Positions 1 to 64,000 of a stretch of DNA of 64,000 bases are shown here, piece after piece. The stretch is from Vitreimonas flagellata (lineage in GTDB: Bacteria; Pseudomonadota; Alphaproteobacteria; Caulobacterales; Aquidulcibacteraceae), in assembly GCF_004634425.1 (NCBI RefSeq), contig NZ_SBJL01000002.1:186001-250000 (forward strand), given 5' to 3'. Made by a program: the position numbers and the translations under genes. The notes under the pieces were generated by a model, which ran no database searches, was not told the origin of the DNA, and saw only the letters and a program-made list of their open reading frames with translations. The first letter of the stretch is position 1. Each line of letters opens with the position of its first letter.

Positions 1-2277
1 TTCCTGCTCGTGCTGGGCATCATGGTCGATGACGCCATTATCGTCGGTGAATCCATCTACGAGAGGGCCGAGCGCGGCCATACCGGCGCCGATGCGTCGA
101 TCCTCGCCACCCAAATGGTGCTGAAGCCGCTGGTCGCCTCCGTGTTCGTGACCATGATCGCGTTCAGCCCGATGATGCTGCTGAGCGGCGACGTCCAGCA
201 ATTCACACGCGCGATCTCGATCGTCGTCATGTCGACTTTGGTGTTCTCGCTGATCGAAAGCTTGATCATCCTGCCGGCGCACTTGGCGCACGTGAAAAAG
301 CCCGACCCGCAAGGCACGGGCATCGGCAGCCAATTGATGCGCCTGCAGCAACGCTGCGCGCATTCGGTGATCTGGGTCGCGCAAACGATTCACAAGCCCT
401 TCGTGACGGGCGCTGTGAAGCTGCGCTACCTCACCTGGTCGGCCTTTCTCGTCATTACCATTCTGGCCATTGGCCTCATGGCGTCGGGTCGCGTGAAGCA
501 AACCTTCATGCCGGAAGTCGAAGGCGACTTCATGCAGGTGTCGATCGAGCTGCCGCAGACCACACCCTTCTCCCGCATGGAGCAAGTTGCTGATCAGCTC
601 GACGCCGCTCGCCGTGCGCTGGAATCAGAGACAACCGAGAACGCGGTCGAAGATCCAAACACGGGCGCCATGTCGCGCGGCGTCGTGCGGTCGTGGAGCC
701 AATCGATCGAAGACAATTCGATCCGCGCCTATGTCGGCCTCACGCCGCCCGAGACGCGCCCCGATCTGCGCTCGCGCCAAGTCACGGAGCGTCTCGAAGA
801 GCTGCTCGGCGAAGTGCCGGACGCGGATCAGATCAGCTTCTCGCTGTCGGGCGGCGGCTCGCCGGCCATCGAACTCGCGCTCATGGGCGAGAACAAGGAA
901 GACCTCGAAGCTGCCGTCGAAGATCTGAAAGCGCGCCTGCTGCAATTCGCCGGCGTGAGCTCAGTGCGCGACAGCCAAGATGCAGCCATCGAAGAGCTTC
1001 GCTTCACGATGCTGCCGGGCGCCGACCAACTTGGCATCACCTTGAGCGACGTCACGCGCCAAGTGCGCCAAGCGTATTTCGGCGAAGAAGTGCAGCGCCT
1101 GCCGCGCGAAGGCGACGACGTGCGCGTCTATGTCCGCTATCCCCGCGACGATCGCCGCACGCTGGAAAGCTTGGGCGCGTTCCGTCTGCGCACCAATGAC
1201 GGCCGTGAAGTGCCGCTGGCTTCCGTCGCCACGTGGGAGTTCGCGCCAGGCGTCACCGGCCTCGACCGCCGTCAGCGCATGAGCTCGATCCTTGTCACCG
1301 CCGATCTCGTCAACGCCGAAGCGCGCCAAGAGATCATGCGCACGCTGGACAACGATTATTTCCCCGAGTTCGAGGCGCGCTTCTCGACAGTGTCGCGTCG
1401 CGCGATCGGTGAAGCTGAAGGCCAGGCGGAATTCTTCGCCCAGCTCGGCACTTTGATGCTGATGGCGTTCGCGGGCATCTACTTCCTGCTCGCGGTGACG
1501 TTCCGCTCTTACGCCCAACCGGCGATGATCCTCTCGGTCATTCCGTTCGCCATCGTCGGCGCCACGGTCGGTCACTTGATCTTTGACACGAGCTTCGCAC
1601 TGTTCTCGTGGCTGGGCGTGATCGCCGCCATCGGCGTGGTCGTGAACGACAACGTCGTGCTGGTCGATCGCTGCAACCAGATCCGTGGCTTCTTCGCCCT
1701 ACGTCTGAAGCGCCCCGGCGCCATCACGCCCGTGGATGAAGACGGCGAGCCGGTCGAACTGCACGAGATCGTCGGCCCGAATGGCGACGTGTTTGAATAC
1801 CTCGCTATCGCGCCCGATCTCGAACCACACGAGGAGATGATCCTGGAATCGGCGCAGAGCGGGTTCCAACGTGGTCCGGTCGAGATCGTCGGCGTGGATA
1901 AGGTCAAGAGTGACGCGGGCGAATACAAGGAACGCGCCGACGAACTCGAGCAAGCTGGGTTCCAGATCATGCGCGTGCGCGCCGAACGTGGCATTGTCGA
2001 AGCTTCGGTCTCGCGCTTCCGTCAGATCTTCCTCACCTCGGTGACGGAATTCGTGGGCATGGCGCCGATGCTGTTGGAGAACGCCGCGATCGTGCAATTC
2101 CTCAAGCCGATGGCGCTTTCGCTGGCCTTCGGCGTGTTGGTTTGCATGCCCGCCACCTTGATCCTGACGCCCGCTTTCTACATGATCGGGGTCGATATCA
2201 AGCGGGTCGTCGGCGGTCTGTTCGGCTTCTATGCCCGCCTCTATTCGCGCCGCGGCAAACTGGCCGCCGCCGAATAG
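1..2277 (+). CDS. RND-family efflux permease, C-terminal part (5' end outside window)
   Basis: This is the distal part of an inner-membrane proton-driven resistance-nodulation-division pump of the HAE1/AcrB type. The reading frame is open from base 1, so the start lies upstream. The window begins inside TM4: residues 6-14 read GIMVDDAII, the Asp-Asp proton-relay motif of the family. A large periplasmic loop follows, then the C-terminal membrane bundle from about residue 485. The TM10 position that is Lys in AcrB reads VVNDN, a variant I associate with other RND subgroups. Between TM10 (ends near nt 1690) and the next conserved block (starts near nt 1990) there are roughly 100 extra, charged residues where the family normally has a short loop. 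The adaptor and outer-membrane partner are not in the window. Confidence 0.93.
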   Translation, partial: FLLVLGIMVDDAIIVGESIYERAERGHTGADASILATQMVLKPLVASVFVTMIAFSPMMLLSGDVQQFTRAISIVVMSTLVFSLIESLIILPAHLAHVKKPDPQGTGIGSQLMRLQQRCAHSVIWVAQTIHKPFVTGAVKLRYLTWSAFLVITILAIGLMASGRVKQTFMPEVEGDFMQVSIELPQTTPFSRMEQVADQLDAARRALESETTENAVEDPNTGAMSRGVVRSWSQSIEDNSIRAYVGLTPPETRPDLRSRQVTERLEELLGEVPDADQISFSLSGGGSPAIELALMGENKEDLEAAVEDLKARLLQFAGVSSVRDSQDAAIEELRFTMLPGADQLGITLSDVTRQVRQAYFGEEVQRLPREGDDVRVYVRYPRDDRRTLESLGAFRLRTNDGREVPLASVATWEFAPGVTGLDRRQRMSSILVTADLVNAEARQEIMRTLDNDYFPEFEARFSTVSRRAIGEAEGQAEFFAQLGTLMLMAFAGIYFLLAVTFRSYAQPAMILSVIPFAIVGATVGHLIFDTSFALFSWLGVIAAIGVVVNDNVVLVDRCNQIRGFFALRLKRPGAITPVDEDGEPVELHEIVGPNGDVFEYLAIAPDLEPHEEMILESAQSGFQRGPVEIVGVDKVKSDAGEYKERADELEQAGFQIMRVRAERGIVEASVSRFRQIFLTSVTEFVGMAPMLLENAAIVQFLKPMALSLAFGVLVCMPATLILTPAFYMIGVDIKRVVGGLFGFYARLYSRRGKLAAAE

Positions 2278-2301
2278 GGTTTCCTCGGAGGGGTACTACA
2301 C

Positions 2302-4365
2302 ATGATTATGTTCACTCGTCGCGCGATGGGCGCGTCGTCGCTGGCTCTGCTTGCCGGCTGCGCCACGGGCGCGACGGAAGCGACTACCGCGACGCCGGCG
2401 CGCGCGCCGGCCGCGATCGGCGCCTGGGGCTTTGATCTCAGCTCGCGCGATCTCAGCGTGAGCCCAGGCAACGACTTTTTCCACTACGCCAATGGCGGCT
2501 GGGTCGCGCGCACGGAAATTCCGTCGGACCGTACACGCTGGGGCACATTCGATATCCTGCGCGAGAAGGCGGATCGCGACGCACGCACGATCATCGAAGA
2601 GATCGCTTTGGCTGGCGGCCAACCTGGCTCGAACCAGCAGAAGATCGCGGATTTCTATAATTCCTTCTTGAACCAAGAGGCGATCAACGCCGCGGGCCTC
2701 GCGCCGTTGCAGTCGGAAATCGATGCGATCGCGGCGCTGCGCACGCACGAGCAAACCATCCGCCTCATTTCGACGCCGGGCATCGCGGTCAATTCACCGA
2801 TCGCGGTCTATGTCGGCCTCGATGAGCGCAACCCAGACCGCTACATCTGCAACATGACGCACGCGGGCCTTGGCCTGCCAGAGCGCGAATATTATCGCCG
2901 CACCGACGGCGAGTTTCCGAACATCCGGACTGCCTACGTCGCGCATATCGAACGCCTGCTCACGCTGGCTGGTCAAACCGGCGGCGCGGCCAAGGCGCGC
3001 GCCATTCTCGCGCTCGAAACGCGCATCGCTGAGCATCATTGGCCCGTCGCCGATCGCCGCAACCGCGATCGCACCTACAACCTGAAGACTCGCGCTGAAA
3101 TTCGCGCCATCGCGCCGAGCTTCCCGTGGGACGCCTCGTTTGACGCGGCCGGCCTCGGCGGCGTGCAGGAAGTCGTGATCAGCGAGCTCTCGGCCATGGG
3201 CCCACTCGCCAATCTCTTCATGCAAACGCCGGTCTCAACTTGGCGTTCGTATCTCACCTACCATCTCATTCGAAACAACGCGCCGGTTCTGCCGCAGAAC
3301 ATCGACGATGAAGTCTTCGATTTCTTCGGCCGCACGCTCAACGGCCAACCGGCGCAACGCGAACGCTGGAAGCGCGCCGTGCAGGCCGTCAACGGCGCGC
3401 TCGGTGAAGCCATTGGCGCGGTCTATGTGCAGCGCCACTTCCCGCCGGAAGCCAAGCAACAGATGACCGAATTGGTCGAGAACATGCGCACCGCATACGG
3501 CCAGCGCATCGACCAATTGCAGTGGATGTCAGCGGAAACAAAAGTCGCCGCGCGCGAAAAGCTCGCGACGTTCCGCCCCAAGATTGGATATCCGGATCGC
3601 TGGCGCGATTATTCCGCGCTCGACGTGCGCGCCAACGATGCGTTCGGCAACGCCAAGCGCCAATCGATCTTCGACTGGAACCACGACCTCGAACGCCTGG
3701 GCCGCCCGACCGACAAGGACGAGTGGTTCATGACGCCGCAAACGGTGAACGCCTATTACAACCCGGTGTTCAACGAGATCGTCTTCCCTGCCGCGATCCT
3801 GCAAGCGCCGTTCTTCGATCCCAACGCAGATCCGGCCGTGAATTACGGCGCCATTGGCGGCGTGATTGGTCACGAAATGGGCCACGGCTTCGACGACCAA
3901 GGCGCGAAGTCTGATGCGCAAGGCGTGCTGCGCGATTGGTGGAACGCCGAAGACGTGCGCCGCTTCGAGGAGGTCACCAGCCGTTTGGCCGCGCAATATG
4001 AGCAATTCACACCGCTCCCGGGCCTGAACCTCAATGGCCGCCTGACCCTCGGCGAAAACATCGGCGACAATGGCGGCCTGCAAGTGGCTTACCATGCCTA
4101 CACGCTGTCACGCGGCGGCGCCGAAGCGCCGGTGCTCGACGGCGTCACGGGCGATCAGCGCTTCTTCCTCGGCTGGGCGCAAGTCTGGCGCACGCTGATG
4201 CGCGACGAAGCCATGCGCAACCAAGTCATCAACGGGCCGCACTCGCCCGGCATGTATCGCGCCAACGGTCCGGTGCGGAACATGGATGCGTGGTACGCTG
4301 CGTTCAACGTGCAGCCGGGCGATGCGCTCTATCTCGCGCCGGAAGATCGCGTCACGATCTGGTAA
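2302..4365 (+). CDS. M13 (neprilysin/PepO) family metallopeptidase lipoprotein
   Basis: This is a secreted zinc endopeptidase of family M13. The N-terminus has twin Arg at residues 6-7, a short hydrophobic stretch and a lipobox LLAGC ending at Cys20, so an envelope lipoprotein is likely. The catalytic motif HEMGH is at about residues 524-528, and the third zinc ligand lies in ENIGD (Glu585). The substrate-binding NAYY motif is near residue 483. Its 687 aa fit the family. A GGAGG ribosome site lies about 10 nt before the chosen ATG. It follows the RND gene by 24 nt and may be co-transcribed with it. A strong terminator follows the stop. Confidence 0.95.
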   Translation: MIMFTRRAMGASSLALLAGCATGATEATTATPARAPAAIGAWGFDLSSRDLSVSPGNDFFHYANGGWVARTEIPSDRTRWGTFDILREKADRDARTIIEEIALAGGQPGSNQQKIADFYNSFLNQEAINAAGLAPLQSEIDAIAALRTHEQTIRLISTPGIAVNSPIAVYVGLDERNPDRYICNMTHAGLGLPEREYYRRTDGEFPNIRTAYVAHIERLLTLAGQTGGAAKARAILALETRIAEHHWPVADRRNRDRTYNLKTRAEIRAIAPSFPWDASFDAAGLGGVQEVVISELSAMGPLANLFMQTPVSTWRSYLTYHLIRNNAPVLPQNIDDEVFDFFGRTLNGQPAQRERWKRAVQAVNGALGEAIGAVYVQRHFPPEAKQQMTELVENMRTAYGQRIDQLQWMSAETKVAAREKLATFRPKIGYPDRWRDYSALDVRANDAFGNAKRQSIFDWNHDLERLGRPTDKDEWFMTPQTVNAYYNPVFNEIVFPAAILQAPFFDPNADPAVNYGAIGGVIGHEMGHGFDDQGAKSDAQGVLRDWWNAEDVRRFEEVTSRLAAQYEQFTPLPGLNLNGRLTLGENIGDNGGLQVAYHAYTLSRGGAEAPVLDGVTGDQRFFLGWAQVWRTLMRDEAMRNQVINGPHSPGMYRANGPVRNMDAWYAAFNVQPGDALYLAPEDRVTIW

Positions 4366-4390
4366 GCGCGCGATAGCGTGAAACGATTGA

Positions 4391-4427
4391 AGGGAGCGCT
4401 TCGCGGCGCTCCCTTTTTCTTTACCCG
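4391..4427 (+). terminator. Rho-independent terminator after the M13 peptidase
   Basis: Nine-bp GC-rich arms (AGGGAGCGC / GCGCTCCCT) flank a 6-nt loop and are followed by a T-rich run. The T-run overlaps the last codon of the convergent DUF1801 gene, so the structure may insulate both transcription units. Confidence 0.85.
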
Positions 4428-4834
4428 TACTTCTTGGTCATCTCTTTCCACGACTGCGCCACCAGGTCACGCAGCACGCCCGCGTCAACATCGGCGAGCT
4501 TGTTGATGTAGAGACAGCTTTTGCCGGTCTTGTGCTTGCCGAGCTTTTTCAGCAACGCGGCGCATTCTTTGGACTCCGACAAAACATAGAGCACCATATT
4601 CGCCTTGCGCGGCGAGAAGCCGATCTTCGGCCAAGGCGCAGAGCCCAAAGTATTGTTGTTCACCCATTGGCCATAGCCGATGATCGACGGTCCCCACATC
4701 GCCGGCTTTTCGCCGCTGATTTCGCGCATCAATTTGTCGACCGTCTTCGCATCCTTGCGGCGCGTCTCGTCTTCGACAGCGGCAATGAATTGCGCGACGG
4801 AGGCTTTGGTCTTCTGCGTTTTGGGTTCGGCCAT
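4421..4834 (-). CDS. DUF1801 (YdhG-like) domain protein
   Basis: This 137-aa soluble protein looks like the DUF1801/YdhG family, whose biochemical role is not established. Visible family features are an N-terminal helical part, a central segment with MWGPSIIGYG and a Tyr/Trp-rich surface, and a C-terminal LKKLGKHKTGKSCLYI strand-turn region. It lies one base downstream of the TIR-domain gene on the same strand and is almost certainly co-transcribed and translationally coupled with it. I see no signal peptide or membrane segment. A shared function with the TIR protein is only an inference from linkage. Confidence 0.85.
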   Translation of the reverse strand: MAEPKTQKTKASVAQFIAAVEDETRRKDAKTVDKLMREISGEKPAMWGPSIIGYGQWVNNNTLGSAPWPKIGFSPRKANMVLYVLSESKECAALLKKLGKHKTGKSCLYINKLADVDAGVLRDLVAQSWKEMTKKYG

Positions 4835-4835
4835 C

Positions 4836-5567
4836 TCATTGCCTCAGCGCATCGAGCGCGCGGCAGAACGCGCCGGGCGCGTTGCCTTGGTCGCACGCCA
4901 TACCGCCCATCGCAAAGATGAAAATGATGATCCCGACCAAAGGAAAGATCACGCCGATCACCCGCGTGAGAAACATCGAGGGGGAAAAGCTCGTGCGGTC
5001 ACGTTTCGATGTGTGCGTCGCCATAGGCGCCTCTTCTTCCTCGCCATCGTCGTCGTCATTACGCCCGCGTTCGCCGACCTGAATGTTGACGTTCTGCATC
5101 GTCACGCCTTGCAGCTTGATGCCCGGCGCTTCGAAATGCATCGGTCGCGGCGCCACCGGCATCGGCTCCGCGCGCACAATTGCCTGCACTACCGAGAGAA
5201 AGTGCTGCAAGCGCGGATCGTCCGCGCCGCCGCCCCAGGCCGCCAAATCGGCATATTGCACTTCGCCAAAACCAAGCGGCGGCGCCACGAGATCGAGCCG
5301 CACGGGCGCCAGCACTTTGCGCGCAAGCCCGTGCGTCGCCTCTTCCATCACCCACGCGCCCTGCTCGTGATCGACGCTATCGTTCGTCCACACCGCGACC
5401 ACGCACTTTGCCGCCGCGAGCTGCTTGGCGATCTCCGCGCGCCACGACGTCGACGGTTGAATGCCCTCATCCCACCAAACATCGAGCCCGGCATCACGCA
5501 AATGCGTCACCAACGGCCGCACGCGATCCGCATCGGACTTCTTGTAAGAGATGAAAACGTCGGCCAT
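4836..5567 (-). CDS. TIR-domain protein with C-terminal transmembrane anchor
   Basis: Residues 1-130 form a TIR-like fold: the opening strand FISYKKSDAD, the WWDEGI loop, and a WVMEEA segment carrying the Glu expected at the possible NADase active site. An acidic linker (about residues 171-179, Asp/Glu only) follows. A single transmembrane helix lies near residues 200-222, followed by a short tail with two Cys. Bacterial TIR proteins act in NAD depletion, in defence or as scaffolds. Here there is no Argonaute, SMODS, STING or other known defence partner next door; the only operon partner is a DUF1801 gene. The domain call is secure, but the function is not. Confidence 0.85.
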   Translation of the reverse strand: MADVFISYKKSDADRVRPLVTHLRDAGLDVWWDEGIQPSTSWRAEIAKQLAAAKCVVAVWTNDSVDHEQGAWVMEEATHGLARKVLAPVRLDLVAPPLGFGEVQYADLAAWGGGADDPRLQHFLSVVQAIVRAEPMPVAPRPMHFEAPGIKLQGVTMQNVNIQVGERGRNDDDDGEEEEAPMATHTSKRDRTSFSPSMFLTRVIGVIFPLVGIIIFIFAMGGMACDQGNAPGAFCRALDALRQ

Positions 5568-5632
5568 GCGCGCACTCCCCGTAGCGCGCGGAACTTAGCG
5601 GAGCAGCGCGCGCGGCGAACGTGAAATGCGTG

Positions 5633-6421
5633 TCAGGGATGGGCTGCGAGAAACGGCCAGATGTGGTCGTAAATGCCATCGCGCACCAAAGTGGCGTGGT
5701 CCGAGTTCGGCATGCGCACGAATTGCTTGGGCTCGTTCGCCAACGCAAACAGGTGCTCGCCCTGCGTGAACGGGACCACGCTATCAGCGTCGCCATGCAC
5801 GATCAGCACCGGCATGTCGACGCGACCGATATAGTCGCGCGATCGCCAGCTATCGCGGATCAGATAGCGCGCCAAAGAGAAATGCGAGGCCGCCACATCG
5901 TCGATGCCGGTGAACGGCGCTTCCAAGATGAGCGCCCGCGCCGGTCGCTCAGCCGCGAGTTGGACGGCGACGCCGGAGCCCAGCGAAAAGCCATGAATAA
6001 CGATGTTATCGGCTGCGTAGCCGTGCGCGATCAGCCAATCATAGCCGGCGCGGGCATCGAGACGCAGGCCGCGTTCGCTGGGGCTCCCGGTCGAGCCTGA
6101 ATAGCCACGATAATAGACAGCGAGAAAACCCGCGCCGCTTTCAGCGATGCGCCGCCAGCGCCCCTCCCAAATCTGCGGCCGCCCGCCATTGCCGTCGAAG
6201 AAGAGAAAGATCGGCTGCCCTTCCGCGGGCGCGCGATACCAAGCGGCGATGCGCTCACCATCCTCAGTCTCCAGCCGCACCGCCTGCGTTTCAGCAAAAT
6301 TCGGCGCAACCTCTTCTGTGTGTGGATGATAGACGAGGGAATTGGGGTAGGTGACTAGCAGCGCCAAGAGTGCGCCGACGATCAGCGTGGCTCCGATCAC
6401 AATCAGCAACCAACCGCGCAC
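5633..6421 (-). CDS. Membrane-anchored alpha/beta hydrolase (BEM46/FrsA-like)
   Basis: This 262-aa hydrolase has an N-terminal membrane helix (residues 4-23) and a hydrolase domain outside it. The nucleophile elbow is GFSLGSG (Ser146); Asp211 or Asp213 (in HGDAD) and His242 (SDHA) complete a plausible triad. The start is GTG with a GGGAG site 7 nt upstream; that site lies in the last codons of the truncated membrane-protein gene before it, which shows an ancestral two-gene operon. A second, decayed copy of the same pair lies at 18.1-18.8 kb. The substrate is unknown. Confidence 0.88.
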   Translation of the reverse strand: MRGWLLIVIGATLIVGALLALLVTYPNSLVYHPHTEEVAPNFAETQAVRLETEDGERIAAWYRAPAEGQPIFLFFDGNGGRPQIWEGRWRRIAESGAGFLAVYYRGYSGSTGSPSERGLRLDARAGYDWLIAHGYAADNIVIHGFSLGSGVAVQLAAERPARALILEAPFTGIDDVAASHFSLARYLIRDSWRSRDYIGRVDMPVLIVHGDADSVVPFTQGEHLFALANEPKQFVRMPNSDHATLVRDGIYDHIWPFLAAHP

Positions 6422-6583
6422 CTCTAACTCCCTATCGCAATGCCCACTTCATGGCGCCATTCACAGGCGACGATCGACGAACTCAGACGGCGCAGGAGCG
6501 GTGTGACAGACGCAGCATCCAGAACGCGGCATACAATCTGACGCAGCTCGGCGGGCTCTCGGCGCGATAGATAGAGTCCCCCA
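6096..6583. repeat. Left copy of a diverged direct repeat flanking the NRPS island
   Basis: This segment holds the 5' half of the intact hydrolase and the 3' end of the truncated membrane-protein gene. It aligns by eye, in the same orientation, with 18114-18486. Bases 6571-6583 match 18474-18486 almost exactly, and similarity stops abruptly after that. The copies are clearly diverged paralogues, not a recent target-site duplication. Confidence 0.75.
6424..6583 (-). pseudogene. 3' fragment of small membrane protein gene (paralogue of 18379-18813)
   Basis: Reading the minus strand from 6583 gives GGLYLSRREPAELRQ, then VLDA and a tail ending at the stop at 6424-6426. The gene at 18379 contains GGLYLSRREPAELRQ followed by IICDVLDA. 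Everything upstream, including both membrane helices, is missing and an in-frame stop (TAG) lies just before the similarity. The gene was therefore cut at about 6583, the left edge of the accessory island. Confidence 0.8.
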
Positions 6584-6739
6584 CCGCGCGGAAAGACCTA
6601 CCCATCTCGAAGAAATTGGAGACGGGTGCATCAAATGATGCGACGATGTCATGCTGATCATGCCGATCTTTTCCGCCGCGCCTGGGAAATGGCGCGGGTT
6701 GAAGATAACGAGGGGATCACACCACGGTTCGATGCTGCC

Positions 6740-8290
6740 TCATCGCGCACCGCCTCTCAAGGCGACCAGTTTGTGCTGCACACGAGAGAGGGTCTTGCTG
6801 CTCATGGCTTTTAAGCCACCATATTGTGGCAGCCAGACAATCATTATTACGGATGCCGCCGCGTACAAAACGCCCGCGACGAATATCGCTACGAGGCCTG
6901 GAACAAATCCCACGCGCGCACAAACTTGCTCAAGTGCGGGGCCAAGCAAGATCGCCACAACAGTCGGCGGCGCCAAAACAGCGACGACATCTCGCATCGA
7001 AATGGTTGTCCTACGCGTCGCCATCCAGAAACAGGGTAGCATCAGCAAGGTCGCCGCGATCGTGTAGCCTAATGCAACACCAAATCCACCAGCTGGGAGT
7101 CCGATCACGAAAGCTACCGCGTATGTGGGCGAGGCTATCAGGGCCCAACGCAACAAGAGATCTGTTCGCCCGAGCGACATATAAATCCATGCCGTGGTGT
7201 TCATCGGAGTGGTCGCCAGCATGCAGGGCGCGAGCGCAGAAAAAATCAGCCGCGCATCGTCCCAGCCCGGCCCGAAGATCAAGGGAATGATGACTTTCGA
7301 TCCGCCAAAAAGTACGGCGGAAATGCCGGCTGAGACAATCGTAACTGCGCTAAGGCCTGTCAGGTAGGCCTCACGCCAGCGCACAGGATCGTTCTGTACG
7401 CGACTTAGCGCTGGCAACAGCGCAGAACTCAGCGGACCATTGACTAGGTTGAGCGGCAAAAGAAGTAAACTATAGGCCCGGGAATAGTAGCCGAGTTCGG
7501 TTGCGCCCCCCTTCCATCCGACCAAAACATTGTCGAGCTGACGGTGGAAGTAGTTCGCGAAAGCAAATCCGGTCAAATTCAATCCGAAACCGAGCGCACC
7601 GCGGACGCTTCCCCAATCCGTGATCCGGCTTGGCCGCCATGGGCACATCAACCAGGCAAGCATACTGCTGACCCCGGCATTCACCCATATCTGAACGACC
7701 AGAGCCCAATACCCGATATCCGTCCACGCGGCGAGGGCGACGGCGGCGATCAGCCCGAGAAGCTGGGAAAAAAGGCCGATCGAGTGCAGCGTGAGCCATC
7801 TCATCTGTCGTGTAAGTAACGCCGAGTGCTGCGCGCCGAGGGCGCCTACCGGCAGGCTGGCCGCCACGATCATGAGGAGCAGCGGAATGCGATCGTCGTC
7901 AAATACCAACACAGAAAATGGCGCAAAGGCGAACAGCAGCAGCGCCATACCGGCCGCGACGCCGACGCCCACAATAAGGAAGCCGCTTACCAAGTTTTGA
8001 TCGATATCTTTGCGCTGAACAGTGGCGGTCTGAAGACCAAGATCCGTGAACGCCCCGACAAACGCCGTGACAGTGCCGGCCATTGCCAGCAGCCCAAAAT
8101 CAGCCGGAGCAAGCAGACGCGCCAAAATAAAGGTGCTCAAAAACTGCAGCACCATGCGCGTGAGCTGCGCACCCAATGCGAGCGCGCTGCCATTTACCGT
8201 CCTGGCGCCAAGGTTCTCCAGTACGTGCTCGCTGTCGAGCGCGCGCCTGTTTATCTCCGCTTGCGGTAGTCGGTCGGTAGGGGGGGTCAT
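6740..8290 (-). CDS. MOP-superfamily lipopolysaccharide/oligosaccharide flippase (Wzx/WzxC-like)
   Basis: This is a polytopic inner-membrane protein of about 516 aa with 12-14 hydrophobic segments. Its opening matches flippase-type MOP transporters (VNGSALALGAQL..., then ILARLLAPADFGLLAMAG). Such proteins move lipid-linked oligosaccharides or lipidic precursors across the membrane. I start it at the ATG at 8288-8290 (MTPPTDR); the frame stays open upstream, but that segment is compositionally poor. It is the last gene of a minus-strand set containing an esterase, NRPS and methyltransferase. It could export an NRPS-derived product or serve the exopolysaccharide system; linkage alone cannot decide. 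Confidence 0.9.
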   Translation of the reverse strand: MTPPTDRLPQAEINRRALDSEHVLENLGARTVNGSALALGAQLTRMVLQFLSTFILARLLAPADFGLLAMAGTVTAFVGAFTDLGLQTATVQRKDIDQNLVSGFLIVGVGVAAGMALLLFAFAPFSVLVFDDDRIPLLLMIVAASLPVGALGAQHSALLTRQMRWLTLHSIGLFSQLLGLIAAVALAAWTDIGYWALVVQIWVNAGVSSMLAWLMCPWRPSRITDWGSVRGALGFGLNLTGFAFANYFHRQLDNVLVGWKGGATELGYYSRAYSLLLLPLNLVNGPLSSALLPALSRVQNDPVRWREAYLTGLSAVTIVSAGISAVLFGGSKVIIPLIFGPGWDDARLIFSALAPCMLATTPMNTTAWIYMSLGRTDLLLRWALIASPTYAVAFVIGLPAGGFGVALGYTIAATLLMLPCFWMATRRTTISMRDVVAVLAPPTVVAILLGPALEQVCARVGFVPGLVAIFVAGVLYAAASVIMIVWLPQYGGLKAMSSKTLSRVQHKLVALRGGAR

Positions 8291-8425
8291 ATTGTAGCCC
8301 GGATGATTGTCGCGAAGATAGAAACGCGCGTTCTTAAAACTCAATTGCGGCGCCGCGGATGCGACACATAAGTGCGCCCTTACGAGCAGGGCGCAACGCA
8401 CGAGCAATGCGAATGGATGAACCGG

Positions 8426-9226
8426 TCAGTCCGTTCTCCTTTGCTGAAGCAGCCACGCAAAGTTCGCGCGCGTATAGACCCGATCCCTGATGTCGTGTCC
8501 CGCCCAGCGCAATTCCGTGTAGCGCGCAAGCGCGCCAAGTTCATGTAAGCGCGCCGCCAGTTCGCGGCTGTTGGCTACGGGCGTGATTTTATCTGCACGA
8601 CCATGATAAAAGCGAATTGGCAGTTTCGTGACTCGGCCCATTGCGCGTGGGTCCCCCGCGCCGTTCAAAATCAACGCCGCAGCGAACAGATCCGGGTAAT
8701 ATGTAAGGGCGTCCCAGCTCCCCTCTCCGCCCATCGACATCCCAGTAAGATAGATACGCGACGGATCAGCGTCATGTTTGTGGGAGACGTCTCGCAGTAA
8801 GCGGATTGCGGTCTGAAGATTCTTGCTCTCAGCGATCACGCGCTGATCGAAATTGGTGAAAGGCGGGTCGAAGCTGGGATAGTTCACCCAATGAGTGCGT
8901 ATGCCCGCCTGTGGGGCCAGGACCAAGACCGGCTCAAGCCCCTGGCAGGCGTCAGAGAGCAAATGGTCCACGCTCTCATCCAGCTGGCTGAGATTGTCAT
9001 CGCCACGACCAGCACCGCCATGCAGCGCCAACACTATCGGCAATCGCTCTAAACCGCCACCGGCGGCGGGCGGGACGTACAACCGCCAAGGCATTATGTT
9101 GCCAGAGACGGGATCGGTGTACACGCCCGCGCCCATGCGCGAAGCGAGCGAACGCTGCCAGTGAGGCTTCTCTCTCTTGATCGTGACGTGTGCCCCCGTT
9201 CTCATCCCGCCACCACAAGAAATCAT
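8426..9226 (-). CDS. Alpha/beta hydrolase, PHB-depolymerase/esterase type
   Basis: This 266-aa protein has an oxyanion-region HGGAGRGDD (from His69), nucleophile elbow GMSMGG (Ser164), an acid in HGRADKITP and a His in WAGHD, as in the prolyl-oligopeptidase-like/PHB depolymerase esterases. I chose the ATG at 9224-9226 because GGGAG sits 6 nt upstream; longer starts lack such a site. No convincing signal peptide is visible, so it may be cytosolic. It lies between the NRPS and flippase genes and could hydrolyse or tailor the NRPS product, or be an unrelated esterase. Confidence 0.83.
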   Translation of the reverse strand: MISCGGGMRTGAHVTIKREKPHWQRSLASRMGAGVYTDPVSGNIMPWRLYVPPAAGGGLERLPIVLALHGGAGRGDDNLSQLDESVDHLLSDACQGLEPVLVLAPQAGIRTHWVNYPSFDPPFTNFDQRVIAESKNLQTAIRLLRDVSHKHDADPSRIYLTGMSMGGEGSWDALTYYPDLFAAALILNGAGDPRAMGRVTKLPIRFYHGRADKITPVANSRELAARLHELGALARYTELRWAGHDIRDRVYTRANFAWLLQQRRTD

Positions 9227-9683
9227 CAAACACTCCCAAGGGGCGTTGTTCAAGCTCTTCGTCGTCTGTCCATCGCGCGGCACAGCTGATCCGCGTCAGT
9301 CCGCCGAGCTTTCCGTGTGGGCGGTCGTCAATCCGCGGGAGCGATGCACGCGTGCGGCAGCGTTGAGAAGCTCATCACATTGAAGCTCTCGCTGACGGGG
9401 CTCTGCTGTGGCTTGCCAAGTTGGATCCATTGCCAGACCGCGCCGCACTCGTCGGGGTTCGTGCGCCGCACGCTGGCCCGATCGAGCAAGCGCAAGCGCA
9501 GGGCTTGAAACGATCGAATTTTGCGACCTGGCCGGTGGCAATTCGGAGTGCGGCCCATTTCGAGATGAACTCTATGGAGTCACCTCAATCGGCTCAGCTA
9601 GGGCGCCATTCCTGGCGATAAGCGGTAGGGTTTTGCTCAACAAATTGCTCACGACGTGATCGATCAAAACAGAGCACCGGCAA
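9227..9683. other. Non-coding stretch between esterase and NRPS
   Basis: No open frame here has credible composition or recognisable similarity. It may carry a promoter for the esterase-flippase pair on the minus strand, but I could not pick out a convincing -35/-10 or operator. There is no terminator-like hairpin with a T-run after the NRPS stop. Confidence 0.5.
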
Positions 9684-12600
9684 TTATCGGTTGACGTCCA
9701 TCAGCGTCAAATTTCGCGCTGGAGGGGCAGTCACCTGCACGTCTTGTGTCCGCACCACCGCATTTCCCAACGCCTCGCCAACGATCTTCGCCAGCGCCTT
9801 TGTCGTTTCGCCCAGAAACAGATCGGCGTGACGGGCCACAATCATTCGGACATCAACCGCGCCCTCCGAAAACTCGTTCCACCCTCGTTGAACGACCTCC
9901 GGGCCGTCACCATAGGTTGCTCGATCGGGCAATGGGCGCCTGATGAAAATAAGCGAAGCGCGTAATCGGTAATTGGGTCGGTAGATTCGATTTGCATGCA
10001 ACAGGCGCGGGATAACCTTCTCCATGCCATAGTCTGGAATGATGCCCCACTCCTTGTAACGCTCATGGGCGGGACGCGTTAGCCTCGCGACACGAGTCAC
10101 AATCTCGCTCCAGCGCATTGAAGGAAGGTCCCGAACCCAGTCGACGATTTTCGATGCAAGACCCCGCTTCGACGGAAAACCCGGAGCAGGCATGTCGAAC
10201 GATATAAATCCGAGCAAGGGCTTGTTCAGGCTCTCCATCTGGCGCGCAATCTCGAACGCCAGGCGCGCGCCGATAGAATAGCCGCTAACGATGAATGGAC
10301 CTTCCGGACAAATTTTCTCAAGTTCAGCAATATATTTCGCCGCTATGGCCTCTACCGTCGTTGGCAATTCGTCGATGTTGCCCACGCCGAACGGCTTGAG
10401 GGCATAGACAGTCGCTTCGAAAGGCAGCGCCCGGGCAAAATTCAGAAACGAGAATACGTGCCCGCCAACGCCGGGAACCAGAAGCATGACCGGTGAGCCC
10501 GGCGCGGCTTCTCTCAGAGGTACGAACACGGTGTTTACGGGGGTGAAGTGCTCGTTGATGGCTTCAGCAAGTCGCCGGATTGTCGGCGCCTGCAACAAAA
10601 CGTCCGGCGAAAATGAATAGGCAAACTCCGTCCTTATCCGCACCATAAGATTCGCTGCGGACAGTGAGGTGCCACCGAGATCCTGGAAGGAATCCATGAC
10701 GCTGACCTTGTCGATTCCGAGGATCTCCATCCACATCTGCGCCAAGATAAATTCAGTCTCGTTTCCCGGCTCGACATAATCGCCGCCTACCGATTCCGAG
10801 TCATGAAAATCGGCCGGATCGGGCAATGCCTTGCGGTCCACCTTGCCGTTCGGTGTGAGCGGAAATGTTTCAAGCTGCACGTACGACGATGGGATCATGT
10901 ACTCAGGCATGCGTTCACGAGCGAACGCACGAAGCGCATCGGCATCAATCGTCTCGCCCGTAGTGGCGAGCAGATAGGCTACAAGACGTTTCTCGCTCCC
11001 CTTGTCATCCCGCGCCGCCACTACGCATTGCTTGACGGTCGGATGAGCTTCAAGATGGGTTTCGATCTCACCCAGCTCTATGCGGAATCCTCGTAGTTTG
11101 ACCTGGTTGTCGATACGCCCGAGGAAGCGGATATCGCCACTTGCGCGCCGCACGACGAGGTCGCCGGTCCGGTACAGGCGTTCTCCCGGCGTGAAGGGAT
11201 GGTCGATGAACTTCTCGCGGGTCATCTCGTCGAGGGCGAAATAGCCGCGGGCGAGTCCGTCGCCGCCAATCAGCAACTCACCCGGAACACCAACGGGCTG
11301 CAGCGCCAAATCCGGGCTGCAAATCAAGAACGATGTATTCGCAATCGGATAGCCAAGATTTATGGCGTCCTCCTTCGCCTGTACCCGGCGAACCGACGAC
11401 CAGATGGTGGTTTCAGTAGGTCCATACAGGTTCCAGACCTCGCACCCGGTCGCAATAAGCTGGTCCGCCAATTCCTGCGACATCGCCTCGCCGCCGCACA
11501 GCACTTTTATCCGCGGGTCGCCGCGCCAGCCCTGATCCAGCAACATGCGCCAGGTCACGGGTGTGGCCTGCATGATCGTGGTTCCCGTCTGCTGGATGCT
11601 GGCGAGTAACAGCTCGGGATCGAGGGCAAGCTTCTGGGACTTGACCACAACCTGCGCGCCGCAAACGAGCGGCAAGAAAAGCTCGAGCGCAGCGATGTCG
11701 AAGCAAATCGTCGTCAGGCTGTGCAACACGTCGCCGCGTCCGATGCCGGGTTCGCGCCGCATAGATTCCAGGAAATTCACGAGACCACGGCGGACAACCT
11801 GCACCCCTTTGGGCCGGCCGGTAGAGCCGGAAGTGTAAATCACATAGGCAAGATCATCGAGGCCGCCGGCCGGCGGCTGATCCGAGGCATCCCCATCTTC
11901 CAGGCTCGGATCGTTTGCTTCGAGCAGGACGATCTCCGCCTTGCCAGCTTCAAGGCGGTCCACCACGCTGGCTTGGGAAATGCAGACTTTCGTACGCGAA
12001 TTTTCCACCATGTAATGGAGACGATCGACCGGGAAGGCGGGATCCAGCGGGACGTATGCCCCCCCTGTCTTCATGACCGCGAGCAACGCGACCACAAGGT
12101 CGGGGGAACGCTCCATGCAAATGGCCACGAGTTCGCCTGGCCCAACGCCCATTTTGCGCAGCCGCGCCGCCAGCCGATTGGCGCGCGCGTTCAGCTTAGC
12201 GTAGGTCAAAGCATAGGTCTCGCCGATCACAGCGGGGGCATCCGGCGAGGCTGCAGCCTGCTGCTCCACGAGTTGGTGCGGATGTAGGTCTGGGAACGGC
12301 GTGGCAGGCGGATTCCACTTGTGCAGCAAAGCTTCCCGCTCAACCGCGTCGAGCATGTCGAGCATCGCCAGCGGCGTGTCGGGGTTCTCGATCGCCCTGC
12401 TCATGAGCGCCACATAGTGGCCGGTCATGCGTTCGGCGGTGTCATGCTCAAACAGGTCGCTACTGTACTCGAGCGTTCCCGACATGCGCGCGTCTTCTTC
12501 AAGCATGGACAGCGTGAGGTCGTACTTGGAGCCCCCCGTATGCAGCGGAATCTGAGAGAGCTTCAGTCCCGGGATTTCCCAGCGGCCGTGGGTATTGTTG

Positions 12601-15521
12601 CGATGAATGAAGAGGTGTTGGAAGAGCGGCGAACCTGCCCGTGAGCGCGGGACTTCGAGCGCCTCAACAAGATCCTCAAATGGAAGCTCGTCATTGCTGA
12701 ACGCGTCTATCGTCGCCGTCCGCATCTGCGCCAGCAAACCTCGGAAGGTTAGGCCAGGGGCGAAACGTGCCCGCAAGACGAGATTGTTGATAAAGAGGCC
12801 AATCATGTCCTCCGTCTCAGCGAGATACCGTCGCCCGGTGGGCGTGCCGACGAGGATGTCGTCCTTTTGCGAATATCGATGCAACAACATCTGCCAGCAA
12901 GCGATAAGCGCCATGAAGGTTGTCGCCGATTCCGCCCTCGCGAAATCCGCCACGGCATTCGCCAGGTCAGCGGGTACCTGGAAAGCGACCTGCCCCCCTT
13001 TCAGCGACGGCGTGTCGGGGCGCAAATGGTCGCCCGGCACCTGCAGCGGCTCTGGTAAGTCCGCCAGCTGCTGCTTCCAATAGGCAAGCTGGGGTTTCAG
13101 ATCGCCCTTGCTCGCTCGCTCGCGCTCCCAAACGGCATAGTCCGCAAACTGGTACTCAAGTGGCGCCAAAGGCATTTGCGTCTGGCCGGTCGTGAAAGCG
13201 GAATACAACGCGCCAAGTTCACGGAAGAAAATGCCGGAGGACCAGACATTGTCGTAAACAATGTGGTTGAACACCAACACAAGGATCGCGCTTTCAGGCC
13301 CCAAGCGCAGCAAGGCGCTCTGGAACAGCGGCCCGCGCTCCAGATCATGTTGGCGTTGCAACAATTGTTTGGCTCGCGCCTGCCAGCATGCTTCCTGCGC
13401 TTCTGCCGGCAGGTCGCTGAGATCGGTTATTTCCAGCGGCATTGGCGTCGCCGGGAGCACCTCCTGCCGAGGCTCGCGTTCGCCCTGCGGGAAACATGTG
13501 CGCAGCACTTCATGCCGCGCGACAATCTCGTTAATCGCGCGCTCCAGCGCGGCCACGTCAAGCGGCCCATCAAGACGCACAGTGTTGCTGATGTTGTAGG
13601 CTGAATTGCTGTTACTCAGCACATCGACAAGCCACATGCGGCGCTGCGCCAAGCTCACGGGCAAGCTTCCTGTACGCGGCGCGTGCGCCAGCCCGGGCAT
13701 AGCACTGGCCAAACTGGAATCGGCGCGGCGTATAAACTCGGCAATCGCTTTGAAATCGGGCGCTTCAATTACCTGGCGCATGTCGAGCCGAACACCGAAG
13801 CGGTGTTGCACACGGGCAATAAGCCTGGTGGCCGACAATGAATGACCACCCAAGTCGAAGAAGTTATGGTTGGTGCCGATATTAGCGGCGCGCAACAATT
13901 CGCCGGCGATTTCCAGCAAGTCGCGCTCAAGATCATCGACCGGGGTCACTGGCACGTCATCCGGGAGCGAATTGCCCATCACAGGCGCAGGCAACGCCAA
14001 CCGGTCGACCTTATTGTTCGGCGTCCGCGGCATGGCGTCCAGCCTGACGTAGATCGTCGGCACCATGTAGTATGGCACGCGCCGTTGCAGGTGCTGGCGC
14101 AAAGTGCGAACGCTGATGTCTCTGGCGCCCTCCCCTGTCACCAGATAGGCGACCAAGTGTTCTTCACCGTCAACATCGCGGGCAATTACTGAGGCCTCGC
14201 TTACGCCAGGATGATCGTGCAGCGCGGTCTCAACCTCTCCCACCTCCACGCGGAAACCGCGGATCTTGACCTGGAAATCCTTGCGCCCACGATGCTGCAG
14301 CAGCCCGTCGGCGCGCAGTTCGCCCATGTCGCCGGTCCGATAAGTGGATGCGTCGGCGTCGCCAGTCGCGGCCTCAAACGCCTTGTCCGTTGCCTCGGGA
14401 TTGTTCCAGTACCCCAGCGCCAGGTACGGACTGCGCACGGTGATTTCACCGATCTCGCCAACGCCAACTGGCTTGCCGTCATCGCCCCGCAGCACAATCT
14501 CCATCCCCTCAACGGGGTAGCCGATCGGAACCGTAGCGCCGTCCCACACGGTCTCTGGACCGATGTAAAAATAACGAATGGTGCCCGTCTCGGTTGAGCC
14601 AAGGCCAGTATAAAACTCGACTTGGCGCCCAAAGACGTCACGGGCTAACTCCACATCGGAGGTCAGCACACGCTCTCCACCAAAAATAACCAGTCTCACG
14701 GAAAACGAAGCCGATCCGCGTGGATAGGTGGCGGCGAACTGACGGAAGACGGATGCGACCGAGTGGTAGATCGTGATGCGATTTCCCGCGAGCCATTCGC
14801 CGAGTGCATCCACGCCGCGTTCGCGGAAGTCGTAAGGGAACAGCCCCGCCCCATTCAGCAGCGCGCCGAAAATGCAGTAAACCGATCCCATGACGCTGCA
14901 GGAATAGAACAGCGTCATCCGGTCTGCGGAGGTGACATGCTGCAATCGGCTCCGTCGCATCGCACCATGCAACGTGTTGCGCTGACTCTGCATTACCCCC
15001 TTGGGTTTGCCGGTCGAACCGGAAGTGTAGATGATGTAGGCGAGCGCGTCCGGAGAAATATCAATATCGGGATTGCTATCCGGCCCCGCCGGCAACGTGT
15101 CGATATTGACCACGCGCGCTTTGCCCGCAGAAAGATTCTCCGCCATCTCCAGATTGCGCGAATTGGTGACCACGACAGTGGCTTGGGAGTTTTCGACGAT
15201 GTAAGCGTTGCGGCTTTCCGGAAAAGCAGGATCAACAGGAACGTAGGCGTGCCCCGCCTTAAGCACGCCCAAGATGGCGGCGACGCACGATGAACCGTTC
15301 TCGATGCACACAACCACCCGCTCGGCGGACCCCGATAGCAACACATGGGCCAGTCGATTGGCGAGGCGATTCAGCTCCTCATACGTCAGAGAAAGCTTCT
15401 CATCGCTGACCGCCAAGTTATGCGGTGCGCGATCGACCTGCTGCTCGAAACACTTGGCGATCGATTGCTCAATGTTCATCGACGCGGCCGGTTCGGCGAG
15501 ATCAAGAGGCCTCAAACTCAT
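9684..15521 (-). CDS. Nonribosomal peptide synthetase, A-PCP-C-A-PCP-TE
   Basis: This 1945-aa assembly-line enzyme builds a two-unit product and releases it by its own thioesterase. Domains: A1 about 20-510 (A3 motif YTSGSTGKPKGV); PCP1 with carrier Ser near 560 (LGGHSL); C about 615-1045, active-site NHIVYDN (catalytic His near 753, first His of HHxxxD is Asn); A2 about 1080-1590 (YTSGSTGRPKGV); PCP2 with Ser near 1617 (LGGTSL); TE with GYSIG (Ser near 1747) and a late His. A1 lacks the Asp that normally binds the alpha-amino group, its region reading VMGSVY. A2 reads as code D-I-L-Q-L-G-L-I-W plus Lys, which I recall as glycine-type. An AAGGT site supports the start; the methyltransferase stop lies 3 nt upstream. 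Confidence 0.96.
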   Translation of the reverse strand: MSLRPLDLAEPAASMNIEQSIAKCFEQQVDRAPHNLAVSDEKLSLTYEELNRLANRLAHVLLSGSAERVVVCIENGSSCVAAILGVLKAGHAYVPVDPAFPESRNAYIVENSQATVVVTNSRNLEMAENLSAGKARVVNIDTLPAGPDSNPDIDISPDALAYIIYTSGSTGKPKGVMQSQRNTLHGAMRRSRLQHVTSADRMTLFYSCSVMGSVYCIFGALLNGAGLFPYDFRERGVDALGEWLAGNRITIYHSVASVFRQFAATYPRGSASFSVRLVIFGGERVLTSDVELARDVFGRQVEFYTGLGSTETGTIRYFYIGPETVWDGATVPIGYPVEGMEIVLRGDDGKPVGVGEIGEITVRSPYLALGYWNNPEATDKAFEAATGDADASTYRTGDMGELRADGLLQHRGRKDFQVKIRGFRVEVGEVETALHDHPGVSEASVIARDVDGEEHLVAYLVTGEGARDISVRTLRQHLQRRVPYYMVPTIYVRLDAMPRTPNNKVDRLALPAPVMGNSLPDDVPVTPVDDLERDLLEIAGELLRAANIGTNHNFFDLGGHSLSATRLIARVQHRFGVRLDMRQVIEAPDFKAIAEFIRRADSSLASAMPGLAHAPRTGSLPVSLAQRRMWLVDVLSNSNSAYNISNTVRLDGPLDVAALERAINEIVARHEVLRTCFPQGEREPRQEVLPATPMPLEITDLSDLPAEAQEACWQARAKQLLQRQHDLERGPLFQSALLRLGPESAILVLVFNHIVYDNVWSSGIFFRELGALYSAFTTGQTQMPLAPLEYQFADYAVWERERASKGDLKPQLAYWKQQLADLPEPLQVPGDHLRPDTPSLKGGQVAFQVPADLANAVADFARAESATTFMALIACWQMLLHRYSQKDDILVGTPTGRRYLAETEDMIGLFINNLVLRARFAPGLTFRGLLAQMRTATIDAFSNDELPFEDLVEALEVPRSRAGSPLFQHLFIHRNNTHGRWEIPGLKLSQIPLHTGGSKYDLTLSMLEEDARMSGTLEYSSDLFEHDTAERMTGHYVALMSRAIENPDTPLAMLDMLDAVEREALLHKWNPPATPFPDLHPHQLVEQQAAASPDAPAVIGETYALTYAKLNARANRLAARLRKMGVGPGELVAICMERSPDLVVALLAVMKTGGAYVPLDPAFPVDRLHYMVENSRTKVCISQASVVDRLEAGKAEIVLLEANDPSLEDGDASDQPPAGGLDDLAYVIYTSGSTGRPKGVQVVRRGLVNFLESMRREPGIGRGDVLHSLTTICFDIAALELFLPLVCGAQVVVKSQKLALDPELLLASIQQTGTTIMQATPVTWRMLLDQGWRGDPRIKVLCGGEAMSQELADQLIATGCEVWNLYGPTETTIWSSVRRVQAKEDAINLGYPIANTSFLICSPDLALQPVGVPGELLIGGDGLARGYFALDEMTREKFIDHPFTPGERLYRTGDLVVRRASGDIRFLGRIDNQVKLRGFRIELGEIETHLEAHPTVKQCVVAARDDKGSEKRLVAYLLATTGETIDADALRAFARERMPEYMIPSSYVQLETFPLTPNGKVDRKALPDPADFHDSESVGGDYVEPGNETEFILAQMWMEILGIDKVSVMDSFQDLGGTSLSAANLMVRIRTEFAYSFSPDVLLQAPTIRRLAEAINEHFTPVNTVFVPLREAAPGSPVMLLVPGVGGHVFSFLNFARALPFEATVYALKPFGVGNIDELPTTVEAIAAKYIAELEKICPEGPFIVSGYSIGARLAFEIARQMESLNKPLLGFISFDMPAPGFPSKRGLASKIVDWVRDLPSMRWSEIVTRVARLTRPAHERYKEWGIIPDYGMEKVIPRLLHANRIYRPNYRLRASLIFIRRPLPDRATYGDGPEVVQRGWNEFSEGAVDVRMIVARHADLFLGETTKALAKIVGEALGNAVVRTQDVQVTAPPARNLTLMDVNR

Positions 15522-15524
15522 GAG

Positions 15525-16370
15525 CTACCTTGCTTTGTAAAAGATGGTTGCCTGTCGGCGCAGCCAGTCGCGCCCGCTACGCGTGAAGGGCTTGCGTCCC
15601 ACATACGAGCCGGCCCAGGCGTTCCCGCGATCGACGCGCGCATCGTTGTGAATCTCTTCGACCAGGTATTCCAACGGCTCCAAGCCAAGCTGCTTGGTCA
15701 TCTGCGCCCGCATGTCGGTATCCACCCCGTTGATGAACAGCGCGCCTCCAGCAGTCAGCACATGATGAATGTTCCTGAAGGCCTCACGCGCCTGAGAGCG
15801 CGGCAGGTGGAACAGGACATTCTGAGCGAACACCATATCAGCCTGGCCCAATGACTCCATGAACTGCCGGTCGAGCAGGTTGCCCTCGGCAAAGGTGATT
15901 GGCTCCCTGATCTCCGCCTTTATGCGCAGGAGCCCCTCGCCCGCGGGTTCGAACATCTCGCCTAAGAGCTCGTCGGTTACGAATGGACCCCAGCTGGCCT
16001 CCTCGAGCGTAAAGAGCCCGGCCTTAGCCTTTTCGATCACATCGCCTACAATGTCGTAGCCGCGTATGCTGTAGCGCAACTCCGGAAAGTGCCTGCGCAG
16101 CACATAGGATAGCGAAAACGCTTCCTCGCCGCTGCAGCAGGCGAATACCAGGATTTTCAGGGGCTCGGCGCCCACCCCATGCGGCCTAAGTGCGGGTACG
16201 ACCCGCTCGACCAGTGCGCGCAACTGATGCGGAAAACGGTAGAATTGCGTGTACACTCGATTTTCGCGCTTCGCGAACCGGATGATCAGGTCGTGTTTGA
16301 GCTTGCGTATCTCCGTCCACAGGCGGGTCTGCTTCAACGCGGAGATCCTGTCATCGACCGCCTCAGACAT
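15525..16370 (-). CDS. CheR-like SAM-dependent methyltransferase
   Basis: This 281-aa class I methyltransferase resembles the catalytic domain of CheR. The SAM-binding motif is FACCSGEEAFSLSY, where CheR has a GCSTGEE-type motif; the GYDIVGDVI acidic loop and NVLFHLP (CheR: NVLIYF) follow. It lacks CheR partners: no CheB or receptor gene is near. The ATG at 16368-16370 has a GGAGGG site at good spacing, so the upstream open frame is not used. It ends 3 nt before the NRPS start. Methylation of the NRPS product, probably on oxygen or carboxylate, is the natural inference, but the substrate is unproven. Confidence 0.88.
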   Translation of the reverse strand: MSEAVDDRISALKQTRLWTEIRKLKHDLIIRFAKRENRVYTQFYRFPHQLRALVERVVPALRPHGVGAEPLKILVFACCSGEEAFSLSYVLRRHFPELRYSIRGYDIVGDVIEKAKAGLFTLEEASWGPFVTDELLGEMFEPAGEGLLRIKAEIREPITFAEGNLLDRQFMESLGQADMVFAQNVLFHLPRSQAREAFRNIHHVLTAGGALFINGVDTDMRAQMTKQLGLEPLEYLVEEIHNDARVDRGNAWAGSYVGRKPFTRSGRDWLRRQATIFYKAR

Positions 16371-16649
16371 CGTTAACCCTCCGCCTCCGCTTCCTGCACC
16401 AAATTCTTGCCGCCATTCGTGACCCCTGACCATGAGCAATATAGGCGCCAAGCTCGTCCGCCAACGGCGGCGCCCTAAGATTGGTGGGCGGCATCTCAAC
16501 GCCGAAAACGTCTCGCCGGTTAGGAGCAGCGTTCACGCACAGCGTTAGATCGCTAGGGCCGACGGCGTAACTCATGGCATCCACCCTTCGTGGTGCGGCC
16601 CAAATAGGCTCGTTAACGGGCTCAGTCGATCCGCTCGCGTCCCACCCGC

Positions 16650-17717
16650 TTACTCAGCACGCTCTCGCCGGTTTCCAACAGCGGAGGTTTGCTCACTGCG
16701 CCTCGATTGAAACGTCGCCTCTAGCGGAAAATGATCGGATGAAGTTCTTGGCCCGCGCCGCACCGACACTAACCGCCAGTGGGCGCCCGAATAGACATGA
16801 TCAATCGGAAGAAAAGGCGTGAGCGCAGGCAGCCTCAACCGCGTCCACTCCTGAGCGGGCCAGGTAGGCAACGCGCGCGTATGCCGCTGCAGTTCACTCG
16901 CGCCATCAAAGCGGCGAAGCGTGAATGACCACGGCGTTGAATTGAAGTCGCCTGCCAGAATGACGGAGGCTTGGTCACTGCCTATCACGTCAAGGAGTGC
17001 GTCTAATTCGCGTTGCTGTCTGCCAGGCGGATTAGGGCGCGCGACGTGCGCCGCGATCAGGCGAAGCTGCGCGCCGTCAATGTCAAAATCGCCAGCAGTC
17101 GCGCGAAGGCCGGTTTGGGTTTGTACGGAAAGAGCCTCACGTTTAGCGAAGATGATGGTATTGCATGCGCGCCCGTCCTCACAGCGGATTACTGTCGGAT
17201 AGGTGGCGCGCAGGCGTCGAAACGACGCTTGCCCCTCGTCGTGCATTTCCGACACCAAAAGGAAGTCCGCTTCGCTCGTTTCTAGATAATGCAGCACGTC
17301 TTCAGAAGGCCGCGAGCCCAGCCATGTGTTAAGCCATACGATACGCACCGTTCGTTCCGCGGTTGGGGTCGCCGCCAAAGGCGCATTTGTGCGCATGAAT
17401 TCAGGAGCGATGATCACCGCTTGAGCGAGTGTGGCGATCGCGCAGTAGACAGCCCAACCGCGAGAACCCGCCAACCAACAGGCCAACACTCCGGCTAGAC
17501 TGACGGCGAGCCAAATGGGCGCGAAGTGATTCAGTCCGTCTAAAAAAGGCGATATGGCTCCACCCCAGGCGGCAAGCGCAAGCAACAGCGTAGCTCGCCC
17601 TAGAACCGCTGGACCGTTGGTACGCACGACCGCAATAATCGAACCGATCATCACTCGCCACCTTAAGGCTGATGCCCATGCTCTATCTGGTTTGAAGGCG
17701 GGTCTACCGAGCGTCAT
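16650..17717 (-). CDS. Membrane endonuclease/exonuclease/phosphatase-family protein
   Basis: This 355-aa protein has two or three N-terminal membrane helices (roughly residues 15-105) and a C-terminal metal-dependent EEP domain. Its motifs are LNTWLGS (Asn ligand), SEMHDE (Glu ligand), LAGDFNSTPW (Asp/Asn), and the C-terminal IDHVYSG and SDHFPLE that supply catalytic Asp-His. The EEP fold covers nucleases, sphingomyelinases and inositol-phosphate phosphatases; membrane-anchored forms like this are generally uncharacterised. GGAG five nt before ATG 17715-17717 sets the start. The IS3-type end begins about 35 nt upstream, so its native promoter may be lost or replaced. Confidence 0.87.
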   Translation of the reverse strand: MTLGRPAFKPDRAWASALRWRVMIGSIIAVVRTNGPAVLGRATLLLALAAWGGAISPFLDGLNHFAPIWLAVSLAGVLACWLAGSRGWAVYCAIATLAQAVIIAPEFMRTNAPLAATPTAERTVRIVWLNTWLGSRPSEDVLHYLETSEADFLLVSEMHDEGQASFRRLRATYPTVIRCEDGRACNTIIFAKREALSVQTQTGLRATAGDFDIDGAQLRLIAAHVARPNPPGRQQRELDALLDVIGSDQASVILAGDFNSTPWSFTLRRFDGASELQRHTRALPTWPAQEWTRLRLPALTPFLPIDHVYSGAHWRLVSVRRGPRTSSDHFPLEATFQSRRSEQTSAVGNRRERAE

Positions 17718-17752
17718 ATTGTCTCCGAGATTGCGAAACGCAAACAAACCGG

Positions 17753-18118
17753 TGAACCGCACCGGATTTGCCGGAGGCTCCCTTTCTTGAGAAGGTGGAG
17801 CAATGAGCAAGTCCAAGACAAGACCGAACTATTCGCCGGAGGTGCGTGAGCGCGCCGTCCGAAAGGAGCATAGTTCGAAATGGGCGGCGATTGAATCGAT
17901 CGCGGCCAAGATCGGTTGCGTGCCGCAGACGCTACATGACTGAGTTCGCCGAGCGGGACCAGGGTCTACGCCCGGGCCTCACGACCGACGAGTGCGAGCG
18001 CATGAAAGCGCGGAGCGGCAAAACCGCGAGCTGCGCCAGGCCAATGAAATCCTGAAGAAGGCGTCGGCGTATTTTGCCCTGGCGGAGCTCGATGATCGCC
18101 TTCATCGACGAGAACCGA
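17753..18118 (+). mobile_element. IS3-family insertion sequence remnant (left end only)
   Basis: The sequence from 17753 (TGAACCGCACCGG...) looks like the terminal inverted repeat of an IS3-group element and is followed at the usual distance by the orfA start. Only orfA and the first codons of orfB (MIAFIDENR) remain. At about 18115-18119 the sequence switches directly into the decayed alpha/beta hydrolase. The right end and nearly all of orfB are gone. It forms the right boundary of the NRPS island. Confidence 0.8.
17803..18115 (+). pseudogene. Broken IS3-type transposase orfA (and start of orfB)
   Basis: From ATG 17803 the frame encodes a helix-turn-helix transposase N-terminus ([20 protein letters not shown], then [13 protein letters not shown]) and stops after 46 codons at a TGA. 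Typical IS3 OrfA continues; its continuation is visible in shifted frames as AERDQGLRPGLTTDE, then RELRQANEILKKASAYFALAEL. A short deletion after RAVR and at least two frameshifts make it non-functional. The orfB start MIAFIDENR follows in the overlapping frame, as in active elements. Confidence 0.85.
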
Positions 18119-18331
18119 GATAGCCGCGACAATAAACAGCAAGAAAGCCCGCGCCGCCTTCCGCGATACGCCGCCAGCGCCCGTCCCAAATCTGCGGCCG
18201 CCCCATCGAAGAAGAGAAAGATCGACTGCCCTTCGGCAGGCGATTGATACCAAGCAACAATGCTTTCGCCGTCCTCCGTCGCGATGCGCACAGCCGTCTC
18301 AGCGAAGTTCGTCGCGACAAGTTCGGTGTGC
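18114..18331 (-). pseudogene. Decayed alpha/beta hydrolase (paralogue of 5633-6421)
   Basis: On the minus strand the segments NFAETAVRIATEDGESI, AWYQSPAEGQSIFLFFDG and, after a frameshift, RPQIWDGRWRRIAEGGAGFL align with residues 41-100 of the intact hydrolase. The frameshift comes from loss of 8 bases in the NGGRP region. The gene is cut after the AVYCRGY segment, where the IS3 remnant begins, so the nucleophile elbow and the rest of the catalytic domain are absent. The 5' end has also diverged beyond recognition. Confidence 0.85.
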
Positions 18332-18486
18332 GGGGCGGCTTCTTGTGTAGCCGCCCGCTCACTGGGCGCCTCGCAGTATCAAGGCGGCGGCAATGTTGGA
18401 AGCGGCGTGATGGCGTTCGCATCAAGGACGTCGCAAATGATCTGGCGCAGCTCGGCAGGCTCCCGGCGCGATAAGTAGAGTCCCCC
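18114..18486. repeat. Right copy of the diverged direct repeat flanking the NRPS island
   Basis: This is the counterpart of 6096-6583. It holds the 5' part of a decayed alpha/beta hydrolase and the 3' end of the membrane-protein gene, in the same order and orientation. Base differences are spread along its length, and there is an 8-base deletion near 18207. Confidence 0.75.
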
Positions 18487-18669
18487 AACAATCCATACCG
18501 ACCAGAACGCACTTGAGAGGATCAATTGCGCGACAATGACAACCCAACCGACACTCGCGAATTGCCAGATGATACTCGCTGCAAACAGCACATGAAACGC
18601 GATCATGATGCGAGACAGATAGGCGCGACAACGCACCGACGTACCATCAACCTCACTCTGGAGGTGCAT
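18379..18669 (-). CDS. Small two-helix membrane protein, intact copy (possibly longer, to 18813)
   Basis: This hypothetical protein has two membrane helices (MIAFHVLFAASIIWQFA and VVIVAQLILSSAFWSVWIV) and a cytoplasmic-looking tail GGLYLSRREPAELRQ. The frame is open up to 18813, where only a TTG could start it; I use the first ATG (96 aa), but neither start has a good ribosome site. It is the intact relative of the fragment at 6424-6583 and lies just after pntB. Its ancestral partner, the alpha/beta hydrolase downstream, is destroyed. I do not recognise a named family. Confidence 0.55.
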   Translation of the reverse strand: MHLQSEVDGTSVRCRAYLSRIMIAFHVLFAASIIWQFASVGWVVIVAQLILSSAFWSVWIVGGLYLSRREPAELRQIICDVLDANAITPLPTLPPP

Positions 18670-18816
18670 ATAGAGATGGTTGCGCCACGAATTGAATCCA
18701 TAGCGCACGGAAAGCGTCGCATGGCCGCCAATCGGCCATCCAGAGATGTTGTCTTTCAGCCTACGCCGGCATTTCTCCAATGGGTGTGGCGAGCGCAAGA
18801 CAACGAGTTGCAATCC

Positions 18817-20220
18817 CTAGAGCCCCTTCACGATCTCGTCCGTCATCTTCTTTGCGTCGCCGAACAGCATCATCGTGTTGTCGCGGAAGAAGAGTTCGTT
18901 TTCGACGCCGGCATAGCCTGAGCCCATGCCGCGCTTGATGAAGAGCACGGTCTTGGCCTTTTCCACGTCGAGGATCGGCATGCCGAAAATCGGCGATTGC
19001 GGATCGGTTTTCGCCGACGGATTGGTCACGTCGTTGGCGCCGATCACGTAAGCGACGTCGGCTTGGCTGAACTCGTTGTTGATGTCTTCGAGTTCGAACA
19101 CTTCATCGTACGGCACGTTGGCTTCGGCCAAGAGCACGTTCATGTGGCCCGGCATGCGGCCGGCGACCGGGTGAATGGCGTATTTCACCTCCACGCCTTC
19201 CTTCTTCAGCATATCGGCCAATTCGCGCACGCTGTGCTGCGCTTGCGCCACCGCCATGCCGTAACCCGGCACGATGATCACCTTGGATGCGTTCTTCATG
19301 ATGAAAGCCGCATCGTCGGCGCTGCCCTGTTTCACCGGGCGCGTTTCAACGTGTCCCGCCGCAGCGCCGCCATCGGCCGTGCCGAAGCCGCCGAGGATGA
19401 CGCTGATGAAGCTGCGGTTCATGCCTTTGCACATGATGTAGCTGAGGATGGCGCCCGATGAACCGACCAGAGCGCCGGTGATGATGAGCGCCACGTTCTC
19501 CAACGTGAAGCCAAGCGCTGCAGCCGCCCAACCAGAATACGAATTAAGCATCGAGACGACGACAGGCATGTCGGCGCCGCCGATCGGGATGATGAGCAGC
19601 ACACCAATCAGCAGGGAGAGGCCAACGATGGCCCAATAGTGCCATTCGGTGCGGCCCCCATCCTGAATCGTCAGAACCACCAGCGCGACGATGGCGATGG
19701 CAATGGCGATGTTGATCAGATGGCGCGCGGGCAGCATGATCGGCGCGCCGCTCATATTGCCGTTGAGCTTCGCGAACGCGATAACCGAACCGGTGAAGGT
19801 GATGGCGCCGATCGCGGTGCCGAGCGCGAGCTCGATGAGCGAACTCATTTTGATGCCGCCGTCCGCCGTGGCGATGTGGAAGCTGTCCGGCGCATAGAAA
19901 GCCGCCGCGGCCACCGCGACGGCCGCCAGGCCCACGAGCGAGTGGAACGCCGCCACGAGTTGCGGCATCTCCGTCATCTTGATCGAGCGCGCGATCAAAG
20001 CGCCGATGCCGCCGCCAATCACAATGGCGCCGCCGATGATCAGCATCGTCGTCGTATCGAGATCGACCAAGAGCAGCGTCGTGACGACGGCGATCGCCAT
20101 GCCGAGCATGCCGAAATTGTTGCCCTGACGGCTCGTCTCGGGGCTCGAAAGCCCACGCAGCGCGAGAATGAAAAGCACCCCGGAAACGAGATACAGGAGT
20201 GCGGCGAGATCAGCGTTCAT
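18817..20220 (-). CDS. pntB: NAD(P) transhydrogenase subunit beta
   Basis: This is the beta subunit of the proton-translocating, Re/Si-specific transhydrogenase, which makes NADPH from NADH using the proton gradient. Nine or so membrane helices fill residues 1-265. The C-terminal NADP(H)-binding dIII domain carries VPGYGMAVAQAQH, ADVAYVIGANDVTNP and the end motif KRGMGSGYAGVEN. Its 467 aa are full length. It is the last pnt gene of a minus-strand operon that starts near 24.1 kb, but it is separated from the alpha subunits by accessory genes, 12 nt after the preceding one. Confidence 0.97.
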   Translation of the reverse strand: MNADLAALLYLVSGVLFILALRGLSSPETSRQGNNFGMLGMAIAVVTTLLLVDLDTTTMLIIGGAIVIGGGIGALIARSIKMTEMPQLVAAFHSLVGLAAVAVAAAAFYAPDSFHIATADGGIKMSSLIELALGTAIGAITFTGSVIAFAKLNGNMSGAPIMLPARHLINIAIAIAIVALVVLTIQDGGRTEWHYWAIVGLSLLIGVLLIIPIGGADMPVVVSMLNSYSGWAAAALGFTLENVALIITGALVGSSGAILSYIMCKGMNRSFISVILGGFGTADGGAAAGHVETRPVKQGSADDAAFIMKNASKVIIVPGYGMAVAQAQHSVRELADMLKKEGVEVKYAIHPVAGRMPGHMNVLLAEANVPYDEVFELEDINNEFSQADVAYVIGANDVTNPSAKTDPQSPIFGMPILDVEKAKTVLFIKRGMGSGYAGVENELFFRDNTMMLFGDAKKMTDEIVKGL

Positions 20221-20232
20221 TTCAGCCCCATG

Positions 20233-20847
20233 TCATCCAGGACGCCGCCAGCGCGACCAGCCCGAAATTAAAGTCGCCGCAGGTGCGGCGAAGAAAACCA
20301 CAGCGGCCAGCCATGTCGGCCAGTCGCGTAATTCGGTTGCGGCGAGGAACGCCAGCAAATTGCCGACGATCGGCACGAAAGCGAGGAAGAAGCCGACGAC
20401 CGCCGAAGGCCACGCGCTCCAGCCGAAGCTGTGCTGAATCCAATCGCTCACGAAGGTGATCTGCAGAATACACAGCGCCACCCACACGAGCGCGATCAGG
20501 CAGCCAATCCCGGCGCAGCCACGCACCTGGATCTGCATCCGCCGCATCTCTTCGCGCGCCCGCGTGCGATCGAAGGTCTGCGGCGTGACGCTTGGCTCGT
20601 CAGCGAGATTGTAAAGCGCACGCTGCACGGCTTGTCGGAGCTCGTCTTCGTTGACGATGCCCTCCTCACGCACATCGGCGACTTCCGCTTCAAACGCCTC
20701 GACCGTCGCCTGCATCCCGGCAATCGCGCCGGGGACACGGCCATCGCTGGCGCGCCACGCGTCGATAAAGCGACGCATGAAGGCCTCGGCGGACAGGCGT
20801 CCGTCGAGATACGCTTCAAGCAGGGCGCGCCAATCAGCGGAGGTCAT
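20233..20847 (-). CDS. Hypothetical protein with helical N-domain and two or three C-terminal helices
   Basis: This 204-aa protein has a soluble N-terminal part (residues 1-105, opening WRALLEAYLDGRLSAEAFMRRFIDAW), vaguely like the small helical domain of colicin-immunity-type proteins. Hydrophobic helices at about 112-135, 143-165 and 170-190 follow. Its start codon overlaps the stop of the preceding secreted-protein gene (ATGA type), and it ends 12 nt before pntB, so it is a true operon member. Function unknown; the immunity-like resemblance is weak. Confidence 0.75.
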   Translation of the reverse strand: MTSADWRALLEAYLDGRLSAEAFMRRFIDAWRASDGRVPGAIAGMQATVEAFEAEVADVREEGIVNEDELRQAVQRALYNLADEPSVTPQTFDRTRAREEMRRMQIQVRGCAGIGCLIALVWVALCILQITFVSDWIQHSFGWSAWPSAVVGFFLAFVPIVGNLLAFLAATELRDWPTWLAAVVFFAAPAATLISGWSRWRRPG

Positions 20848-21620
20848 CGCGCATCTCTCATGGTGATCGAGAATGCGCGATCGGGGTTAGCGTGCAGCCG
20901 TTGAATTTCGACGACGCCGTTTGCCTGCGGCTTGAAGCGGAACACCGCACCCGCCCAATTGCAGACTTCGGGCTCGATGATTTCGCAGTCTTGTTCGAGC
21001 GTGCCGATATCGCGGTCCGTTTCCAGCCGCAGCCTAGGCGTGTCACCGCTCATGCGCACGAACACCACGCGCGCCGGAAAGCTGGGCGCCTCGTTTACAT
21101 TCAGGCGCGTGTAGTTGATTGCGCCGCGCTGACCGATGAGCGCATAGACGTGCCGCGGAAACGCGCGCGCGTCCCGATTATAAGATTCAGCGACATAGGC
21201 GCCGTCAAAAATGCCGTCGTCGTTGAAGTCGCGGAAGCATTGGACCGCACGCACGTGGTCGTTGGATAGGTCAAACGGCACGCAATAGGCCGCACCGCGC
21301 AGCAATTGATAGCCGTACAGCACCGTTCCCGCTTGCGCTGCAAGCGCACTTGGCCGCACACGCGCCGGCACGTCCCTCTCCAGCCGCACGGCGTCATGGA
21401 TGATCAGCGTCTCAACCCAGGTCTCATCACCGGGCCGCACGATGCGTGGTTCAATTGCGCCATCCCAGGGTGCGTAGCTCATACCCACCGAGCCCGCTTC
21501 GCGCGTCAGCACGCGCTGCGCACTCGCCATTGTCGGCGCGAACGCCACGAGCAACGCCGTCACGACGGCGCAAAGCGTCGACGCGATAGCGAGAGGTCGT
21601 GCGAGCGCCGATCGGCGCAT
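20844..21620 (-). CDS. Secreted hypothetical protein in the pnt operon
   Basis: The coding part is 258 aa from ATG 21618-21620; the longer open frame upstream is only the shadow of pntAB. A classical signal peptide (MRRSALARPLAIAS... ending ...MASA) precedes a periplasmic domain of about 230 residues containing a DFNDDGIFDGAY segment that looks like a small calcium-loop-like turn, and several Cys. It does not match a family I can name. The start overlaps the pntAB stop, and its own end overlaps the next gene, so translation is coupled on both sides. Confidence 0.78.
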   Translation of the reverse strand: MRRSALARPLAIASTLCAVVTALLVAFAPTMASAQRVLTREAGSVGMSYAPWDGAIEPRIVRPGDETWVETLIIHDAVRLERDVPARVRPSALAAQAGTVLYGYQLLRGAAYCVPFDLSNDHVRAVQCFRDFNDDGIFDGAYVAESYNRDARAFPRHVYALIGQRGAINYTRLNVNEAPSFPARVVFVRMSGDTPRLRLETDRDIGTLEQDCEIIEPEVCNWAGAVFRFKPQANGVVEIQRLHANPDRAFSITMRDAR

Positions 21621-21922
21621 CACTTTTTTTCCTTCTTCTTGTACATCGCCAGCATGCGCTGGGTGACAAGGAAGCCGCCGAAGATGTTCACCGCGGCAAG
21701 CGCTGCCGCGAGGCCGCCGGCGCCTTTGGCGATCCAGCCGCCGTCCGCTTGCGCGCTTGCGGCAGCGGCGATCAGCGCGCCGACAATGATCACCGACGAA
21801 ATCGCGTTGGTGACGGCCATCAGCGGCGTGTGCAGCGCCGGCGTCACCGACCACACGACGTAATAACCAACGAAAATCGCCAGCACGAAAATGGCCAGAT
21901 AGAAAACGAATGGATCGACCAT
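21620..21922 (-). CDS. pntAB: NAD(P) transhydrogenase subunit alpha, membrane part (alpha-2)
   Basis: This 100-aa polypeptide provides the three alpha-side membrane helices of the proton channel. It corresponds to the C-terminal membrane part of the E. coli PntA chain, encoded separately here, as is usual in alphaproteobacteria. Helices are visible at FVFYLAIFVLAIFVGYYVVW, the ISSVIIVGALIAAA region and the GGLAAALAAVNIFGGFLV region, with a Lys-rich C-terminus. I start at ATG 21920-21922 (MVDPF), which has a strong GGGAGAGGG upstream. Confidence 0.95.
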   Translation of the reverse strand: MVDPFVFYLAIFVLAIFVGYYVVWSVTPALHTPLMAVTNAISSVIIVGALIAAAASAQADGGWIAKGAGGLAAALAAVNIFGGFLVTQRMLAMYKKKEKK

Positions 21923-21924
21923 GC

Positions 21925-22278
21925 TTACCCTCTCCCAAACCGCGCGCGACACGTGTTCGCCGCAGCCTCCCGCGCTTCGCGCGGTTGTTCAGCCCAATAG
22001 GCGCGCGCAGCACTCGCCGCATAGCGGCCCGTCATGCCTTGCACGCCCTCTTCTCGATTCATCGCCTCGATGATGCCGCCCAACACATCGGCCCATTCGC
22101 CGCTTGCGCCGCGCGGATAAGCAAGCACGTCAATGCCCGCGTGTGCGGCGACGGCCCCCGCGCAATTCGTCAAATCCTGCGCGAAGCTCGCCGCGCCATC
22201 CTGCGCTTTGACGGGGCTCGCGAACACCAAAGCGCCCAACAAGGCCGCTGAAGCGAGCTTGCGTCCGTTTCCGGCCAT
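21925..22278 (-). CDS. Small secreted hypothetical protein
   Basis: This 117-aa protein has a clear signal peptide (GRKLASAALLGALVFASPVKA) and a mature part of about 90 residues with two Cys that could form a disulfide (in DLTNCAGAV and AANTCRARF). A near-perfect AGGAGGA ribosome site sits 6 nt before the ATG. It ends 2 nt before pntAB. I do not recognise the family. Confidence 0.75.
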   Translation of the reverse strand: MAGNGRKLASAALLGALVFASPVKAQDGAASFAQDLTNCAGAVAAHAGIDVLAYPRGASGEWADVLGGIIEAMNREEGVQGMTGRYAASAARAYWAEQPREAREAAANTCRARFGRG

Positions 22279-22302
22279 GGCGCTTCCTCCTGCTCTTTGT
22301 TG

Positions 22303-22653
22303 TTATGCAGTCTCGTAGGTGGCGTCGGCGCGGATGACCAAGCCGAGCAAATCCATTTCGTGGGTTTCCGCCGCGCGTTCTCCGCGGTGGTTGCGATAGA
22401 TGAGCGTGTGTCCGCGCGCGCCAATCATCAGCGCTTCCGGCGTGAAGGTCAGTGCCGGCGCCCGATCCAGCGCGCGTTCGAAATACGCACGCAACATTGG
22501 CTTGCCGTGCACCACGCCGTCCGGCGAAAAACCAAGCGCTGCGATGTACGGCGACGAGAATTCGATGTCGTCCGCATAGAGCGCGAGGATCGCTTCGAGA
22601 TCGCGCGCGTTCCAAGCAGCGTAGTACCGCTCCGCGAACTCGGAATCATTCAT
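22303..22653 (-). CDS. SnoaL/NTF2-like protein
   Basis: This 116-aa cone-shaped-fold protein has the SnoaL-like opening (FAERYYAAWNARDLEAILALYADDIEF) and HGKPMLRAYFERAL in the middle. The family includes small isomerases, hydrolases and carrier-like domains, so a specific role cannot be read from sequence. The start ATG 22651-22653 overlaps the pntAA stop (ATGA); the long upstream extension of the open frame is antisense-like composition over pntAA and is not used. Confidence 0.82.
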   Translation of the reverse strand: MNDSEFAERYYAAWNARDLEAILALYADDIEFSSPYIAALGFSPDGVVHGKPMLRAYFERALDRAPALTFTPEALMIGARGHTLIYRNHRGERAAETHEMDLLGLVIRADATYETA

Positions 22654-23786
22654 GCCGCGCTCGCTGGCGCAAAGTGCGGATGAACGAGCGCGCCGCCCTT
22701 CGACAGCATCGCGCCTTTGATGATCTCGTCGTCCCACGCCGGGGCGAACGTCTTGCTCTCTTTGTCCGCGAGCAGCGGCAGAAGCGCGAGGAAGTTCTTG
22801 GCGTAAAGCGCCGAGGAATCCGCCGGCAGACGCGCCGGCAGATTGGTGAAGCCCATGATCTTCACACCGTTCACTTCGACCAGTTCGTCTGGCTTCGAGA
22901 GCGGGCAATTGCCGCCTTGCGCCACCGCGAGATCGATGATCACCGAACCCGGACGCATGGATTTCGCCATCGCCTCGGTGACGAGCACCGGCGCCGGGCG
23001 ACCAGGGATCAAAGCCGTGGTGATGACGATGTCCTGCTTGGCGATGTGCTGTGCGACGAGTTCAGCCTGCTTGGCCTGATATTCCGCGCTCATTGCTTTC
23101 GCGTAGCCCGCGGCGGTTTCGGCCTGCTTGAATTCTTCATCTTCGACCGCGACGAATTTCGCGCCGAGCGAAGCGACCTGTTCTTTCGTCGCCGGACGCA
23201 CGTCCGTCGCGCTGACAACGCCGCCCAAACGGCGCGCCGTTGCGATCGCCTGCAAACCAGCAACGCCAACGCCCATGATGAACGTCTTCGCCGCAGCTAC
23301 CGTGCCGGCGGCGGTCATCATCATCGGCATGGCGCGACCGTAGAGTGCGGCGGCCTCGATCATGGCGCGATAGCCGGCAAGGTTTGCTTGCGAACTTAGC
23401 GCGTCCATCGATTGCGCGCGGCTGATGCGCGGAATGAATTCCATCGCCAGCGCATCGATCTTGGCTTTCGCCAAAGCTTCAACCACGCCGCGATCGCCGT
23501 AAGGCTCAAGCAGCGAGACGAAACCCGCGCCCGCCTTCATAGCGCCGATTTCGGCATCGGTCGGACGTCGCACTTTCACGACAAGGTCGGCGCTGCCGAT
23601 TCCGCCATCGGCGACGATTTCCGCGCCTGCGGCTTTGAACTGATCGTCCGGCGCGCTGGCGGCGACACCGGCGCCGGTTTGCACCGTGACGCTGTGGCCG
23701 AGGCCTACGATCTTCTTCACCGTTTCCGGCGTGGCTGCGACGCGCGTTTCTCCGGCCGCGCTTTCCTTGAGAAAGGCGATCTTCAA
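22650..23786 (-). CDS. pntAA: NAD(P) transhydrogenase subunit alpha, NAD-binding part (alpha-1)
   Basis: This is the soluble, NAD(H)-binding dI chain of the transhydrogenase, 378 aa. It has the alanine-dehydrogenase-like N-terminus (KESAAGETRVAATPETV), the RQD-loop region SRAQSMDALSSQANLAGY, the Rossmann motif GVGVAGLQA, and DLAVAQGGNCPLS near the C-terminus. Its start is TTG at 23784-23786, three bases after the COX4-like stop; no ATG is available in frame nearby. It heads the interleaved pnt gene order AA, SnoaL-like, secreted, AB, secreted, membrane, B. Confidence 0.97.
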   Translation of the reverse strand: MKIAFLKESAAGETRVAATPETVKKIVGLGHSVTVQTGAGVAASAPDDQFKAAGAEIVADGGIGSADLVVKVRRPTDAEIGAMKAGAGFVSLLEPYGDRGVVEALAKAKIDALAMEFIPRISRAQSMDALSSQANLAGYRAMIEAAALYGRAMPMMMTAAGTVAAAKTFIMGVGVAGLQAIATARRLGGVVSATDVRPATKEQVASLGAKFVAVEDEEFKQAETAAGYAKAMSAEYQAKQAELVAQHIAKQDIVITTALIPGRPAPVLVTEAMAKSMRPGSVIIDLAVAQGGNCPLSKPDELVEVNGVKIMGFTNLPARLPADSSALYAKNFLALLPLLADKESKTFAPAWDDEIIKGAMLSKGGALVHPHFAPASAA

Positions 23787-23790
23787 CGGA

Positions 23791-24096
23791 TCAACCCATC
23801 AAACCGGCAAGCGCCGGAACAATAAGACCGCCAACGCCGAGGAGCACAAAGAGCGCGATCTGTACGGCCCAATAGACACCAGACATGCGGAAGAAGAGGC
23901 CAAGCGCGACGCCGATGCCGACGAATGCAAACAAGCCCGGCCACCAACCCATGTTGATGGCGAACGCTAGCGTCAGCAGCGCTACCGATTGGGCGATAAG
24001 GCCGCAGCCCCAAATGGACGCGACCAAAAAGCCATGAAACGTGTCGCGCTGGTCGTGGATGTCCATCTCACCGCGCGCGTGGCCGCCTGCCGCCAT
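23791..24096 (-). CDS. COX4-like (aa3-type oxidase subunit IV domain) membrane protein
   Basis: The N-terminus (about residues 10-45) matches the small alphaproteobacterial aa3-type cytochrome oxidase subunit IV domain: MDIHDQRDTFHGFLVASIWGC. Such proteins are often encoded just before pntAA. Unlike the minimal single-helix form, this one continues with two further helices (residues about 50-98), giving three. I place the start at ATG 24094-24096 because GAGGAG then lies 9 nt upstream; the ATG three codons earlier abuts the site. It is the first gene of the pnt operon. Confidence 0.82.
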   Translation of the reverse strand: MAAGGHARGEMDIHDQRDTFHGFLVASIWGCGLIAQSVALLTLAFAINMGWWPGLFAFVGIGVALGLFFRMSGVYWAVQIALFVLLGVGGLIVPALAGLMG

Positions 24097-24180
24097 TTCC
24101 AACATCTCCTCGCAGAACCTTTGACCGGCGGGTGTAAACCGCGCCGCAGGCGGTCACAATAGCCCCGTCCCCTGCGCAAA

Positions 24181-24954
24181 TCAGCGCGACCGATCGGTCA
24201 CGGAAAGGAATTCAACGGCCTCGCCCTCGAACCGCGCGGCGGTCAGGACGCCGGTGGCGTAGGCCCCGGTATCAATTCCGACACGGCGTTCGTCCGCGAA
24301 TGGCGCATCGGCCGGCGTGTGCCCATGCACGACGCGATGCGAAAAGCGGCGCTTGCTGTTGAGGAAGCGCTCGCGGATCCAGAGCAGGTCGCCGTCCTTT
24401 TGCTTGGCCAACGATCGGCCGGCCCTCACCCCAGCATGGACGAACGCGTAGCCGCCAAATTCGGCATAGCGCTCAAGCCCTTGCAGAAAGCTGAGATGTT
24501 CAGGCGGGAGCGCCGCCTTTAATGCGGCGGCGGCGGCCTCACACTCGTCGGCCGTGGCGTGCATCGGGGATGGCGGGGCGATGCCGTAGGATTGGAGCGT
24601 GTCCGTACCGCCATGCACCAGCCAGCCGCGATGAGAAAGCGGCGACTCCAAAAAGCCGAGCATCGCCCGTTCGTGATTGCCAAGCAGAAAGTGGCGTTCA
24701 TAGGTATGGGGCCGGCGGCTGATCAGCAGGTCGAGCACGCGGGCGCTGTCCGGGCCGCGGTCCACGTAATCGCCCAGGAACACCAGGACCGGCGCCCCGC
24801 CCTCGCGCACCTCCTGCTCGGCGCGCGCCTCGAACAGATTGAGTAATTTGGCGAGCAAATCGGCGCGGCCGTGGATGTCGCCCACGGCGAAGCCCACCCG
24901 TCCGTCAGGGAAGAGCGCGGGTTTGGCGCGCTCGAATAACCCGAAAAAGCCCAT
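24181..24954 (-). CDS. Serine/threonine-type metallophosphatase (PPP family)
   Basis: This 257-aa cytosolic enzyme carries all PPP metallophosphatase signatures: GDIHGRADLL, GDYVDRG, LGNHE, FVHAGVR and VVHGHTP with a final GIDTGAY. Bacterial members act as protein phosphatases or as Ap4A/dinucleotide hydrolases. It stands alone between the pnt operon and the exopolysaccharide locus. Proximity to the priming transferase and tyrosine kinase makes a regulatory phosphatase role conceivable, but this is speculation. Confidence 0.92.
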   Translation of the reverse strand: MGFFGLFERAKPALFPDGRVGFAVGDIHGRADLLAKLLNLFEARAEQEVREGGAPVLVFLGDYVDRGPDSARVLDLLISRRPHTYERHFLLGNHERAMLGFLESPLSHRGWLVHGGTDTLQSYGIAPPSPMHATADECEAAAAALKAALPPEHLSFLQGLERYAEFGGYAFVHAGVRAGRSLAKQKDGDLLWIRERFLNSKRRFSHRVVHGHTPADAPFADERRVGIDTGAYATGVLTAARFEGEAVEFLSVTDRSR

Positions 24955-24997
24955 GCCTGTGCTTATGCAAGGACCGGGGCACTGACAAACGCTGAGG

Positions 24998-25792
24998 TCA
25001 GATCGCGCCCGGGTCGCGCTTCACCACGAGCAGCGCGGTGCGGCCAAGGATTTTCAAGTCAGCCCAGAGCGACCAGGTTCGCGTGTACTCAACGTCGAAG
25101 CCAGTGCGGGCGATAACCTTATCGACCGTCTCCGTCGGGCCACGGCAGCCGGACACTTGCGCCAAGCCGGTGATGCCGGGTCGGGCGGCGAAGCGCTGCG
25201 GGTACGTGGCGTCGATTTCGGCAAACGAACGATCGTGCTCCAACGCGTGCGGGCGCGGACCGACGATCGACATATCGCCCTTAAGCACGTTGAAGAGTTG
25301 CGGCAGCTCGTCCCAGCTCATACGGCGCAGGAAACGACCAAGCGGCGTGATCCGGTCATCGCCAGCTTGGACTTGCTTCACATCCTTGCCGTTCTCGGCG
25401 CAAATCATCGTGCGGAACTTGTAAATTTGAAACGGCCTGCCGTCGAAGCCGCCGCGCTGCTGCTTAAATACGGCGTCCGCGCCGTTGCGCTCCATGCGCA
25501 CCACCAACCAAATAGCGGCCAGCAGCGGCGCGAGGATAATGATCCCTACACCTGCGGCGCAGATATCGAACGCCCGCTTCAGCGCGCCACCGACGGGTTC
25601 CGTGCGCGCCAGACGCGAGCGGCGACGCCAGAGCTCCGGATCGGTTTCGATGATGACCGCGCTCGCCAACGTGTCAGTTTCGTTGACAGTCTCGGCGGTC
25701 GCGCGAACAGCACTCCGCTGCCGACTGGGCGTCCCCACGCCTGCGCTCACTTGATCCAGCATCCGAATTCCCCACCGCAGCAGACTTGTCAT
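24998..25792 (-). CDS. Exopolysaccharide priming sugar-phosphate transferase (WcaJ/PglC superfamily)
   Basis: This 264-aa polyprenyl-phosphate hexose-1-phosphate transferase starts repeat-unit assembly on undecaprenyl phosphate. It is the short form: after a polar N-terminus of about 70 residues there is one re-entrant membrane helix (KRAFDICAAGVGIIILAPLL) and then the catalytic domain with KFRTM, DELPQLFNVLKGDMS, VGPRPH and RPGITGLAQVSG. It lacks the four-helix N-terminal domain of WcaJ. Its role fits HfsE-like proteins of holdfast systems. An inverted repeat lies in its upstream region. Confidence 0.93.
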   Translation of the reverse strand: MTSLLRWGIRMLDQVSAGVGTPSRQRSAVRATAETVNETDTLASAVIIETDPELWRRRSRLARTEPVGGALKRAFDICAAGVGIIILAPLLAAIWLVVRMERNGADAVFKQQRGGFDGRPFQIYKFRTMICAENGKDVKQVQAGDDRITPLGRFLRRMSWDELPQLFNVLKGDMSIVGPRPHALEHDRSFAEIDATYPQRFAARPGITGLAQVSGCRGPTETVDKVIARTGFDVEYTRTWSLWADLKILGRTALLVVKRDPGAI

Positions 25793-25817
25793 CGCTTCTG
25801 AGACACGCCGAGCGGAT

Positions 25818-25854
25818 TTGCATTACCACAACGAAATCTTTGCACGTAATGCAA
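25818..25854. promoter_or_regulatory. Inverted repeat upstream of the priming transferase
   Basis: Perfect 9-bp arms TTGCATTAC and GTAATGCAA are separated by 19 bp, centred about 44 bp upstream of the sugar transferase start (minus strand). Arm length and spacing fit either a dimeric regulator site or a hairpin in the 5' untranslated RNA. I could not find another copy in the window. Confidence 0.5.
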
Positions 25855-26023
25855 GCCAACAATTGTGTTTGGAGGCCTGTTTTTCGCTATTTTCGTGCGG
25901 CTCGCTAAATCCGCCACAGCTTTGAAGCGCGGTCTTGGTTTCGTGCCTTTCGATAGCAGAGACGCGCGTATTCTGCGCGCGCCAGCGCTCCGAAAACTGT
26001 GGATCAAGCGCGACATTTTCGCG

Positions 26024-28183
26024 TCACGCTTCGTAGTACGAACCCATGTGATAAGCGTAGCCCGGCACGCGCGTGTCGACGTTGTTCAAGATCATGCCCA
26101 GCACGTTGTCGCGCGTCGTCGACAATTGCTGCAGCGTCGCGCGGATTGCATGCACCGGCGTCTTTTCCCAACGTGCGACGATCACGGTTGAATCCGCAAG
26201 GGAGGCGATAACGCGCGTTTCCGCGACCGCCAGCACCGGTGCGCAATCCAGCAAGATCAGATCGTAATGGTTACGCAATTCCGCGAGCAAATTGGCGAAC
26301 TCGCCGGAACCAAACACGTCGTCCGGAATGAAGCGTGACTCGCGCAGCGGCAGAACGTGCATGCCGCTCGGCTCGTCGAGGAACACGACATTGCGCCAGT
26401 CCGCCTCACCATTGAGGACCTGAAGCAGACCGTCTTGCGGCTCGAAATGCAGCACTTCCTTCAGCGAGCGGCGACGCAAATCGCAATCGATGATGAGAAC
26501 TTTTTGTTGCGACAAAGCTGAAGCCCGAGCCAAGCAAAGCGCGACGGTGGTCTTGCCTTCGTTCGGCAACGCCGACGTGACCGCGACAACTTGGTTCTTC
26601 GTGTTGGTGTTCCCGTACACGATCGACGTACGCGCCACACGCAGGCTCTCGGTGAACGCCGACATCTGGCGTTCAACGAGATAGCCCGCGGGATGCTGCG
26701 CACTCTCCGGCAACGAGGCCAAATCCTTGCGGCGCAATTTCGGCACGGATGAGAGTACGGCGACGCCGAGCTTCTGTTCCACTTCGTCGGCGGTGCGGAA
26801 GCCTTCATCGAGCGCTTCAGCAAGCACACCCACCGCCAAGCCGAGAGCCAAGCCAGCGGCGATCGAAACGAGCAGCGCCAAACGCAGGCTCGGCGAGCTT
26901 TTACGTGTTGGGATCGTCGCCGCCGACACAAGCTGCGTCGTCGTCGTACGAATGTTCCCTTGATCGCTGATCTCGTGGAAACGCTGCAGGAAGCTTTCAT
27001 AAACGGTACGCGCAGCCGCCGCTTCGCGCTCAAGTTCGCGCAAGCGGACCATTGAGTCCGAATTGCCCGCGAGTTGCCCGCGCACGTCACCCAGATTGCC
27101 CTGCAACGTGGCGACGCGGGCGCGCGCGATTTCAACTTCGTTGCGCATACCGGCGGCAACGCGCTGCGCCTCCGCATTGATCTGGTTGCGGATGTCCTCG
27201 CGCTCGGCGCGCACGTTTTGAACCGTCGGATGCAACTCGCCGTAACGGGATTCCGCGTCGGCCTGACGACGCGCGATATCCGCTTCACGGGCGCGCAATT
27301 GCGCAATCACTTGCGAGTTCAGCACGCCGGCGATCGAATCGACGCTGCCGCCGCTTTGGATCACCTGCTGCAATTGGCGGTATTGCGCTTCCTTTTCGGC
27401 CAGATCGGCGCGCGCTTGCAGCACGCTGCCTTGGATCTCTGTGGTTTGTTGTTCAGTGAACAGCACGCCTTGCGTCGAGAGCAGGCCGGTATCGGCGCGA
27501 TAGCGTTCAGCTTCGGCTTCCTTGCGCTGCACGTCGTCACGCAATTCCGCGAGACGTTGCGACAGCCACGAATTGGCGCGCTCGGCCGTCTGGAAACGGC
27601 TTTCGAGTTGGTAGGCGAGATAAAGTTCCGCCAAACTGTTGGCCACGTCGGCCGACAATTGCGGGTTCTCCGTTTCGGCGGTGATGCTCACCGTGTAGCT
27701 CGCGCCGAGACGTTGCACGCGAATTGCGCCCGAAACAGAATTGATCACGGACTGGCGGCGCTGGGCGATTTCCAACGGATCGGTGGTGGTGTCGGTCCCA
27801 GCCGGCGGCGTCGCCAAGCCGAGTGAATCCACCAAGCGCCCCATCATCATCGGCGAGGTCAGCACTTCGATGTGCGATTCAACGATGGCCGAGGCCGGCA
27901 GCATGTCGTTGCCGGTGACCATCTGGTCCTGAGACAGAACGCGGTCCTGGCCCGGATTGATCAGGAGGATGGACGAGGCAGCGTATTTCGGCGGCTGCAT
28001 CATCTGCGCAACAAAGGCGATCGAGGCTATGACGCCGGCGACGGCGCCGATCAGCATCCAACGGCGCACCAAGAAGGCAAGAACCCATTTGATCAGGGAC
28101 ATGCCCTGCCCGCCGCCTTTCGGCTCGGGGGCCGAAACGGTCTCCAGTTCATCGACTGGCTGGCGGATGGCTATCAAATTCAT
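26024..28183 (-). CDS. Wzc-like polysaccharide co-polymerase / tyrosine autokinase
   Basis: This 719-aa inner-membrane protein controls chain length and polymer export. It has an N-terminal helix (about residues 35-55), a Wzz domain, a long periplasmic coiled coil (about 190-420), a second helix near 445-468 (LALLVSIAAGLALGLAVGVL), and a C-terminal bacterial tyrosine kinase. The Walker A is LPNEGKTT (Lys near 544), Walker A' is VLIIDCDLRRR, and Walker B is LILLDCAPV. The C-terminus ends with a small Tyr cluster (YAYHMGSYYEA), the usual autophosphorylation site. Start chosen at ATG 28181-28183; no strong ribosome site is visible. Confidence 0.94.
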   Translation of the reverse strand: MNLIAIRQPVDELETVSAPEPKGGGQGMSLIKWVLAFLVRRWMLIGAVAGVIASIAFVAQMMQPPKYAASSILLINPGQDRVLSQDQMVTGNDMLPASAIVESHIEVLTSPMMMGRLVDSLGLATPPAGTDTTTDPLEIAQRRQSVINSVSGAIRVQRLGASYTVSITAETENPQLSADVANSLAELYLAYQLESRFQTAERANSWLSQRLAELRDDVQRKEAEAERYRADTGLLSTQGVLFTEQQTTEIQGSVLQARADLAEKEAQYRQLQQVIQSGGSVDSIAGVLNSQVIAQLRAREADIARRQADAESRYGELHPTVQNVRAEREDIRNQINAEAQRVAAGMRNEVEIARARVATLQGNLGDVRGQLAGNSDSMVRLRELEREAAAARTVYESFLQRFHEISDQGNIRTTTTQLVSAATIPTRKSSPSLRLALLVSIAAGLALGLAVGVLAEALDEGFRTADEVEQKLGVAVLSSVPKLRRKDLASLPESAQHPAGYLVERQMSAFTESLRVARTSIVYGNTNTKNQVVAVTSALPNEGKTTVALCLARASALSQQKVLIIDCDLRRRSLKEVLHFEPQDGLLQVLNGEADWRNVVFLDEPSGMHVLPLRESRFIPDDVFGSGEFANLLAELRNHYDLILLDCAPVLAVAETRVIASLADSTVIVARWEKTPVHAIRATLQQLSTTRDNVLGMILNNVDTRVPGYAYHMGSYYEA

Positions 28184-28438
28184 TCTATGCACCCAGAAAG
28201 CCGCGAGACGTCCCTCACAGCGATTGCTTTGGCCGACGGCCCATCCTCCAAAGCAAATTCCCGGCCACAACCTCGCGTGACAGGGGACCGAGCCGGGTTA
28301 CTCTGCTGATCAGGCGTCCATCCCGCCTCAACCGCCTCCGCCCGGACACGAACGCCAGCCGCACGCCTGCGACTGCTAGGGGCATTCCTCCATTTTGAGC
28401 CGTCGCCCGCCACCGCGCCCCGCGATGGCTAACGCCGG

Positions 28439-28942
28439 TTAGCCCTGACGATAGCCAGGGCCGCCTTCACCACCGACGGGAGCGCCCGTGCCAAAGAAGG
28501 CCGGTTCGTTCACGGGCGGCTGCGGCGCTTCAGGCGCCTTTGCTTGTTGCGCCACGCCGCGCGAACGGCCAAGCGCGACATCAATCGATGCGCAGCCGTG
28601 CGCGCGCGCCGAAACTTGCTCCACTGCGGCCGCGGCGATCTCATGATCGACGCCCGAGGTCGCGTTAATGATCTTAACCATAGCCTCGTCTTCGCTCGGG
28701 CATTCCTCGCCCAGCAACGCATGTTCAAGCGCTGCAGCCAACTCGCCCTGCGAAGGCTGGATCATGGCCACTTCAAGCGTGGAGCCGATTTCGGTCATGT
28801 AGGTCGCATTGGGGTGCGCCAAATTGGGATTGGCGGCTTGCGTCGGCGCTGTGCGATGCGGATCAGCCAGAGGCTGCGCAGCAAACCACGCCGAAGCCGC
28901 AATGCCGGTCGCAAGCACGCCCACAAACGCAATCCTGCGCAT
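28439..28942 (-). CDS. Secreted or anchored hypothetical protein
   Basis: This 167-aa protein begins with a signal or anchor helix (MRRIAFVGVLATGIAASAWFAA). A mature region follows with two Cys (in GEECPSED and AHGCASID) and a Pro/Gly-rich tail. An AGGTG site just upstream of ATG 28940-28942 supports this start over the longer open frame to 28996. It sits between the Wza-like and Wzc-like genes on the same strand, so a role in polymer export or its regulation is plausible, but no family is recognised. Confidence 0.72.
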   Translation of the reverse strand: MRRIAFVGVLATGIAASAWFAAQPLADPHRTAPTQAANPNLAHPNATYMTEIGSTLEVAMIQPSQGELAAALEHALLGEECPSEDEAMVKIINATSGVDHEIAAAAVEQVSARAHGCASIDVALGRSRGVAQQAKAPEAPQPPVNEPAFFGTGAPVGGEGGPGYRQG

Positions 28943-29014
28943 GACACCCACCTCATTGGTTGCCAAATCCTTAAGGCTAGAGGTGGAGTCACTCAAGACA
29001 ATTCGCCTAAAAAA

Positions 29015-29578
29015 TCAGAACAAACGCTCGCCGATGCGAACAGTGTCACCTGGCTGCACGGGTGTGGTCGTGGTCAACGGATAGACCCGCTCCTGGTCTT
29101 CCCAAGCATGCTTGATGAACACGCGACGGCGATCGGCGCGATAGGTGAAGCCTTGGGCTGTCGCAACGGCGTTATAGACCGTCAAATTCGCCGAATAGGG
29201 GTAAGTGCCCGGCGTGCGTACCTCTCCCAGGATAAAAAACGGTCGGTACGTCAGCACTTCGACTGCGACGTTGGGTTGGCGGACGAAGCCCTGCTCGAGG
29301 GCTGTACGAATGGCGGTGGTCAACTCAGCGATGGTCTTGTCCCGCGCTTGGACATTGCCGATCAGCGGGAAAGCAATCTCGCCCTGCGGATTAATCAGAT
29401 ATTGGCCGGTGAGTTCAGCCTCGCCGAACACCGTGATGCGGAGCTGGTCGCCCGAACCCAGACGATATTCGCTGACCTCGACGCCGGAATCCCCTGTCGG
29501 GATCGTCGAAGCACAAGCGCTGGCCCCGCCCGAAAGCAGGCCGAACAAGAACAGGCGACGCGTGCCATCCAGAGCCAT
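29015..29578 (-). CDS. Wza-like polysaccharide export protein
   Basis: This 187-aa envelope protein has the Poly_export and SLBB organisation: a lipoprotein-type signal with Cys near residue 22 (GGASAC), YRLGSGDQLRITVFGE, then LINPQGEIAFPLIGNV, and the SLBB segment GEVRTPGTYPYSANLTVYNAVATAQGF. It would form the periplasmic/outer-membrane export channel with the Wzc-like partner. It is short, lacking the extended C-terminal part of E. coli Wza, as in HfsD-like proteins. AGGAG lies 7 nt before ATG 29576-29578. It is divergent from the ligase gene at 29738. Confidence 0.93.
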   Translation of the reverse strand: MALDGTRRLFLFGLLSGGASACASTIPTGDSGVEVSEYRLGSGDQLRITVFGEAELTGQYLINPQGEIAFPLIGNVQARDKTIAELTTAIRTALEQGFVRQPNVAVEVLTYRPFFILGEVRTPGTYPYSANLTVYNAVATAQGFTYRADRRRVFIKHAWEDQERVYPLTTTTPVQPGDTVRIGERLF

Positions 29579-29737
29579 TCCAATACTCCTGAAGCGCCGA
29601 AACGGCCCAAGCCGCCGGCTGCTGGGGCTTATACAAGCAAGTGCGACGCCACCGGGAGGGCCAAGCGCGGTTTTCCACGCCTTACGCATGGCCAGGTGCT
29701 TGCATGCACCCCAACAAGGATGTGTCTGGAGCTTTGA

Positions 29738-31111
29738 ATGACGGCGCGAACGTCCCATGACGTGATCGGTCGGCTTGGCGCCATGGTGGCGCTCGGCTTG
29801 ATCACGGCCGGCTTGTGCCTGGGCGGCGCGCAATCGGCGGCGAACGCGGCGCTGTTGGCTGTCCTGCTCTCGGCCGCGCTGATCCTGGTCGCCGCCAACG
29901 CACGCGCTGAAGCGCTGATCGCGCTCGTCAATCGGTACTGGCTGCCGATCCTCGCCGCCGTTTGCTTCATCACCTACACAACCGCCACAGCCTGGATCGC
30001 CACTGACGACTTCGCACCGCTCCGCGACTACTGGCACCCCTTCTGGCGCCAATTCGGTTTTGACCATGGCGCCATCTCGATCTCGCCCTATCGCACGCTT
30101 GAAGGCGTCGCTGCGCTATTCGCGCCGCTGGCCGCCTTCGCGCTCGGCGCACTCACCATTCACACGCGCGAGGATCGCCGCGTGCTTTCCACGCTTGTGC
30201 TCATCTTCGCGGCGCTCTTCGGCGTGCTCTCGCTCTATTGGCTGCTCACCGGCGTCGATACGCGCCTCGAAGCCCAATTCGGCAGCGCCAACGCCGCCGC
30301 CACAACATTGGGCGTTTTCGCACTGCTTTTGGCGGCGCGGCTTGTACGCGCAACGCGCAAGCCCAGCGATTACGTGCTCGCGCAGCCGGCGCAATTGCGT
30401 CCGCTGTTGTTGCCGCTCACCGCGCCGTTCACCTTCGTGGTGCTGGCGCTGACGCTCGCTTGTTTGGTGCTGACGGGATCACGCGCCGGGATTCTGGCGA
30501 CGGCCGCGGCGTTTGTGATTTTTGGCGTGCTCGTCTGGGCGCCCTGGCGCCGCACAGCCGGGGCCGCCCAGCTTTCACGCGGCGCGATCTTTGCCGTGGC
30601 GATCCTCGCTGTCGTGCTGATCGTCTCCGGCGGCCAGATGTTGTTTTCGCGGCTCTTGCAGGTCGGAGCGGACGCCGGCGTGCGGGCCACCTTGCTTGAG
30701 ATGCATTGGCAGATCTTCCTGCAACGCCCGCTGCTCGGCCACGGGCTGAACACCTTCCACGAACTCAACGCCCACTATCTCACCATCGCCACGTGGCGCG
30801 ACGCCGGCGACGTGGGCTCTGTGCACAACATCTATGTGCAAGCCCTCGAAGAAGTGGGGATCATTGGCTTTGTGCTGCTGAGTTTGATGCTGGCGCCCAC
30901 AATGCTGCGCGCGGGCATTTCAGCCGCCACCAAGAGCTCTGGCTCGGAATGGGCGGGCGCCGCCTTCGCCGCAGCGACGCTCGCGCTCATTCATGGTGTC
31001 GTCGATTTCGGGCTGCAGACGCCAGCGATCGCGGCATTGATCATGTTCTGCTTGGGTGCGTTCGCGAACGGCGCCGCTAAGCGCAACGGCTCAAAAGATC
31101 AGCGAAATTAG
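29738..31111 (+). CDS. O-antigen ligase/polymerase family membrane protein
   Basis: This 457-aa polytopic membrane protein has about 11 helices and the Wzy_C/O-antigen ligase hallmark: a large periplasmic loop (GHGLNTFHEL... GSVHNIYVQALEEVG, around residues 345-380) between helices. Such enzymes polymerise repeat units or attach the glycan to an acceptor. GGAG lies 6 nt before the ATG. It opens the plus-strand half of the exopolysaccharide locus and is divergent from the Wza-like gene. A second polymerase-type protein is encoded at 45756. Confidence 0.92.
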   Translation: MTARTSHDVIGRLGAMVALGLITAGLCLGGAQSAANAALLAVLLSAALILVAANARAEALIALVNRYWLPILAAVCFITYTTATAWIATDDFAPLRDYWHPFWRQFGFDHGAISISPYRTLEGVAALFAPLAAFALGALTIHTREDRRVLSTLVLIFAALFGVLSLYWLLTGVDTRLEAQFGSANAAATTLGVFALLLAARLVRATRKPSDYVLAQPAQLRPLLLPLTAPFTFVVLALTLACLVLTGSRAGILATAAAFVIFGVLVWAPWRRTAGAAQLSRGAIFAVAILAVVLIVSGGQMLFSRLLQVGADAGVRATLLEMHWQIFLQRPLLGHGLNTFHELNAHYLTIATWRDAGDVGSVHNIYVQALEEVGIIGFVLLSLMLAPTMLRAGISAATKSSGSEWAGAAFAAATLALIHGVVDFGLQTPAIAALIMFCLGAFANGAAKRNGSKDQRN

Positions 31112-31258
31112 GCCGAAAATGCCCGCCCACAGGAGCAAGCTCACGCCAATGGCCGCCAACACCGACACATATACCGGCACGCCGCGTGCGGGTTCGCGCG
31201 TCTGCACCGCTGGCGGCGGGACAATGGCCTCAAGGGGCGAGCGTTGAGTGCGCGTCAT
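31091..31258 (-). CDS. Small single-helix membrane protein (55 aa)
   Basis: The minus strand encodes 55 aa: a polar Pro-rich N-terminus (MTRTQRSPLEAIVPPPAVQ) and one helix, VPVYVSVLAAIGVSLLLWAG, continuing IFGLISLIF, up to the stop. It overlaps the tail of the O-antigen ligase gene by 21 nt in convergent orientation. There is no strong ribosome site, and an ATG two codons earlier is possible. The sharply amphipathic-free helix and clean topology argue for a real gene, but evidence is composition only. Confidence 0.5.
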   Translation of the reverse strand: MTRTQRSPLEAIVPPPAVQTREPARGVPVYVSVLAAIGVSLLLWAGIFGLISLIF

Positions 31259-31359
31259 GATCATAAGAACGAACGCTACAATTCAGGCAAAACATTAACA
31301 GCACGGTTCCAAATGCAGTTTCCAACTCGTTACCGCGACAACAGTTCCACGAGTCGCCC

Positions 31360-32175
31360 ATGACCTCGTCGCGAAAATACAGCGCCGGTGGGTCATCTAA
31401 CGAAAATGACATCCTCCAAGCACGCCCAGCCGGTCCGCGCCGTCGCCGCGTGATGTCAGCTTCAGTGCTGGCGAAAGCCTATGGCCGCGTGCTGCGCGCC
31501 GTCTTCTGCGTTGCAGCATTAGGCATGGCCGCCGGCGGCGCCCTGGTGTTCGAAGCCGCCTATTCGACAAACACCGCGCTCGCCGCAGCGCACAGCGCAC
31601 TCGCACAAGACGAAGGCCCAGCCCGCACGTCGGCGCTTTTGCTTGCGGCCAATTCGATCGAGAGCAATTGGGCGCGCCCCGGCGGATGGCACGCTGGCGC
31701 GCAAGAAGCCGTCTCGTGGACCTACGCTGCGCTCGCCGCACAAATGCCTGAGAACACCGACTTCCGCGACCGCGCTGTTCTCAATGCAGAACGCACGCTA
31801 TCGCGCGCGCCGATCCAGCCTGCCCCGTGGGCGCGTCTTGCCGCCTACGATCTCGCCGGCCAACGCAACGGCCTCTGCGACGCCGAAGATTGCTTGGCCT
31901 ATTCGTGGCGCGCACAAGAAATGGCGCCGCTCGCCACCTATTGCGCCCGCCTGCAAATGGGCCATCAACTCGGCCTCGTCGGCGGCGCTGAAGACCCCCG
32001 CCTGCTCGCGCTGACGCGCGTGCCGGTGACGCCGGAAGCGTTGCGCGCGTGTATGGATTATCTGCCGGCGGACGCCGTGTACCAGGTGCTCTTGGTGCAG
32101 CAATGGCAATCGGCCGAACGTCTGCGCCGCGCACACGAGGCTGGAATCTCGCCCTACACCCGGCCATACGAGTGA
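31360..32175 (+). CDS. Hypothetical membrane-anchored protein of the exopolysaccharide locus
   Basis: This 271-aa protein has a single helix near residues 44-66 and a likely periplasmic helical domain. The repeating Ala/Trp/Arg-rich helices (AAHSALAQDEGP, then LLLAANSIESNWARPGGWHAGAQ, then RAVLNAERTLSRAPIQP) look TPR-like, and Cys pairs occur near residues 178-183. I recognise no named family. The start could be ATG 31360 or ATG 31453; neither has a clear ribosome site. It ends 4 nt before the CapK-like gene and is therefore in its operon. Confidence 0.75.
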   Translation: MTSSRKYSAGGSSNENDILQARPAGPRRRRVMSASVLAKAYGRVLRAVFCVAALGMAAGGALVFEAAYSTNTALAAAHSALAQDEGPARTSALLLAANSIESNWARPGGWHAGAQEAVSWTYAALAAQMPENTDFRDRAVLNAERTLSRAPIQPAPWARLAAYDLAGQRNGLCDAEDCLAYSWRAQEMAPLATYCARLQMGHQLGLVGGAEDPRLLALTRVPVTPEALRACMDYLPADAVYQVLLVQQWQSAERLRRAHEAGISPYTRPYE

Positions 32176-32179
32176 GATC

Positions 32180-33463
32180 ATGCTTGGGCTGATCAAAAAG
32201 ATCTCACCGATCCAACAATTGGCCCGCCGCGCGCCACCTTATTATCAAACCGCGCGCGCTTTCTTGCGACGCTATGAAACGCTGAGCGTGGACGCCCGCG
32301 CCGAAGAAGATCGCAAACTCGAAGCCGCCCTCGTCGCCGCCGCACGAGGCGCACCGACCTATGCCGATCTCGCTGCGCTTTCGGCTGCACCCTTGCTCAC
32401 AAAGGCTGAAGTCCGCGCCAACCCCGCGCACTATCGCGCCAAGACTTTGCTTCCCGTCTCCAGCGGCCGCACCTCCGGCACCTCGGGCGCTTCACTCGAA
32501 GTGGCGCGCTCGGTTTCGTTGGTGATGTTCGAACAGGCTGTGATCGATTGGCTCGTTGCCAGGGCCGGCTTGAGCTTCGCAACGGCCAAAGTCGCGGTGC
32601 TGCGCGCCGATACGATCAAGCCGCCGGAAGATCGCGCGCCGCCGTTCTGGAAGATCAGCGCCGATCGCCGCATCGCCACGCTCTCCGCGCACCATTTGGA
32701 CGACGAGACGTTCCCGGCCTACGCCGACTTGCTCGAAGCCTTCGCGCCGGACGTGCTCTACGCCTACCCGTCGATGGCGGTCGCACTCGCGACGCTCTCC
32801 GCCCGCGCCAAGCGACCGCTGCGCTTCAAGCTGGTGCTGACATCGTCGGAAGAATTGCCGCCGCAAGCGCGCGCGAAGCTGGCGGAGGTGTTTGGCGCGC
32901 AAGTGATCGATTATTACGGCCAGGCCGAGCGCGTGGCGTTCGCCTATTCCACAGAGCCCGGCCAGTACTTCTTCCACGCCGGCTACGGCAAAGTCGAACT
33001 CCAGCGCGATGCCGCCGGCGCCGTTGAGATCGTCGGTTCGAACTATCACAACCGCGCGCAATTCCTCCTGCGATATCGCACGGGCGACCAGATCGTGCTG
33101 GGCGCCAGCGACGATCTCGAGGCGATCGCACGCGGCGAAGCTTCGTTCGCCGGCGTGAGCGGCCGTGCGAGCGATGTTGTGTATGGGCCTAGCGGCGAAG
33201 TGTTCCTTGGCCTCAACCACATTCCGCGTCCATTCGATCAGATCGAAGGTCTGCAGATCGTGCAGACCGGCCCCGGCAAAGTGCGCATCCTCGTGCGCTC
33301 GGAACACGATCGCTGCGACGCGCTTGCCGCACAGATTCTAGCGACCGCGCGCACCAAGATCGGACCGATCGTGGATATCGATGTCGAGTTCGTTGACGCG
33401 TTCCGCAAATCTGCGGCAGGAAAGCAGCCCTTCGTCATTCACGAGTGGAAGCCGGCTGCGTGA
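32180..33463 (+). CDS. CapK/PaaK-like AMP-binding protein
   Basis: This 427-aa protein belongs to the phenylacetate-CoA-ligase-like adenylate-forming group often called CapK in capsule loci. The P-loop-like motif is SSGRTSGTSGASLEV, the mid motif SSEELPPQAR is followed by IDYYGQAERVAF, and RYRTGDQIVLG precedes the C-terminal domain. These enzymes are thought to activate acyl or amino groups that decorate polysaccharide, but the substrate is unknown. It starts 4 nt after the hypothetical gene and shares a GTGA overlap with the lyase gene. Confidence 0.88.
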   Translation: MLGLIKKISPIQQLARRAPPYYQTARAFLRRYETLSVDARAEEDRKLEAALVAAARGAPTYADLAALSAAPLLTKAEVRANPAHYRAKTLLPVSSGRTSGTSGASLEVARSVSLVMFEQAVIDWLVARAGLSFATAKVAVLRADTIKPPEDRAPPFWKISADRRIATLSAHHLDDETFPAYADLLEAFAPDVLYAYPSMAVALATLSARAKRPLRFKLVLTSSEELPPQARAKLAEVFGAQVIDYYGQAERVAFAYSTEPGQYFFHAGYGKVELQRDAAGAVEIVGSNYHNRAQFLLRYRTGDQIVLGASDDLEAIARGEASFAGVSGRASDVVYGPSGEVFLGLNHIPRPFDQIEGLQIVQTGPGKVRILVRSEHDRCDALAAQILATARTKIGPIVDIDVEFVDAFRKSAAGKQPFVIHEWKPAA

Positions 33464-35394
33464 GCACATCATCCAAGGGCGGACGCCTCGCATGGTACAT
33501 GCGCCGCCTCGCCAGTATGTCGCCGCCGGAAGTCGCGCACCGCTTCATCGAGCGCGGCAAGCAATTCGCCGACAGCCGCACCAATTGGAATTGGGATCGC
33601 TTCAAGTTCGACGGCGCAATCGCGCCGCTTCCGGGCTTGCGCGTCGAAGATTGCACCAAGCATCTCACCGAAGCCGTCGAGCGCGATGCGCGTGCGACGT
33701 TGAACGGCGACATCTCCTTTCTCTCCGCGCAATGGCCGAAGCCAGGGGAGAGCAAATGGTGGCGCAGCGATGTGTGGTCGCTCGATCCAGCCTCCGGCAA
33801 GCATTGGCCAGGTCGTGGGCAGCGCGCGTCGAAGAGCGCCTATCGTCACGCGGAAGATTTCGGCGACGTCAAATTCGTTTGGGAAATCAATCGCCTTCAG
33901 TTCTTGATGCCGCTCGCGGTCGCGGCGCATCGCGACCAGGATCGCGTGCTCGCGGCCGAGATCGCGGACGTGCTCGATGGCTGGATGGAGTTCAACCCGC
34001 CCTATGACGGCGTGAATTGGACGAACGGCATCGAGTTCGCGACACGCGTGATCGTCGGGCTCTTCGTCAACACGTTGATCGCCGATATCGCGCCGCCAAG
34101 TTTCGCGCCACGCCTGCGCCAATTCTTGGCGGCACACGTGTGGATGCTCGCGCGCTATCCGTCACTCTTCTCGTCGGCAAACAATCACCGCATCGCCGAG
34201 CTTGCAGCGCTCTACATCGCCTACACGTGCGCATCCACGCTGCGCGGCGCATCGCGTCGTGCCCACGAAGCGCACGAACTTGAAAGCGAAGTCCTGAAGC
34301 AGTTCCACGCCGACGGTGTCGGCGCTGAGCAATCGCCGACCTACGCCGCGTACTCGCTCGAATGGTTCGCACTGGCGGCGATGTGCGGCGAAGCAAACGG
34401 CGATGCGCGTTCCAGCGCTTACAAAACGCGCCTCCGCGATGCCGCGCGCCATCTCCGCTGGATGATGGATGATGCCGGCCGCACGCCGGCGATTTGCGAC
34501 GACGATGAAGGTCGCGTCGTAGCACTCGGCCCGAAGCACGATTATCTCTACCCTGGCGCGATCTGCGCAACGGTTTCACGCTGGCTCGGCGACGGCGAAA
34601 GCGCGCCACCGCCACAAGCGCCGACTCTGTTTGATGCGTTCACGTCAGCGCCCGCGCCAGCCTCCCTTGCGCCGAAAGGTCGGCGCACCTTCGCGGACGG
34701 CGGCTACAGCGTCTGGCGCATTCCCACCACGCACGGCGACGCGATGTTCGCGATCGATCACGGCCCGCTGGGCTTCCTCTCCATCGCCGCGCACGGCCAC
34801 GCCGACGCGCTTGCGGTGTGGCTACACGTTGGCGACGAGCCGGTGATCATAGACGCCGGCACCTATCTCTACCACACGCGCAATCACGCTCGCGATCGCT
34901 TCCGCAGCACGCTTGCGCACAATACGCTCTGCCTCGATGGCCAAAACCAAAGCCGCATCGCTGGCCCCTTCAATTGGTCGCAGCACGCGAAAACCAAGCT
35001 TCGTTCGCCCGCACCGAACTTCAGCGCCGAACATGACGGCTATGTCGCCTCGCATGGCGTGAAGCACGTGCGGAGCGTGCAGGTTGACGGGGCGCGCATC
35101 ACGATCAGGGACAGCCTCGAAGGCGCACTCCCAGCGCCGAAACCCTGGTCGACCGGCTACACGTTTCATCAAGACACCAAAATTGAGATGTTCGACGACC
35201 ACGCGCTCGTCACAACGCCCAAAGGCGCACGGCTGCGGATCAGCGTGCAGCTTGCGAACGCCGGGAAAGCCGAACTTAACACTGTCGAAGTCTCACCCGG
35301 CTTCGGCAAACTCGCCAGCGCGCAACGCCTTGTCGCGCGCGGCGAAGCGGCAAACGCCGGCGCCGTGCTGACGACGATGATCGAAGTCCTCTAG
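33460..35394 (+). CDS. Heparinase II/III-family polysaccharide lyase-like protein
   Basis: This 644-aa protein has an N-terminal alpha/alpha-toroid (about residues 90-370, with NWTNGIEFATRV and SANNHRIAELAALY) and a C-terminal Hepar_II_III beta-sandwich with SIAAHGHADAL and DAGTYLYH. Such proteins cleave or epimerise uronate-containing polymers, and are common in exopolysaccharide loci. I use GTG 33460, which overlaps the previous stop (GTGA); another GTG at 33445 is possible. No signal peptide is obvious, which is odd for an enzyme acting on exported polymer. Confidence 0.88.
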   Translation: MSTSSKGGRLAWYMRRLASMSPPEVAHRFIERGKQFADSRTNWNWDRFKFDGAIAPLPGLRVEDCTKHLTEAVERDARATLNGDISFLSAQWPKPGESKWWRSDVWSLDPASGKHWPGRGQRASKSAYRHAEDFGDVKFVWEINRLQFLMPLAVAAHRDQDRVLAAEIADVLDGWMEFNPPYDGVNWTNGIEFATRVIVGLFVNTLIADIAPPSFAPRLRQFLAAHVWMLARYPSLFSSANNHRIAELAALYIAYTCASTLRGASRRAHEAHELESEVLKQFHADGVGAEQSPTYAAYSLEWFALAAMCGEANGDARSSAYKTRLRDAARHLRWMMDDAGRTPAICDDDEGRVVALGPKHDYLYPGAICATVSRWLGDGESAPPPQAPTLFDAFTSAPAPASLAPKGRRTFADGGYSVWRIPTTHGDAMFAIDHGPLGFLSIAAHGHADALAVWLHVGDEPVIIDAGTYLYHTRNHARDRFRSTLAHNTLCLDGQNQSRIAGPFNWSQHAKTKLRSPAPNFSAEHDGYVASHGVKHVRSVQVDGARITIRDSLEGALPAPKPWSTGYTFHQDTKIEMFDDHALVTTPKGARLRISVQLANAGKAELNTVEVSPGFGKLASAQRLVARGEAANAGAVLTTMIEVL

Positions 35395-36641
35395 CCCGCG
35401 TTCAGCCCCAACGCGCGCAGTGAGGGTTGATCGAAGCTCAGCACATCCTCTTCATCCACCAACGCCATGCCGCCGTCGCCGCGATAGGTCCAGACCGACC
35501 AACCAAAGCCTAAACGCTCCGCTTCGGCGCGCACGGCCCGAAGCCAGTGCGTACGGTGCCGCTCCTGTGCGCCTTGATATTGGCGATGGAAGCGCACCAC
35601 GCCGAACTCGCCCAGTAGGATCGCGCCACGTGGAATGCCGTGCTGATCGGCCCAACGCGCCACATTGCCAAACGCTTGCGTGATCGTCGCTTCGCCGTGA
35701 TCGTTTTCGAAATACTCACGCAATTCGTTGCGCGCCGTCTCGATCGCGCGCGCACGTTGATTGGCCGGCAGTACCGCATTGATGCGCTGTGTCGTCGCGC
35801 GCAATTCGTTGCGCAGCGAACTCTCGGACGCCGGCCACGGCAGATTGCTGATGTGGCTCGCATCATCGATCGCGCCCTGATGCGTGAAGGTGAGCGGCGC
35901 ATAATAGTGGAACGTATAGATGATGCGCGGATCGTCCACCGGCTGGAGATTCACCAAGCCCAAGTGACCACCACCGAAGCCGCCCGATACGATCAGCGGC
36001 AAATCCGGCGCTTGCGCGCGCGCACTATTGACGAGACGCTGACTCATCTCCTGCCAGCGATGCGCCGCGCCAACGCCATAAGCCTGCGGCTCGTTCATCA
36101 ATTCGAATGCAACCCCATCCAAATCCGCGATGACGCCCGCCACCTCGCCCACGATCTCGACATAGCGGCGAAACACCAACGCGCCCGCGCCGTCCCAGAG
36201 CCGCTCCGGCGTGTACATCGGATTGCGAGAGGTCGGATGTAGATCGACAATGACGTTCAAGCCGGCCGCACGAAACCGCGTCACCCGATCGCGTAGAATC
36301 CGCGCCAAATCAGCAGATCGCGCGCCTTCGCTCGCCATGAAGATATCCGGCCCAACCGTCAGCCGCACAAAGTCGAACCCGACGCGCCGCAGGTTCGCCA
36401 TCTCTTCGTCGGAGCTTTGATAGTCGGCGCGCGTGAACGGCGGCCAGCGATAGCCGCTGCGATCGAACTCAGCCCAATTTAGCATGTGGTGCACGCCGAT
36501 ACCACGGCGCAGTGCAAGCGGATTTGTGCGCGCAATCTGCGCTGACGCAGGTTGCGAACAAGCAGCGGCGACGCCCAGCAAACCAAGCCCGGCGCCACGG
36601 CGCGTCATCGTCGAAGGGGAATAGGGCGCATCATCTGTCAT
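35391..36641 (-). CDS. Exported glycoside hydrolase family 5 (cellulase-like)
   Basis: This 416-aa secreted hydrolase has an N-terminal TRRGAGLGLLG twin-Arg-like signal, possibly with a lipobox ending at Cys28. GH5 marks are VDLHP, the acid/base Glu184 in MNEPQ, FHYYAP (His245) and the nucleophile Glu345 in LGEFGV. It ends on top of the lyase stop (4-nt convergent overlap). Exopolysaccharide loci commonly carry one endoglycanase for trimming or release of polymer; that is its probable job here. Confidence 0.92.
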   Translation of the reverse strand: MTDDAPYSPSTMTRRGAGLGLLGVAAACSQPASAQIARTNPLALRRGIGVHHMLNWAEFDRSGYRWPPFTRADYQSSDEEMANLRRVGFDFVRLTVGPDIFMASEGARSADLARILRDRVTRFRAAGLNVIVDLHPTSRNPMYTPERLWDGAGALVFRRYVEIVGEVAGVIADLDGVAFELMNEPQAYGVGAAHRWQEMSQRLVNSARAQAPDLPLIVSGGFGGGHLGLVNLQPVDDPRIIYTFHYYAPLTFTHQGAIDDASHISNLPWPASESSLRNELRATTQRINAVLPANQRARAIETARNELREYFENDHGEATITQAFGNVARWADQHGIPRGAILLGEFGVVRFHRQYQGAQERHRTHWLRAVRAEAERLGFGWSVWTYRGDGGMALVDEEDVLSFDQPSLRALGLNAG

Positions 36642-36663
36642 CGTCCCACTCGTCTAGCAGGCC

Positions 36664-37980
36664 TTACCAGCAAATTCCGTAATAATCTTTGCGCTCACGC
36701 CATTCCAGCGGCAGACCCGCGAGATCGATGATCGTTTTGCCTTCCAGCTTTGCGGGATCGACGCCCTTCAGCAATTTGGAATGGCCAACGATGATTGTGT
36801 CCGAGAACGCCAGCACCTGATCCAGATCTTCGCGCAGCATGCGCGAGATGTGTGGCAGAAGATCAAGAATGTAGGCGAGGTTCGCGCCGGTCAGCCGTGA
36901 CATACGTACGTTCGCATCGTAAATTGCGATGTCATAACCCTTGCCGAGCAAACGCTCCGCCAACACCACGTGTGGGCTTTCGCGCAAATCGTCCGTGTCC
37001 GGCTTAAAACTCACGCCCAGAAAACTCACGCGGCGGTTCACGTTCTTCACGCGCGTGACAAGCTGAAACGCTTGGTCGATCTGAACATCATTAGCGAGCC
37101 CCGTGCCATCCAGCACCGGCGTCGGCACGTTGAGCTGGCGCGCCGCATATCGCAAAGCGCGTAGATCCTTCGGCAAGCACGAACCGCCATAGGCGAAGCC
37201 CGGCCGCATATAGGCCTTCGACACGTTCAGGCGCGTGTCGGAAACCAAAGCTTCCATAACTTCCACGCCGTTGACTCCGTGAGCCTTGCAGATGTTGCCG
37301 ACTTCGTTGGCGAAGCTGATCTTCAGCGCGTGCCAGGCGTTGCAGAAATACTTGATGCCTTCGGCGGTGCGCATCTCCACGCGCTGGACACGGTCGCTTG
37401 TGCTCTCTTGTAATGAACTCAGACGTTCGAACGTCGCGTCATCGCGCGCGCCGAACACGATCAGACCTGGATCGTCGTAATCCTTGATCGCGCTGCCCTC
37501 GCGCAAAAACTCTGGATAATAGCCGATGCCGAAGCCCTTGCCGGCTTTCATGCCCGACGCGGCTTCGAGAGCTGGGATCACCATGCCATCCATCGTGCCC
37601 GGCAGAATGGTCGAGCGCACCACCACCGAATAATGGCCTTTACGCTTCTTGAGCGCCGCGCCGATCTGCTCAGCCACGCGCAGCACATAATTGAGTTCAA
37701 GGCTGCCCGCTTGCGTCGACGGCGTGCCGACGCAGATGAGACACATATCCGTCTCGGCGACGGCCGTCGCCACATCTTCGGTCGCGCGCAAGCGCCCCGC
37801 GGCGACGGCTTCGGCTGTCACTTCCGGCAAGTTCGGCTCGATGATTGGCGCCTGGCCGCTCAAGATCGCCTTTACCTTGGTGGGGTTCACATCGACGGCG
37901 ATTACTTCGTGGCCATCGCGCGCCAAGCACGCGGCCGACACGGCGCCCACATATCCGATGCCGATAATTGCGACCTTCAT
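36664..37980 (-). CDS. GDP-mannose / UDP-glucose 6-dehydrogenase family
   Basis: This 438-aa enzyme oxidises a nucleotide sugar to its uronate. It has the N-terminal Rossmann motif GIGYVG, then GTPST, then the family segment YYPEFLREGSAI and the catalytic Cys in GGSCLPKDLRAL (near residue 268), with a C-terminal domain containing GVSFKPDTDDLRESP. The SCLPKDLRAL form and length resemble GDP-mannose dehydrogenase (AlgD) more than Ugd, which would give GDP-mannuronate. GGAG upstream of ATG 37978-37980 sets the start. Uronate in the polymer would fit the heparinase-like lyase. Confidence 0.92.
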   Translation of the reverse strand: MKVAIIGIGYVGAVSAACLARDGHEVIAVDVNPTKVKAILSGQAPIIEPNLPEVTAEAVAAGRLRATEDVATAVAETDMCLICVGTPSTQAGSLELNYVLRVAEQIGAALKKRKGHYSVVVRSTILPGTMDGMVIPALEAASGMKAGKGFGIGYYPEFLREGSAIKDYDDPGLIVFGARDDATFERLSSLQESTSDRVQRVEMRTAEGIKYFCNAWHALKISFANEVGNICKAHGVNGVEVMEALVSDTRLNVSKAYMRPGFAYGGSCLPKDLRALRYAARQLNVPTPVLDGTGLANDVQIDQAFQLVTRVKNVNRRVSFLGVSFKPDTDDLRESPHVVLAERLLGKGYDIAIYDANVRMSRLTGANLAYILDLLPHISRMLREDLDQVLAFSDTIIVGHSKLLKGVDPAKLEGKTIIDLAGLPLEWRERKDYYGICW

Positions 37981-38409
37981 AGAAACTCCAATTGTCCCCG
38001 CCGCCTCGCAAACTCGGTGCGCAGCGACAAGGCAAGGTTTTTTGTCGGCGACGCTGAGACAGCGGCCATTTCTCTGTGGGTAATGCAAGAAGTCCGCCAG
38101 CCCACGCGGTTGAGGCGCGCTCACCAACATCGCTAACGAACGTGCTGAATCGATACAGATCAGCTTGGCGCCACTGCTCCCAATCGGGGGCTCCGGGGAG
38201 CCCAGGTATTGCATAGAGGTGACATCGGCCCGGAAGGTCGCTGCCTACCGTCCCATTTCGTCCAGTCTGGCGCGAGTTTTGTTGCAATGCACACGCCTAT
38301 CCGGGTACGTACCGGACGGAAAACGAACCAAAATTCCGACAGGAACTGGCGCCCACGCGGTCTGTCCGCCCGGCGTGCTTTCGTGTCAATCGCTAAGAAC
38401 GAGCGCGCT
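37981..38409. other. Non-coding stretch upstream of the dehydrogenase
   Basis: About 430 bp hold no credible gene. Open frames here are short and have shadow-like composition. The region must contain the minus-strand promoter of the dehydrogenase, but no operator stands out. It merges on the right into a decayed adenylation-domain fragment. Confidence 0.5.
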
Positions 38410-38655
38410 GTGAGCCTTGCTGAAACACGCTTGGCCTTCATGCTGAACGACGCGGTGCAGAAGGCGCTCTTCGCGCAGGCGGACGCGCTGAACACGCTGC
38501 AGTTCAGCTTCCCCGCCGCCAGCACGTTGTTGCTGAACGACGAAGCGGGCGACGCCGATTTCGTTGCGCATCAGTTGGGCCCGGAAGACGTCGCCTCTCT
38601 GATTTACACCCCTGGCACCACCGGCCAGCCGAAAGGTGTACTCGTGCCCCATTGT
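38410..38655 (+). pseudogene. Fragment of an adenylation domain (NRPS or acyl-CoA-ligase type)
   Basis: The plus strand reads ETRLAFMLNDAV, similar to the ERLAYMLEDA-type segment of A domains, and, about 60 residues later, ASLIYTPGTTGQPKGVLVPH, the A3 phosphate-binding motif. The frame then runs into unrelated sequence at about 38655. No start, no upstream A1/A2 core and no downstream A4-A10 cores exist. It differs from both A domains of the 9684-15521 NRPS in the A3 motif (TPGTTGQ versus TSGSTGK/R), so it is not a simple copy of that gene. Confidence 0.75.
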
Positions 38656-38696
38656 GGCAGCCGCCTTGGTGCTTGCCGGGTTAGCGGGAGCGCCTC

Positions 38697-39941
38697 TTGA
38701 TCGATACGATCGGATACGCCTGCCGTCTGATCGCGCGATATTGGCCGCTCTCTCTTGTTGTGCTGGCGCTCCTCGCGCTTGCCTATCTCTGGCTCTCGCC
38801 CGCGCACATGGCGCCGCCCGGGCCGCTGCACACCTGGAGCTCGATCGCACTCGGCGCGCTCATAGTGCTCACCATTATGCCCGCTTGGCGCGGCGCCGTG
38901 CATCTGAGCGAAGTTACCAGGGAATTCACCGGGCCGGCGCGCATGCAGCTCGATCCGATCGTGCATTGCAGCGTCGAACTTGATGGCGGCATTCGCGTCG
39001 ACATCAGCCGCCCTGGCATCGGCCCTGCTTCAGCCAACACGTGCGCCGAAGCGTTTAGCGAGCCGCTTTCGCCCGAACTCGGCCCCATTCGCCCCGCCCA
39101 ACCCCTCCGCATCATTCTCTACGCCCCCGGTTGGGGCAATGCGCGCGCGGAGAACGCGGACTTCCGCGCCGCACTCGCGAGCGCCGGCTATATTGTCGTG
39201 AGCATCGACGACATTGCCAAAGATGCGCCGTACGCGAACGCCGAAGACGAGCGTATCCGCACCTCCACGATTGATCTCTCCAGCGCCGAGGCCGTCGCGC
39301 AAACGCGCGCGAACACGGATCGCCGCGTCGCGCTCGAAGCGCAAAAGGCCATCGCCGCGCTCGACGCGCTGCAAGCCTGCATCCCGGCGAGGTGGCGCGA
39401 ACGCATCGATTTCAATCGCGTCGGCTTCTTGGGCTTCTCATTCGGCGGCGCGACAGCGGCGCAAGCCGCGACCATGGACCCGCGCTTTCGCGCTATAGTC
39501 AATCTCGACGGCAGCCGCTTCGGCCAAGCCGCCGCGCAACCGCCAGCCGCACCCTATCTCACCCTACTCGCCGATTTCGAGCTGCCCTCCGCACGGCGCG
39601 ACGCCTCCAGCCGCCGCCACGAGTTCGCGTTCGCGCGGGAGATGGCGTTGCTTGAGGCCGAGCGCGCGGCGGCGCACGATGACACCTACGCATTCCTTGT
39701 GCGCGGCGCCCTGCATGAAGCGTTCACGGATGAGTACGGCGACCAAAGCAATGCCCGCAAATGGCTCATGCTCTCACCGGGACGCGCGCGAGCGATCCGC
39801 CTTTACTACACGTTGCACTTCTTCAATCGCTACCTGCACGACGCCCGGACATCTCTCTTGGACCGCGCATCGCCGCCTTACGCAGAGGTGATCACCTCAA
39901 ACGAGATCGCCTCGGCCGTGCGCAACGCCACCGCGCCCTGA
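38697..39941 (+). CDS. Membrane-anchored alpha/beta hydrolase (PAF-acetylhydrolase/dienelactone-hydrolase-like)
   Basis: This 414-aa protein has two or three N-terminal helices (residues 14-32, 45-62) and a hydrolase domain. The nucleophile elbow is GFLGFSFGGA, and the oxyanion region is LYAPGWGNAR. A His in the C-terminal GALHEAFTDE segment could complete the triad. The TTG start is preceded by GGGAG at 6 nt. The last 64 nt overlap the phosphopantetheinyl transferase gene on the other strand. Substrate unknown; platelet-activating-factor acetylhydrolase-like esterase is the nearest family. Confidence 0.85.
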   Translation: MIDTIGYACRLIARYWPLSLVVLALLALAYLWLSPAHMAPPGPLHTWSSIALGALIVLTIMPAWRGAVHLSEVTREFTGPARMQLDPIVHCSVELDGGIRVDISRPGIGPASANTCAEAFSEPLSPELGPIRPAQPLRIILYAPGWGNARAENADFRAALASAGYIVVSIDDIAKDAPYANAEDERIRTSTIDLSSAEAVAQTRANTDRRVALEAQKAIAALDALQACIPARWRERIDFNRVGFLGFSFGGATAAQAATMDPRFRAIVNLDGSRFGQAAAQPPAAPYLTLLADFELPSARRDASSRRHEFAFAREMALLEAERAAAHDDTYAFLVRGALHEAFTDEYGDQSNARKWLMLSPGRARAIRLYYTLHFFNRYLHDARTSLLDRASPPYAEVITSNEIASAVRNATAP

Positions 39942-40552
39942 TAATTCGGCGCAGGATCAAACGCACACATCTGCCACGCGGCCGCGTCATCGCCATCAAT
40001 ACGCAACAAACGCGGCGGCGTATCCGCATCGATAGTCACGTCAAACGAATCCAGCGGAATGCCGAGGCCTTCGCCTTGCGCTTTCACGTATGCTTCCTTG
40101 CGCGTCCAGCAGCGATAGAACGCGTTCTCATACTCCGGCCCCGCATAGGCATTGAGCGCAGCGCATTCCTGCGGCGAGAAGAAACGTCGGGCAATCTGCG
40201 GCCCTTCGATCGCGCGCACATGCTCCACGTCGAGCCCGAGGTCGAGATCGTCGCTGATCGCGAGCGCGGCAAGATTGTGCGAATGGCTGAGGTTGAAAAA
40301 CGGGCCGCCGGCGAGCAACGGCTTGCCATGCGCGTTTTCACCGAAGCTCAGATCACTCGGCCCGACACCGAGATGCGCGCCGAGCAGCGCACGCATCCGC
40401 GCATGCGATTGCCCGAAGCGAAAGCGATCCTTGTCGAACACAAAGCGCGCCATGCGGGCCGTTTCCTTCTCCGACAAGGTCGCAAGCTCCGCCGCCGGCG
40501 CGGGCGTCGTAGGATCGAGCGGCCAGACGTAGATCTTAATCAGCGACGCCAC
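39878..40552 (-). CDS. 4'-phosphopantetheinyl transferase (Sfp type)
   Basis: This 224-aa enzyme moves phosphopantetheine from CoA to the Ser of carrier proteins. Sfp-family motifs are all present: GKPLL with FFNLSHSH, LGLDVEHVR (Mg-binding Asp/Glu), and FYRCWTRKEAYVKAQGEGL. It is the broad-substrate type used by NRPS/PKS rather than the AcpS type. It is the only such enzyme in the window, so it is the candidate to activate the two carrier domains of the NRPS. Its 3' end overlaps the hydrolase gene by 64 nt tail to tail. Confidence 0.94.
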   Translation of the reverse strand: MASLIKIYVWPLDPTTPAPAAELATLSEKETARMARFVFDKDRFRFGQSHARMRALLGAHLGVGPSDLSFGENAHGKPLLAGGPFFNLSHSHNLAALAISDDLDLGLDVEHVRAIEGPQIARRFFSPQECAALNAYAGPEYENAFYRCWTRKEAYVKAQGEGLGIPLDSFDVTIDADTPPRLLRIDGDDAAAWQMCAFDPAPNYQGAVALRTAEAISFEVITSA

Positions 40553-40808
40553 CAGCGCCCCCTTTCATACGTGGTTGCGCCGCGGAGAAGAGCGAGCGCA
40601 GCCGCCCCACATGCGCCTTCAGGGTGCGGCGGCCCGCGGCGCCAAGTCAACCATGCATCAATTGCGCCGCATACGACGCAAAAAAACGCGGCGTTAACCG
40701 CCCCACTTGTGGGCGGCGCGCGGCGCCTCTGTTATAGGCCAGCCGAGCGCCTCCGGTGCGAAACTTGCACCGAGCGCGTATCCAAACTGGAACCAGGTTC
40801 GAGAATTC
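40553..40808. other. Intergenic region between divergent PPTase and glycosyltransferase units
   Basis: No gene is visible. A strong GC hairpin (arms CCGCCCCAC / GTGGGCGG, with one bulge) lies near 40698-40716, next to a run of seven A (40680-40686), so on the minus strand a hairpin precedes a T-run by some 12 nt. This could act as an attenuator or terminator ahead of the PPTase, but the spacing is poor. Confidence 0.4.
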
Positions 40809-40982
40809 ATGGCCGACATCGGCGCCAATTCGAGAGGCGTAATCAACCGCGTCGCCCACGCCGTGCGCCGCCGCGTCATAGGCTACGCGATCATCGATTC
40901 CTGGGACATTCCGCCCCTGAGCCGCGCGCACCCGACGTTCGGTCGATCCACCAGCCGCGGCTTCTATACGAGACTGAAGTGA
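40809..40982 (+). CDS. Possible 57-aa leader ORF coupled to the GT4 gene
   Basis: ATG 40809 opens 57 codons (MADIGANSRGVINRVAHAVR..., ending FYTRLK) whose TGA overlaps the GTG start of the glycosyltransferase as GTGA, the usual sign of translational coupling. The peptide is basic and polar with no helix or family match, and only a weak GAG-type site precedes it. It could be a leader peptide or chance. Confidence 0.35.
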   Translation: MADIGANSRGVINRVAHAVRRRVIGYAIIDSWDIPPLSRAHPTFGRSTSRGFYTRLK

Positions 40983-42220
40983 GCAACGACACCCAATCCA
41001 AACCGCTCGGCCGCGTCCTGATCCTGGTCGAGAACCTGCCCGTGCCGTTTGACCGTCGCGTGTGGATGGAAGCGAACTCGCTGCATGCGGCAGGCTACGA
41101 GGTCAACGTCATCTGCCCGAAAGGCAAAGGCTATGACAAAGGCTTCGAGCGCATCGATGGCATTTACGTCTATCGCTATTCCTTGCCGATCGAAGCCTCA
41201 GGCTTTGCCGGCTATCTCTTCGAATACCCGGTTGCGTTGATCTCAAGCTTCGTGCTGGCGCTGCGCGTGGCGTTTGCGCGCGGCATTGATGTGATCCATG
41301 CCTGCAACCCCCCGGACTTGCTCTTCTTGGTAGCAGCCCCCTTCAAGCTCTTCGGCTGCCGCTTCATCTTCGATCATCATGATCTCTGCCCGGAATTGCT
41401 CGATTCCAAATACGATAAGCCGCGCCCCTTTCTGCGCTCGCTCATGGTGCTGTTCGAACGGCTGACCTTTGCGATGTCGAACGTGTCGATCGCCACGAAC
41501 GAAAGCTACAAGCGGGTCGCGGTTTCGCGTGGCAAGATGAAGCCGGAAAATGTGTACGTGGTTCGCAGCGCGCCACGCCGCGCCTGGATCGACCGCGCGG
41601 CAAGCTCGGGCGAGGCGGAGAAACTGGTCGGCTATGTCGGCGTCATGGGCGCGCAAGAGGGCTTGGACCTGTTGCTCGAAGCCGCGCACCACATCGTTTA
41701 CACCAAGAAGCGTGACGATGTGCGCTTCGTGCTGGTCGGCGACGGCAGCGCGCGTCGCGATCTTGAAGCCCAAGCCGCGTCACTCAATCTCTCAAACCAC
41801 GTCCGCTTCACCGGCCGCGTCTCCGATGCGGACTTGAAGGATTGGCTTGGCCGCTCGACGGTGCTGGTCAATCCCGATCGCCCAAGCGAACTCAACGATA
41901 AATCGACGATGAACAAGATCGTCGAATACATGGCCATGGCGAAGCCGATCGTGCAATTCGAATGCACGGAAGGCCGTTTCTCCGCGCAAGAAGCGTCGCT
42001 CTACGCGAAGCCGAACGACGTGCAGGATTTCGCCGACAAAATCGAGCAATTGCTCGATGATCCCACGCTGGCGAAGCAGCTCGGCGAGTACGGCCGCAAG
42101 CGCTTCGAGTCAGATCTCTGCTGGGAGCACCAGGAGCCGAAACTGCTTGCCGCTTACGCCGCCGCTCTCGGCCGCGCACCAGCACGCGATGCGGCCTTAG
42201 CGTCGAGCACCAGCGCGTAA
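40979..42220 (+). CDS. Glycosyltransferase family 4
   Basis: This 413-aa cytoplasmic GT-B enzyme starts VLILVENLPVPFDRRVWMEANSL, typical of GT4 enzymes related to WbuB/Cap1E-type transferases. The donor-binding C-domain has YVGVMGAQEGLDLLLEAA, VGDGSARRDLE and the ELNDKSTMNKIVEYMAMAKPIV segment with the E-x7-E-like region. The start is GTG 40979, since the frame remains open far upstream only as shadow of other genes. Its last 67 nt overlap the next glycosyltransferase on the opposite strand. Confidence 0.92.
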   Translation: MSNDTQSKPLGRVLILVENLPVPFDRRVWMEANSLHAAGYEVNVICPKGKGYDKGFERIDGIYVYRYSLPIEASGFAGYLFEYPVALISSFVLALRVAFARGIDVIHACNPPDLLFLVAAPFKLFGCRFIFDHHDLCPELLDSKYDKPRPFLRSLMVLFERLTFAMSNVSIATNESYKRVAVSRGKMKPENVYVVRSAPRRAWIDRAASSGEAEKLVGYVGVMGAQEGLDLLLEAAHHIVYTKKRDDVRFVLVGDGSARRDLEAQAASLNLSNHVRFTGRVSDADLKDWLGRSTVLVNPDRPSELNDKSTMNKIVEYMAMAKPIVQFECTEGRFSAQEASLYAKPNDVQDFADKIEQLLDDPTLAKQLGEYGRKRFESDLCWEHQEPKLLAAYAAALGRAPARDAALASSTSA

Positions 42221-43278
42221 GCTTCGCCCAAGCGCTCCAGCATGCGCGCGAACGTGAAGCGTTCGAGATAGCGCGCGCGTGCGGCCTTCTGCATCGTCGC
42301 CAGCTTGCCGCGATCGGCCGCCAATTCGCTGAACGCCTGTGCGAACGCATCCGCTTCAATCGGCAGCACGTAGCCGGTCAATCCGGTCTCATTGATCTCG
42401 GCCGACGCGCCGACGCCCGTGCACACCATCGCCGCGCCTGCGGCAGCACCTTCGATCAGCGAAATCGGCAAGGCTTCGCTACGCGACGGCAGCGCGCAGA
42501 TATCCGCGTTCAGCATGCCCGCATGGATGTCATCCATGCCAATCCAGCCCGGAAAGCTCACGCGATCGGCGACACCCGCGTCGGCCAGCGTTCGCGCAAA
42601 CGGCGCGACATCGCCGTTGCCAGCAATCGTGCAGCGCCAATCCTGGCTCACGCCGATCTTCGCCAGTGCGCCCGCCAACACATCGACGCCTTTGCGCTCA
42701 CCGATCTCACCTGCGAAGAAAATCGTCAGCGGCCGCTCGGACGGACGCGCGAGATCGCGTCCAGCGGCAAAATCAGGCACCGCGTTGTAAATCACGATCG
42801 TCCGCTCGGCCGGCACGCCGACCTCTTCCACGAACACCTGCCGCCAGCGCTCACCCAGCGCGATCACGCCCTCTGCGCGGCGCAGAATGTACTTGGTGAC
42901 ATCGATCCAAAGTTTCTTCTCATGCACGCGCCGATCAAAGCCGCCGCCGTGATAATGGAAGATCACCGGCAGCCTGAACACCTTGGCGATGCCCCACAGC
43001 AACGCTTTGCGATAAGCGCTCGCGCGCAGCGACAGATTGATGTGCGCGATATCCGCCTGCCTCGTGGCCGCAATCCATGTGAAGCGCGCAATCGCGTTGG
43101 CGAAAATCAGCAATGAGCCCATACGCGAGCCGTCGCCGCGCGTGGCCAGAAACGTGAAGTCCGCCGGCGCATCGTCATGCTGCGAAATATAGCGAAACGC
43201 GCGCTCAATGCCGCCGCGGCCTTCAAGCCCACGCGGCACCACACACAACACACGTGGCTTGCGCTGATCAGTGCGCAT
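42154..43278 (-). CDS. Glycosyltransferase family 4
   Basis: This 374-aa GT-B enzyme has the N-terminal glycine-rich loop RGLEGRGGIERAFR, HYHGGGF in the acceptor half, and donor-side motifs FFAGEIGERKGVDVL, GNGDVAPFAR and ALPSRSEALPISLIEGAAAG with the conserved Glu pair. It overlaps the GINT1-like gene upstream by 11 nt, making a two-gene minus-strand unit, and overlaps the GT4 gene at 40979 tail to tail by 67 nt. Sugar specificity cannot be read. Confidence 0.93.
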   Translation of the reverse strand: MRTDQRKPRVLCVVPRGLEGRGGIERAFRYISQHDDAPADFTFLATRGDGSRMGSLLIFANAIARFTWIAATRQADIAHINLSLRASAYRKALLWGIAKVFRLPVIFHYHGGGFDRRVHEKKLWIDVTKYILRRAEGVIALGERWRQVFVEEVGVPAERTIVIYNAVPDFAAGRDLARPSERPLTIFFAGEIGERKGVDVLAGALAKIGVSQDWRCTIAGNGDVAPFARTLADAGVADRVSFPGWIGMDDIHAGMLNADICALPSRSEALPISLIEGAAAGAAMVCTGVGASAEINETGLTGYVLPIEADAFAQAFSELAADRGKLATMQKAARARYLERFTFARMLERLGEAYALVLDAKAASRAGARPRAAA

Positions 43279-44725
43279 CGGGAACCTTTATCTCATCGCC
43301 GCCAACAATAAGCGGGCGTGGCCGCGCGCGCCGCGGCCGATCCATTTTGATATCCAATACTTCGACATCGCCAAGCGCGTCGTAGGTGTGAAGCCCAGTG
43401 AAATCGCCAAACACTTTCGGATCCCATGCGCCGATGCGGCGCTCGGTGAATGTGTCCGGCGTAAGTGTTGTCACTTCATACCAAGCGAGCTTCGCGCCAT
43501 AGCCGGTGCTGCAATCCTGCGCCGGCCGCAACAGGCGATCGCCGACGACCCGGAACCGGCCGCCCATGCGCGAGCCACGCGCGTCCGACTTGACGGGATT
43601 CAGCGCATGCGGCGTCCACGGACCAAACACGCTCGGTCCATGAAAAATCGAGAGCTCATCCCATGATGACCCACTCGGCGGCACGAGCGTACAGAACAAA
43701 TAGAAACGATCGGCGCGTTGAACAATTGTGGCGTCCACCACGCGCGCGTCATCGATGACATCGCAATGTTTTTCCCAACGCGTCGGAAAATCGACGGCGC
43801 GATAGATGCTTAATTTTCCCGCCTGCGCCGTCTCCGGCATCATGAACATCTCACCGTCATGCTCAAACACGTGCGGGTACGAGAGATGGTGCGCTTCAGT
43901 CAGCACGTGCTCGAACACGACGCCCTGCGTCTGCGCCGGCAAACGCGCCACAACAATGCGCCCCTTCGGCCCGCCATCGACCAAAGCTTCGGCGAACAAA
44001 AAATCCTCGCCGCCGCGCGACACCACAAATGGGTCGGCTACGAAGGCGCCGTCGGCGCTTGCGATCGCAAACGGCCCGCCGCCACGTCGCCACGCCGTTA
44101 CCCAATGCCCGCGCTTGCGTGAAAGCGCCCGCGCGACAGCAACCACGCGCGCAAAAGCAAACGGCGCGATCAGCGCGTCCTTGTAAGGCTGCGGCGCATG
44201 CGGCGCCGGGTGCGGCAGCGGCGCCTTGTGGCGCACGCCTTCCACGATCTCCACCGCGCGTTCGATCAACAGCGCCGCGCGCGCGAACGCGAAGCGTAAT
44301 CCACGCGCCAAAACCAGATCATCTTCAATCGCCGCATAAGACGCGGCCACAGTTTCGCCGTCGCGCGCCACCGCGATCATCGGCGGCTGTTTGCGCAACA
44401 AGCGCCCCCACAAGAACGCTTCGTCGGCCCCACCATCGTACAACAAACGCAACGCACCCGGTCGCGCCGGGCCGCCGCTCAGATTGATCACCAGATCGAA
44501 GCCCTCAAGCGTCGTCGCCTCTGCCGGCGCAGGCTCCAGCGTCACATCCGCCGGCGCCTTGAACACGCGCCGCTCCATCGCCAGCAGCGCGCGCAACATC
44601 GGCGGCAACCCACGCGCGCCGCCCGCTGCAAACACCGAAACCGCATGCTGCGCGCCCAGACGCTCCGCGAGCAGGCGCTGCCATCGCCAATATCTGGCGG
44701 GCGCAACCACGATCGCGACCTTCAT
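43268..44725 (-). CDS. GINT1-like protein (formyltransferase-like N-domain plus beta-propeller)
   Basis: This 485-aa protein has an N-terminal Rossmann-like half (residues 1-180; VAIVVAPARYWRWQ, FDLVINLSGG) resembling formyltransferase-type folds. A C-terminal five-bladed propeller-like domain follows, with repeated FVADPFVV, SYPHVFEHDGEMFMMPE, DATIVQRADRFYLFCT and GSRMGGRF segments. This order matches proteins annotated as glucosamine inositolphosphorylceramide transferase-like in bacterial polysaccharide loci, where the true reaction is unknown. It heads a two-gene unit with the GT4 gene. Confidence 0.78.
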   Translation of the reverse strand: MKVAIVVAPARYWRWQRLLAERLGAQHAVSVFAAGGARGLPPMLRALLAMERRVFKAPADVTLEPAPAEATTLEGFDLVINLSGGPARPGALRLLYDGGADEAFLWGRLLRKQPPMIAVARDGETVAASYAAIEDDLVLARGLRFAFARAALLIERAVEIVEGVRHKAPLPHPAPHAPQPYKDALIAPFAFARVVAVARALSRKRGHWVTAWRRGGGPFAIASADGAFVADPFVVSRGGEDFLFAEALVDGGPKGRIVVARLPAQTQGVVFEHVLTEAHHLSYPHVFEHDGEMFMMPETAQAGKLSIYRAVDFPTRWEKHCDVIDDARVVDATIVQRADRFYLFCTLVPPSGSSWDELSIFHGPSVFGPWTPHALNPVKSDARGSRMGGRFRVVGDRLLRPAQDCSTGYGAKLAWYEVTTLTPDTFTERRIGAWDPKVFGDFTGLHTYDALGDVEVLDIKMDRPRRARPRPLIVGGDEIKVPDAH

Positions 44726-44777
44726 CGAACCACCCTCACCAGCGGCGCACCCCAGCGCGCCGGCACACTACCCCAGA

Positions 44778-44793
44778 CAGGAGAAATTTCCTG
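44778..44793. promoter_or_regulatory. Imperfect inverted repeat upstream of the GINT1-like gene
   Basis: The segment CAGGAGAAATTTCCTG is a near-palindrome (arms CAGGAAA/TTTCCTG with one bulged G) about 52-67 bp upstream of the GINT1-like start, in the AT-rich divergent region shared with the methyltransferase at 44964. It might be an operator; it could also be chance. Confidence 0.3.
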
Positions 44794-44963
44794 CAAATGC
44801 CGGGCCTAGGTCACCCCGATCCCCTACTGAGAAAAGTTCACAATAATTGAGTTGTATTTCATGATTAACAGAGCGTTACTCACAGGATCGATTGCTGAAT
44901 TCTCATCTCGGGCGAAATATTACGCCCAGTTTATTTCCAGACCTCCAGTAATCGGAGACCTCA

Positions 44964-45674
44964 ATGCTTCAAAAACTCCGGGTCTGGACACGCGCGCAGC
45001 GCCGCGCCCGTTTTGCCGAATTTCTGCCCGCGCAACGGCCCCTGCGCATTGTCGATCTTGGCGGCACCGTGCCGTTTTGGCGCGGCTGGGGGCTGAAACC
45101 GGAAGACCAACTCCACATCACCCTGATCAACAACCACCATATCGACACCACGGCCGCCGGCTTTGGAAATCAAGGATCGCAGATCGTTAACCGCGTTTTC
45201 GACGCCAATGACGTCACCACAAAATATCTCGCCTCATTCGATCTGATCTTTTCCAACAGCTTCCTGGAGCATTTGGACTCCCGCCAGGCGCAAGCGCACC
45301 TCGCCGCCAAGATTTGCGACAGTGGCAAGCCCTACTTCATTCAGGTTCCCAACAAGAACTCGCCAGTTGATCCACATTTCCCGACCCCGCTCGCCCCATT
45401 CTTCGCGATTTACCCGCGCAGCGTGCAAGCGGCGTTGCTGACGCGCTCGCGCCTGGGCTCCGGCGCCAAATCCACGGACATCAACGACGCCATGGAGCGC
45501 ATGCGCTTCTACAATCCACTCGGGCTCAACGACATGCGCACCCTGTTCCCGGTCGCGAATTTTGCCATCGAGCGACCTCTTGGCGTGCCGATGTCGATCC
45601 TAGCCTGGCGGGACAATTGGCCAGTCGCTGCGGCCAACAAAAACAGCGCGCCGCCGACCGCCGAAGTCGCCTAA
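44964..45674 (+). CDS. SAM-dependent methyltransferase of the exopolysaccharide locus
   Basis: This 236-aa class I methyltransferase has motif I as VDLGGTVPFW (variant of the DxGxG loop) and the post-motif segment FDLIFSNSFLEHL, followed by IQVPNKNSP. The start ATG has GGAG 6 nt upstream. The preceding 140 bp are unusually AT-rich and probably hold its promoter. It likely methylates a sugar or a lipid-linked intermediate, judging only from context. Confidence 0.87.
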   Translation: MLQKLRVWTRAQRRARFAEFLPAQRPLRIVDLGGTVPFWRGWGLKPEDQLHITLINNHHIDTTAAGFGNQGSQIVNRVFDANDVTTKYLASFDLIFSNSFLEHLDSRQAQAHLAAKICDSGKPYFIQVPNKNSPVDPHFPTPLAPFFAIYPRSVQAALLTRSRLGSGAKSTDINDAMERMRFYNPLGLNDMRTLFPVANFAIERPLGVPMSILAWRDNWPVAAANKNSAPPTAEVA

Positions 45675-45680
45675 TATCCA

Positions 45681-45713
45681 GCGCCTTAAGGGCCTGCTAG
45701 TTGCATTAGGCGC
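45681..45713 (+). other. Hairpin between methyltransferase and polymerase genes
   Basis: Arms GCGCCTTAA and TTAGGCGC (one bulged T) flank a 16-nt loop. No T-run follows, so it is not a classical terminator; it could be a processing or stability element between two co-directional genes. Confidence 0.35.
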
Positions 45714-45755
45714 AGCTTGTGGCCAGGGTGCGAGCACGCCCGGCGGAGGCATTTC

Positions 45756-47033
45756 GTGAGGGTTAATTCCCGCCCCTATGACTCGGAATTCGCGCTGTTT
45801 TTCTGCGCGGCCTTGGCCGTGCGCGTCTTCCTGCCGCCGCCCTTTCTCGACCTCTTCATTCCCTACACCGCGTCCAGCGGCTTCATCGCCTTCAAGATCC
45901 ATCCAGGCACGTATCTGATCGTGCTTTGCGCGATCTGGGAGATCATGCGCTCGGAAGCGCGCGCGCTGATCGATATGCGCAAACATGCGCCGCTCTTGAT
46001 CATCTGCGCCGCCGCCGCCTTCGCCGCACTCACCAGTATCGCGCAAGGCCGCACGCAAGCCGTCGGCTATCTGATCGACTCGATCATTTGCGGCGCGCTC
46101 GCCGGTTGGCTGGTGACCCGCATGGCGCCGGAGTTGCGCCAACGCGTGATCGTGACGATGGTCGCCCTGATGGCGGTGAACACGACCGTGTCGATCTTCG
46201 AATTCCTCACGCAGAACCGCCTCATGCCGTTCCTCAAGCGCGAGGAGACCTTCCGCCCCACCGCATTCATGGGCCATCCGCTCGACAATGGCCTTATGAC
46301 GCTCACCATCATGATGTTCACACCGGCTTTGCGTGCGCCCTTTGTGGTCCGCATTGGCCTGATGACATTCTTCCTGCTTGGCGTATTTGTCAGCGGCGCA
46401 CGCGCGTCCACGTTGATCGCCACATTATTTTACCTCTTCGCCTTCGTGACGATGATGCGCGCGGAGACGAAACGCAGTCCTGAGCAGGCGGGTCTGGTGA
46501 TGGTCGGCGTGCTCGCAGTGCTCGTGATCGCGCCCATCGTGCTCATGTCAGGCCTGGCCGACACGTTGCTGTACCGCTTCCAAGATAAGCTCGTCGACAA
46601 GAGCACGATGACGCGCATCGACATTTTCGGCGTGCTTCAATATCTCACACCCCAAGAGCTTTTCCTGGGGAGCGACATCAATAAGCTCACCATGTTGAGC
46701 CGTGCATTCCTGCAGAATACCGCCATTGAGAGTCCGATCGTGATGATGATCTTCCAATTCGGGCTGATCGTCATGATCATCCTGTTTGGCGCGATCCATT
46801 ACACCATTCTCAAAAGCGCTCTGATGCGTCACGGCGCTTTGCTCGGCGCGCTGGCGTTCTTGCTCGCCGCCAACACCAACAACGTGCTCAACGTGAAAGC
46901 GCCTGCGCTCAGTTTCGTGCTCGCTCTGATCTGTGCACTGCCGTTGAAGGCGCAAGTGCAGGTGAAGGCGCGCGAGATCCGGCGCCCCACCGAACTCGGG
47001 CCCCGCCCACAAGATTTTCGTCCGCAAACATGA
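45756..47033 (+). CDS. Polysaccharide polymerase (VpsF/Wzy-like membrane protein)
   Basis: This 425-aa polytopic membrane protein has about 10-11 helices and the VpsF/O-antigen-polymerase pattern, including FMGHPLDNGLMTL in a periplasmic loop and SGARASTLIATLFY in the next helix. I start at GTG 45756, preceded by GGAGG at 6 nt, rather than the TTG upstream. Its stop overlaps the next glycosyltransferase (ATGA). Together with the ligase at 29738 the locus has two enzymes of this type, presumably one polymerising and one ligating. Confidence 0.88.
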   Translation: MRVNSRPYDSEFALFFCAALAVRVFLPPPFLDLFIPYTASSGFIAFKIHPGTYLIVLCAIWEIMRSEARALIDMRKHAPLLIICAAAAFAALTSIAQGRTQAVGYLIDSIICGALAGWLVTRMAPELRQRVIVTMVALMAVNTTVSIFEFLTQNRLMPFLKREETFRPTAFMGHPLDNGLMTLTIMMFTPALRAPFVVRIGLMTFFLLGVFVSGARASTLIATLFYLFAFVTMMRAETKRSPEQAGLVMVGVLAVLVIAPIVLMSGLADTLLYRFQDKLVDKSTMTRIDIFGVLQYLTPQELFLGSDINKLTMLSRAFLQNTAIESPIVMMIFQFGLIVMIILFGAIHYTILKSALMRHGALLGALAFLLAANTNNVLNVKAPALSFVLALICALPLKAQVQVKAREIRRPTELGPRPQDFRPQT

Positions 47034-48142
47034 GTGCGCGCCTTGCCTTCTATATGCCCTACCTTGCGGTGGGTGGCGCCGAGAAGTCGACGCTGTGGCT
47101 TACACAGGAACTGAAGCGACGCGGCTATGATGTGCGTTTCATCGTCGATCGCCGCGGCGGTCCGTTGGACGACGCCTTCGCGGAAGTCGGCCCGGTCCGT
47201 TATCTCGACGCGCCACGCACAGCCTTAGCCGGCCCCGCTCTCGCGAAAGCCATCAAGGAAGAAGCGCCCGATCTATTGATCGCGGTAATGACGCACAACA
47301 TTCTGACCGCCGCACTGATGAAGCGCGTGGGCCTGATCCGCACGCCGCTGATTGGTTGGGAGCACGCCGTGCTTTCCAGCATGCGCGCAGCGCGCGGCGT
47401 ACGCGGCAAGGTCGAAACCAGACTTATCCGCGCGCTTTATCCTGCGTGCGACAAGATCATCGGCGTCTCGAAGGGCGCCGCTGAAGACGCCGTCGCACTG
47501 TGCGCGCCCAATGCGATCAACGCGGCGCACGTTTACAACGCAGTGCCGCCGCCGAAGACCGGTCCGCTCACGCCCTCAGAGCAAGCCTTTATCGCACGCA
47601 TCAAGGGCCCATGCATCGTTTCGCTCGGTCGCTTGAACGCCGCCAAAGATTTCAAGACGCTGATGCGCGCCTTCCAATATTTCTCACGCCGCAGCGCCGG
47701 CACGTTGCTGCTGATCGGCGATGGCGAAGAGCGCACGGCACTCGAAGCCGCCGCCACCGGCTTTGGCCTCGGCGACAAAGTCATCTTCGCCGGCCAAGTC
47801 GAAAACCCCGCTAATCTCCTGGCGAAAGGCGACCTTTTCGTTTCAAGTTCGATCACGGAATCCTTTGGTATCGCCATTGTTGAAGCCATGGCGCTCGGCC
47901 TGCCGATCGTCGCGACCGATTGCCCAACGGCGCCGCGCGAAGTGCTTGCGGACGGCCGTTACGGCGCACTTGTTCCTGTAGGCGATGCGATGGCGATGGC
48001 CAAAGCCATGCGCGAAGCGCTCGACGCGACACACGATAAGGATGCACTCCGTGCGCGCGCACAGGATTTCTCTGTCGCCGCCGCCGCCGATGCGTTCCTC
48101 GCCGCGCTTGATATCGCGCCCCAGCATCAAGCCGCCGCTTAG
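47030..48142 (+). CDS. Glycosyltransferase family 4
   Basis: This 370-aa GT-B enzyme has the N-terminal AVGGAEKSTLWL nucleotide-sugar loop, SLGRLNAAKDFKTLMRAF, GDGEERTALE and VSSSITESFGIAIVEAMALGLPIVATD, the donor-binding E-x7-E segment. It is coupled to the polymerase gene by a 4-nt overlap. It ends with a 4-nt tail-to-tail overlap with purU. Its sugar is unknown. Confidence 0.94.
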   Translation: MSARLAFYMPYLAVGGAEKSTLWLTQELKRRGYDVRFIVDRRGGPLDDAFAEVGPVRYLDAPRTALAGPALAKAIKEEAPDLLIAVMTHNILTAALMKRVGLIRTPLIGWEHAVLSSMRAARGVRGKVETRLIRALYPACDKIIGVSKGAAEDAVALCAPNAINAAHVYNAVPPPKTGPLTPSEQAFIARIKGPCIVSLGRLNAAKDFKTLMRAFQYFSRRSAGTLLLIGDGEERTALEAAATGFGLGDKVIFAGQVENPANLLAKGDLFVSSSITESFGIAIVEAMALGLPIVATDCPTAPREVLADGRYGALVPVGDAMAMAKAMREALDATHDKDALRARAQDFSVAAAADAFLAALDIAPQHQAAA

Positions 48143-48984
48143 GACAACACCACCGTCTTCACGCCATTGATGAACACGCGCCGCTCGGCGTGCGCCTTCA
48201 CCGCGCGCACCAGCGCCGAAGATTCCAAGTGGCGGCCGAGTGTCACCAAATCCTGCACGCTAAAATTATGATCCACCGGCTCGGTCACCTGCGCGATGAT
48301 CGGCCCTTCATCGAGATCGCCCGTCACGTAGTGCGCCGTCGCGCCAATCGTCTTCACACCGCGCGCATGCGCCTGGTGATAGGGCTTGGCGCCCTTGAAG
48401 CTCGGCAAGAAGGAATGGTGGATGTTGATGCAGCGCCCTGAGAGACGCTGGCTCGCATCTTCGCTCAGCACCTGCATGTAGCGCGCAAGCACCACGAGCT
48501 CGGCGCCGGTGCTTTCCATAAGCGCGAACATCTTGGCTTCGGCGTCCGCCTTCGTTGTCGGCGTCACCGGCGCCAGATGGAATGGCGTGTTCCAGTGCGC
48601 GAGGGGTGCTGCGAGATCATAATGGTTCGACACGATCGCCACTGGCTCGATCGGCAATTCACCAACGCGGGCGGCGTAGAGCAGTGCGTTGGCGCAATGG
48701 TCGAATTTCGAGACCATGATCAGCGTCTTCAGCTTGCGATCCTTCGGCAGGCAGCGCCAATCCATCTCCAGCCGCGCCGCGACCTCGCCGAAATCGCGCT
48801 CAAAAGCCTCCAACGAAAATGAGCCCGTGGGGTGAAATTCGATGCGCAGGAAAAAGCGCCCGGTGTCGGGGTCGCCGAAGGAGCGCGTGCGGACAATAAA
48901 GCATTCTTGCGCCGCCAAGAGCGTCGTCACGGCCGCGACAATGCCTGTCCTGTCTTGGCACGACGCTGTCAGCACATATTGCAT
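48139..48984 (-). CDS. purU: Formyltetrahydrofolate deformylase
   Basis: This 281-aa enzyme hydrolyses 10-formyl-THF to formate and THF. It has an N-terminal ACT domain (residues 3-80, LTASCQDRTGIVAAVT) and a C-terminal formyltransferase-fold domain with VSNHYDL, INIHHSFLPSFKGAKPYHQA (catalytic His) and TGDLDEGPII (catalytic Asp). The length is standard. I start at ATG 48982-48984 (MQYVL). It is a housekeeping gene inserted in the polysaccharide locus with no obvious link to it. Confidence 0.96.
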   Translation of the reverse strand: MQYVLTASCQDRTGIVAAVTTLLAAQECFIVRTRSFGDPDTGRFFLRIEFHPTGSFSLEAFERDFGEVAARLEMDWRCLPKDRKLKTLIMVSKFDHCANALLYAARVGELPIEPVAIVSNHYDLAAPLAHWNTPFHLAPVTPTTKADAEAKMFALMESTGAELVVLARYMQVLSEDASQRLSGRCINIHHSFLPSFKGAKPYHQAHARGVKTIGATAHYVTGDLDEGPIIAQVTEPVDHNFSVQDLVTLGRHLESSALVRAVKAHAERRVFINGVKTVVLS

Positions 48985-49336
48985 TGGTACGCACTTACTC
49001 CCTTCGCGCACATCATTCCCCTGACGCGCGCGCGATTTCCCGCTCCACAATGCAGCGCTGCAATCTCACTGCCATGCGCCATCGCCAAGCGTGAGGGTCA
49101 AGGCGATGTTCACTACGTTGGAACAAAAATGTGCATTGCCGGCTTGCATCTCTACTGCAAAACTCGCGACTCAGTGCGTTCGCGCGCTCTGGGGCTGATG
49201 ATAACAAGCGCTTGCAAAACCTAAGCGGATTCCGTTCGCACGATGCCGGATCAAACCTACGGTACGCGATTACGCTGCCCAAACGCGGCGCGTAGAGTCG
49301 CGCCCGGCGCAACGTAGGGTGGCGCGCGCTCCAAAC
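48985..49336. other. Intergenic region between divergent purU and CpsD-like genes
   Basis: I see no gene. A perfect 10-bp palindrome CAAGCGCTTG lies at 49205-49214 about 120 bp before the CpsD-like start. The stretch is otherwise unremarkable, with an AT-richer patch near 49110-49170 that may hold promoters. Confidence 0.45.
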
Positions 49337-50278
49337 ATGGCGTGGCGCCAGTTCAAGCGCGCGCAGCGCCGGCAATTGCCGCTGTTCTTGGCGCTGACGT
49401 CATTGTTCATTCCAGCGGCATTTATCCACAGCTTGCTCACACCCCTTTTGCCATGGCTGCCGATCGCGCTCGCCTGGTTGGGCGTCGCACTTCTGGTTGC
49501 AATCGTTACCGCTTTCGCGCGCGAAGCTTGGCGCGACGCCATTGGCGTCACGGACTTCAGCGGCAAGAAGCGCCGCTATGCGATGCTTGGCGCAGCGCCT
49601 GAAGTGACGAGCCTGGATCTGCGCCAACTGCCGCCGGATCGGCGTTCACCGCTCGGCCTGCTCGCGTTCCAGCCCGCCTCGCCATTCGCGACCGCCTTCC
49701 GCGACCTGCAGCATTCGCTGCCGCCACGCGGCGTTGTCGCCTTCATCGCGCCCGCCGCCGGCGAAGGCGCGACCACCGCCGCCATGTGCGCCGCGATCAG
49801 CGCCACCCAGCAAGACAAGCGCGTGCTGCTGATCGATTGCGATCTGCGCCAGCGCGCGCTCACCAAGGCGCTTGGCCCCGAGCCAACCGAAGGCGTCCTC
49901 GAAGCGTCCGAAAATCCAGAAGACTGGCAAAGCTTCATCAGCGAGGAAGAAGAGACCGGCCTTCAGTTCATCCCCGCCGCGCGTCCGCGCTCAGCCTGGC
50001 GCGGTCTCGCCGGAACGCGTGGCTTCGAGCAGATGCTGCAACGCGCCCGCGCCGCCTACGACATCGTCATCCTCGATTGCCCGCCAGCCGGCACAGCTGA
50101 CGGACCGATGGTGGCGCGCCTTGCGGATAAGAACGTCGTCGTCGCCGCATGGGATCACACGCCGCGCGCGGCGATCCGTGAAACCATGCGCGCGCTTCGC
50201 GTGCGCCATGGCGGCGCCGGCGTATATGTGAACCGCGTGCCTAGCGGTTACCGTTTCGGGCGCCTGCGGGCGGACTAA
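49337..50278 (+). CDS. CpsD/CapB-like ATPase with degenerate Walker A (HfsB-like)
   Basis: This 313-aa protein has two N-terminal helices (about residues 15-60) and a bacterial-tyrosine-kinase-type domain. Walker A' (VLLIDCDLRQR) and Walker B (IVILDCPPAG) are intact, but the Walker A reads AAGEGATT: Ala145 sits where the phosphate-binding Lys of EGKTT should be. There is no C-terminal Tyr cluster. ATP binding is therefore doubtful and a structural partner role more likely, as with HfsB-like companions of Wzc/HfsA. The GTG at 49319 is an alternative start. The end overlaps the Hsp70-like gene by 38 nt. Confidence 0.85.
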   Translation: MAWRQFKRAQRRQLPLFLALTSLFIPAAFIHSLLTPLLPWLPIALAWLGVALLVAIVTAFAREAWRDAIGVTDFSGKKRRYAMLGAAPEVTSLDLRQLPPDRRSPLGLLAFQPASPFATAFRDLQHSLPPRGVVAFIAPAAGEGATTAAMCAAISATQQDKRVLLIDCDLRQRALTKALGPEPTEGVLEASENPEDWQSFISEEEETGLQFIPAARPRSAWRGLAGTRGFEQMLQRARAAYDIVILDCPPAGTADGPMVARLADKNVVVAAWDHTPRAAIRETMRALRVRHGGAGVYVNRVPSGYRFGRLRAD

Positions 50279-51617
50279 AGCCGCCGATCGCCGCCAGCAT
50301 TTCCGGCGGCGCCAACGCACCACCAATCGCGATCGCCAATTGTGGAAACACCGGCGCAAGGTTGCCGTGGAAATTACGCGAATGCGCCCAGTCCGGCGTC
50401 GCCGGACGCGGCTTCACCGGCACGCGCACTTTGCGCGGCGGCTTGGCGCGGATCAGGCTCTGAATGAAGGGCGCTGCGGCGCCGCCACCCACGGCGATCG
50501 CCTGGATCTGCGGCGCGCCATGCGCCATCGCGCTATCGCACACAGCAAGCAAACCGTGCTCGTATGCATCCTGCAGACTTTTTTGAAACGTCTTGAAGTC
50601 GCGACTGCGCTCAAGGTCCTTCAAGCTCACGCGAATCACGCGGCCTTCGTGGCGCAATGTAGCCGAACCGTCCGCGAACACGCTTTCCTTGATGTCGCGC
50701 ATGTTACGCATCAGCGCGTCCCACAGCTCTGTTTTCTGCGATTGCGTCTTCGCCCACTTGCTCATGTCGAGGACGACGTTGGCGAGCGCCCGATCAATAA
50801 AATCACCGGCCTGCTTCAGCGTCAGCCGCGCGCTATCCAGCTCCGACAATTTCGAACCTGAGCGCACGAGTGCGGCCACATCCGTCGTGCCCGCGCCCAT
50901 GTCGAGCACGATCATGTGCGAAGCGCTGTCTTGCAGACCAATCGAGCTAAACGCGGCCGCGGCTGTCGCCTCGAAGATAAGCCCCATCTCGAACGCTTCG
51001 GGCTTGGCCATCGCCTTCGGCAACAAGGCCTGCACGGTTTCGATCGGTACGCCGGCCGGCTCAAGCATGTCGTCGCCCAAAGCTGTGCGGAACGCATCGG
51101 CTTCGCCGAACAGGCGCACGATGGCCGGGTGCATGCCGGCGCTATCACCGCTGCGCCAAGCCGGCGCCGCGTAGCGCCATTCGACGCCGGACGCTTTCGA
51201 GACCAGCTCGTCATACGCCGCCGCCGCGTCCACCGCCGCCAGCAAGTACGCGAGATAGAGCACGACAAGGTCGCGCATCTGAAACATGCGGTGCGGATCG
51301 ATCGACGTTGGCGCGTTGGTGTTCAGCGCACGATCCAAATCACTGACGCCTAGCAAAGTCTTGAACGAACGCAGCGCCATCCGCTTGTGCTGCGCCAAAC
51401 TATCCGCCCGCGCCATCGCGGCGCGGCCGAACAGAATGCGGTGGTCATCCACGAACACGGCGCTCTCGAGCAGGAACGCGTTGCCCGTCTCCTGCACACC
51501 GCCCAGCATCAGCGGGCGCACAAAGCGCGGATCAAAGCGCGCCCAAGCATCGCGCGGCGCCGCCGCGGCCTTCGAGAACGCCGTCCCGAAATCGATGCAG
51601 AGCGTCCATTCGCTCAT
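50241..51617 (-). CDS. Hsp70-like (actin/HSP70-fold) ATPase
   Basis: This 458-aa protein has the Hsp70/actin ATPase core: phosphate-1 motif CIDFGTAFSK at residues 7-16, phosphate-2 VLDMGAGTTD near residue 240, and the adenosine motif AIAVGGGAAAPFIQ near 390. It lacks a substrate-binding beta domain and the C-terminal lid of DnaK, ending after the ATPase core plus a short Pro-rich tail. It is thus one of the short Hsp70-like proteins of unknown client. Its start overlaps the stop of a GrpE-like gene (ATGA), so the two proteins are made together. Confidence 0.85.
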   Translation of the reverse strand: MSEWTLCIDFGTAFSKAAAAPRDAWARFDPRFVRPLMLGGVQETGNAFLLESAVFVDDHRILFGRAAMARADSLAQHKRMALRSFKTLLGVSDLDRALNTNAPTSIDPHRMFQMRDLVVLYLAYLLAAVDAAAAYDELVSKASGVEWRYAAPAWRSGDSAGMHPAIVRLFGEADAFRTALGDDMLEPAGVPIETVQALLPKAMAKPEAFEMGLIFEATAAAAFSSIGLQDSASHMIVLDMGAGTTDVAALVRSGSKLSELDSARLTLKQAGDFIDRALANVVLDMSKWAKTQSQKTELWDALMRNMRDIKESVFADGSATLRHEGRVIRVSLKDLERSRDFKTFQKSLQDAYEHGLLAVCDSAMAHGAPQIQAIAVGGGAAAPFIQSLIRAKPPRKVRVPVKPRPATPDWAHSRNFHGNLAPVFPQLAIAIGGALAPPEMLAAIGGFSPPAGARNGNR

Positions 51618-52042
51618 CTTGCTTTCGCCCGCCCCACAGGTCCGACGCGCGCCTTGGTCAGCATCTCGCCGCCCCGCGTCACGCCACGCGCCACGATGCG
51701 CACAGATTTGGGCGTCTTCTTGGGTGGTTTGATGAATTCGTGACGATCCGGATCGAACGCTTCACGCCCGCCTAGCTCGCCAAGCCGCGAGAAGCCCCTC
51801 TTGCGCGCAGCTGTCGTGAGCGCTTGTCCAAGCATTTCCAACGCCAAACCGTGCGCCGCGCCTTCAGTCTGCAGCGCCTCGTCACACAGCGCCAACGCTT
51901 CGGCCAAAGCGCGATCGGCTTCGACCCAGGCGGCGGCGGCCAACGCATCATTCAATTGAACGCCAGACGCCGCGCGTTTCCGCGCGGCGCTTTTTTTCTT
52001 TGGCTTTGTCGTCTTGGCCTTTTTGGCCTTAGCGGCGGGCAT
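51614..52042 (-). CDS. GrpE-like nucleotide-exchange protein, minimal form
   Basis: This 142-aa protein has a Lys/Ala-rich N-terminus (residues 1-30), one or two helices (about 30-85) and a C-terminal part resembling the GrpE beta-wing: AFDPDRHEFIK corresponds to the PFDPxxHEA motif, and VRIVARGVTRGGEMLTKARVGP to the VxxVxxxGYxxxxRxLRxAxV strands. The long GrpE coiled-coil is missing. Overlap with the Hsp70-like gene strongly supports a chaperone plus exchange-factor pair. ATG 52040-52042 is the preferred start. Confidence 0.72.
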   Translation of the reverse strand: MPAAKAKKAKTTKPKKKSAARKRAASGVQLNDALAAAAWVEADRALAEALALCDEALQTEGAAHGLALEMLGQALTTAARKRGFSRLGELGGREAFDPDRHEFIKPPKKTPKSVRIVARGVTRGGEMLTKARVGPVGRAKAR

Positions 52043-52100
52043 ACACTCAAAGTCCAAGCTTAAACGCGTACGTCCAGCCCAGCATGCGCCCGCCTCAAAC

Positions 52101-53468
52101 TTAGAGGCGGAAGCTCACGCCGAGCGTGAACGCATTCACCTCGAAGTCGCGATACCGATCGGCGCCGCTCGATTGCACGTCGTCGAAATTGTAACGCGCG
52201 CGCAGAGCGACACGACGGTTCATCAAATAATCGGCGCCGATCTCAACGCCGACCACTTCGTCTTCGCGATCGATCGGATCTTCATATTCACGCGTGCCCG
52301 CTTGGGCGCCGGCCGTGAGGATGACGTTGCGCAGCAATTCGTGATCGACGCGGATGCCGTATTGGCTTTCCGTGAACGGCGTCGCACTCGTGGCGCCGAC
52401 GACGTCTTCCGCGTTTTGGCGCGCGTTGAATGTCACCGTCGTCAAGCCAGTCGGGTACCATTCCAGATTGGCCGCGAGAGCCAAGCCGTCGGCCGTCGCG
52501 CCGCCGTCATAATCACGCTCGAACTGGCCGGCCGTGATTTCCCCCACCAAGAGGTCGGTGAAATTCACGCTCACGCCAGCGAGCAGCGTCGTGCCTTCCG
52601 AGCTCAGGCTCGGCGTGTTTTCATAATCGCGCTCATCCGTCGTGGCTTGCAGGACGAGACCCAAACGCGGCGTCAGCTCAGCGTCCACGCGGGCGCGGAA
52701 GCTCGTCTGATCGTTGTCGCGCACGCTCTGCACGGGGCCATCGAAGCTATAGTCGCGCTGCGCCACCGCGCCCGTGAGGGTGAAGCGGCTAAAGCGGTGC
52801 TCGGCCGTGAGCGACAAATCCGAACGATCGTATTCGACCGGATCGCCGACGGTCGGCGCATCCGAATCCGCACGCGATTCACGCTCGTGCGCGAGGCCAG
52901 CGTCCAGGCGAACGTTCGAACGCGAGCCGACATCGAGGCGGCCCATCAGGCGCGCGTAACCCGTGTCGACGTCTTCGCTTGAGAAATCCTCATGGCTTTC
53001 GAAGCGCGCGCCCGCGTCCACCTCGATTGCGTGGCGCGACCAATTCGAACGCAGCGTCGCATTCGGCGACACTGAGAAGATGATGTCTTCGTCCGGCCCA
53101 ACTTCCTCGGCGAAGAGGTTGTCATTGCTTTCAGCGCCCAGATTGATAGAGGCGTTGAGGTTAAACGCGCCGAAACGTACCCCGAGCGGATCGTATTCTT
53201 CACGTGGCCGGTCGCGCACCGAGGTGCTGGCGGCCTGGTCCTGCGCAAGCGCGTGAACAGGCGCGAACGCGATCAGCGACGCCGCAAACATCGAAAGAGC
53301 CGGATGAACGCGCACCAAAGTCCCCCCAAGTGACGCCAACGTCGCGAGCAAACGCGAGCGGCGGTTAGGCTTGGAGCGATTGTGCAAAATGCGCGCCGTT
53401 GCAACGCGTTGCGCGTGCGGCGGGAATGTTGGATCGGCCGGCCCCGCCGGCGACTTCGAGGATGTCAT
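52101..53468 (-). CDS. Outer-membrane beta-barrel protein of the exopolysaccharide system
   Basis: This 455-aa protein has a long N-terminal export segment (helix around residues 40-65, VHPALSMFAASLIAFAPVHALA) followed by alternating beta-strands to a terminal aromatic-type strand ending GVSFRL, typical of BamA-recognised barrels. The pattern (GAESNDNLF, then FSVSPNATLRSNW, then RDYSF and TTDERDYENTP) resembles the BBP2/VpsM-like outer-membrane proteins of polysaccharide loci. GGAGG upstream sets ATG 53466-53468. It may serve as the outer-membrane exit channel. Confidence 0.88.
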   Translation of the reverse strand: MTSSKSPAGPADPTFPPHAQRVATARILHNRSKPNRRSRLLATLASLGGTLVRVHPALSMFAASLIAFAPVHALAQDQAASTSVRDRPREEYDPLGVRFGAFNLNASINLGAESNDNLFAEEVGPDEDIIFSVSPNATLRSNWSRHAIEVDAGARFESHEDFSSEDVDTGYARLMGRLDVGSRSNVRLDAGLAHERESRADSDAPTVGDPVEYDRSDLSLTAEHRFSRFTLTGAVAQRDYSFDGPVQSVRDNDQTSFRARVDAELTPRLGLVLQATTDERDYENTPSLSSEGTTLLAGVSVNFTDLLVGEITAGQFERDYDGGATADGLALAANLEWYPTGLTTVTFNARQNAEDVVGATSATPFTESQYGIRVDHELLRNVILTAGAQAGTREYEDPIDREDEVVGVEIGADYLMNRRVALRARYNFDDVQSSGADRYRDFEVNAFTLGVSFRL

Positions 53469-53637
53469 TTCTACGCCTCCCCTGTTGGGATCATACGCGC
53501 GCCAGGGGAACCCCGCCACCAGGGCGCGAATTTCCTTCGCTACCGTGGCAAGGGAGCACTGTTCGGGTTAAGCGAGCGTGCGCAAACGACGCCAACCGAG
53601 CCGAAAAATCGATATTTTTGTTAATCTTACCAGAAGC

Positions 53638-54108
53638 TTACGCTGTCGCCGCGTAGGCTTTCTCACCCGGCCGCGGATCGCGGCGCTGGATCGGCTTGAA
53701 GACGCCGGTCCCAGTCATCAACGTCCGATCGCCCGACCAAACCCGCCCCCGCACCAGGAAAAGGTCTTCCTTGGCCTCGATCAGCTCGCTGCCGCCCTCG
53801 ATCCATTCGCCAATATGGGCGCTGGAGAGGAAATCCACGGTCAGCCGCACCGTGACCCAATAGGACGATGTCTCAACCGAAACAATCTGTCCCCAGGCCA
53901 TGTCGGCAAAACTCATGAGCATGCCGCCGTGGGCGTTCTTCATGCCATTGGTATGGCGCTCTTCGACGCGGAACCCCATCGTCGCCACGCCATCCACCAC
54001 GCGTCGGTGCAAAGGGCCGATTTGGCCAACAAAGCCGCGGCGAAAGTCGAGGGCGACATAGCCCTCGGGGGCTTCAAGTGCTGCGGGAGGCGCGAGATCG
54101 TCTGACAT
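53638..54108 (-). CDS. PaaI-family hotdog thioesterase
   Basis: This 156-aa acyl-CoA thioesterase-like protein has the hotdog-fold signature [16 protein letters not shown] and then [19 protein letters not shown]. The family hydrolyses acyl- or aryl-CoA. It is co-directional with the hypothetical gene 33 nt upstream. Confidence 0.9.
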
Positions 54109-54141
54109 GCGCCGGCTTATACAGGGCCGGCGCGCCGATCT

Positions 54142-54480
54142 CTATTCGAACGACAGATCGTCGTCGTTGACGTCGAATTCTTCCACGAAGGTTTCCTTCG
54201 GGGCCGCGGCGCCGGCGCTGCGCTTGCGCGGCATGCCGTTAACCATGTCGCTGCGCACATCGTAGCGTGCGGCGCGGATAGCCGGGTGGAAGCCGACATT
54301 GTGGAGCGCGATCATCACGTCCTGGCCGCGCTCGCGCCAATAGGCCTCGATTTTGGCTTTCAGGGCCACCGCGCCTTCGCGCGAGCAATAATCGGATGGC
54401 TCACGACCGCCGCCGCCCGTGCTGACCCATTCCTCGTTGGACTCGTCGTTAGCGAATTGAAAGGCGTTGGCATTCGTCAC
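54142..54480 (-). CDS. Hypothetical protein
   Basis: This 112-aa soluble protein has one clear helix (VALKAKIEAYWRERGQ) and a conserved-looking segment ALHNVGFHPAIRAARYDVRSDMVNGMP. The C-terminus is acidic (EEFDVNDDDLSFE). I do not recognise it. Its composition and codon use look like genuine coding sequence, and a CDS here is more likely than on the other strand. Confidence 0.7.
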   Translation of the reverse strand: MTNANAFQFANDESNEEWVSTGGGGREPSDYCSREGAVALKAKIEAYWRERGQDVMIALHNVGFHPAIRAARYDVRSDMVNGMPRKRSAGAAAPKETFVEEFDVNDDDLSFE

Positions 54481-54691
54481 AATTGTTTCTCGCAGGCAGA
54501 CAAAACTCTAGCTGCGGTAAAGATGACAAAATTCTGCGCACGCGAATATTACACAGAAGTCGTGGTCGAAGGCCTAGTACGCGGGGCGCCACCGGGGGCG
54601 CCATTACGGTATTTCTTTAGACCTATGCCCTGAGGTCTATGACCATTTTTCGCCTGCCCAACATTATGTTGGCGTGGTTTTCTCCGCGCAA

Positions 54692-55063
54692 ATGGTTCGC
54701 AACAAGCCGTTCGTTCTAGTTCTCGAAGACGACCCTGTGTCGGCGGAAGCGCTGACATTGGTGCTCCAGGATTGGGGCGCCGAAGTCGCGCACGCGGCGC
54801 ACGCCACCCACGTCGATGACGTCCTGGGCGAGCGCGCCGACGAGCTTCACTTCATTATCGCCGATTATGACTTAGGCGACGGTCCAAATGGCGTGGCCAT
54901 CGCATCTGACCTCGTGTCCACAGCACGGCAAGCCCGCGTCCTCGTGCTCTCCGGCACCCTGCGCGCGCGCTCCGACATCGCCGCGCGTAATGCCGGTTTC
55001 GCCATGATGCAGAAGCCCGCCCGCGCCGATGCGATCGTCGCTTGGCTGGAGGGCGCGGAATAA
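54692..55063 (+). CDS. Single-domain response regulator (receiver only)
   Basis: This 123-aa receiver has the acidic pair LEDDPVS, the phosphoacceptor Asp in IIADYDLGDGPNG, the Thr/Ser switch LVLSGT and the Lys in MQKPAR. It has no output domain, so it probably relays phosphate or interacts with proteins. It starts the plus-strand signalling cluster, 37 nt before the first hybrid kinase. I use ATG 54692, since the GTG at 54674 adds only a weak leader. Confidence 0.9.
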   Translation: MVRNKPFVLVLEDDPVSAEALTLVLQDWGAEVAHAAHATHVDDVLGERADELHFIIADYDLGDGPNGVAIASDLVSTARQARVLVLSGTLRARSDIAARNAGFAMMQKPARADAIVAWLEGAE

Positions 55064-55100
55064 CTTGGTGCCGTGCGCCAGGGCGGTAACACTAGGGACA

Positions 55101-56858
55101 ATGGCGGAATCACCCAGCGTCGATTCAAACAAGACGACGATCCGGGCCGAGTTCATCTTGGCCGCGGCCATCGCCGCTGTCTCGGTGCTGATCGTTGTTC
55201 TGGGCTCGCTCCTGCTCAGCGGCGCACGTCTGAACGCCAACGAATACGAAGTCGTCGCCATGGTGCGCGCCGTGCGCGCCGAAATCGCCGGCGCCGCACG
55301 CGGCCAGAGCGACGCCGAAGCGTTAGCCGCGCGCTTCATCGCCACCCGCAATCGCGCGCTGCTCGAGGACTACGAGCGCGCCAAAGAAGTCGCGCGCACG
55401 CGTCTGCGCAACGCCTTCGTGCTCGCAGGTGACGACACAGGCGTTCGCGAGAGCCTTACGCAAATGGAGAATCTCGTCGAGCGCAGGCTCAATATTCTCG
55501 ACGCGGAAGTTGCCTCGCGCCCAGGCGCGATCTCGCACAGCCGACCAGAAGAGGACATCTACACGCAATTCCGCGTGCAGAGCGACGCGTTGCAGGTTTT
55601 GCTCAACGGCCGCATCGATGAGTCTCGCGTCGCCGAAGACCGCGCCCATCAGCGCCTCGATTTCATCACCATGATGCTGGGCCTGCTCTCGCTCGCAACA
55701 TCTGGCCTCGCCATCCTCGCGTTGCGTCGCGAACGCACGCAATGGCGCCTCGCGCATGAAGCCGTCGAAGCCGCGCGTGCCAAAGCGCAGGAATCCGATC
55801 TGGCCAAGACGCGCTTCCTCGCTGTGGCCAGCCACGACATGCGCCAGCCCTTACACGCGCTGACACTCTATCTCAGCGCGCTCGAGCGCCGCGTCGAAGG
55901 CGCCGAGGCGCGCGATATTTTGCAAAAGATGGATCGCGCAACGCAATCCATGGTCGGCATGTTCGCCATGCTGCTCGATCTCGCACGCGTGCAAGCCGGC
56001 GTCGTACAGCCGGAAATCGGCGAAGTGCGCCTGCAAGAGGTGTTCGACCGCATCATGGCCGAACATCCTGGCGGCAAAGTCGATGCGGCGGCGACGCAAG
56101 CCATTGTCCGCACCGACGCCAAGCTGCTTGAGCGCGTTCTCGCCAATCTCGTCGCCAATGCGATGAAGCACGGCGGCGGCAAGGCGCACATCGAGGCGCG
56201 CGCCTTCGCGAGTTTCGTCGAAGTCGACGTCGCCGACGACGGTCCGGGCATCCCGATCGAAGATCAAGAACGCATCTTCGAAGAATTCGTCCGCCTCGAT
56301 GGCCGCGCTGGCGCCGAGGGACTCGGCCTTGGGCTCGCCATCGTCAAGCGCATCGCCGATCTGCTTGGCATGCCTGTGCGCCTGATATCCGCGCCGGGCC
56401 GCGGCGCCCGCTTCATCCTGCGTGTGCCGCTCGTGGCCGCGAATGGCGGCGTCGCCCCGAGCATAGCTCACGGTGAAGTGACGCTGACGGGCGCCAACAT
56501 CATCGTGATCGACGACGATCCGCTGGCGCGCGAAGCCATCGCCGGCGCATTGCGCGACATCGGCGCCGAGGTTGGCGCCGGCGGCAATGAAGCCGATCTG
56601 ACCGCCCTGCTCGCGCAAGGCGCAGCGCCCGATCTGCTCGTCATGGATTTGCGCATCGACGGCCTCCTCCAAGGCATCGATATCGCCACACGCGCGCGCG
56701 CCAAGCTCGCGTCACCGCCGCGCGTGATTGTCGTCACTGGCGACACTGGCCCCGAGACCTTGGCCATGCTGCGCGCCTCCGGTTACGCGTGGTTGATCAA
56801 ACCAGTGGACGCACAATCCCTCAGCGAAGCGGCGGCGGCGCAAGTCCGTGCAGCCTGA
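55101..56858 (+). CDS. Hybrid sensor histidine kinase/response regulator 1
   Basis: This 585-aa inner-membrane kinase has two helices (about 16-40 and 188-208) enclosing a periplasmic domain with a CHASE3-like pattern (RNRALLEDYERAK, then RESLTQMENLVERRL). A HisKA with His245 in ASHDMRQPLHAL, an HATPase with NLVANAMKHG, DDGPGIP and GLGLGLAI, and a C-terminal receiver with Asp516 in LVMDLRIDG follow. It is fused to its own receiver. The next gene overlaps its end by 11 nt and encodes a close paralogue. Confidence 0.94.
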   Translation: MAESPSVDSNKTTIRAEFILAAAIAAVSVLIVVLGSLLLSGARLNANEYEVVAMVRAVRAEIAGAARGQSDAEALAARFIATRNRALLEDYERAKEVARTRLRNAFVLAGDDTGVRESLTQMENLVERRLNILDAEVASRPGAISHSRPEEDIYTQFRVQSDALQVLLNGRIDESRVAEDRAHQRLDFITMMLGLLSLATSGLAILALRRERTQWRLAHEAVEAARAKAQESDLAKTRFLAVASHDMRQPLHALTLYLSALERRVEGAEARDILQKMDRATQSMVGMFAMLLDLARVQAGVVQPEIGEVRLQEVFDRIMAEHPGGKVDAAATQAIVRTDAKLLERVLANLVANAMKHGGGKAHIEARAFASFVEVDVADDGPGIPIEDQERIFEEFVRLDGRAGAEGLGLGLAIVKRIADLLGMPVRLISAPGRGARFILRVPLVAANGGVAPSIAHGEVTLTGANIIVIDDDPLAREAIAGALRDIGAEVGAGGNEADLTALLAQGAAPDLLVMDLRIDGLLQGIDIATRARAKLASPPRVIVVTGDTGPETLAMLRASGYAWLIKPVDAQSLSEAAAAQVRAA

Positions 56859-58584
56859 TCGTCTCGATGCGCTCGGCCCGCGCCGCTCGCGTGCGGAATT
56901 CTTGCTCATGGGCGCGATCGCGCTCGTGGCGCTGCTCGTGTTCGCGGTTCTCGCCGAATTTGGCCAGCAGCGACACCTGCACCAACGTACGATCGAAACC
57001 GTCGCCATCTCGCGCAACATGCGCAGCGACACGTTGGCGATCATGCAGAGCCTGACGGACGTCAAAGCCGCGCGCTTGTTGCAGGAGACCTACAATTCAA
57101 CAGATGTGCGCTTGCAAGCCGACGCCGCCGCCGCCGACGTGCGCGCACAGATCGAATTGTTGCAACAGCAGGCCGCGATCGACCCGGAACTCGAAGCCAC
57201 GAGCGCCCGCATCGCGGCGTTGATCGAGGCCGACCTTTCGCCTCAACCCAATCTCCGCCCGGCCGAGATTGCTGTCCGCTCCACCAGCTTTCGCGCCGAA
57301 TTGCGCACCGAAATCACGCGGCTTCTCACCCGCGCCAACGCCATCAACGACGCCGCCCGCGAGGAAGAGCGCAGATCACGCGAACGCCTCGACGCCACCA
57401 CGATTGCGCTTGGCGTGCTCGCCCTTGTCGCAGCGGCTCTTGGCGCGCTGGCTGTCCGCGGCGAGCGCGCGCGCTGGCGTTTGGCGCGAGACGCCGCCGA
57501 GGCCGCCCGCGCCGCCGCCGCGGAAGCCGATGCCGCGAAGACCCGCTTTCTCGCCGTCGCCAGCCACGACATGCGCCAGCCGCTGCATGCGCTGACGCTT
57601 TATCTCACGGCTCTGGAGCGCCGCGTCGAAACGACCGAAGCGCGCGATATCCTTACGAAGATGGAACGCGCCACCCAATCCATGGTCGGCATGTTCGGAA
57701 CCTTGCTCGACTTGGCGCGCGTGCAATCCGGCGCCATCACACCCGAATTCGCGCCGACACCGCTGCAGCCCATTATCGACCGCATTATCGCCGAACATCC
57801 CGGCCGCACAATCGAAGCGGCGCCGACAACGCTCAGCATCGAAACCGATGAGACATTGTTCGAGCGCGCGCTCTCCAATCTTGTCGTCAACGCCATGAAG
57901 CACGGCGGCGGCGCGGCGCGCATCGAGATCGCCACGTCCGGCCAAGCCGTCGACATCAGCGTCATCGACAACGGTCCTGGCATTGCCCGCGAAGACCAAG
58001 AGCGCATGTTCGAGGAATTCGTACGCCTCGAACGCAGCAAGGGCGACGGCCTAGGGCTTGGCCTCGCCATCGTGCGGCGCATCTCCAACTTGCTCAACAT
58101 GCCGCTGCGTTTGGATTCGGCGCCCGGCCACGGCGCGCGCTTCACCCTGCGCGCACGCCGCGCCAACGGGGCCGCGACCCAAAACGGTGAAGTCGCTAGC
58201 CGCGGCGTGGCCGGCGCCAACGTCTTGCTGCTCGACGATGACATGCTCGCCCGTGAAGCAGTGGCCGGCACATTGCGTGATCTAGGCGCGATGGTTCAGG
58301 CCTGCGCCAACGAAGCGGAGATTAATCTCGCGCTGCAAACGGGCTTCCGCGCCGATTTGCTGGTGATGGATCTACGCATCGACGGCGCATTGCAGGGACT
58401 CGACATCACCCGCCGCGTGCGCGCGCGCTTCGATCCGCCGCCGCCCGCCATCATGATCACGGGCGATACCGACCCGGACACGCTCACACAATTGCGGGCC
58501 TCGGGCTTCGGCTGGCTGATCAAGCCGATCGACGCGGATGCGTTGAGCGCCCTAGCGTCAACGCAACTCGCGAACACGACTTAG
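56848..58584 (+). CDS. Hybrid sensor histidine kinase/response regulator 2 (paralogue of 1)
   Basis: This 578-aa kinase repeats the architecture of its neighbour. Helices lie near 20-42 and 185-205. The periplasmic part is less similar; the HisKA has His240 in ASHDMRQPLHAL, the HATPase has NLVVNAMKHG and DNGPGIA, and the receiver has Asp508 in LVMDLRIDG. It uses GTG 56848 overlapping the previous gene. The kinase and receiver halves of the pair are near-identical in motifs, while the sensor domains differ, so the two probably listen to different cues through a shared output. Confidence 0.93.
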   Translation: MQPDRLDALGPRRSRAEFLLMGAIALVALLVFAVLAEFGQQRHLHQRTIETVAISRNMRSDTLAIMQSLTDVKAARLLQETYNSTDVRLQADAAAADVRAQIELLQQQAAIDPELEATSARIAALIEADLSPQPNLRPAEIAVRSTSFRAELRTEITRLLTRANAINDAAREEERRSRERLDATTIALGVLALVAAALGALAVRGERARWRLARDAAEAARAAAAEADAAKTRFLAVASHDMRQPLHALTLYLTALERRVETTEARDILTKMERATQSMVGMFGTLLDLARVQSGAITPEFAPTPLQPIIDRIIAEHPGRTIEAAPTTLSIETDETLFERALSNLVVNAMKHGGGAARIEIATSGQAVDISVIDNGPGIAREDQERMFEEFVRLERSKGDGLGLGLAIVRRISNLLNMPLRLDSAPGHGARFTLRARRANGAATQNGEVASRGVAGANVLLLDDDMLAREAVAGTLRDLGAMVQACANEAEINLALQTGFRADLLVMDLRIDGALQGLDITRRVRARFDPPPPAIMITGDTDPDTLTQLRASGFGWLIKPIDADALSALASTQLANTT

Positions 58585-59231
58585 TGTGATTTGAGTTTCG
58601 CGATCGCTTCAGCGCGCGTGCGCACGCCGAGCGCGCGATAGATCGCCGCCAAATGAATTTTCACCGTGCCTTCGGCGATATCGAGCGTGCGCGCGATCTC
58701 CTTGCTGGCCTGGCCCTTCAGCAGCTCGGTCAGCACCTCTTTCTGGCGCCCGGTCAGCTTGTCCTGACCAAACGCGCCAGAGTTCGGCTGCAGCGACGCC
58801 GCCGCACCATCCGGCTTTGCACCCTGCTCGCGCCGGCCAATCGATTGCGGCACATAAATCCGGCCATCGAGGATCGAGCGGATCGCAGCCGCGATCTCCG
58901 CCGACGGCAGCGATTTCGGAATGTAGCCGTGCACGCCCGCGCCGAGCGCCGCGAGGATGTCGCCGCGATCCTCCCAGGCCGAAACGACGGCGACCTTTGC
59001 ATCCGGAAAGCCATCGCGCAGCGCCGACAGCGCCTCCACACCCGACATTCCGGGCATGCGCAAGTCCAAAAGCACGAGATCGCCGGCGCCATCGCTGGTC
59101 AGCATCTCCAGAGCCTGGTCGAGCGTCTCCGCCTCACGAACCTCGTCCGCGTCCAGCGTGTCGATCAGCAATTGCTTCAGACCGCTGCGGAACAGCTCGT
59201 GATCGTCAGCAACTAGAGCTCGAATCCCCAT
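58581..59231 (-). CDS. LuxR/NarL-type response regulator
   Basis: This 216-aa regulator has an N-terminal receiver (VADDHELFRSG; phosphoacceptor in LVLLDLRMPGMSG; Lys in YIPKSL) and a C-terminal LuxR HTH (LTGRQKEVLTELLKGQASKEIA... GTVKIHLAAIYRALGV). It is convergent with the second hybrid kinase, sharing a 4-nt overlap at the stops, and is the only DNA-binding output in the signalling cluster, so it is a candidate target of those kinases. I start at ATG 59229-59231. Confidence 0.94.
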   Translation of the reverse strand: MGIRALVADDHELFRSGLKQLLIDTLDADEVREAETLDQALEMLTSDGAGDLVLLDLRMPGMSGVEALSALRDGFPDAKVAVVSAWEDRGDILAALGAGVHGYIPKSLPSAEIAAAIRSILDGRIYVPQSIGRREQGAKPDGAAASLQPNSGAFGQDKLTGRQKEVLTELLKGQASKEIARTLDIAEGTVKIHLAAIYRALGVRTRAEAIAKLKSH

Positions 59232-59351
59232 GCGCACCACTCGTTGTGCGGCCCCCGCCGCGACCTCCTGTCACCACAGACATTGCGCCGGATTCCCGCG
59301 GCGCTCAACAAAGAAGTTGTGCACGTACGCGCAACAGTTGCGCGCATTACG

Positions 59352-60695
59352 TCACGGGGACGCTGGCGATCCTGTCGCGGGCGTCGGTGCAGACGCTGAC
59401 ACTTGCGTCACCTCCGCGTCACGCACGTGGCGCAAGGTATCGATGCGCTCGCGCTCGATCATGAACAGTTCCAGCGAACGGCCCTCCAAGTTCCGACCAT
59501 TAGCGACGCGCAAAGTCATCGGATTGACTTGGCGGCCGCGGTGCATGACCTCGTAGTGCAGGTGCGGCCCGGTCGAGCGGCCGGTATTGCCGACATACCC
59601 GATCACCTGCCCCTGCTGAACGCGTGCGCCCGCCCGCATACCGCGCGCGAAGCGCGACATATGCGCGTACGCCGTCTCGTAGCCGTTGGCGTGACGAATG
59701 CGCACGTAGTTTCCGTAAGAACTGAACGGCCCCGCGCGCACCACCGTGCCGTCGCCAGCCGCCAGGATCGGCGTACCGATCGGCGCGGCGAAATCCGTGC
59801 CGCGATGCAAGCGCGAATAGCCCAAGATCGGATGGCGGCGCATGCCGAAACCCGACGAGAGCCGCGCGCCGTTGATCGGCGTCTTCATCAGGAAGCGCCG
59901 CGCACTCCGGCCTTCCGGATCATACCAATCGGGGCGTGTGTCGCCTGGCGCGAGGAATTGATAGAAATCACGACGGCCACGGCGCGTCTCAAGACCAACG
60001 AACAAGAGTTCGCCGGTGCGCACCGTGTTGCCTTCGTCATCATAGAAACGCTCGAAAACGAGTTCGAAATTGTCACCGGGCTGCACGTCGCGCTGGAAGT
60101 CGACGTCATAGGCAAACGCATCCGCGAGTGCTGCAACTTCGCGATCCGTCGCGCCCAATTGCATCGCCGTGCCGTAGAGCGTGGTTTCAACCGGCGCTGC
60201 AATGCGCGCAATTTCAAACGTCAGCGGCATCAAAACTTCGCGGGCTTCAAAGCCACCCGCATTGGTGCGGTTCGCCGTCACCGACGCGCCAGGTTCCGAA
60301 CGGAACGCAATGCCCGTCAAACGCGCATCGCCCGTGCGGCGATCGAAGAACAGACTGATCTCTTGGCCCGGCCGCAAACGGCGCGGATTGTAAACGTCGG
60401 CGATAGAGGCCAACGCCGCATTGACTTCCGACCGCGTGGCGCCCGCGCGCGTCAGCACGCTGGCCAGCGTCTCACCGCTGCCGACACGCACTTCGCGCGC
60501 TTCATGCGCAAGGTAAACCTCTGTAAACGCCAAATGCTCGGCGCGCCGCGCCGCTTCTTCACGAATGGCCGCATTTTCAGCCGCGCGCGCTTCGGACGCA
60601 CCCGAAAACAGCCCCGCGTTCCAGGCAAGGCCCAGGCCCAGGATCGCCGCGCCCGCCATGACGGCATAGCCGGTGAAACCTTTACGAGCCTTCAT
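59352..60695 (-). CDS. M23-family peptidoglycan endopeptidase (membrane-anchored)
   Basis: This 447-aa protein has an N-terminal signal anchor (GYAVMAGAAILGLGLAWNAGLF) and an OapA/LysM-like segment (VGSGETLASVLTRAGATRSEV, RRLRPGQEISLFF). An M23 domain follows, with SGFGMRRHPILGYSRLHRGTD (zinc ligands near 297) and GPHLHYEV (second zinc His near 376). It cleaves peptidoglycan cross-bridges, or regulates such cleavage, in the periplasm. ATG 60693-60695 is preferred to the upstream TTG. It is divergent from the YdbH-like gene. Confidence 0.92.
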   Translation of the reverse strand: MKARKGFTGYAVMAGAAILGLGLAWNAGLFSGASEARAAENAAIREEAARRAEHLAFTEVYLAHEAREVRVGSGETLASVLTRAGATRSEVNAALASIADVYNPRRLRPGQEISLFFDRRTGDARLTGIAFRSEPGASVTANRTNAGGFEAREVLMPLTFEIARIAAPVETTLYGTAMQLGATDREVAALADAFAYDVDFQRDVQPGDNFELVFERFYDDEGNTVRTGELLFVGLETRRGRRDFYQFLAPGDTRPDWYDPEGRSARRFLMKTPINGARLSSGFGMRRHPILGYSRLHRGTDFAAPIGTPILAAGDGTVVRAGPFSSYGNYVRIRHANGYETAYAHMSRFARGMRAGARVQQGQVIGYVGNTGRSTGPHLHYEVMHRGRQVNPMTLRVANGRNLEGRSLELFMIERERIDTLRHVRDAEVTQVSASAPTPATGSPASP

Positions 60696-60882
60696 TAGGC
60701 GCTGAGCGAATTCTGCTCTCAAACCTCTGCTCCACCCCCGGCCTGCCAAAAAACGCTCACCAAACAAGCGATTTCAGCATTTTGGTTATCTCGCCGGAAA
60801 CCCAATTGGCGTCATTCCATTGCCTCAGGAATGCGCCAGTAAGGTAGTCAGACCCAGCAAGGACCAAGCCAAGCAAGGATAT

Positions 60883-63800
60883 ATGGCACATAGGTCTAAC
60901 CAGGCCGTTGCGAGTCAAGACCAGGCGCTGCCAGAGCCCCCGGAAGATTCGCCGCCCCCACGCCGATTATTGATCGGTTGGGCCACAGCGCTGCTCGCGC
61001 TGGGGGTGAGCACCGCTTTGGTCGCCGCCGGCGTGTGGTTCGTGCGTATGCCGCTGGCGGAATTCATGATCGGGCAAGCCCTGTCCGAGCGTGGGACAGA
61101 GGCGGACTTACAGGTTGTTAATCTCGATTTGGAGCGGATCACGCTAAGCGAGTTCCGTATTGGCGCGGCTGACGCGCCAGATGTCGAAATCACCGAAATT
61201 GAAGCCCGCTGGGAATGGCGCGGGCTCATGCCGCGCCTACTGTCCGTACGCATTGTGCAGCCTCACGTGCGTCTGCGCCTCGATCAACAAGGCCACGTCT
61301 CGGCCGGCGCACTTGATCGCTTCGAAGCCGACAGCGGCCCCGCGCGCCGCCCTTCCATCCCGCGCCTCGCGCTCGAAATCATTGATGGCGCGGCCGAGAT
61401 CGAAGCCCCCTTCGGCGCGCTCAACGCCACGTTTGAATCGAGTGGCACAATTGGCGAAGACTTCACCGCTGCGGCGCGCATCGCCGACACCACACAATCA
61501 CAGGGCAATTACGCGCTGACGCGCGGCGCTGCTGAACTCGTCATTGTCTCGCGTGATGAGACTATCGCGTTCCGGCTGAACGCCGCGCTTTCGGATCTCA
61601 CATGGGCCGACGCGCGCGCGCAGAACGTGTCGCTGCGCGCGCTTGGCCGCGCCCCGCTCGACCTGGCGCGCATCAACGTGGAAGGCGCCTGGCGTGCTGG
61701 CGCGTTGAACACCGATACATTCGCTGGCGAAACCCTCACCGGCGCGCTCAGCCTGCACAGCGCCATGCGCGACGACGCACTCGAGTTCGCGCAATGGAAT
61801 GTGCAGACCGGCGCGACAGCTGCATCGCTGCGCGTCGACGCTAACGCACTCGCGCAAACCCGCCTCGATCTTCGCGCGGACGGAGACGGCCCAAGCGGCA
61901 CGGCGCGCTGGACTGTGGTCGCTGACGGGCTCGACGCCTTCGGAATCGTTTCCAACGAGTCTGACCTCGCCGGCACACTCACCTTCGACATTGCAAACGA
62001 GATCACTTATGGCGGCGAAGCGCGCCTTCGCCTGCAACAAGCGCGTTTGAGCAACGATGCGCAGCAAGGCATTCGCGACGCCTTTCCCAATCTTGGCGGC
62101 TCGCCGCTCGGCCCGACCTTCGCCTCCGCCGAAGCCGCGCTCGATCGCGCCGTCGATGCGTTCACGTTCACCGCGCCGCTCACGATCAGCTCCGACGCCG
62201 GCAATCCGCGCTTCGTCATCGCAGCACCCATCGAAGCGCGCGCTGCAAGCGGCCTCAGTGCGCGTCTCGCATCGCTGCGCCAAGATGCACCGGCGCTCTT
62301 GTTGCAATGGCCCGGCCCCACGCTCAGCGGCGCCGTTGAACTTCAACTCAGCGGTGGCGGCGCACCCAATGCGGCGCTGTTGCTCGACACCATCACCTGG
62401 TCGCCCGAAGCGCCGTTCGAAGCCGACGGCACGCTTACGCTCGCGAATTGGCGTGCGGAGAACGCCAGCATCGCCGCGGAAGAAATCGGCATCACCATCG
62501 CCAGCGGGCAAGGCGGCGGCGGCAGCGTCGAACTGCGCGGCCCCGTCCAGATCACTGGCCCACTTGGCGACGGCGAAGTGCGCGAGCTTACGCCGAACCT
62601 CAATGTCACCATAGCTTGGGGCGATGGTTGGCGCGTGCTGCCGAGCAATGGCTGCTTGCCCACGCGCATGGGCGGGCTCGACGCCGCCGGCCTTTCCTTC
62701 GCCAATGGCGAATTCGCGCTCTGCGCGCTCAATGGCGCGCTGATTGCGGCCGACACCAACGGCAATCTCTCCGGCGGCTTCAGCATTCGCAGCCTCGCAC
62801 TCAACGGCCGCATGGCTGGCGAAGCCGCGCAACCCGCACGCGTCACCGCCGGCAATGTCGTCGGCCGCTTCAGCGGGCGCACGGGCGACATGACACTGGC
62901 GCTCACCGCCAACAGCCCGCGCCTCACCATCGAAATGGCCGAAGACCGCACGCTGGCTTTGGTGATGGCGAGCCTCACCGCCAATGCCCACATCGCCGAT
63001 AGCTGGCGCATGGAGGGCGAATTCGCCGAAGGCGTGCTTACCGATCCGGCGCTGCCCGGCACGCTCAGCACCATCGCCGGCGGCTGGAGCGCGGCGCCCG
63101 AGAACGACAAGCCCGTCATCCGCGTCGCCGCTGGTGAAGCTTTGCTCACGGCCAACGCGCCGCCGACGGAGAACGACCGCGCGCTGTTCAATCCGCTGCG
63201 CCTCGCCGACATGAACGCTGTTCTTGCCGACGGCCAGATCAATGCCCAGGGCGCCATCGTGCTCGACGCCAGCCGTCAACAACTCGCGCGCTTCGAAGCG
63301 CAGCACGATGTGGATCAGGGCGTCGGGGCGGCGCGCATCAATGCTGAGCGCATCAGCTTCGGCCCCTCGCTGCAGCCTTACGACATCACCGAGCAAGCGC
63401 GCGGCATGGTCGAGAGCGTGACCGGCGACGCTATTGTCACCGCCGATATCGATTGGACGCGCGACGCCATTGTCGGCGTCGGCCGTGCGAAACTTGAGAA
63501 CGTCTCGCTCGCCACCGCCACGATCCCAGTCGTCAACGACGTCAATGGCGAAATCTATTTCGACGATCTTTTCACACTGACCACGCCGCCTGGCCAATTC
63601 CTCCGCGTCGGCCTGCTCAATCCGGGCGTCGCAGTGCGCAACGGCCGCGTACGCTTCCAATTGCTGCCCGAGCAACTGGTCGCCATCGAACAAGCCGAGT
63701 TCGATTTCGCCGCCGGCACGCTCGCGATGGCGCCCACACGCGTCACGTTAGGTTCTGAAGAGACGCGCTTTGAACTCACGCTCAGGGACGTCGACGCCAC

Positions 63801-64000
63801 CGAACTCGTCACCGCGCTCAATGTCCCCGATCTGCAAGCCACCGGCCGCATCGAAGGCTCGTTCCCATTGCGCCTCACGCGCGTCAGCGCGTTCGTCGAA
63901 GGCGGCGTGCTGCGCGCAGCGCCCGGCGGCGGCGTCATCTCGTACACCGGCAATGCCGGCGACGCTGCGACTGGCCCGTCGAAGCTCGCCTTCGACGCGC
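60883..64000 (+). CDS. YdbH/AsmA-like large envelope protein (3' end outside window)
   Basis: From ATG 60883 (AAGGA just upstream) the frame stays open to the last base, 1039 residues so far. A cytoplasmic N-tail (MAHRSNQAVAS, Pro-rich) leads into one helix near residues 30-52, after which the whole chain is repetitive beta-strand sequence (LSGAVELQLSGGGAP, NLSGGFSIRSLALNG). This fits YdbH/TamB/AsmA-like proteins that bridge the periplasm and move phospholipid. The similarity to the YdbH (dicarboxylate-transport named) family is my best match, by pattern, not alignment. Confidence 0.85.
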   Translation, partial: MAHRSNQAVASQDQALPEPPEDSPPPRRLLIGWATALLALGVSTALVAAGVWFVRMPLAEFMIGQALSERGTEADLQVVNLDLERITLSEFRIGAADAPDVEITEIEARWEWRGLMPRLLSVRIVQPHVRLRLDQQGHVSAGALDRFEADSGPARRPSIPRLALEIIDGAAEIEAPFGALNATFESSGTIGEDFTAAARIADTTQSQGNYALTRGAAELVIVSRDETIAFRLNAALSDLTWADARAQNVSLRALGRAPLDLARINVEGAWRAGALNTDTFAGETLTGALSLHSAMRDDALEFAQWNVQTGATAASLRVDANALAQTRLDLRADGDGPSGTARWTVVADGLDAFGIVSNESDLAGTLTFDIANEITYGGEARLRLQQARLSNDAQQGIRDAFPNLGGSPLGPTFASAEAALDRAVDAFTFTAPLTISSDAGNPRFVIAAPIEARAASGLSARLASLRQDAPALLLQWPGPTLSGAVELQLSGGGAPNAALLLDTITWSPEAPFEADGTLTLANWRAENASIAAEEIGITIASGQGGGGSVELRGPVQITGPLGDGEVRELTPNLNVTIAWGDGWRVLPSNGCLPTRMGGLDAAGLSFANGEFALCALNGALIAADTNGNLSGGFSIRSLALNGRMAGEAAQPARVTAGNVVGRFSGRTGDMTLALTANSPRLTIEMAEDRTLALVMASLTANAHIADSWRMEGEFAEGVLTDPALPGTLSTIAGGWSAAPENDKPVIRVAAGEALLTANAPPTENDRALFNPLRLADMNAVLADGQINAQGAIVLDASRQQLARFEAQHDVDQGVGAARINAERISFGPSLQPYDITEQARGMVESVTGDAIVTADIDWTRDAIVGVGRAKLENVSLATATIPVVNDVNGEIYFDDLFTLTTPPGQFLRVGLLNPGVAVRNGRVRFQLLPEQLVAIEQAEFDFAAGTLAMAPTRVTLGSEETRFELTLRDVDATELVTALNVPDLQATGRIEGSFPLRLTRVSAFVEGGVLRAAPGGGVISYTGNAGDAATGPSKLAFDA

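What the first reader, a model, noticed from the sequence alone, without database searches (positions are those of the whole stretch)
6583..18118. NRPS island inserted between two diverged copies of the same gene pair
The left flank has an intact hydrolase plus a 5'-truncated membrane-protein gene; the right flank has an intact membrane-protein gene plus a 3'-truncated hydrolase. Both breaks fall exactly at the island edges (6583 and about 18115). The copies are diverged, so this is not a target-site duplication. The simplest history is a tandem duplication of the pair, followed by insertion of the island with loss of the inner gene halves, probably helped by the IS3 element.
Basis: partly seen in the sequence, partly recalled or inferred. 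Interest (0 to 1): 0.75.

Follow-up and report, generated by a model that had tools for sequence, protein, structure and literature searches.

The report
NRPS island in gene-turnover hotspot
A foreign-looking block of peptide-making genes sits in a chromosome slot whose contents differ from relative to relative, with broken halves of two versions of a small gene pair left at its two edges; this fits a known kind of gene-swapping hotspot.

Summary
Pieces of the same two genes flank the island in the same order and orientation: 6101-6325 matches 18120-18333 (78%), 6515-6583 matches 18419-18487 (83%). The right hydrolase piece is more damaged than described: start deleted, 8-bp deletion, 3' end lost. 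The 'IS3 element' is a decayed 368-bp remnant.

Relatives change the reading. The conserved genes pntB and DUF1801 bound a variable slot: 4-7720 bp in 21 same-genus genomes, 13,985 bp here; two of three neighbouring gene pairs keep spacings of at most 151 bp. The island's composition is foreign. Of 23 relatives with a closed slot, 9 hold one hydrolase and none holds a second piece. The membrane gene was found only in this genome.

The two copies differ from each other about as much as each differs from G023, the closest relative with the gene, so a recent tandem duplication is disfavoured but not excluded (AU p=0.061). Most likely the halves are two alleles of the slot's content, joined by one-sided recombination. 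Such hotspots and such displacement are described. No donor or recombination boundary was found, and no integrase among the six island ORFs scanned.

The parts
18817..20220 (-). pntB, NAD(P) transhydrogenase beta subunit: conserved right border of the slot
   Evidence: NCBIfam PRK09444, E=3e-168, 561 bits, below that model's curated cut-off of 689; found in 40 of 41 genomes searched, this one included
18379..18720 (-). small putative membrane-protein gene, pntB-side copy (the ORF can be extended to 18813)
   Evidence: ORF, translation; matched in 1 of 61, 1 of 30 genus and 1 of 398 order genomes, each time only this genome; membrane nature judged by eye from hydrophobic stretches
18120..18333 (-). 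hydrolase pseudogene fragment: start deleted, 8-bp frameshift deletion, 3' end lost at the island edge
17753..18119 (+). decayed 5' remnant of an IS3 element (orfA part), ending at the hydrolase fragment
   Evidence: up to 70% DNA identity to IS3 transposase genes on plasmids in the rows listed; alignment with indels and early stop; only match in the genome among the 40 of 44 candidates scored
16650..17690 (-). endonuclease/exonuclease/phosphatase-family gene (island)
   Evidence: Pfam PF03372, E=1.4e-18 on ORF 16650-17816; that ORF's start reaches into the IS3 remnant, so the true start is probably lower
15525..16499 (-). CheR-like methyltransferase (island)
   Evidence: Pfam PF01739, E=1.5e-26; matches elsewhere in the genus are 24-34% identical
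9684..15521 (-). dimodular NRPS: A-PCP-C-A-PCP-TE (island)
   Evidence: Pfam domains; eight best plasmid records 34.7-37.1% identical
8426..9283 (-). esterase-like gene (island)
   Evidence: Pfam PF10503 Esterase_PHB, E=6.1e-8
6740..8407 (-). MOP-type polysaccharide flippase (island); true start probably below 8407
   Evidence: Pfam PF13440, E=3.3e-67
6424..6583 (-). 3' end of the second membrane-gene copy, 5'-truncated at 6583
   Evidence: 82.6% identity to 18419-18487; 83% amino-acid identity over 29 residues; its frame runs to a stop at 6426-6424, two bases before the hydrolase start
5633..6421 (-). intact alpha/beta hydrolase, island-distal copy
   Evidence: Pfam PF12146, E=9.5e-10; 85% identical over 262 residues to G023
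4836..5567 (-). TIR-domain gene, another occupant of the slot
   Evidence: Pfam PF13676, E=4.9e-22; matched in 9 of 21 relatives' slots bounded by DUF1801, in two of them only in part
4421..4834 (-). DUF1801 gene: conserved left border of the slot
   Evidence: Pfam PF08818, E=2.7e-9; borders the slot in 21 of 28 genus genomes whose pntB locus was read

Best explanation
The stretch between pntB and the DUF1801 gene is a hotspot of gene turnover in this genus, without a recognised integrase, and the NRPS cassette (6584-17752) is foreign cargo captured there. The slot's earlier content in this lineage was pntB - membrane gene - hydrolase - TIR gene. The two broken copies at the island edges are most likely two alleles of that content, one resident and one that came in with the island from a related lineage. 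They were joined by recombination that was homologous at one conserved side (pntB or TIR/DUF1801) and illegitimate at the other, inside the membrane gene (6583) or inside the hydrolase (18119). The broken ends and the IS3 remnant then decayed. Shown: slot variability, foreign composition of the island, the partial copies, their species-level divergence, the decay. Inferred: that one copy is of outside origin, the one-sided mechanism, and its direction.
For: Slot length 4-7720 bp in 21 genus genomes bounded by pntB and DUF1801 (13,985 bp here), against 13-62 bp (n=26) and 21-151 bp (n=16) for two neighbouring pairs. Occupants change from genome to genome. G015 has a different ~7-kb cargo at the same place. 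Island tetranucleotide distance 0.246, against 0.100-0.122 for 17 overlapping native segments; GC 59.3% against 63.1%. Copy-to-copy divergence is like divergence to G023 and lies mostly at third codon positions, so most of it arose while both copies were working genes. The best of three tested trees pairs the right fragment with G023, not with the left copy. One hydrolase in 9 of 23 closed slots, a second piece in 0 of 23; this genome's own right fragment is found at E=1e-30 under the same settings. No tRNA in the window. Published precedent: passages of PMC5361080, passages of PMC5635113 with part of its abstract, abstract of PMC3240628.
Against: No donor genome was found, and the membrane gene has no second host. 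pntB shows no mosaic break and neither flank a sharp change of divergence against G023, so no recombination boundary is seen. Only 215 aligned columns support the tree; the two competing trees are not rejected at 5% by AU. A free tree of all hydrolases has weak support and puts the right fragment beside G053, the most distant sequence, probably long-branch noise. Homology-facilitated illegitimate recombination is rare where measured. A third neighbouring pair, DUF1801-M13, also varies, 13-1138 bp.
Confidence: 0.52

Rival explanations
1. Old or lineage-specific tandem duplication of the membrane-hydrolase pair, later interrupted by the island with loss of the inner halves.
For: Same order and orientation of both copies. 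The membrane gene is known only from this genome, in both copies. The tree pairing the copies is not rejected by AU (p=0.061).
Against: No relative has two copies (0 of 23 closed slots). Divergence is at species level, so the duplication would have to be about as old as the split from G023 and would need loss there. The right fragment shares more derived sites with G023 (5) than with the left copy (1).
Confidence: 0.3
2. Single-crossover integration of a circular molecule carrying the island and a diverged membrane-hydrolase allele. This gives flanking copies in one step, followed by deletion at the inner ends.
For: Predicts direct repeats of the homologous segment on both sides, in the observed order, with species-level divergence.
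Against: Needs two further deletions exactly at the inner ends. No plasmid, integrase or transfer family was matched by the six island ORFs scanned.
Confidence: 0.12
3. Assembly artefact joining DNA of two organisms.
For: Island composition differs from the flanks.
Against: The window is an interior part of a 984-kb contig of a 16-contig genome scored 99.97% complete and 0.39% contaminated. Both flanks match G023 collinearly. The decayed junction sequence is not what a chimeric join would give (inference).
Confidence: 0.03

Closest known systems
Hotspots of horizontal transfer between core genes, many without recognisable mobile elements (PMC5635113; part of the abstract and passages seen)
   Same: Variable gene content between two conserved genes; no tRNA found, no integrase among the ORFs scanned, only a decayed IS
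   Different: Seen here across species of one genus, and excess homologous recombination in the flanking genes was not shown
Displacement by homology-facilitated illegitimate recombination leaving orphan remnants, as proposed for Vibrio T6SS effector-immunity arrays (PMC5361080; passages seen)
   Same: A conserved gene on one side, new cargo, and a truncated older allele left on the far side
   Different: The cargo is a biosynthetic cassette, and the remnant pair shows no selected role
Integrase-borne genomic island
   Same: Foreign composition, clustered cargo
   Different: No integrase among six island ORFs, no tRNA, no direct repeat within either edge region and none between the edges in the self-comparison except the gene copies

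Membership tests
Horizontal-transfer hotspot without mobile element | Gene content between the same two conserved genes differs among relatives far more than at neighbouring intervals | tested here: met
   Slot 4-7720 bp in 21 genomes against 13-62 bp (n=26) and 21-151 bp (n=16) for two neighbours; a third, DUF1801-M13, 13-1138 bp (n=18), is intermediate
Horizontal-transfer hotspot without mobile element | Cargo of foreign origin | tested here: met
   Tetranucleotide distance 0.246 against 0.100-0.122; the CheR-like tracer has one 32% match at E<=1e-25 in 397 other sampled genomes of the order and none in 384 others sampled from the class
Horizontal-transfer hotspot without mobile element | Raised homologous recombination in flanking core genes | tested here: inconclusive
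   No mosaic break in pntB or along the flanks against G023; no population sample was available
Product of homology-facilitated illegitimate recombination | One junction homologous, the other illegitimate, resident allele truncated | tested here: inconclusive
   Truncated alleles on both sides; no donor, so the homologous junction cannot be placed
Tandem duplication with later insertion | The copies are each other's closest relatives | tested here: inconclusive
   Best of three trees pairs the right copy with G023; pairing of the copies has AU p=0.061, and its RELL proportion of 0.041 falls outside the 95% set
Tandem duplication with later insertion | Island-free relatives with two copies | tested here: not met
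   0 of 23 closed slots
Integrase-borne genomic island | Integrase gene and tRNA or direct-repeat attachment sites | tested here: not met
   Six island ORFs scanned, tRNA scan of the window, repeats; smaller ORFs were not scanned

The most novel reading that the evidence does not exclude
The pntB-DUF1801 slot grows and turns over by repeated one-sided displacement. Each arriving allele breaks the previous one, so half-genes at cargo edges are a readable record of successive captures, and whole biosynthetic cassettes can be fixed this way without any mobile-element enzyme.
Probability: 0.3. Interest if true: 0.45.

Novelty: new member of a known kind. Interest (0 to 1): 0.3.

Why it matters
It turns an apparent duplication puzzle into a chromosomal slot where relatives can be compared allele by allele, and it suggests how a biosynthetic cassette can settle in a genome without a visible mobile element. 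It also shows that flanking half-copies should not be read as tandem duplication before relatives have been checked.

Tried and rejected
Target-site duplication: rejected, the copies are 78-83% identical and span parts of two genes. IS3 as mover of the island: only a decayed remnant, at one edge. Integrase- or tRNA-borne island: none found in six ORFs and one tRNA scan. Finding the island elsewhere: the CheR-like tracer gave one weak match in the order sample (G240, 32%), with no other island gene matched in the 19.9 kb fetched around it, and none in the class sample. Three plasmid CheR neighbourhoods were opened: two are annotated without an NRPS, the third carries no annotation in the table. 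Mosaic break in pntB: not seen. Carrier-protein remnant near 6584-6740: a look-alike peptide gave no Pfam match. Distant membrane-gene homologues in the spacers of 8 relatives: none convincing. A G017 slot ORF that fell into the hydrolase cluster links only through 44 residues outside the hydrolase, and no hydrolase match was found in that slot. No paper search named the pntB slot itself; four hotspot or mechanism searches were answered, one of them with no paper, and one was malformed.
Full report
What is there. The window is an interior part (186001-250000) of contig C2 of a 3.9-Mb genome in 16 contigs. The finding holds at base level: window 6101-6325 matches 18120-18333 at 78.2%, and 6515-6583 matches 18419-18487 at 82.6%, same strand and order. 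Left, in the direction of transcription: the 3' end of a small putative membrane-protein gene (6583 to a stop at 6426-6424), two bases, then an intact alpha/beta hydrolase (6421-5633). Right: a longer copy of the membrane gene (18379-18720, or up to 18813), then a hydrolase fragment that stops at the island edge (18120). The right fragment is more broken than described: it lacks about the first 31 codons and carries an 8-bp deletion. A global alignment of the two copies shows five gaps in the right copy (32, 12, 60, 3 and 8 columns) and none in the left; the first three remove the junction between the two genes, where the alignment is poor.

The island. From right to left on the minus strand: an endonuclease/exonuclease/phosphatase-family gene, a CheR-like methyltransferase, a dimodular NRPS (A-PCP-C-A-PCP-TE), an 81-codon ORF without a Pfam match, an esterase-like gene and a MOP-type flippase. 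A peptide product that is exported is inferred from these families; nothing here tests it. Tetranucleotide distance from the 19-64 kb part of the window is 0.246, against 0.100-0.122 for 17 overlapping segments of about the same size from that part; the shorter left flank gives 0.144. GC is 59.3% against 63.1%. The CheR-like protein was used as tracer. Within 30 genus genomes the other matches are 24-34% identical. At E<=1e-25, 2 of 398 sampled order genomes (this one and a 32% match) and 1 of 385 sampled class genomes (this one) pass. The other island genes were not traced in genomes. Among plasmids the eight best NRPS records are 34.7-37.1% identical.

The IS3 remnant. 17753-18120 aligns (71% identity, 12% gaps) with the first part of an IS3 element on a Methylobacterium plasmid, whose transposase gene is 1229 bp. 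It gave the only match in this genome. It touches the hydrolase fragment, but it is decayed and lacks most of the transposase, so it marks an older event at the right edge and does not explain the left one.

The slot. In 9 relatives the hydrolase lies between pntB and a DUF1801 gene. Of the 29 other genus genomes, 28 gave a pntB match (G027's was seen at its hydrolase locus; G016 gave none), and the locus of each was read. Five ran into a contig end; 23 had the slot closed, 21 by DUF1801 and two by the next gene, M13. Slot length in the 21 is 4 to 7720 bp (median 1446), against 13-62 bp for ORF 20233-pntB (n=26), 21-151 bp for M13-RND (n=16) and 13-1138 bp for DUF1801-M13 (n=18). In this genome it is 13,985 bp. 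G001 and G011 have pntB and DUF1801 4 bp apart. A hydrolase is present in 9 of 23 closed slots, never twice: a permissive search (E up to 1) of the slots longer than 30 bp found no second piece in any genus genome, while this genome's own right fragment scores E=1e-30 under the same settings; the only extra match was a 17-residue one at E=0.37 in G050, outside the genus. A TIR gene, whole or partial, is in 9 of the 21. Other occupants differ: clustering of 65 slot ORFs (both strands, so some are shadows of real genes; G050 and the unclosed slots included) gave 7 groups of two or more and 34 singletons. G015 carries a ~7-kb cargo with an epimerase-family and a GMC-oxidoreductase gene between pntB and hydrolase. 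G050, of another family in the order, also has the hydrolase next to pntB, which suggests that this neighbourhood is old.

The two copies. Over 215 aligned columns of the hydrolase, left and right agree at 175, left and G023 at 180, right and G023 at 182. Differences fall mostly on third codon positions: left-right 8/74, 6/73 and 28/74 at positions 1, 2 and 3; left-G023 7/85, 4/85, 32/86; right-G023 4/74, 4/73, 26/74. So most of the divergence arose while the copies were working, and it is about as large as that between species. Among sites where at least three of four outgroups agree, 5 are shared derived by right and G023, 2 by left and G023, 1 by left and right. Of three tested trees the one with right + G023 is best; the other two have AU p=0.061 and 0.0605, not rejected at 5%, though the left + right tree falls outside the RELL 95% set (0.041). 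A free tree of all 14 sequences has supports of 26 to 81 and places the right fragment beside G053, the most distant sequence (55), probably long-branch noise.

Reading. The data fit two alleles of slot content meeting in one genome better than a recent tandem duplication. [quoted passage not shown] the process was measured as rare in E. coli (PMC3240628, abstract). The direction cannot be fixed. If the left end was illegitimate (inside the membrane gene), the right copy came with the island; if the right end was illegitimate (inside the hydrolase), the left copy did. The weak right-G023 pairing leans to the second.

Against it. No donor is known, the membrane gene is unknown elsewhere (1 of 61, 1 of 30 and 1 of 398 genomes, always this one), and no change of divergence marks a crossover in pntB or the flanks. 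An old duplication with loss in G023 would leave the same picture and keeps 0.3.

Verdict. A well-seen structure, an incomplete history. The locus is a new member of a known kind: a turnover hotspot without a recognised mobile element, holding a foreign NRPS cassette.

Noticed in passing
window 4836-5567: A TIR-domain gene with weak matches to defence-associated TIR families is a frequent but not constant occupant of the same slot; two relatives (G007, G017) keep only parts of it and in G005 it matches in two pieces.
   Followed up: partly
L045 (G015), about 2917-9898: A different ~7-kb cargo (epimerase-family, GMC-oxidoreductase and other genes; one 460-residue ORF without a Pfam match recalls FkbH-like proteins, from memory) sits between pntB and the hydrolase in a relative.
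   Followed up: partly
L039, L043, L044, L119 (G004, G027, G024, G007): The M13 peptidase gene next to the slot is matched as two tandem, diverged copies in these relatives (one cut by the locus end in G024) but once in this window.
   Followed up: no
window 55029-58584: Two adjacent hybrid histidine kinase genes about 70% identical in DNA over 1.1 kb: a diverged tandem pair.
   Followed up: no
L037 (G023) 8466-9197: An ORF without a significant Pfam match lies directly after pntB in G023, G027 and G008 and has no match in this window.
   Followed up: partly
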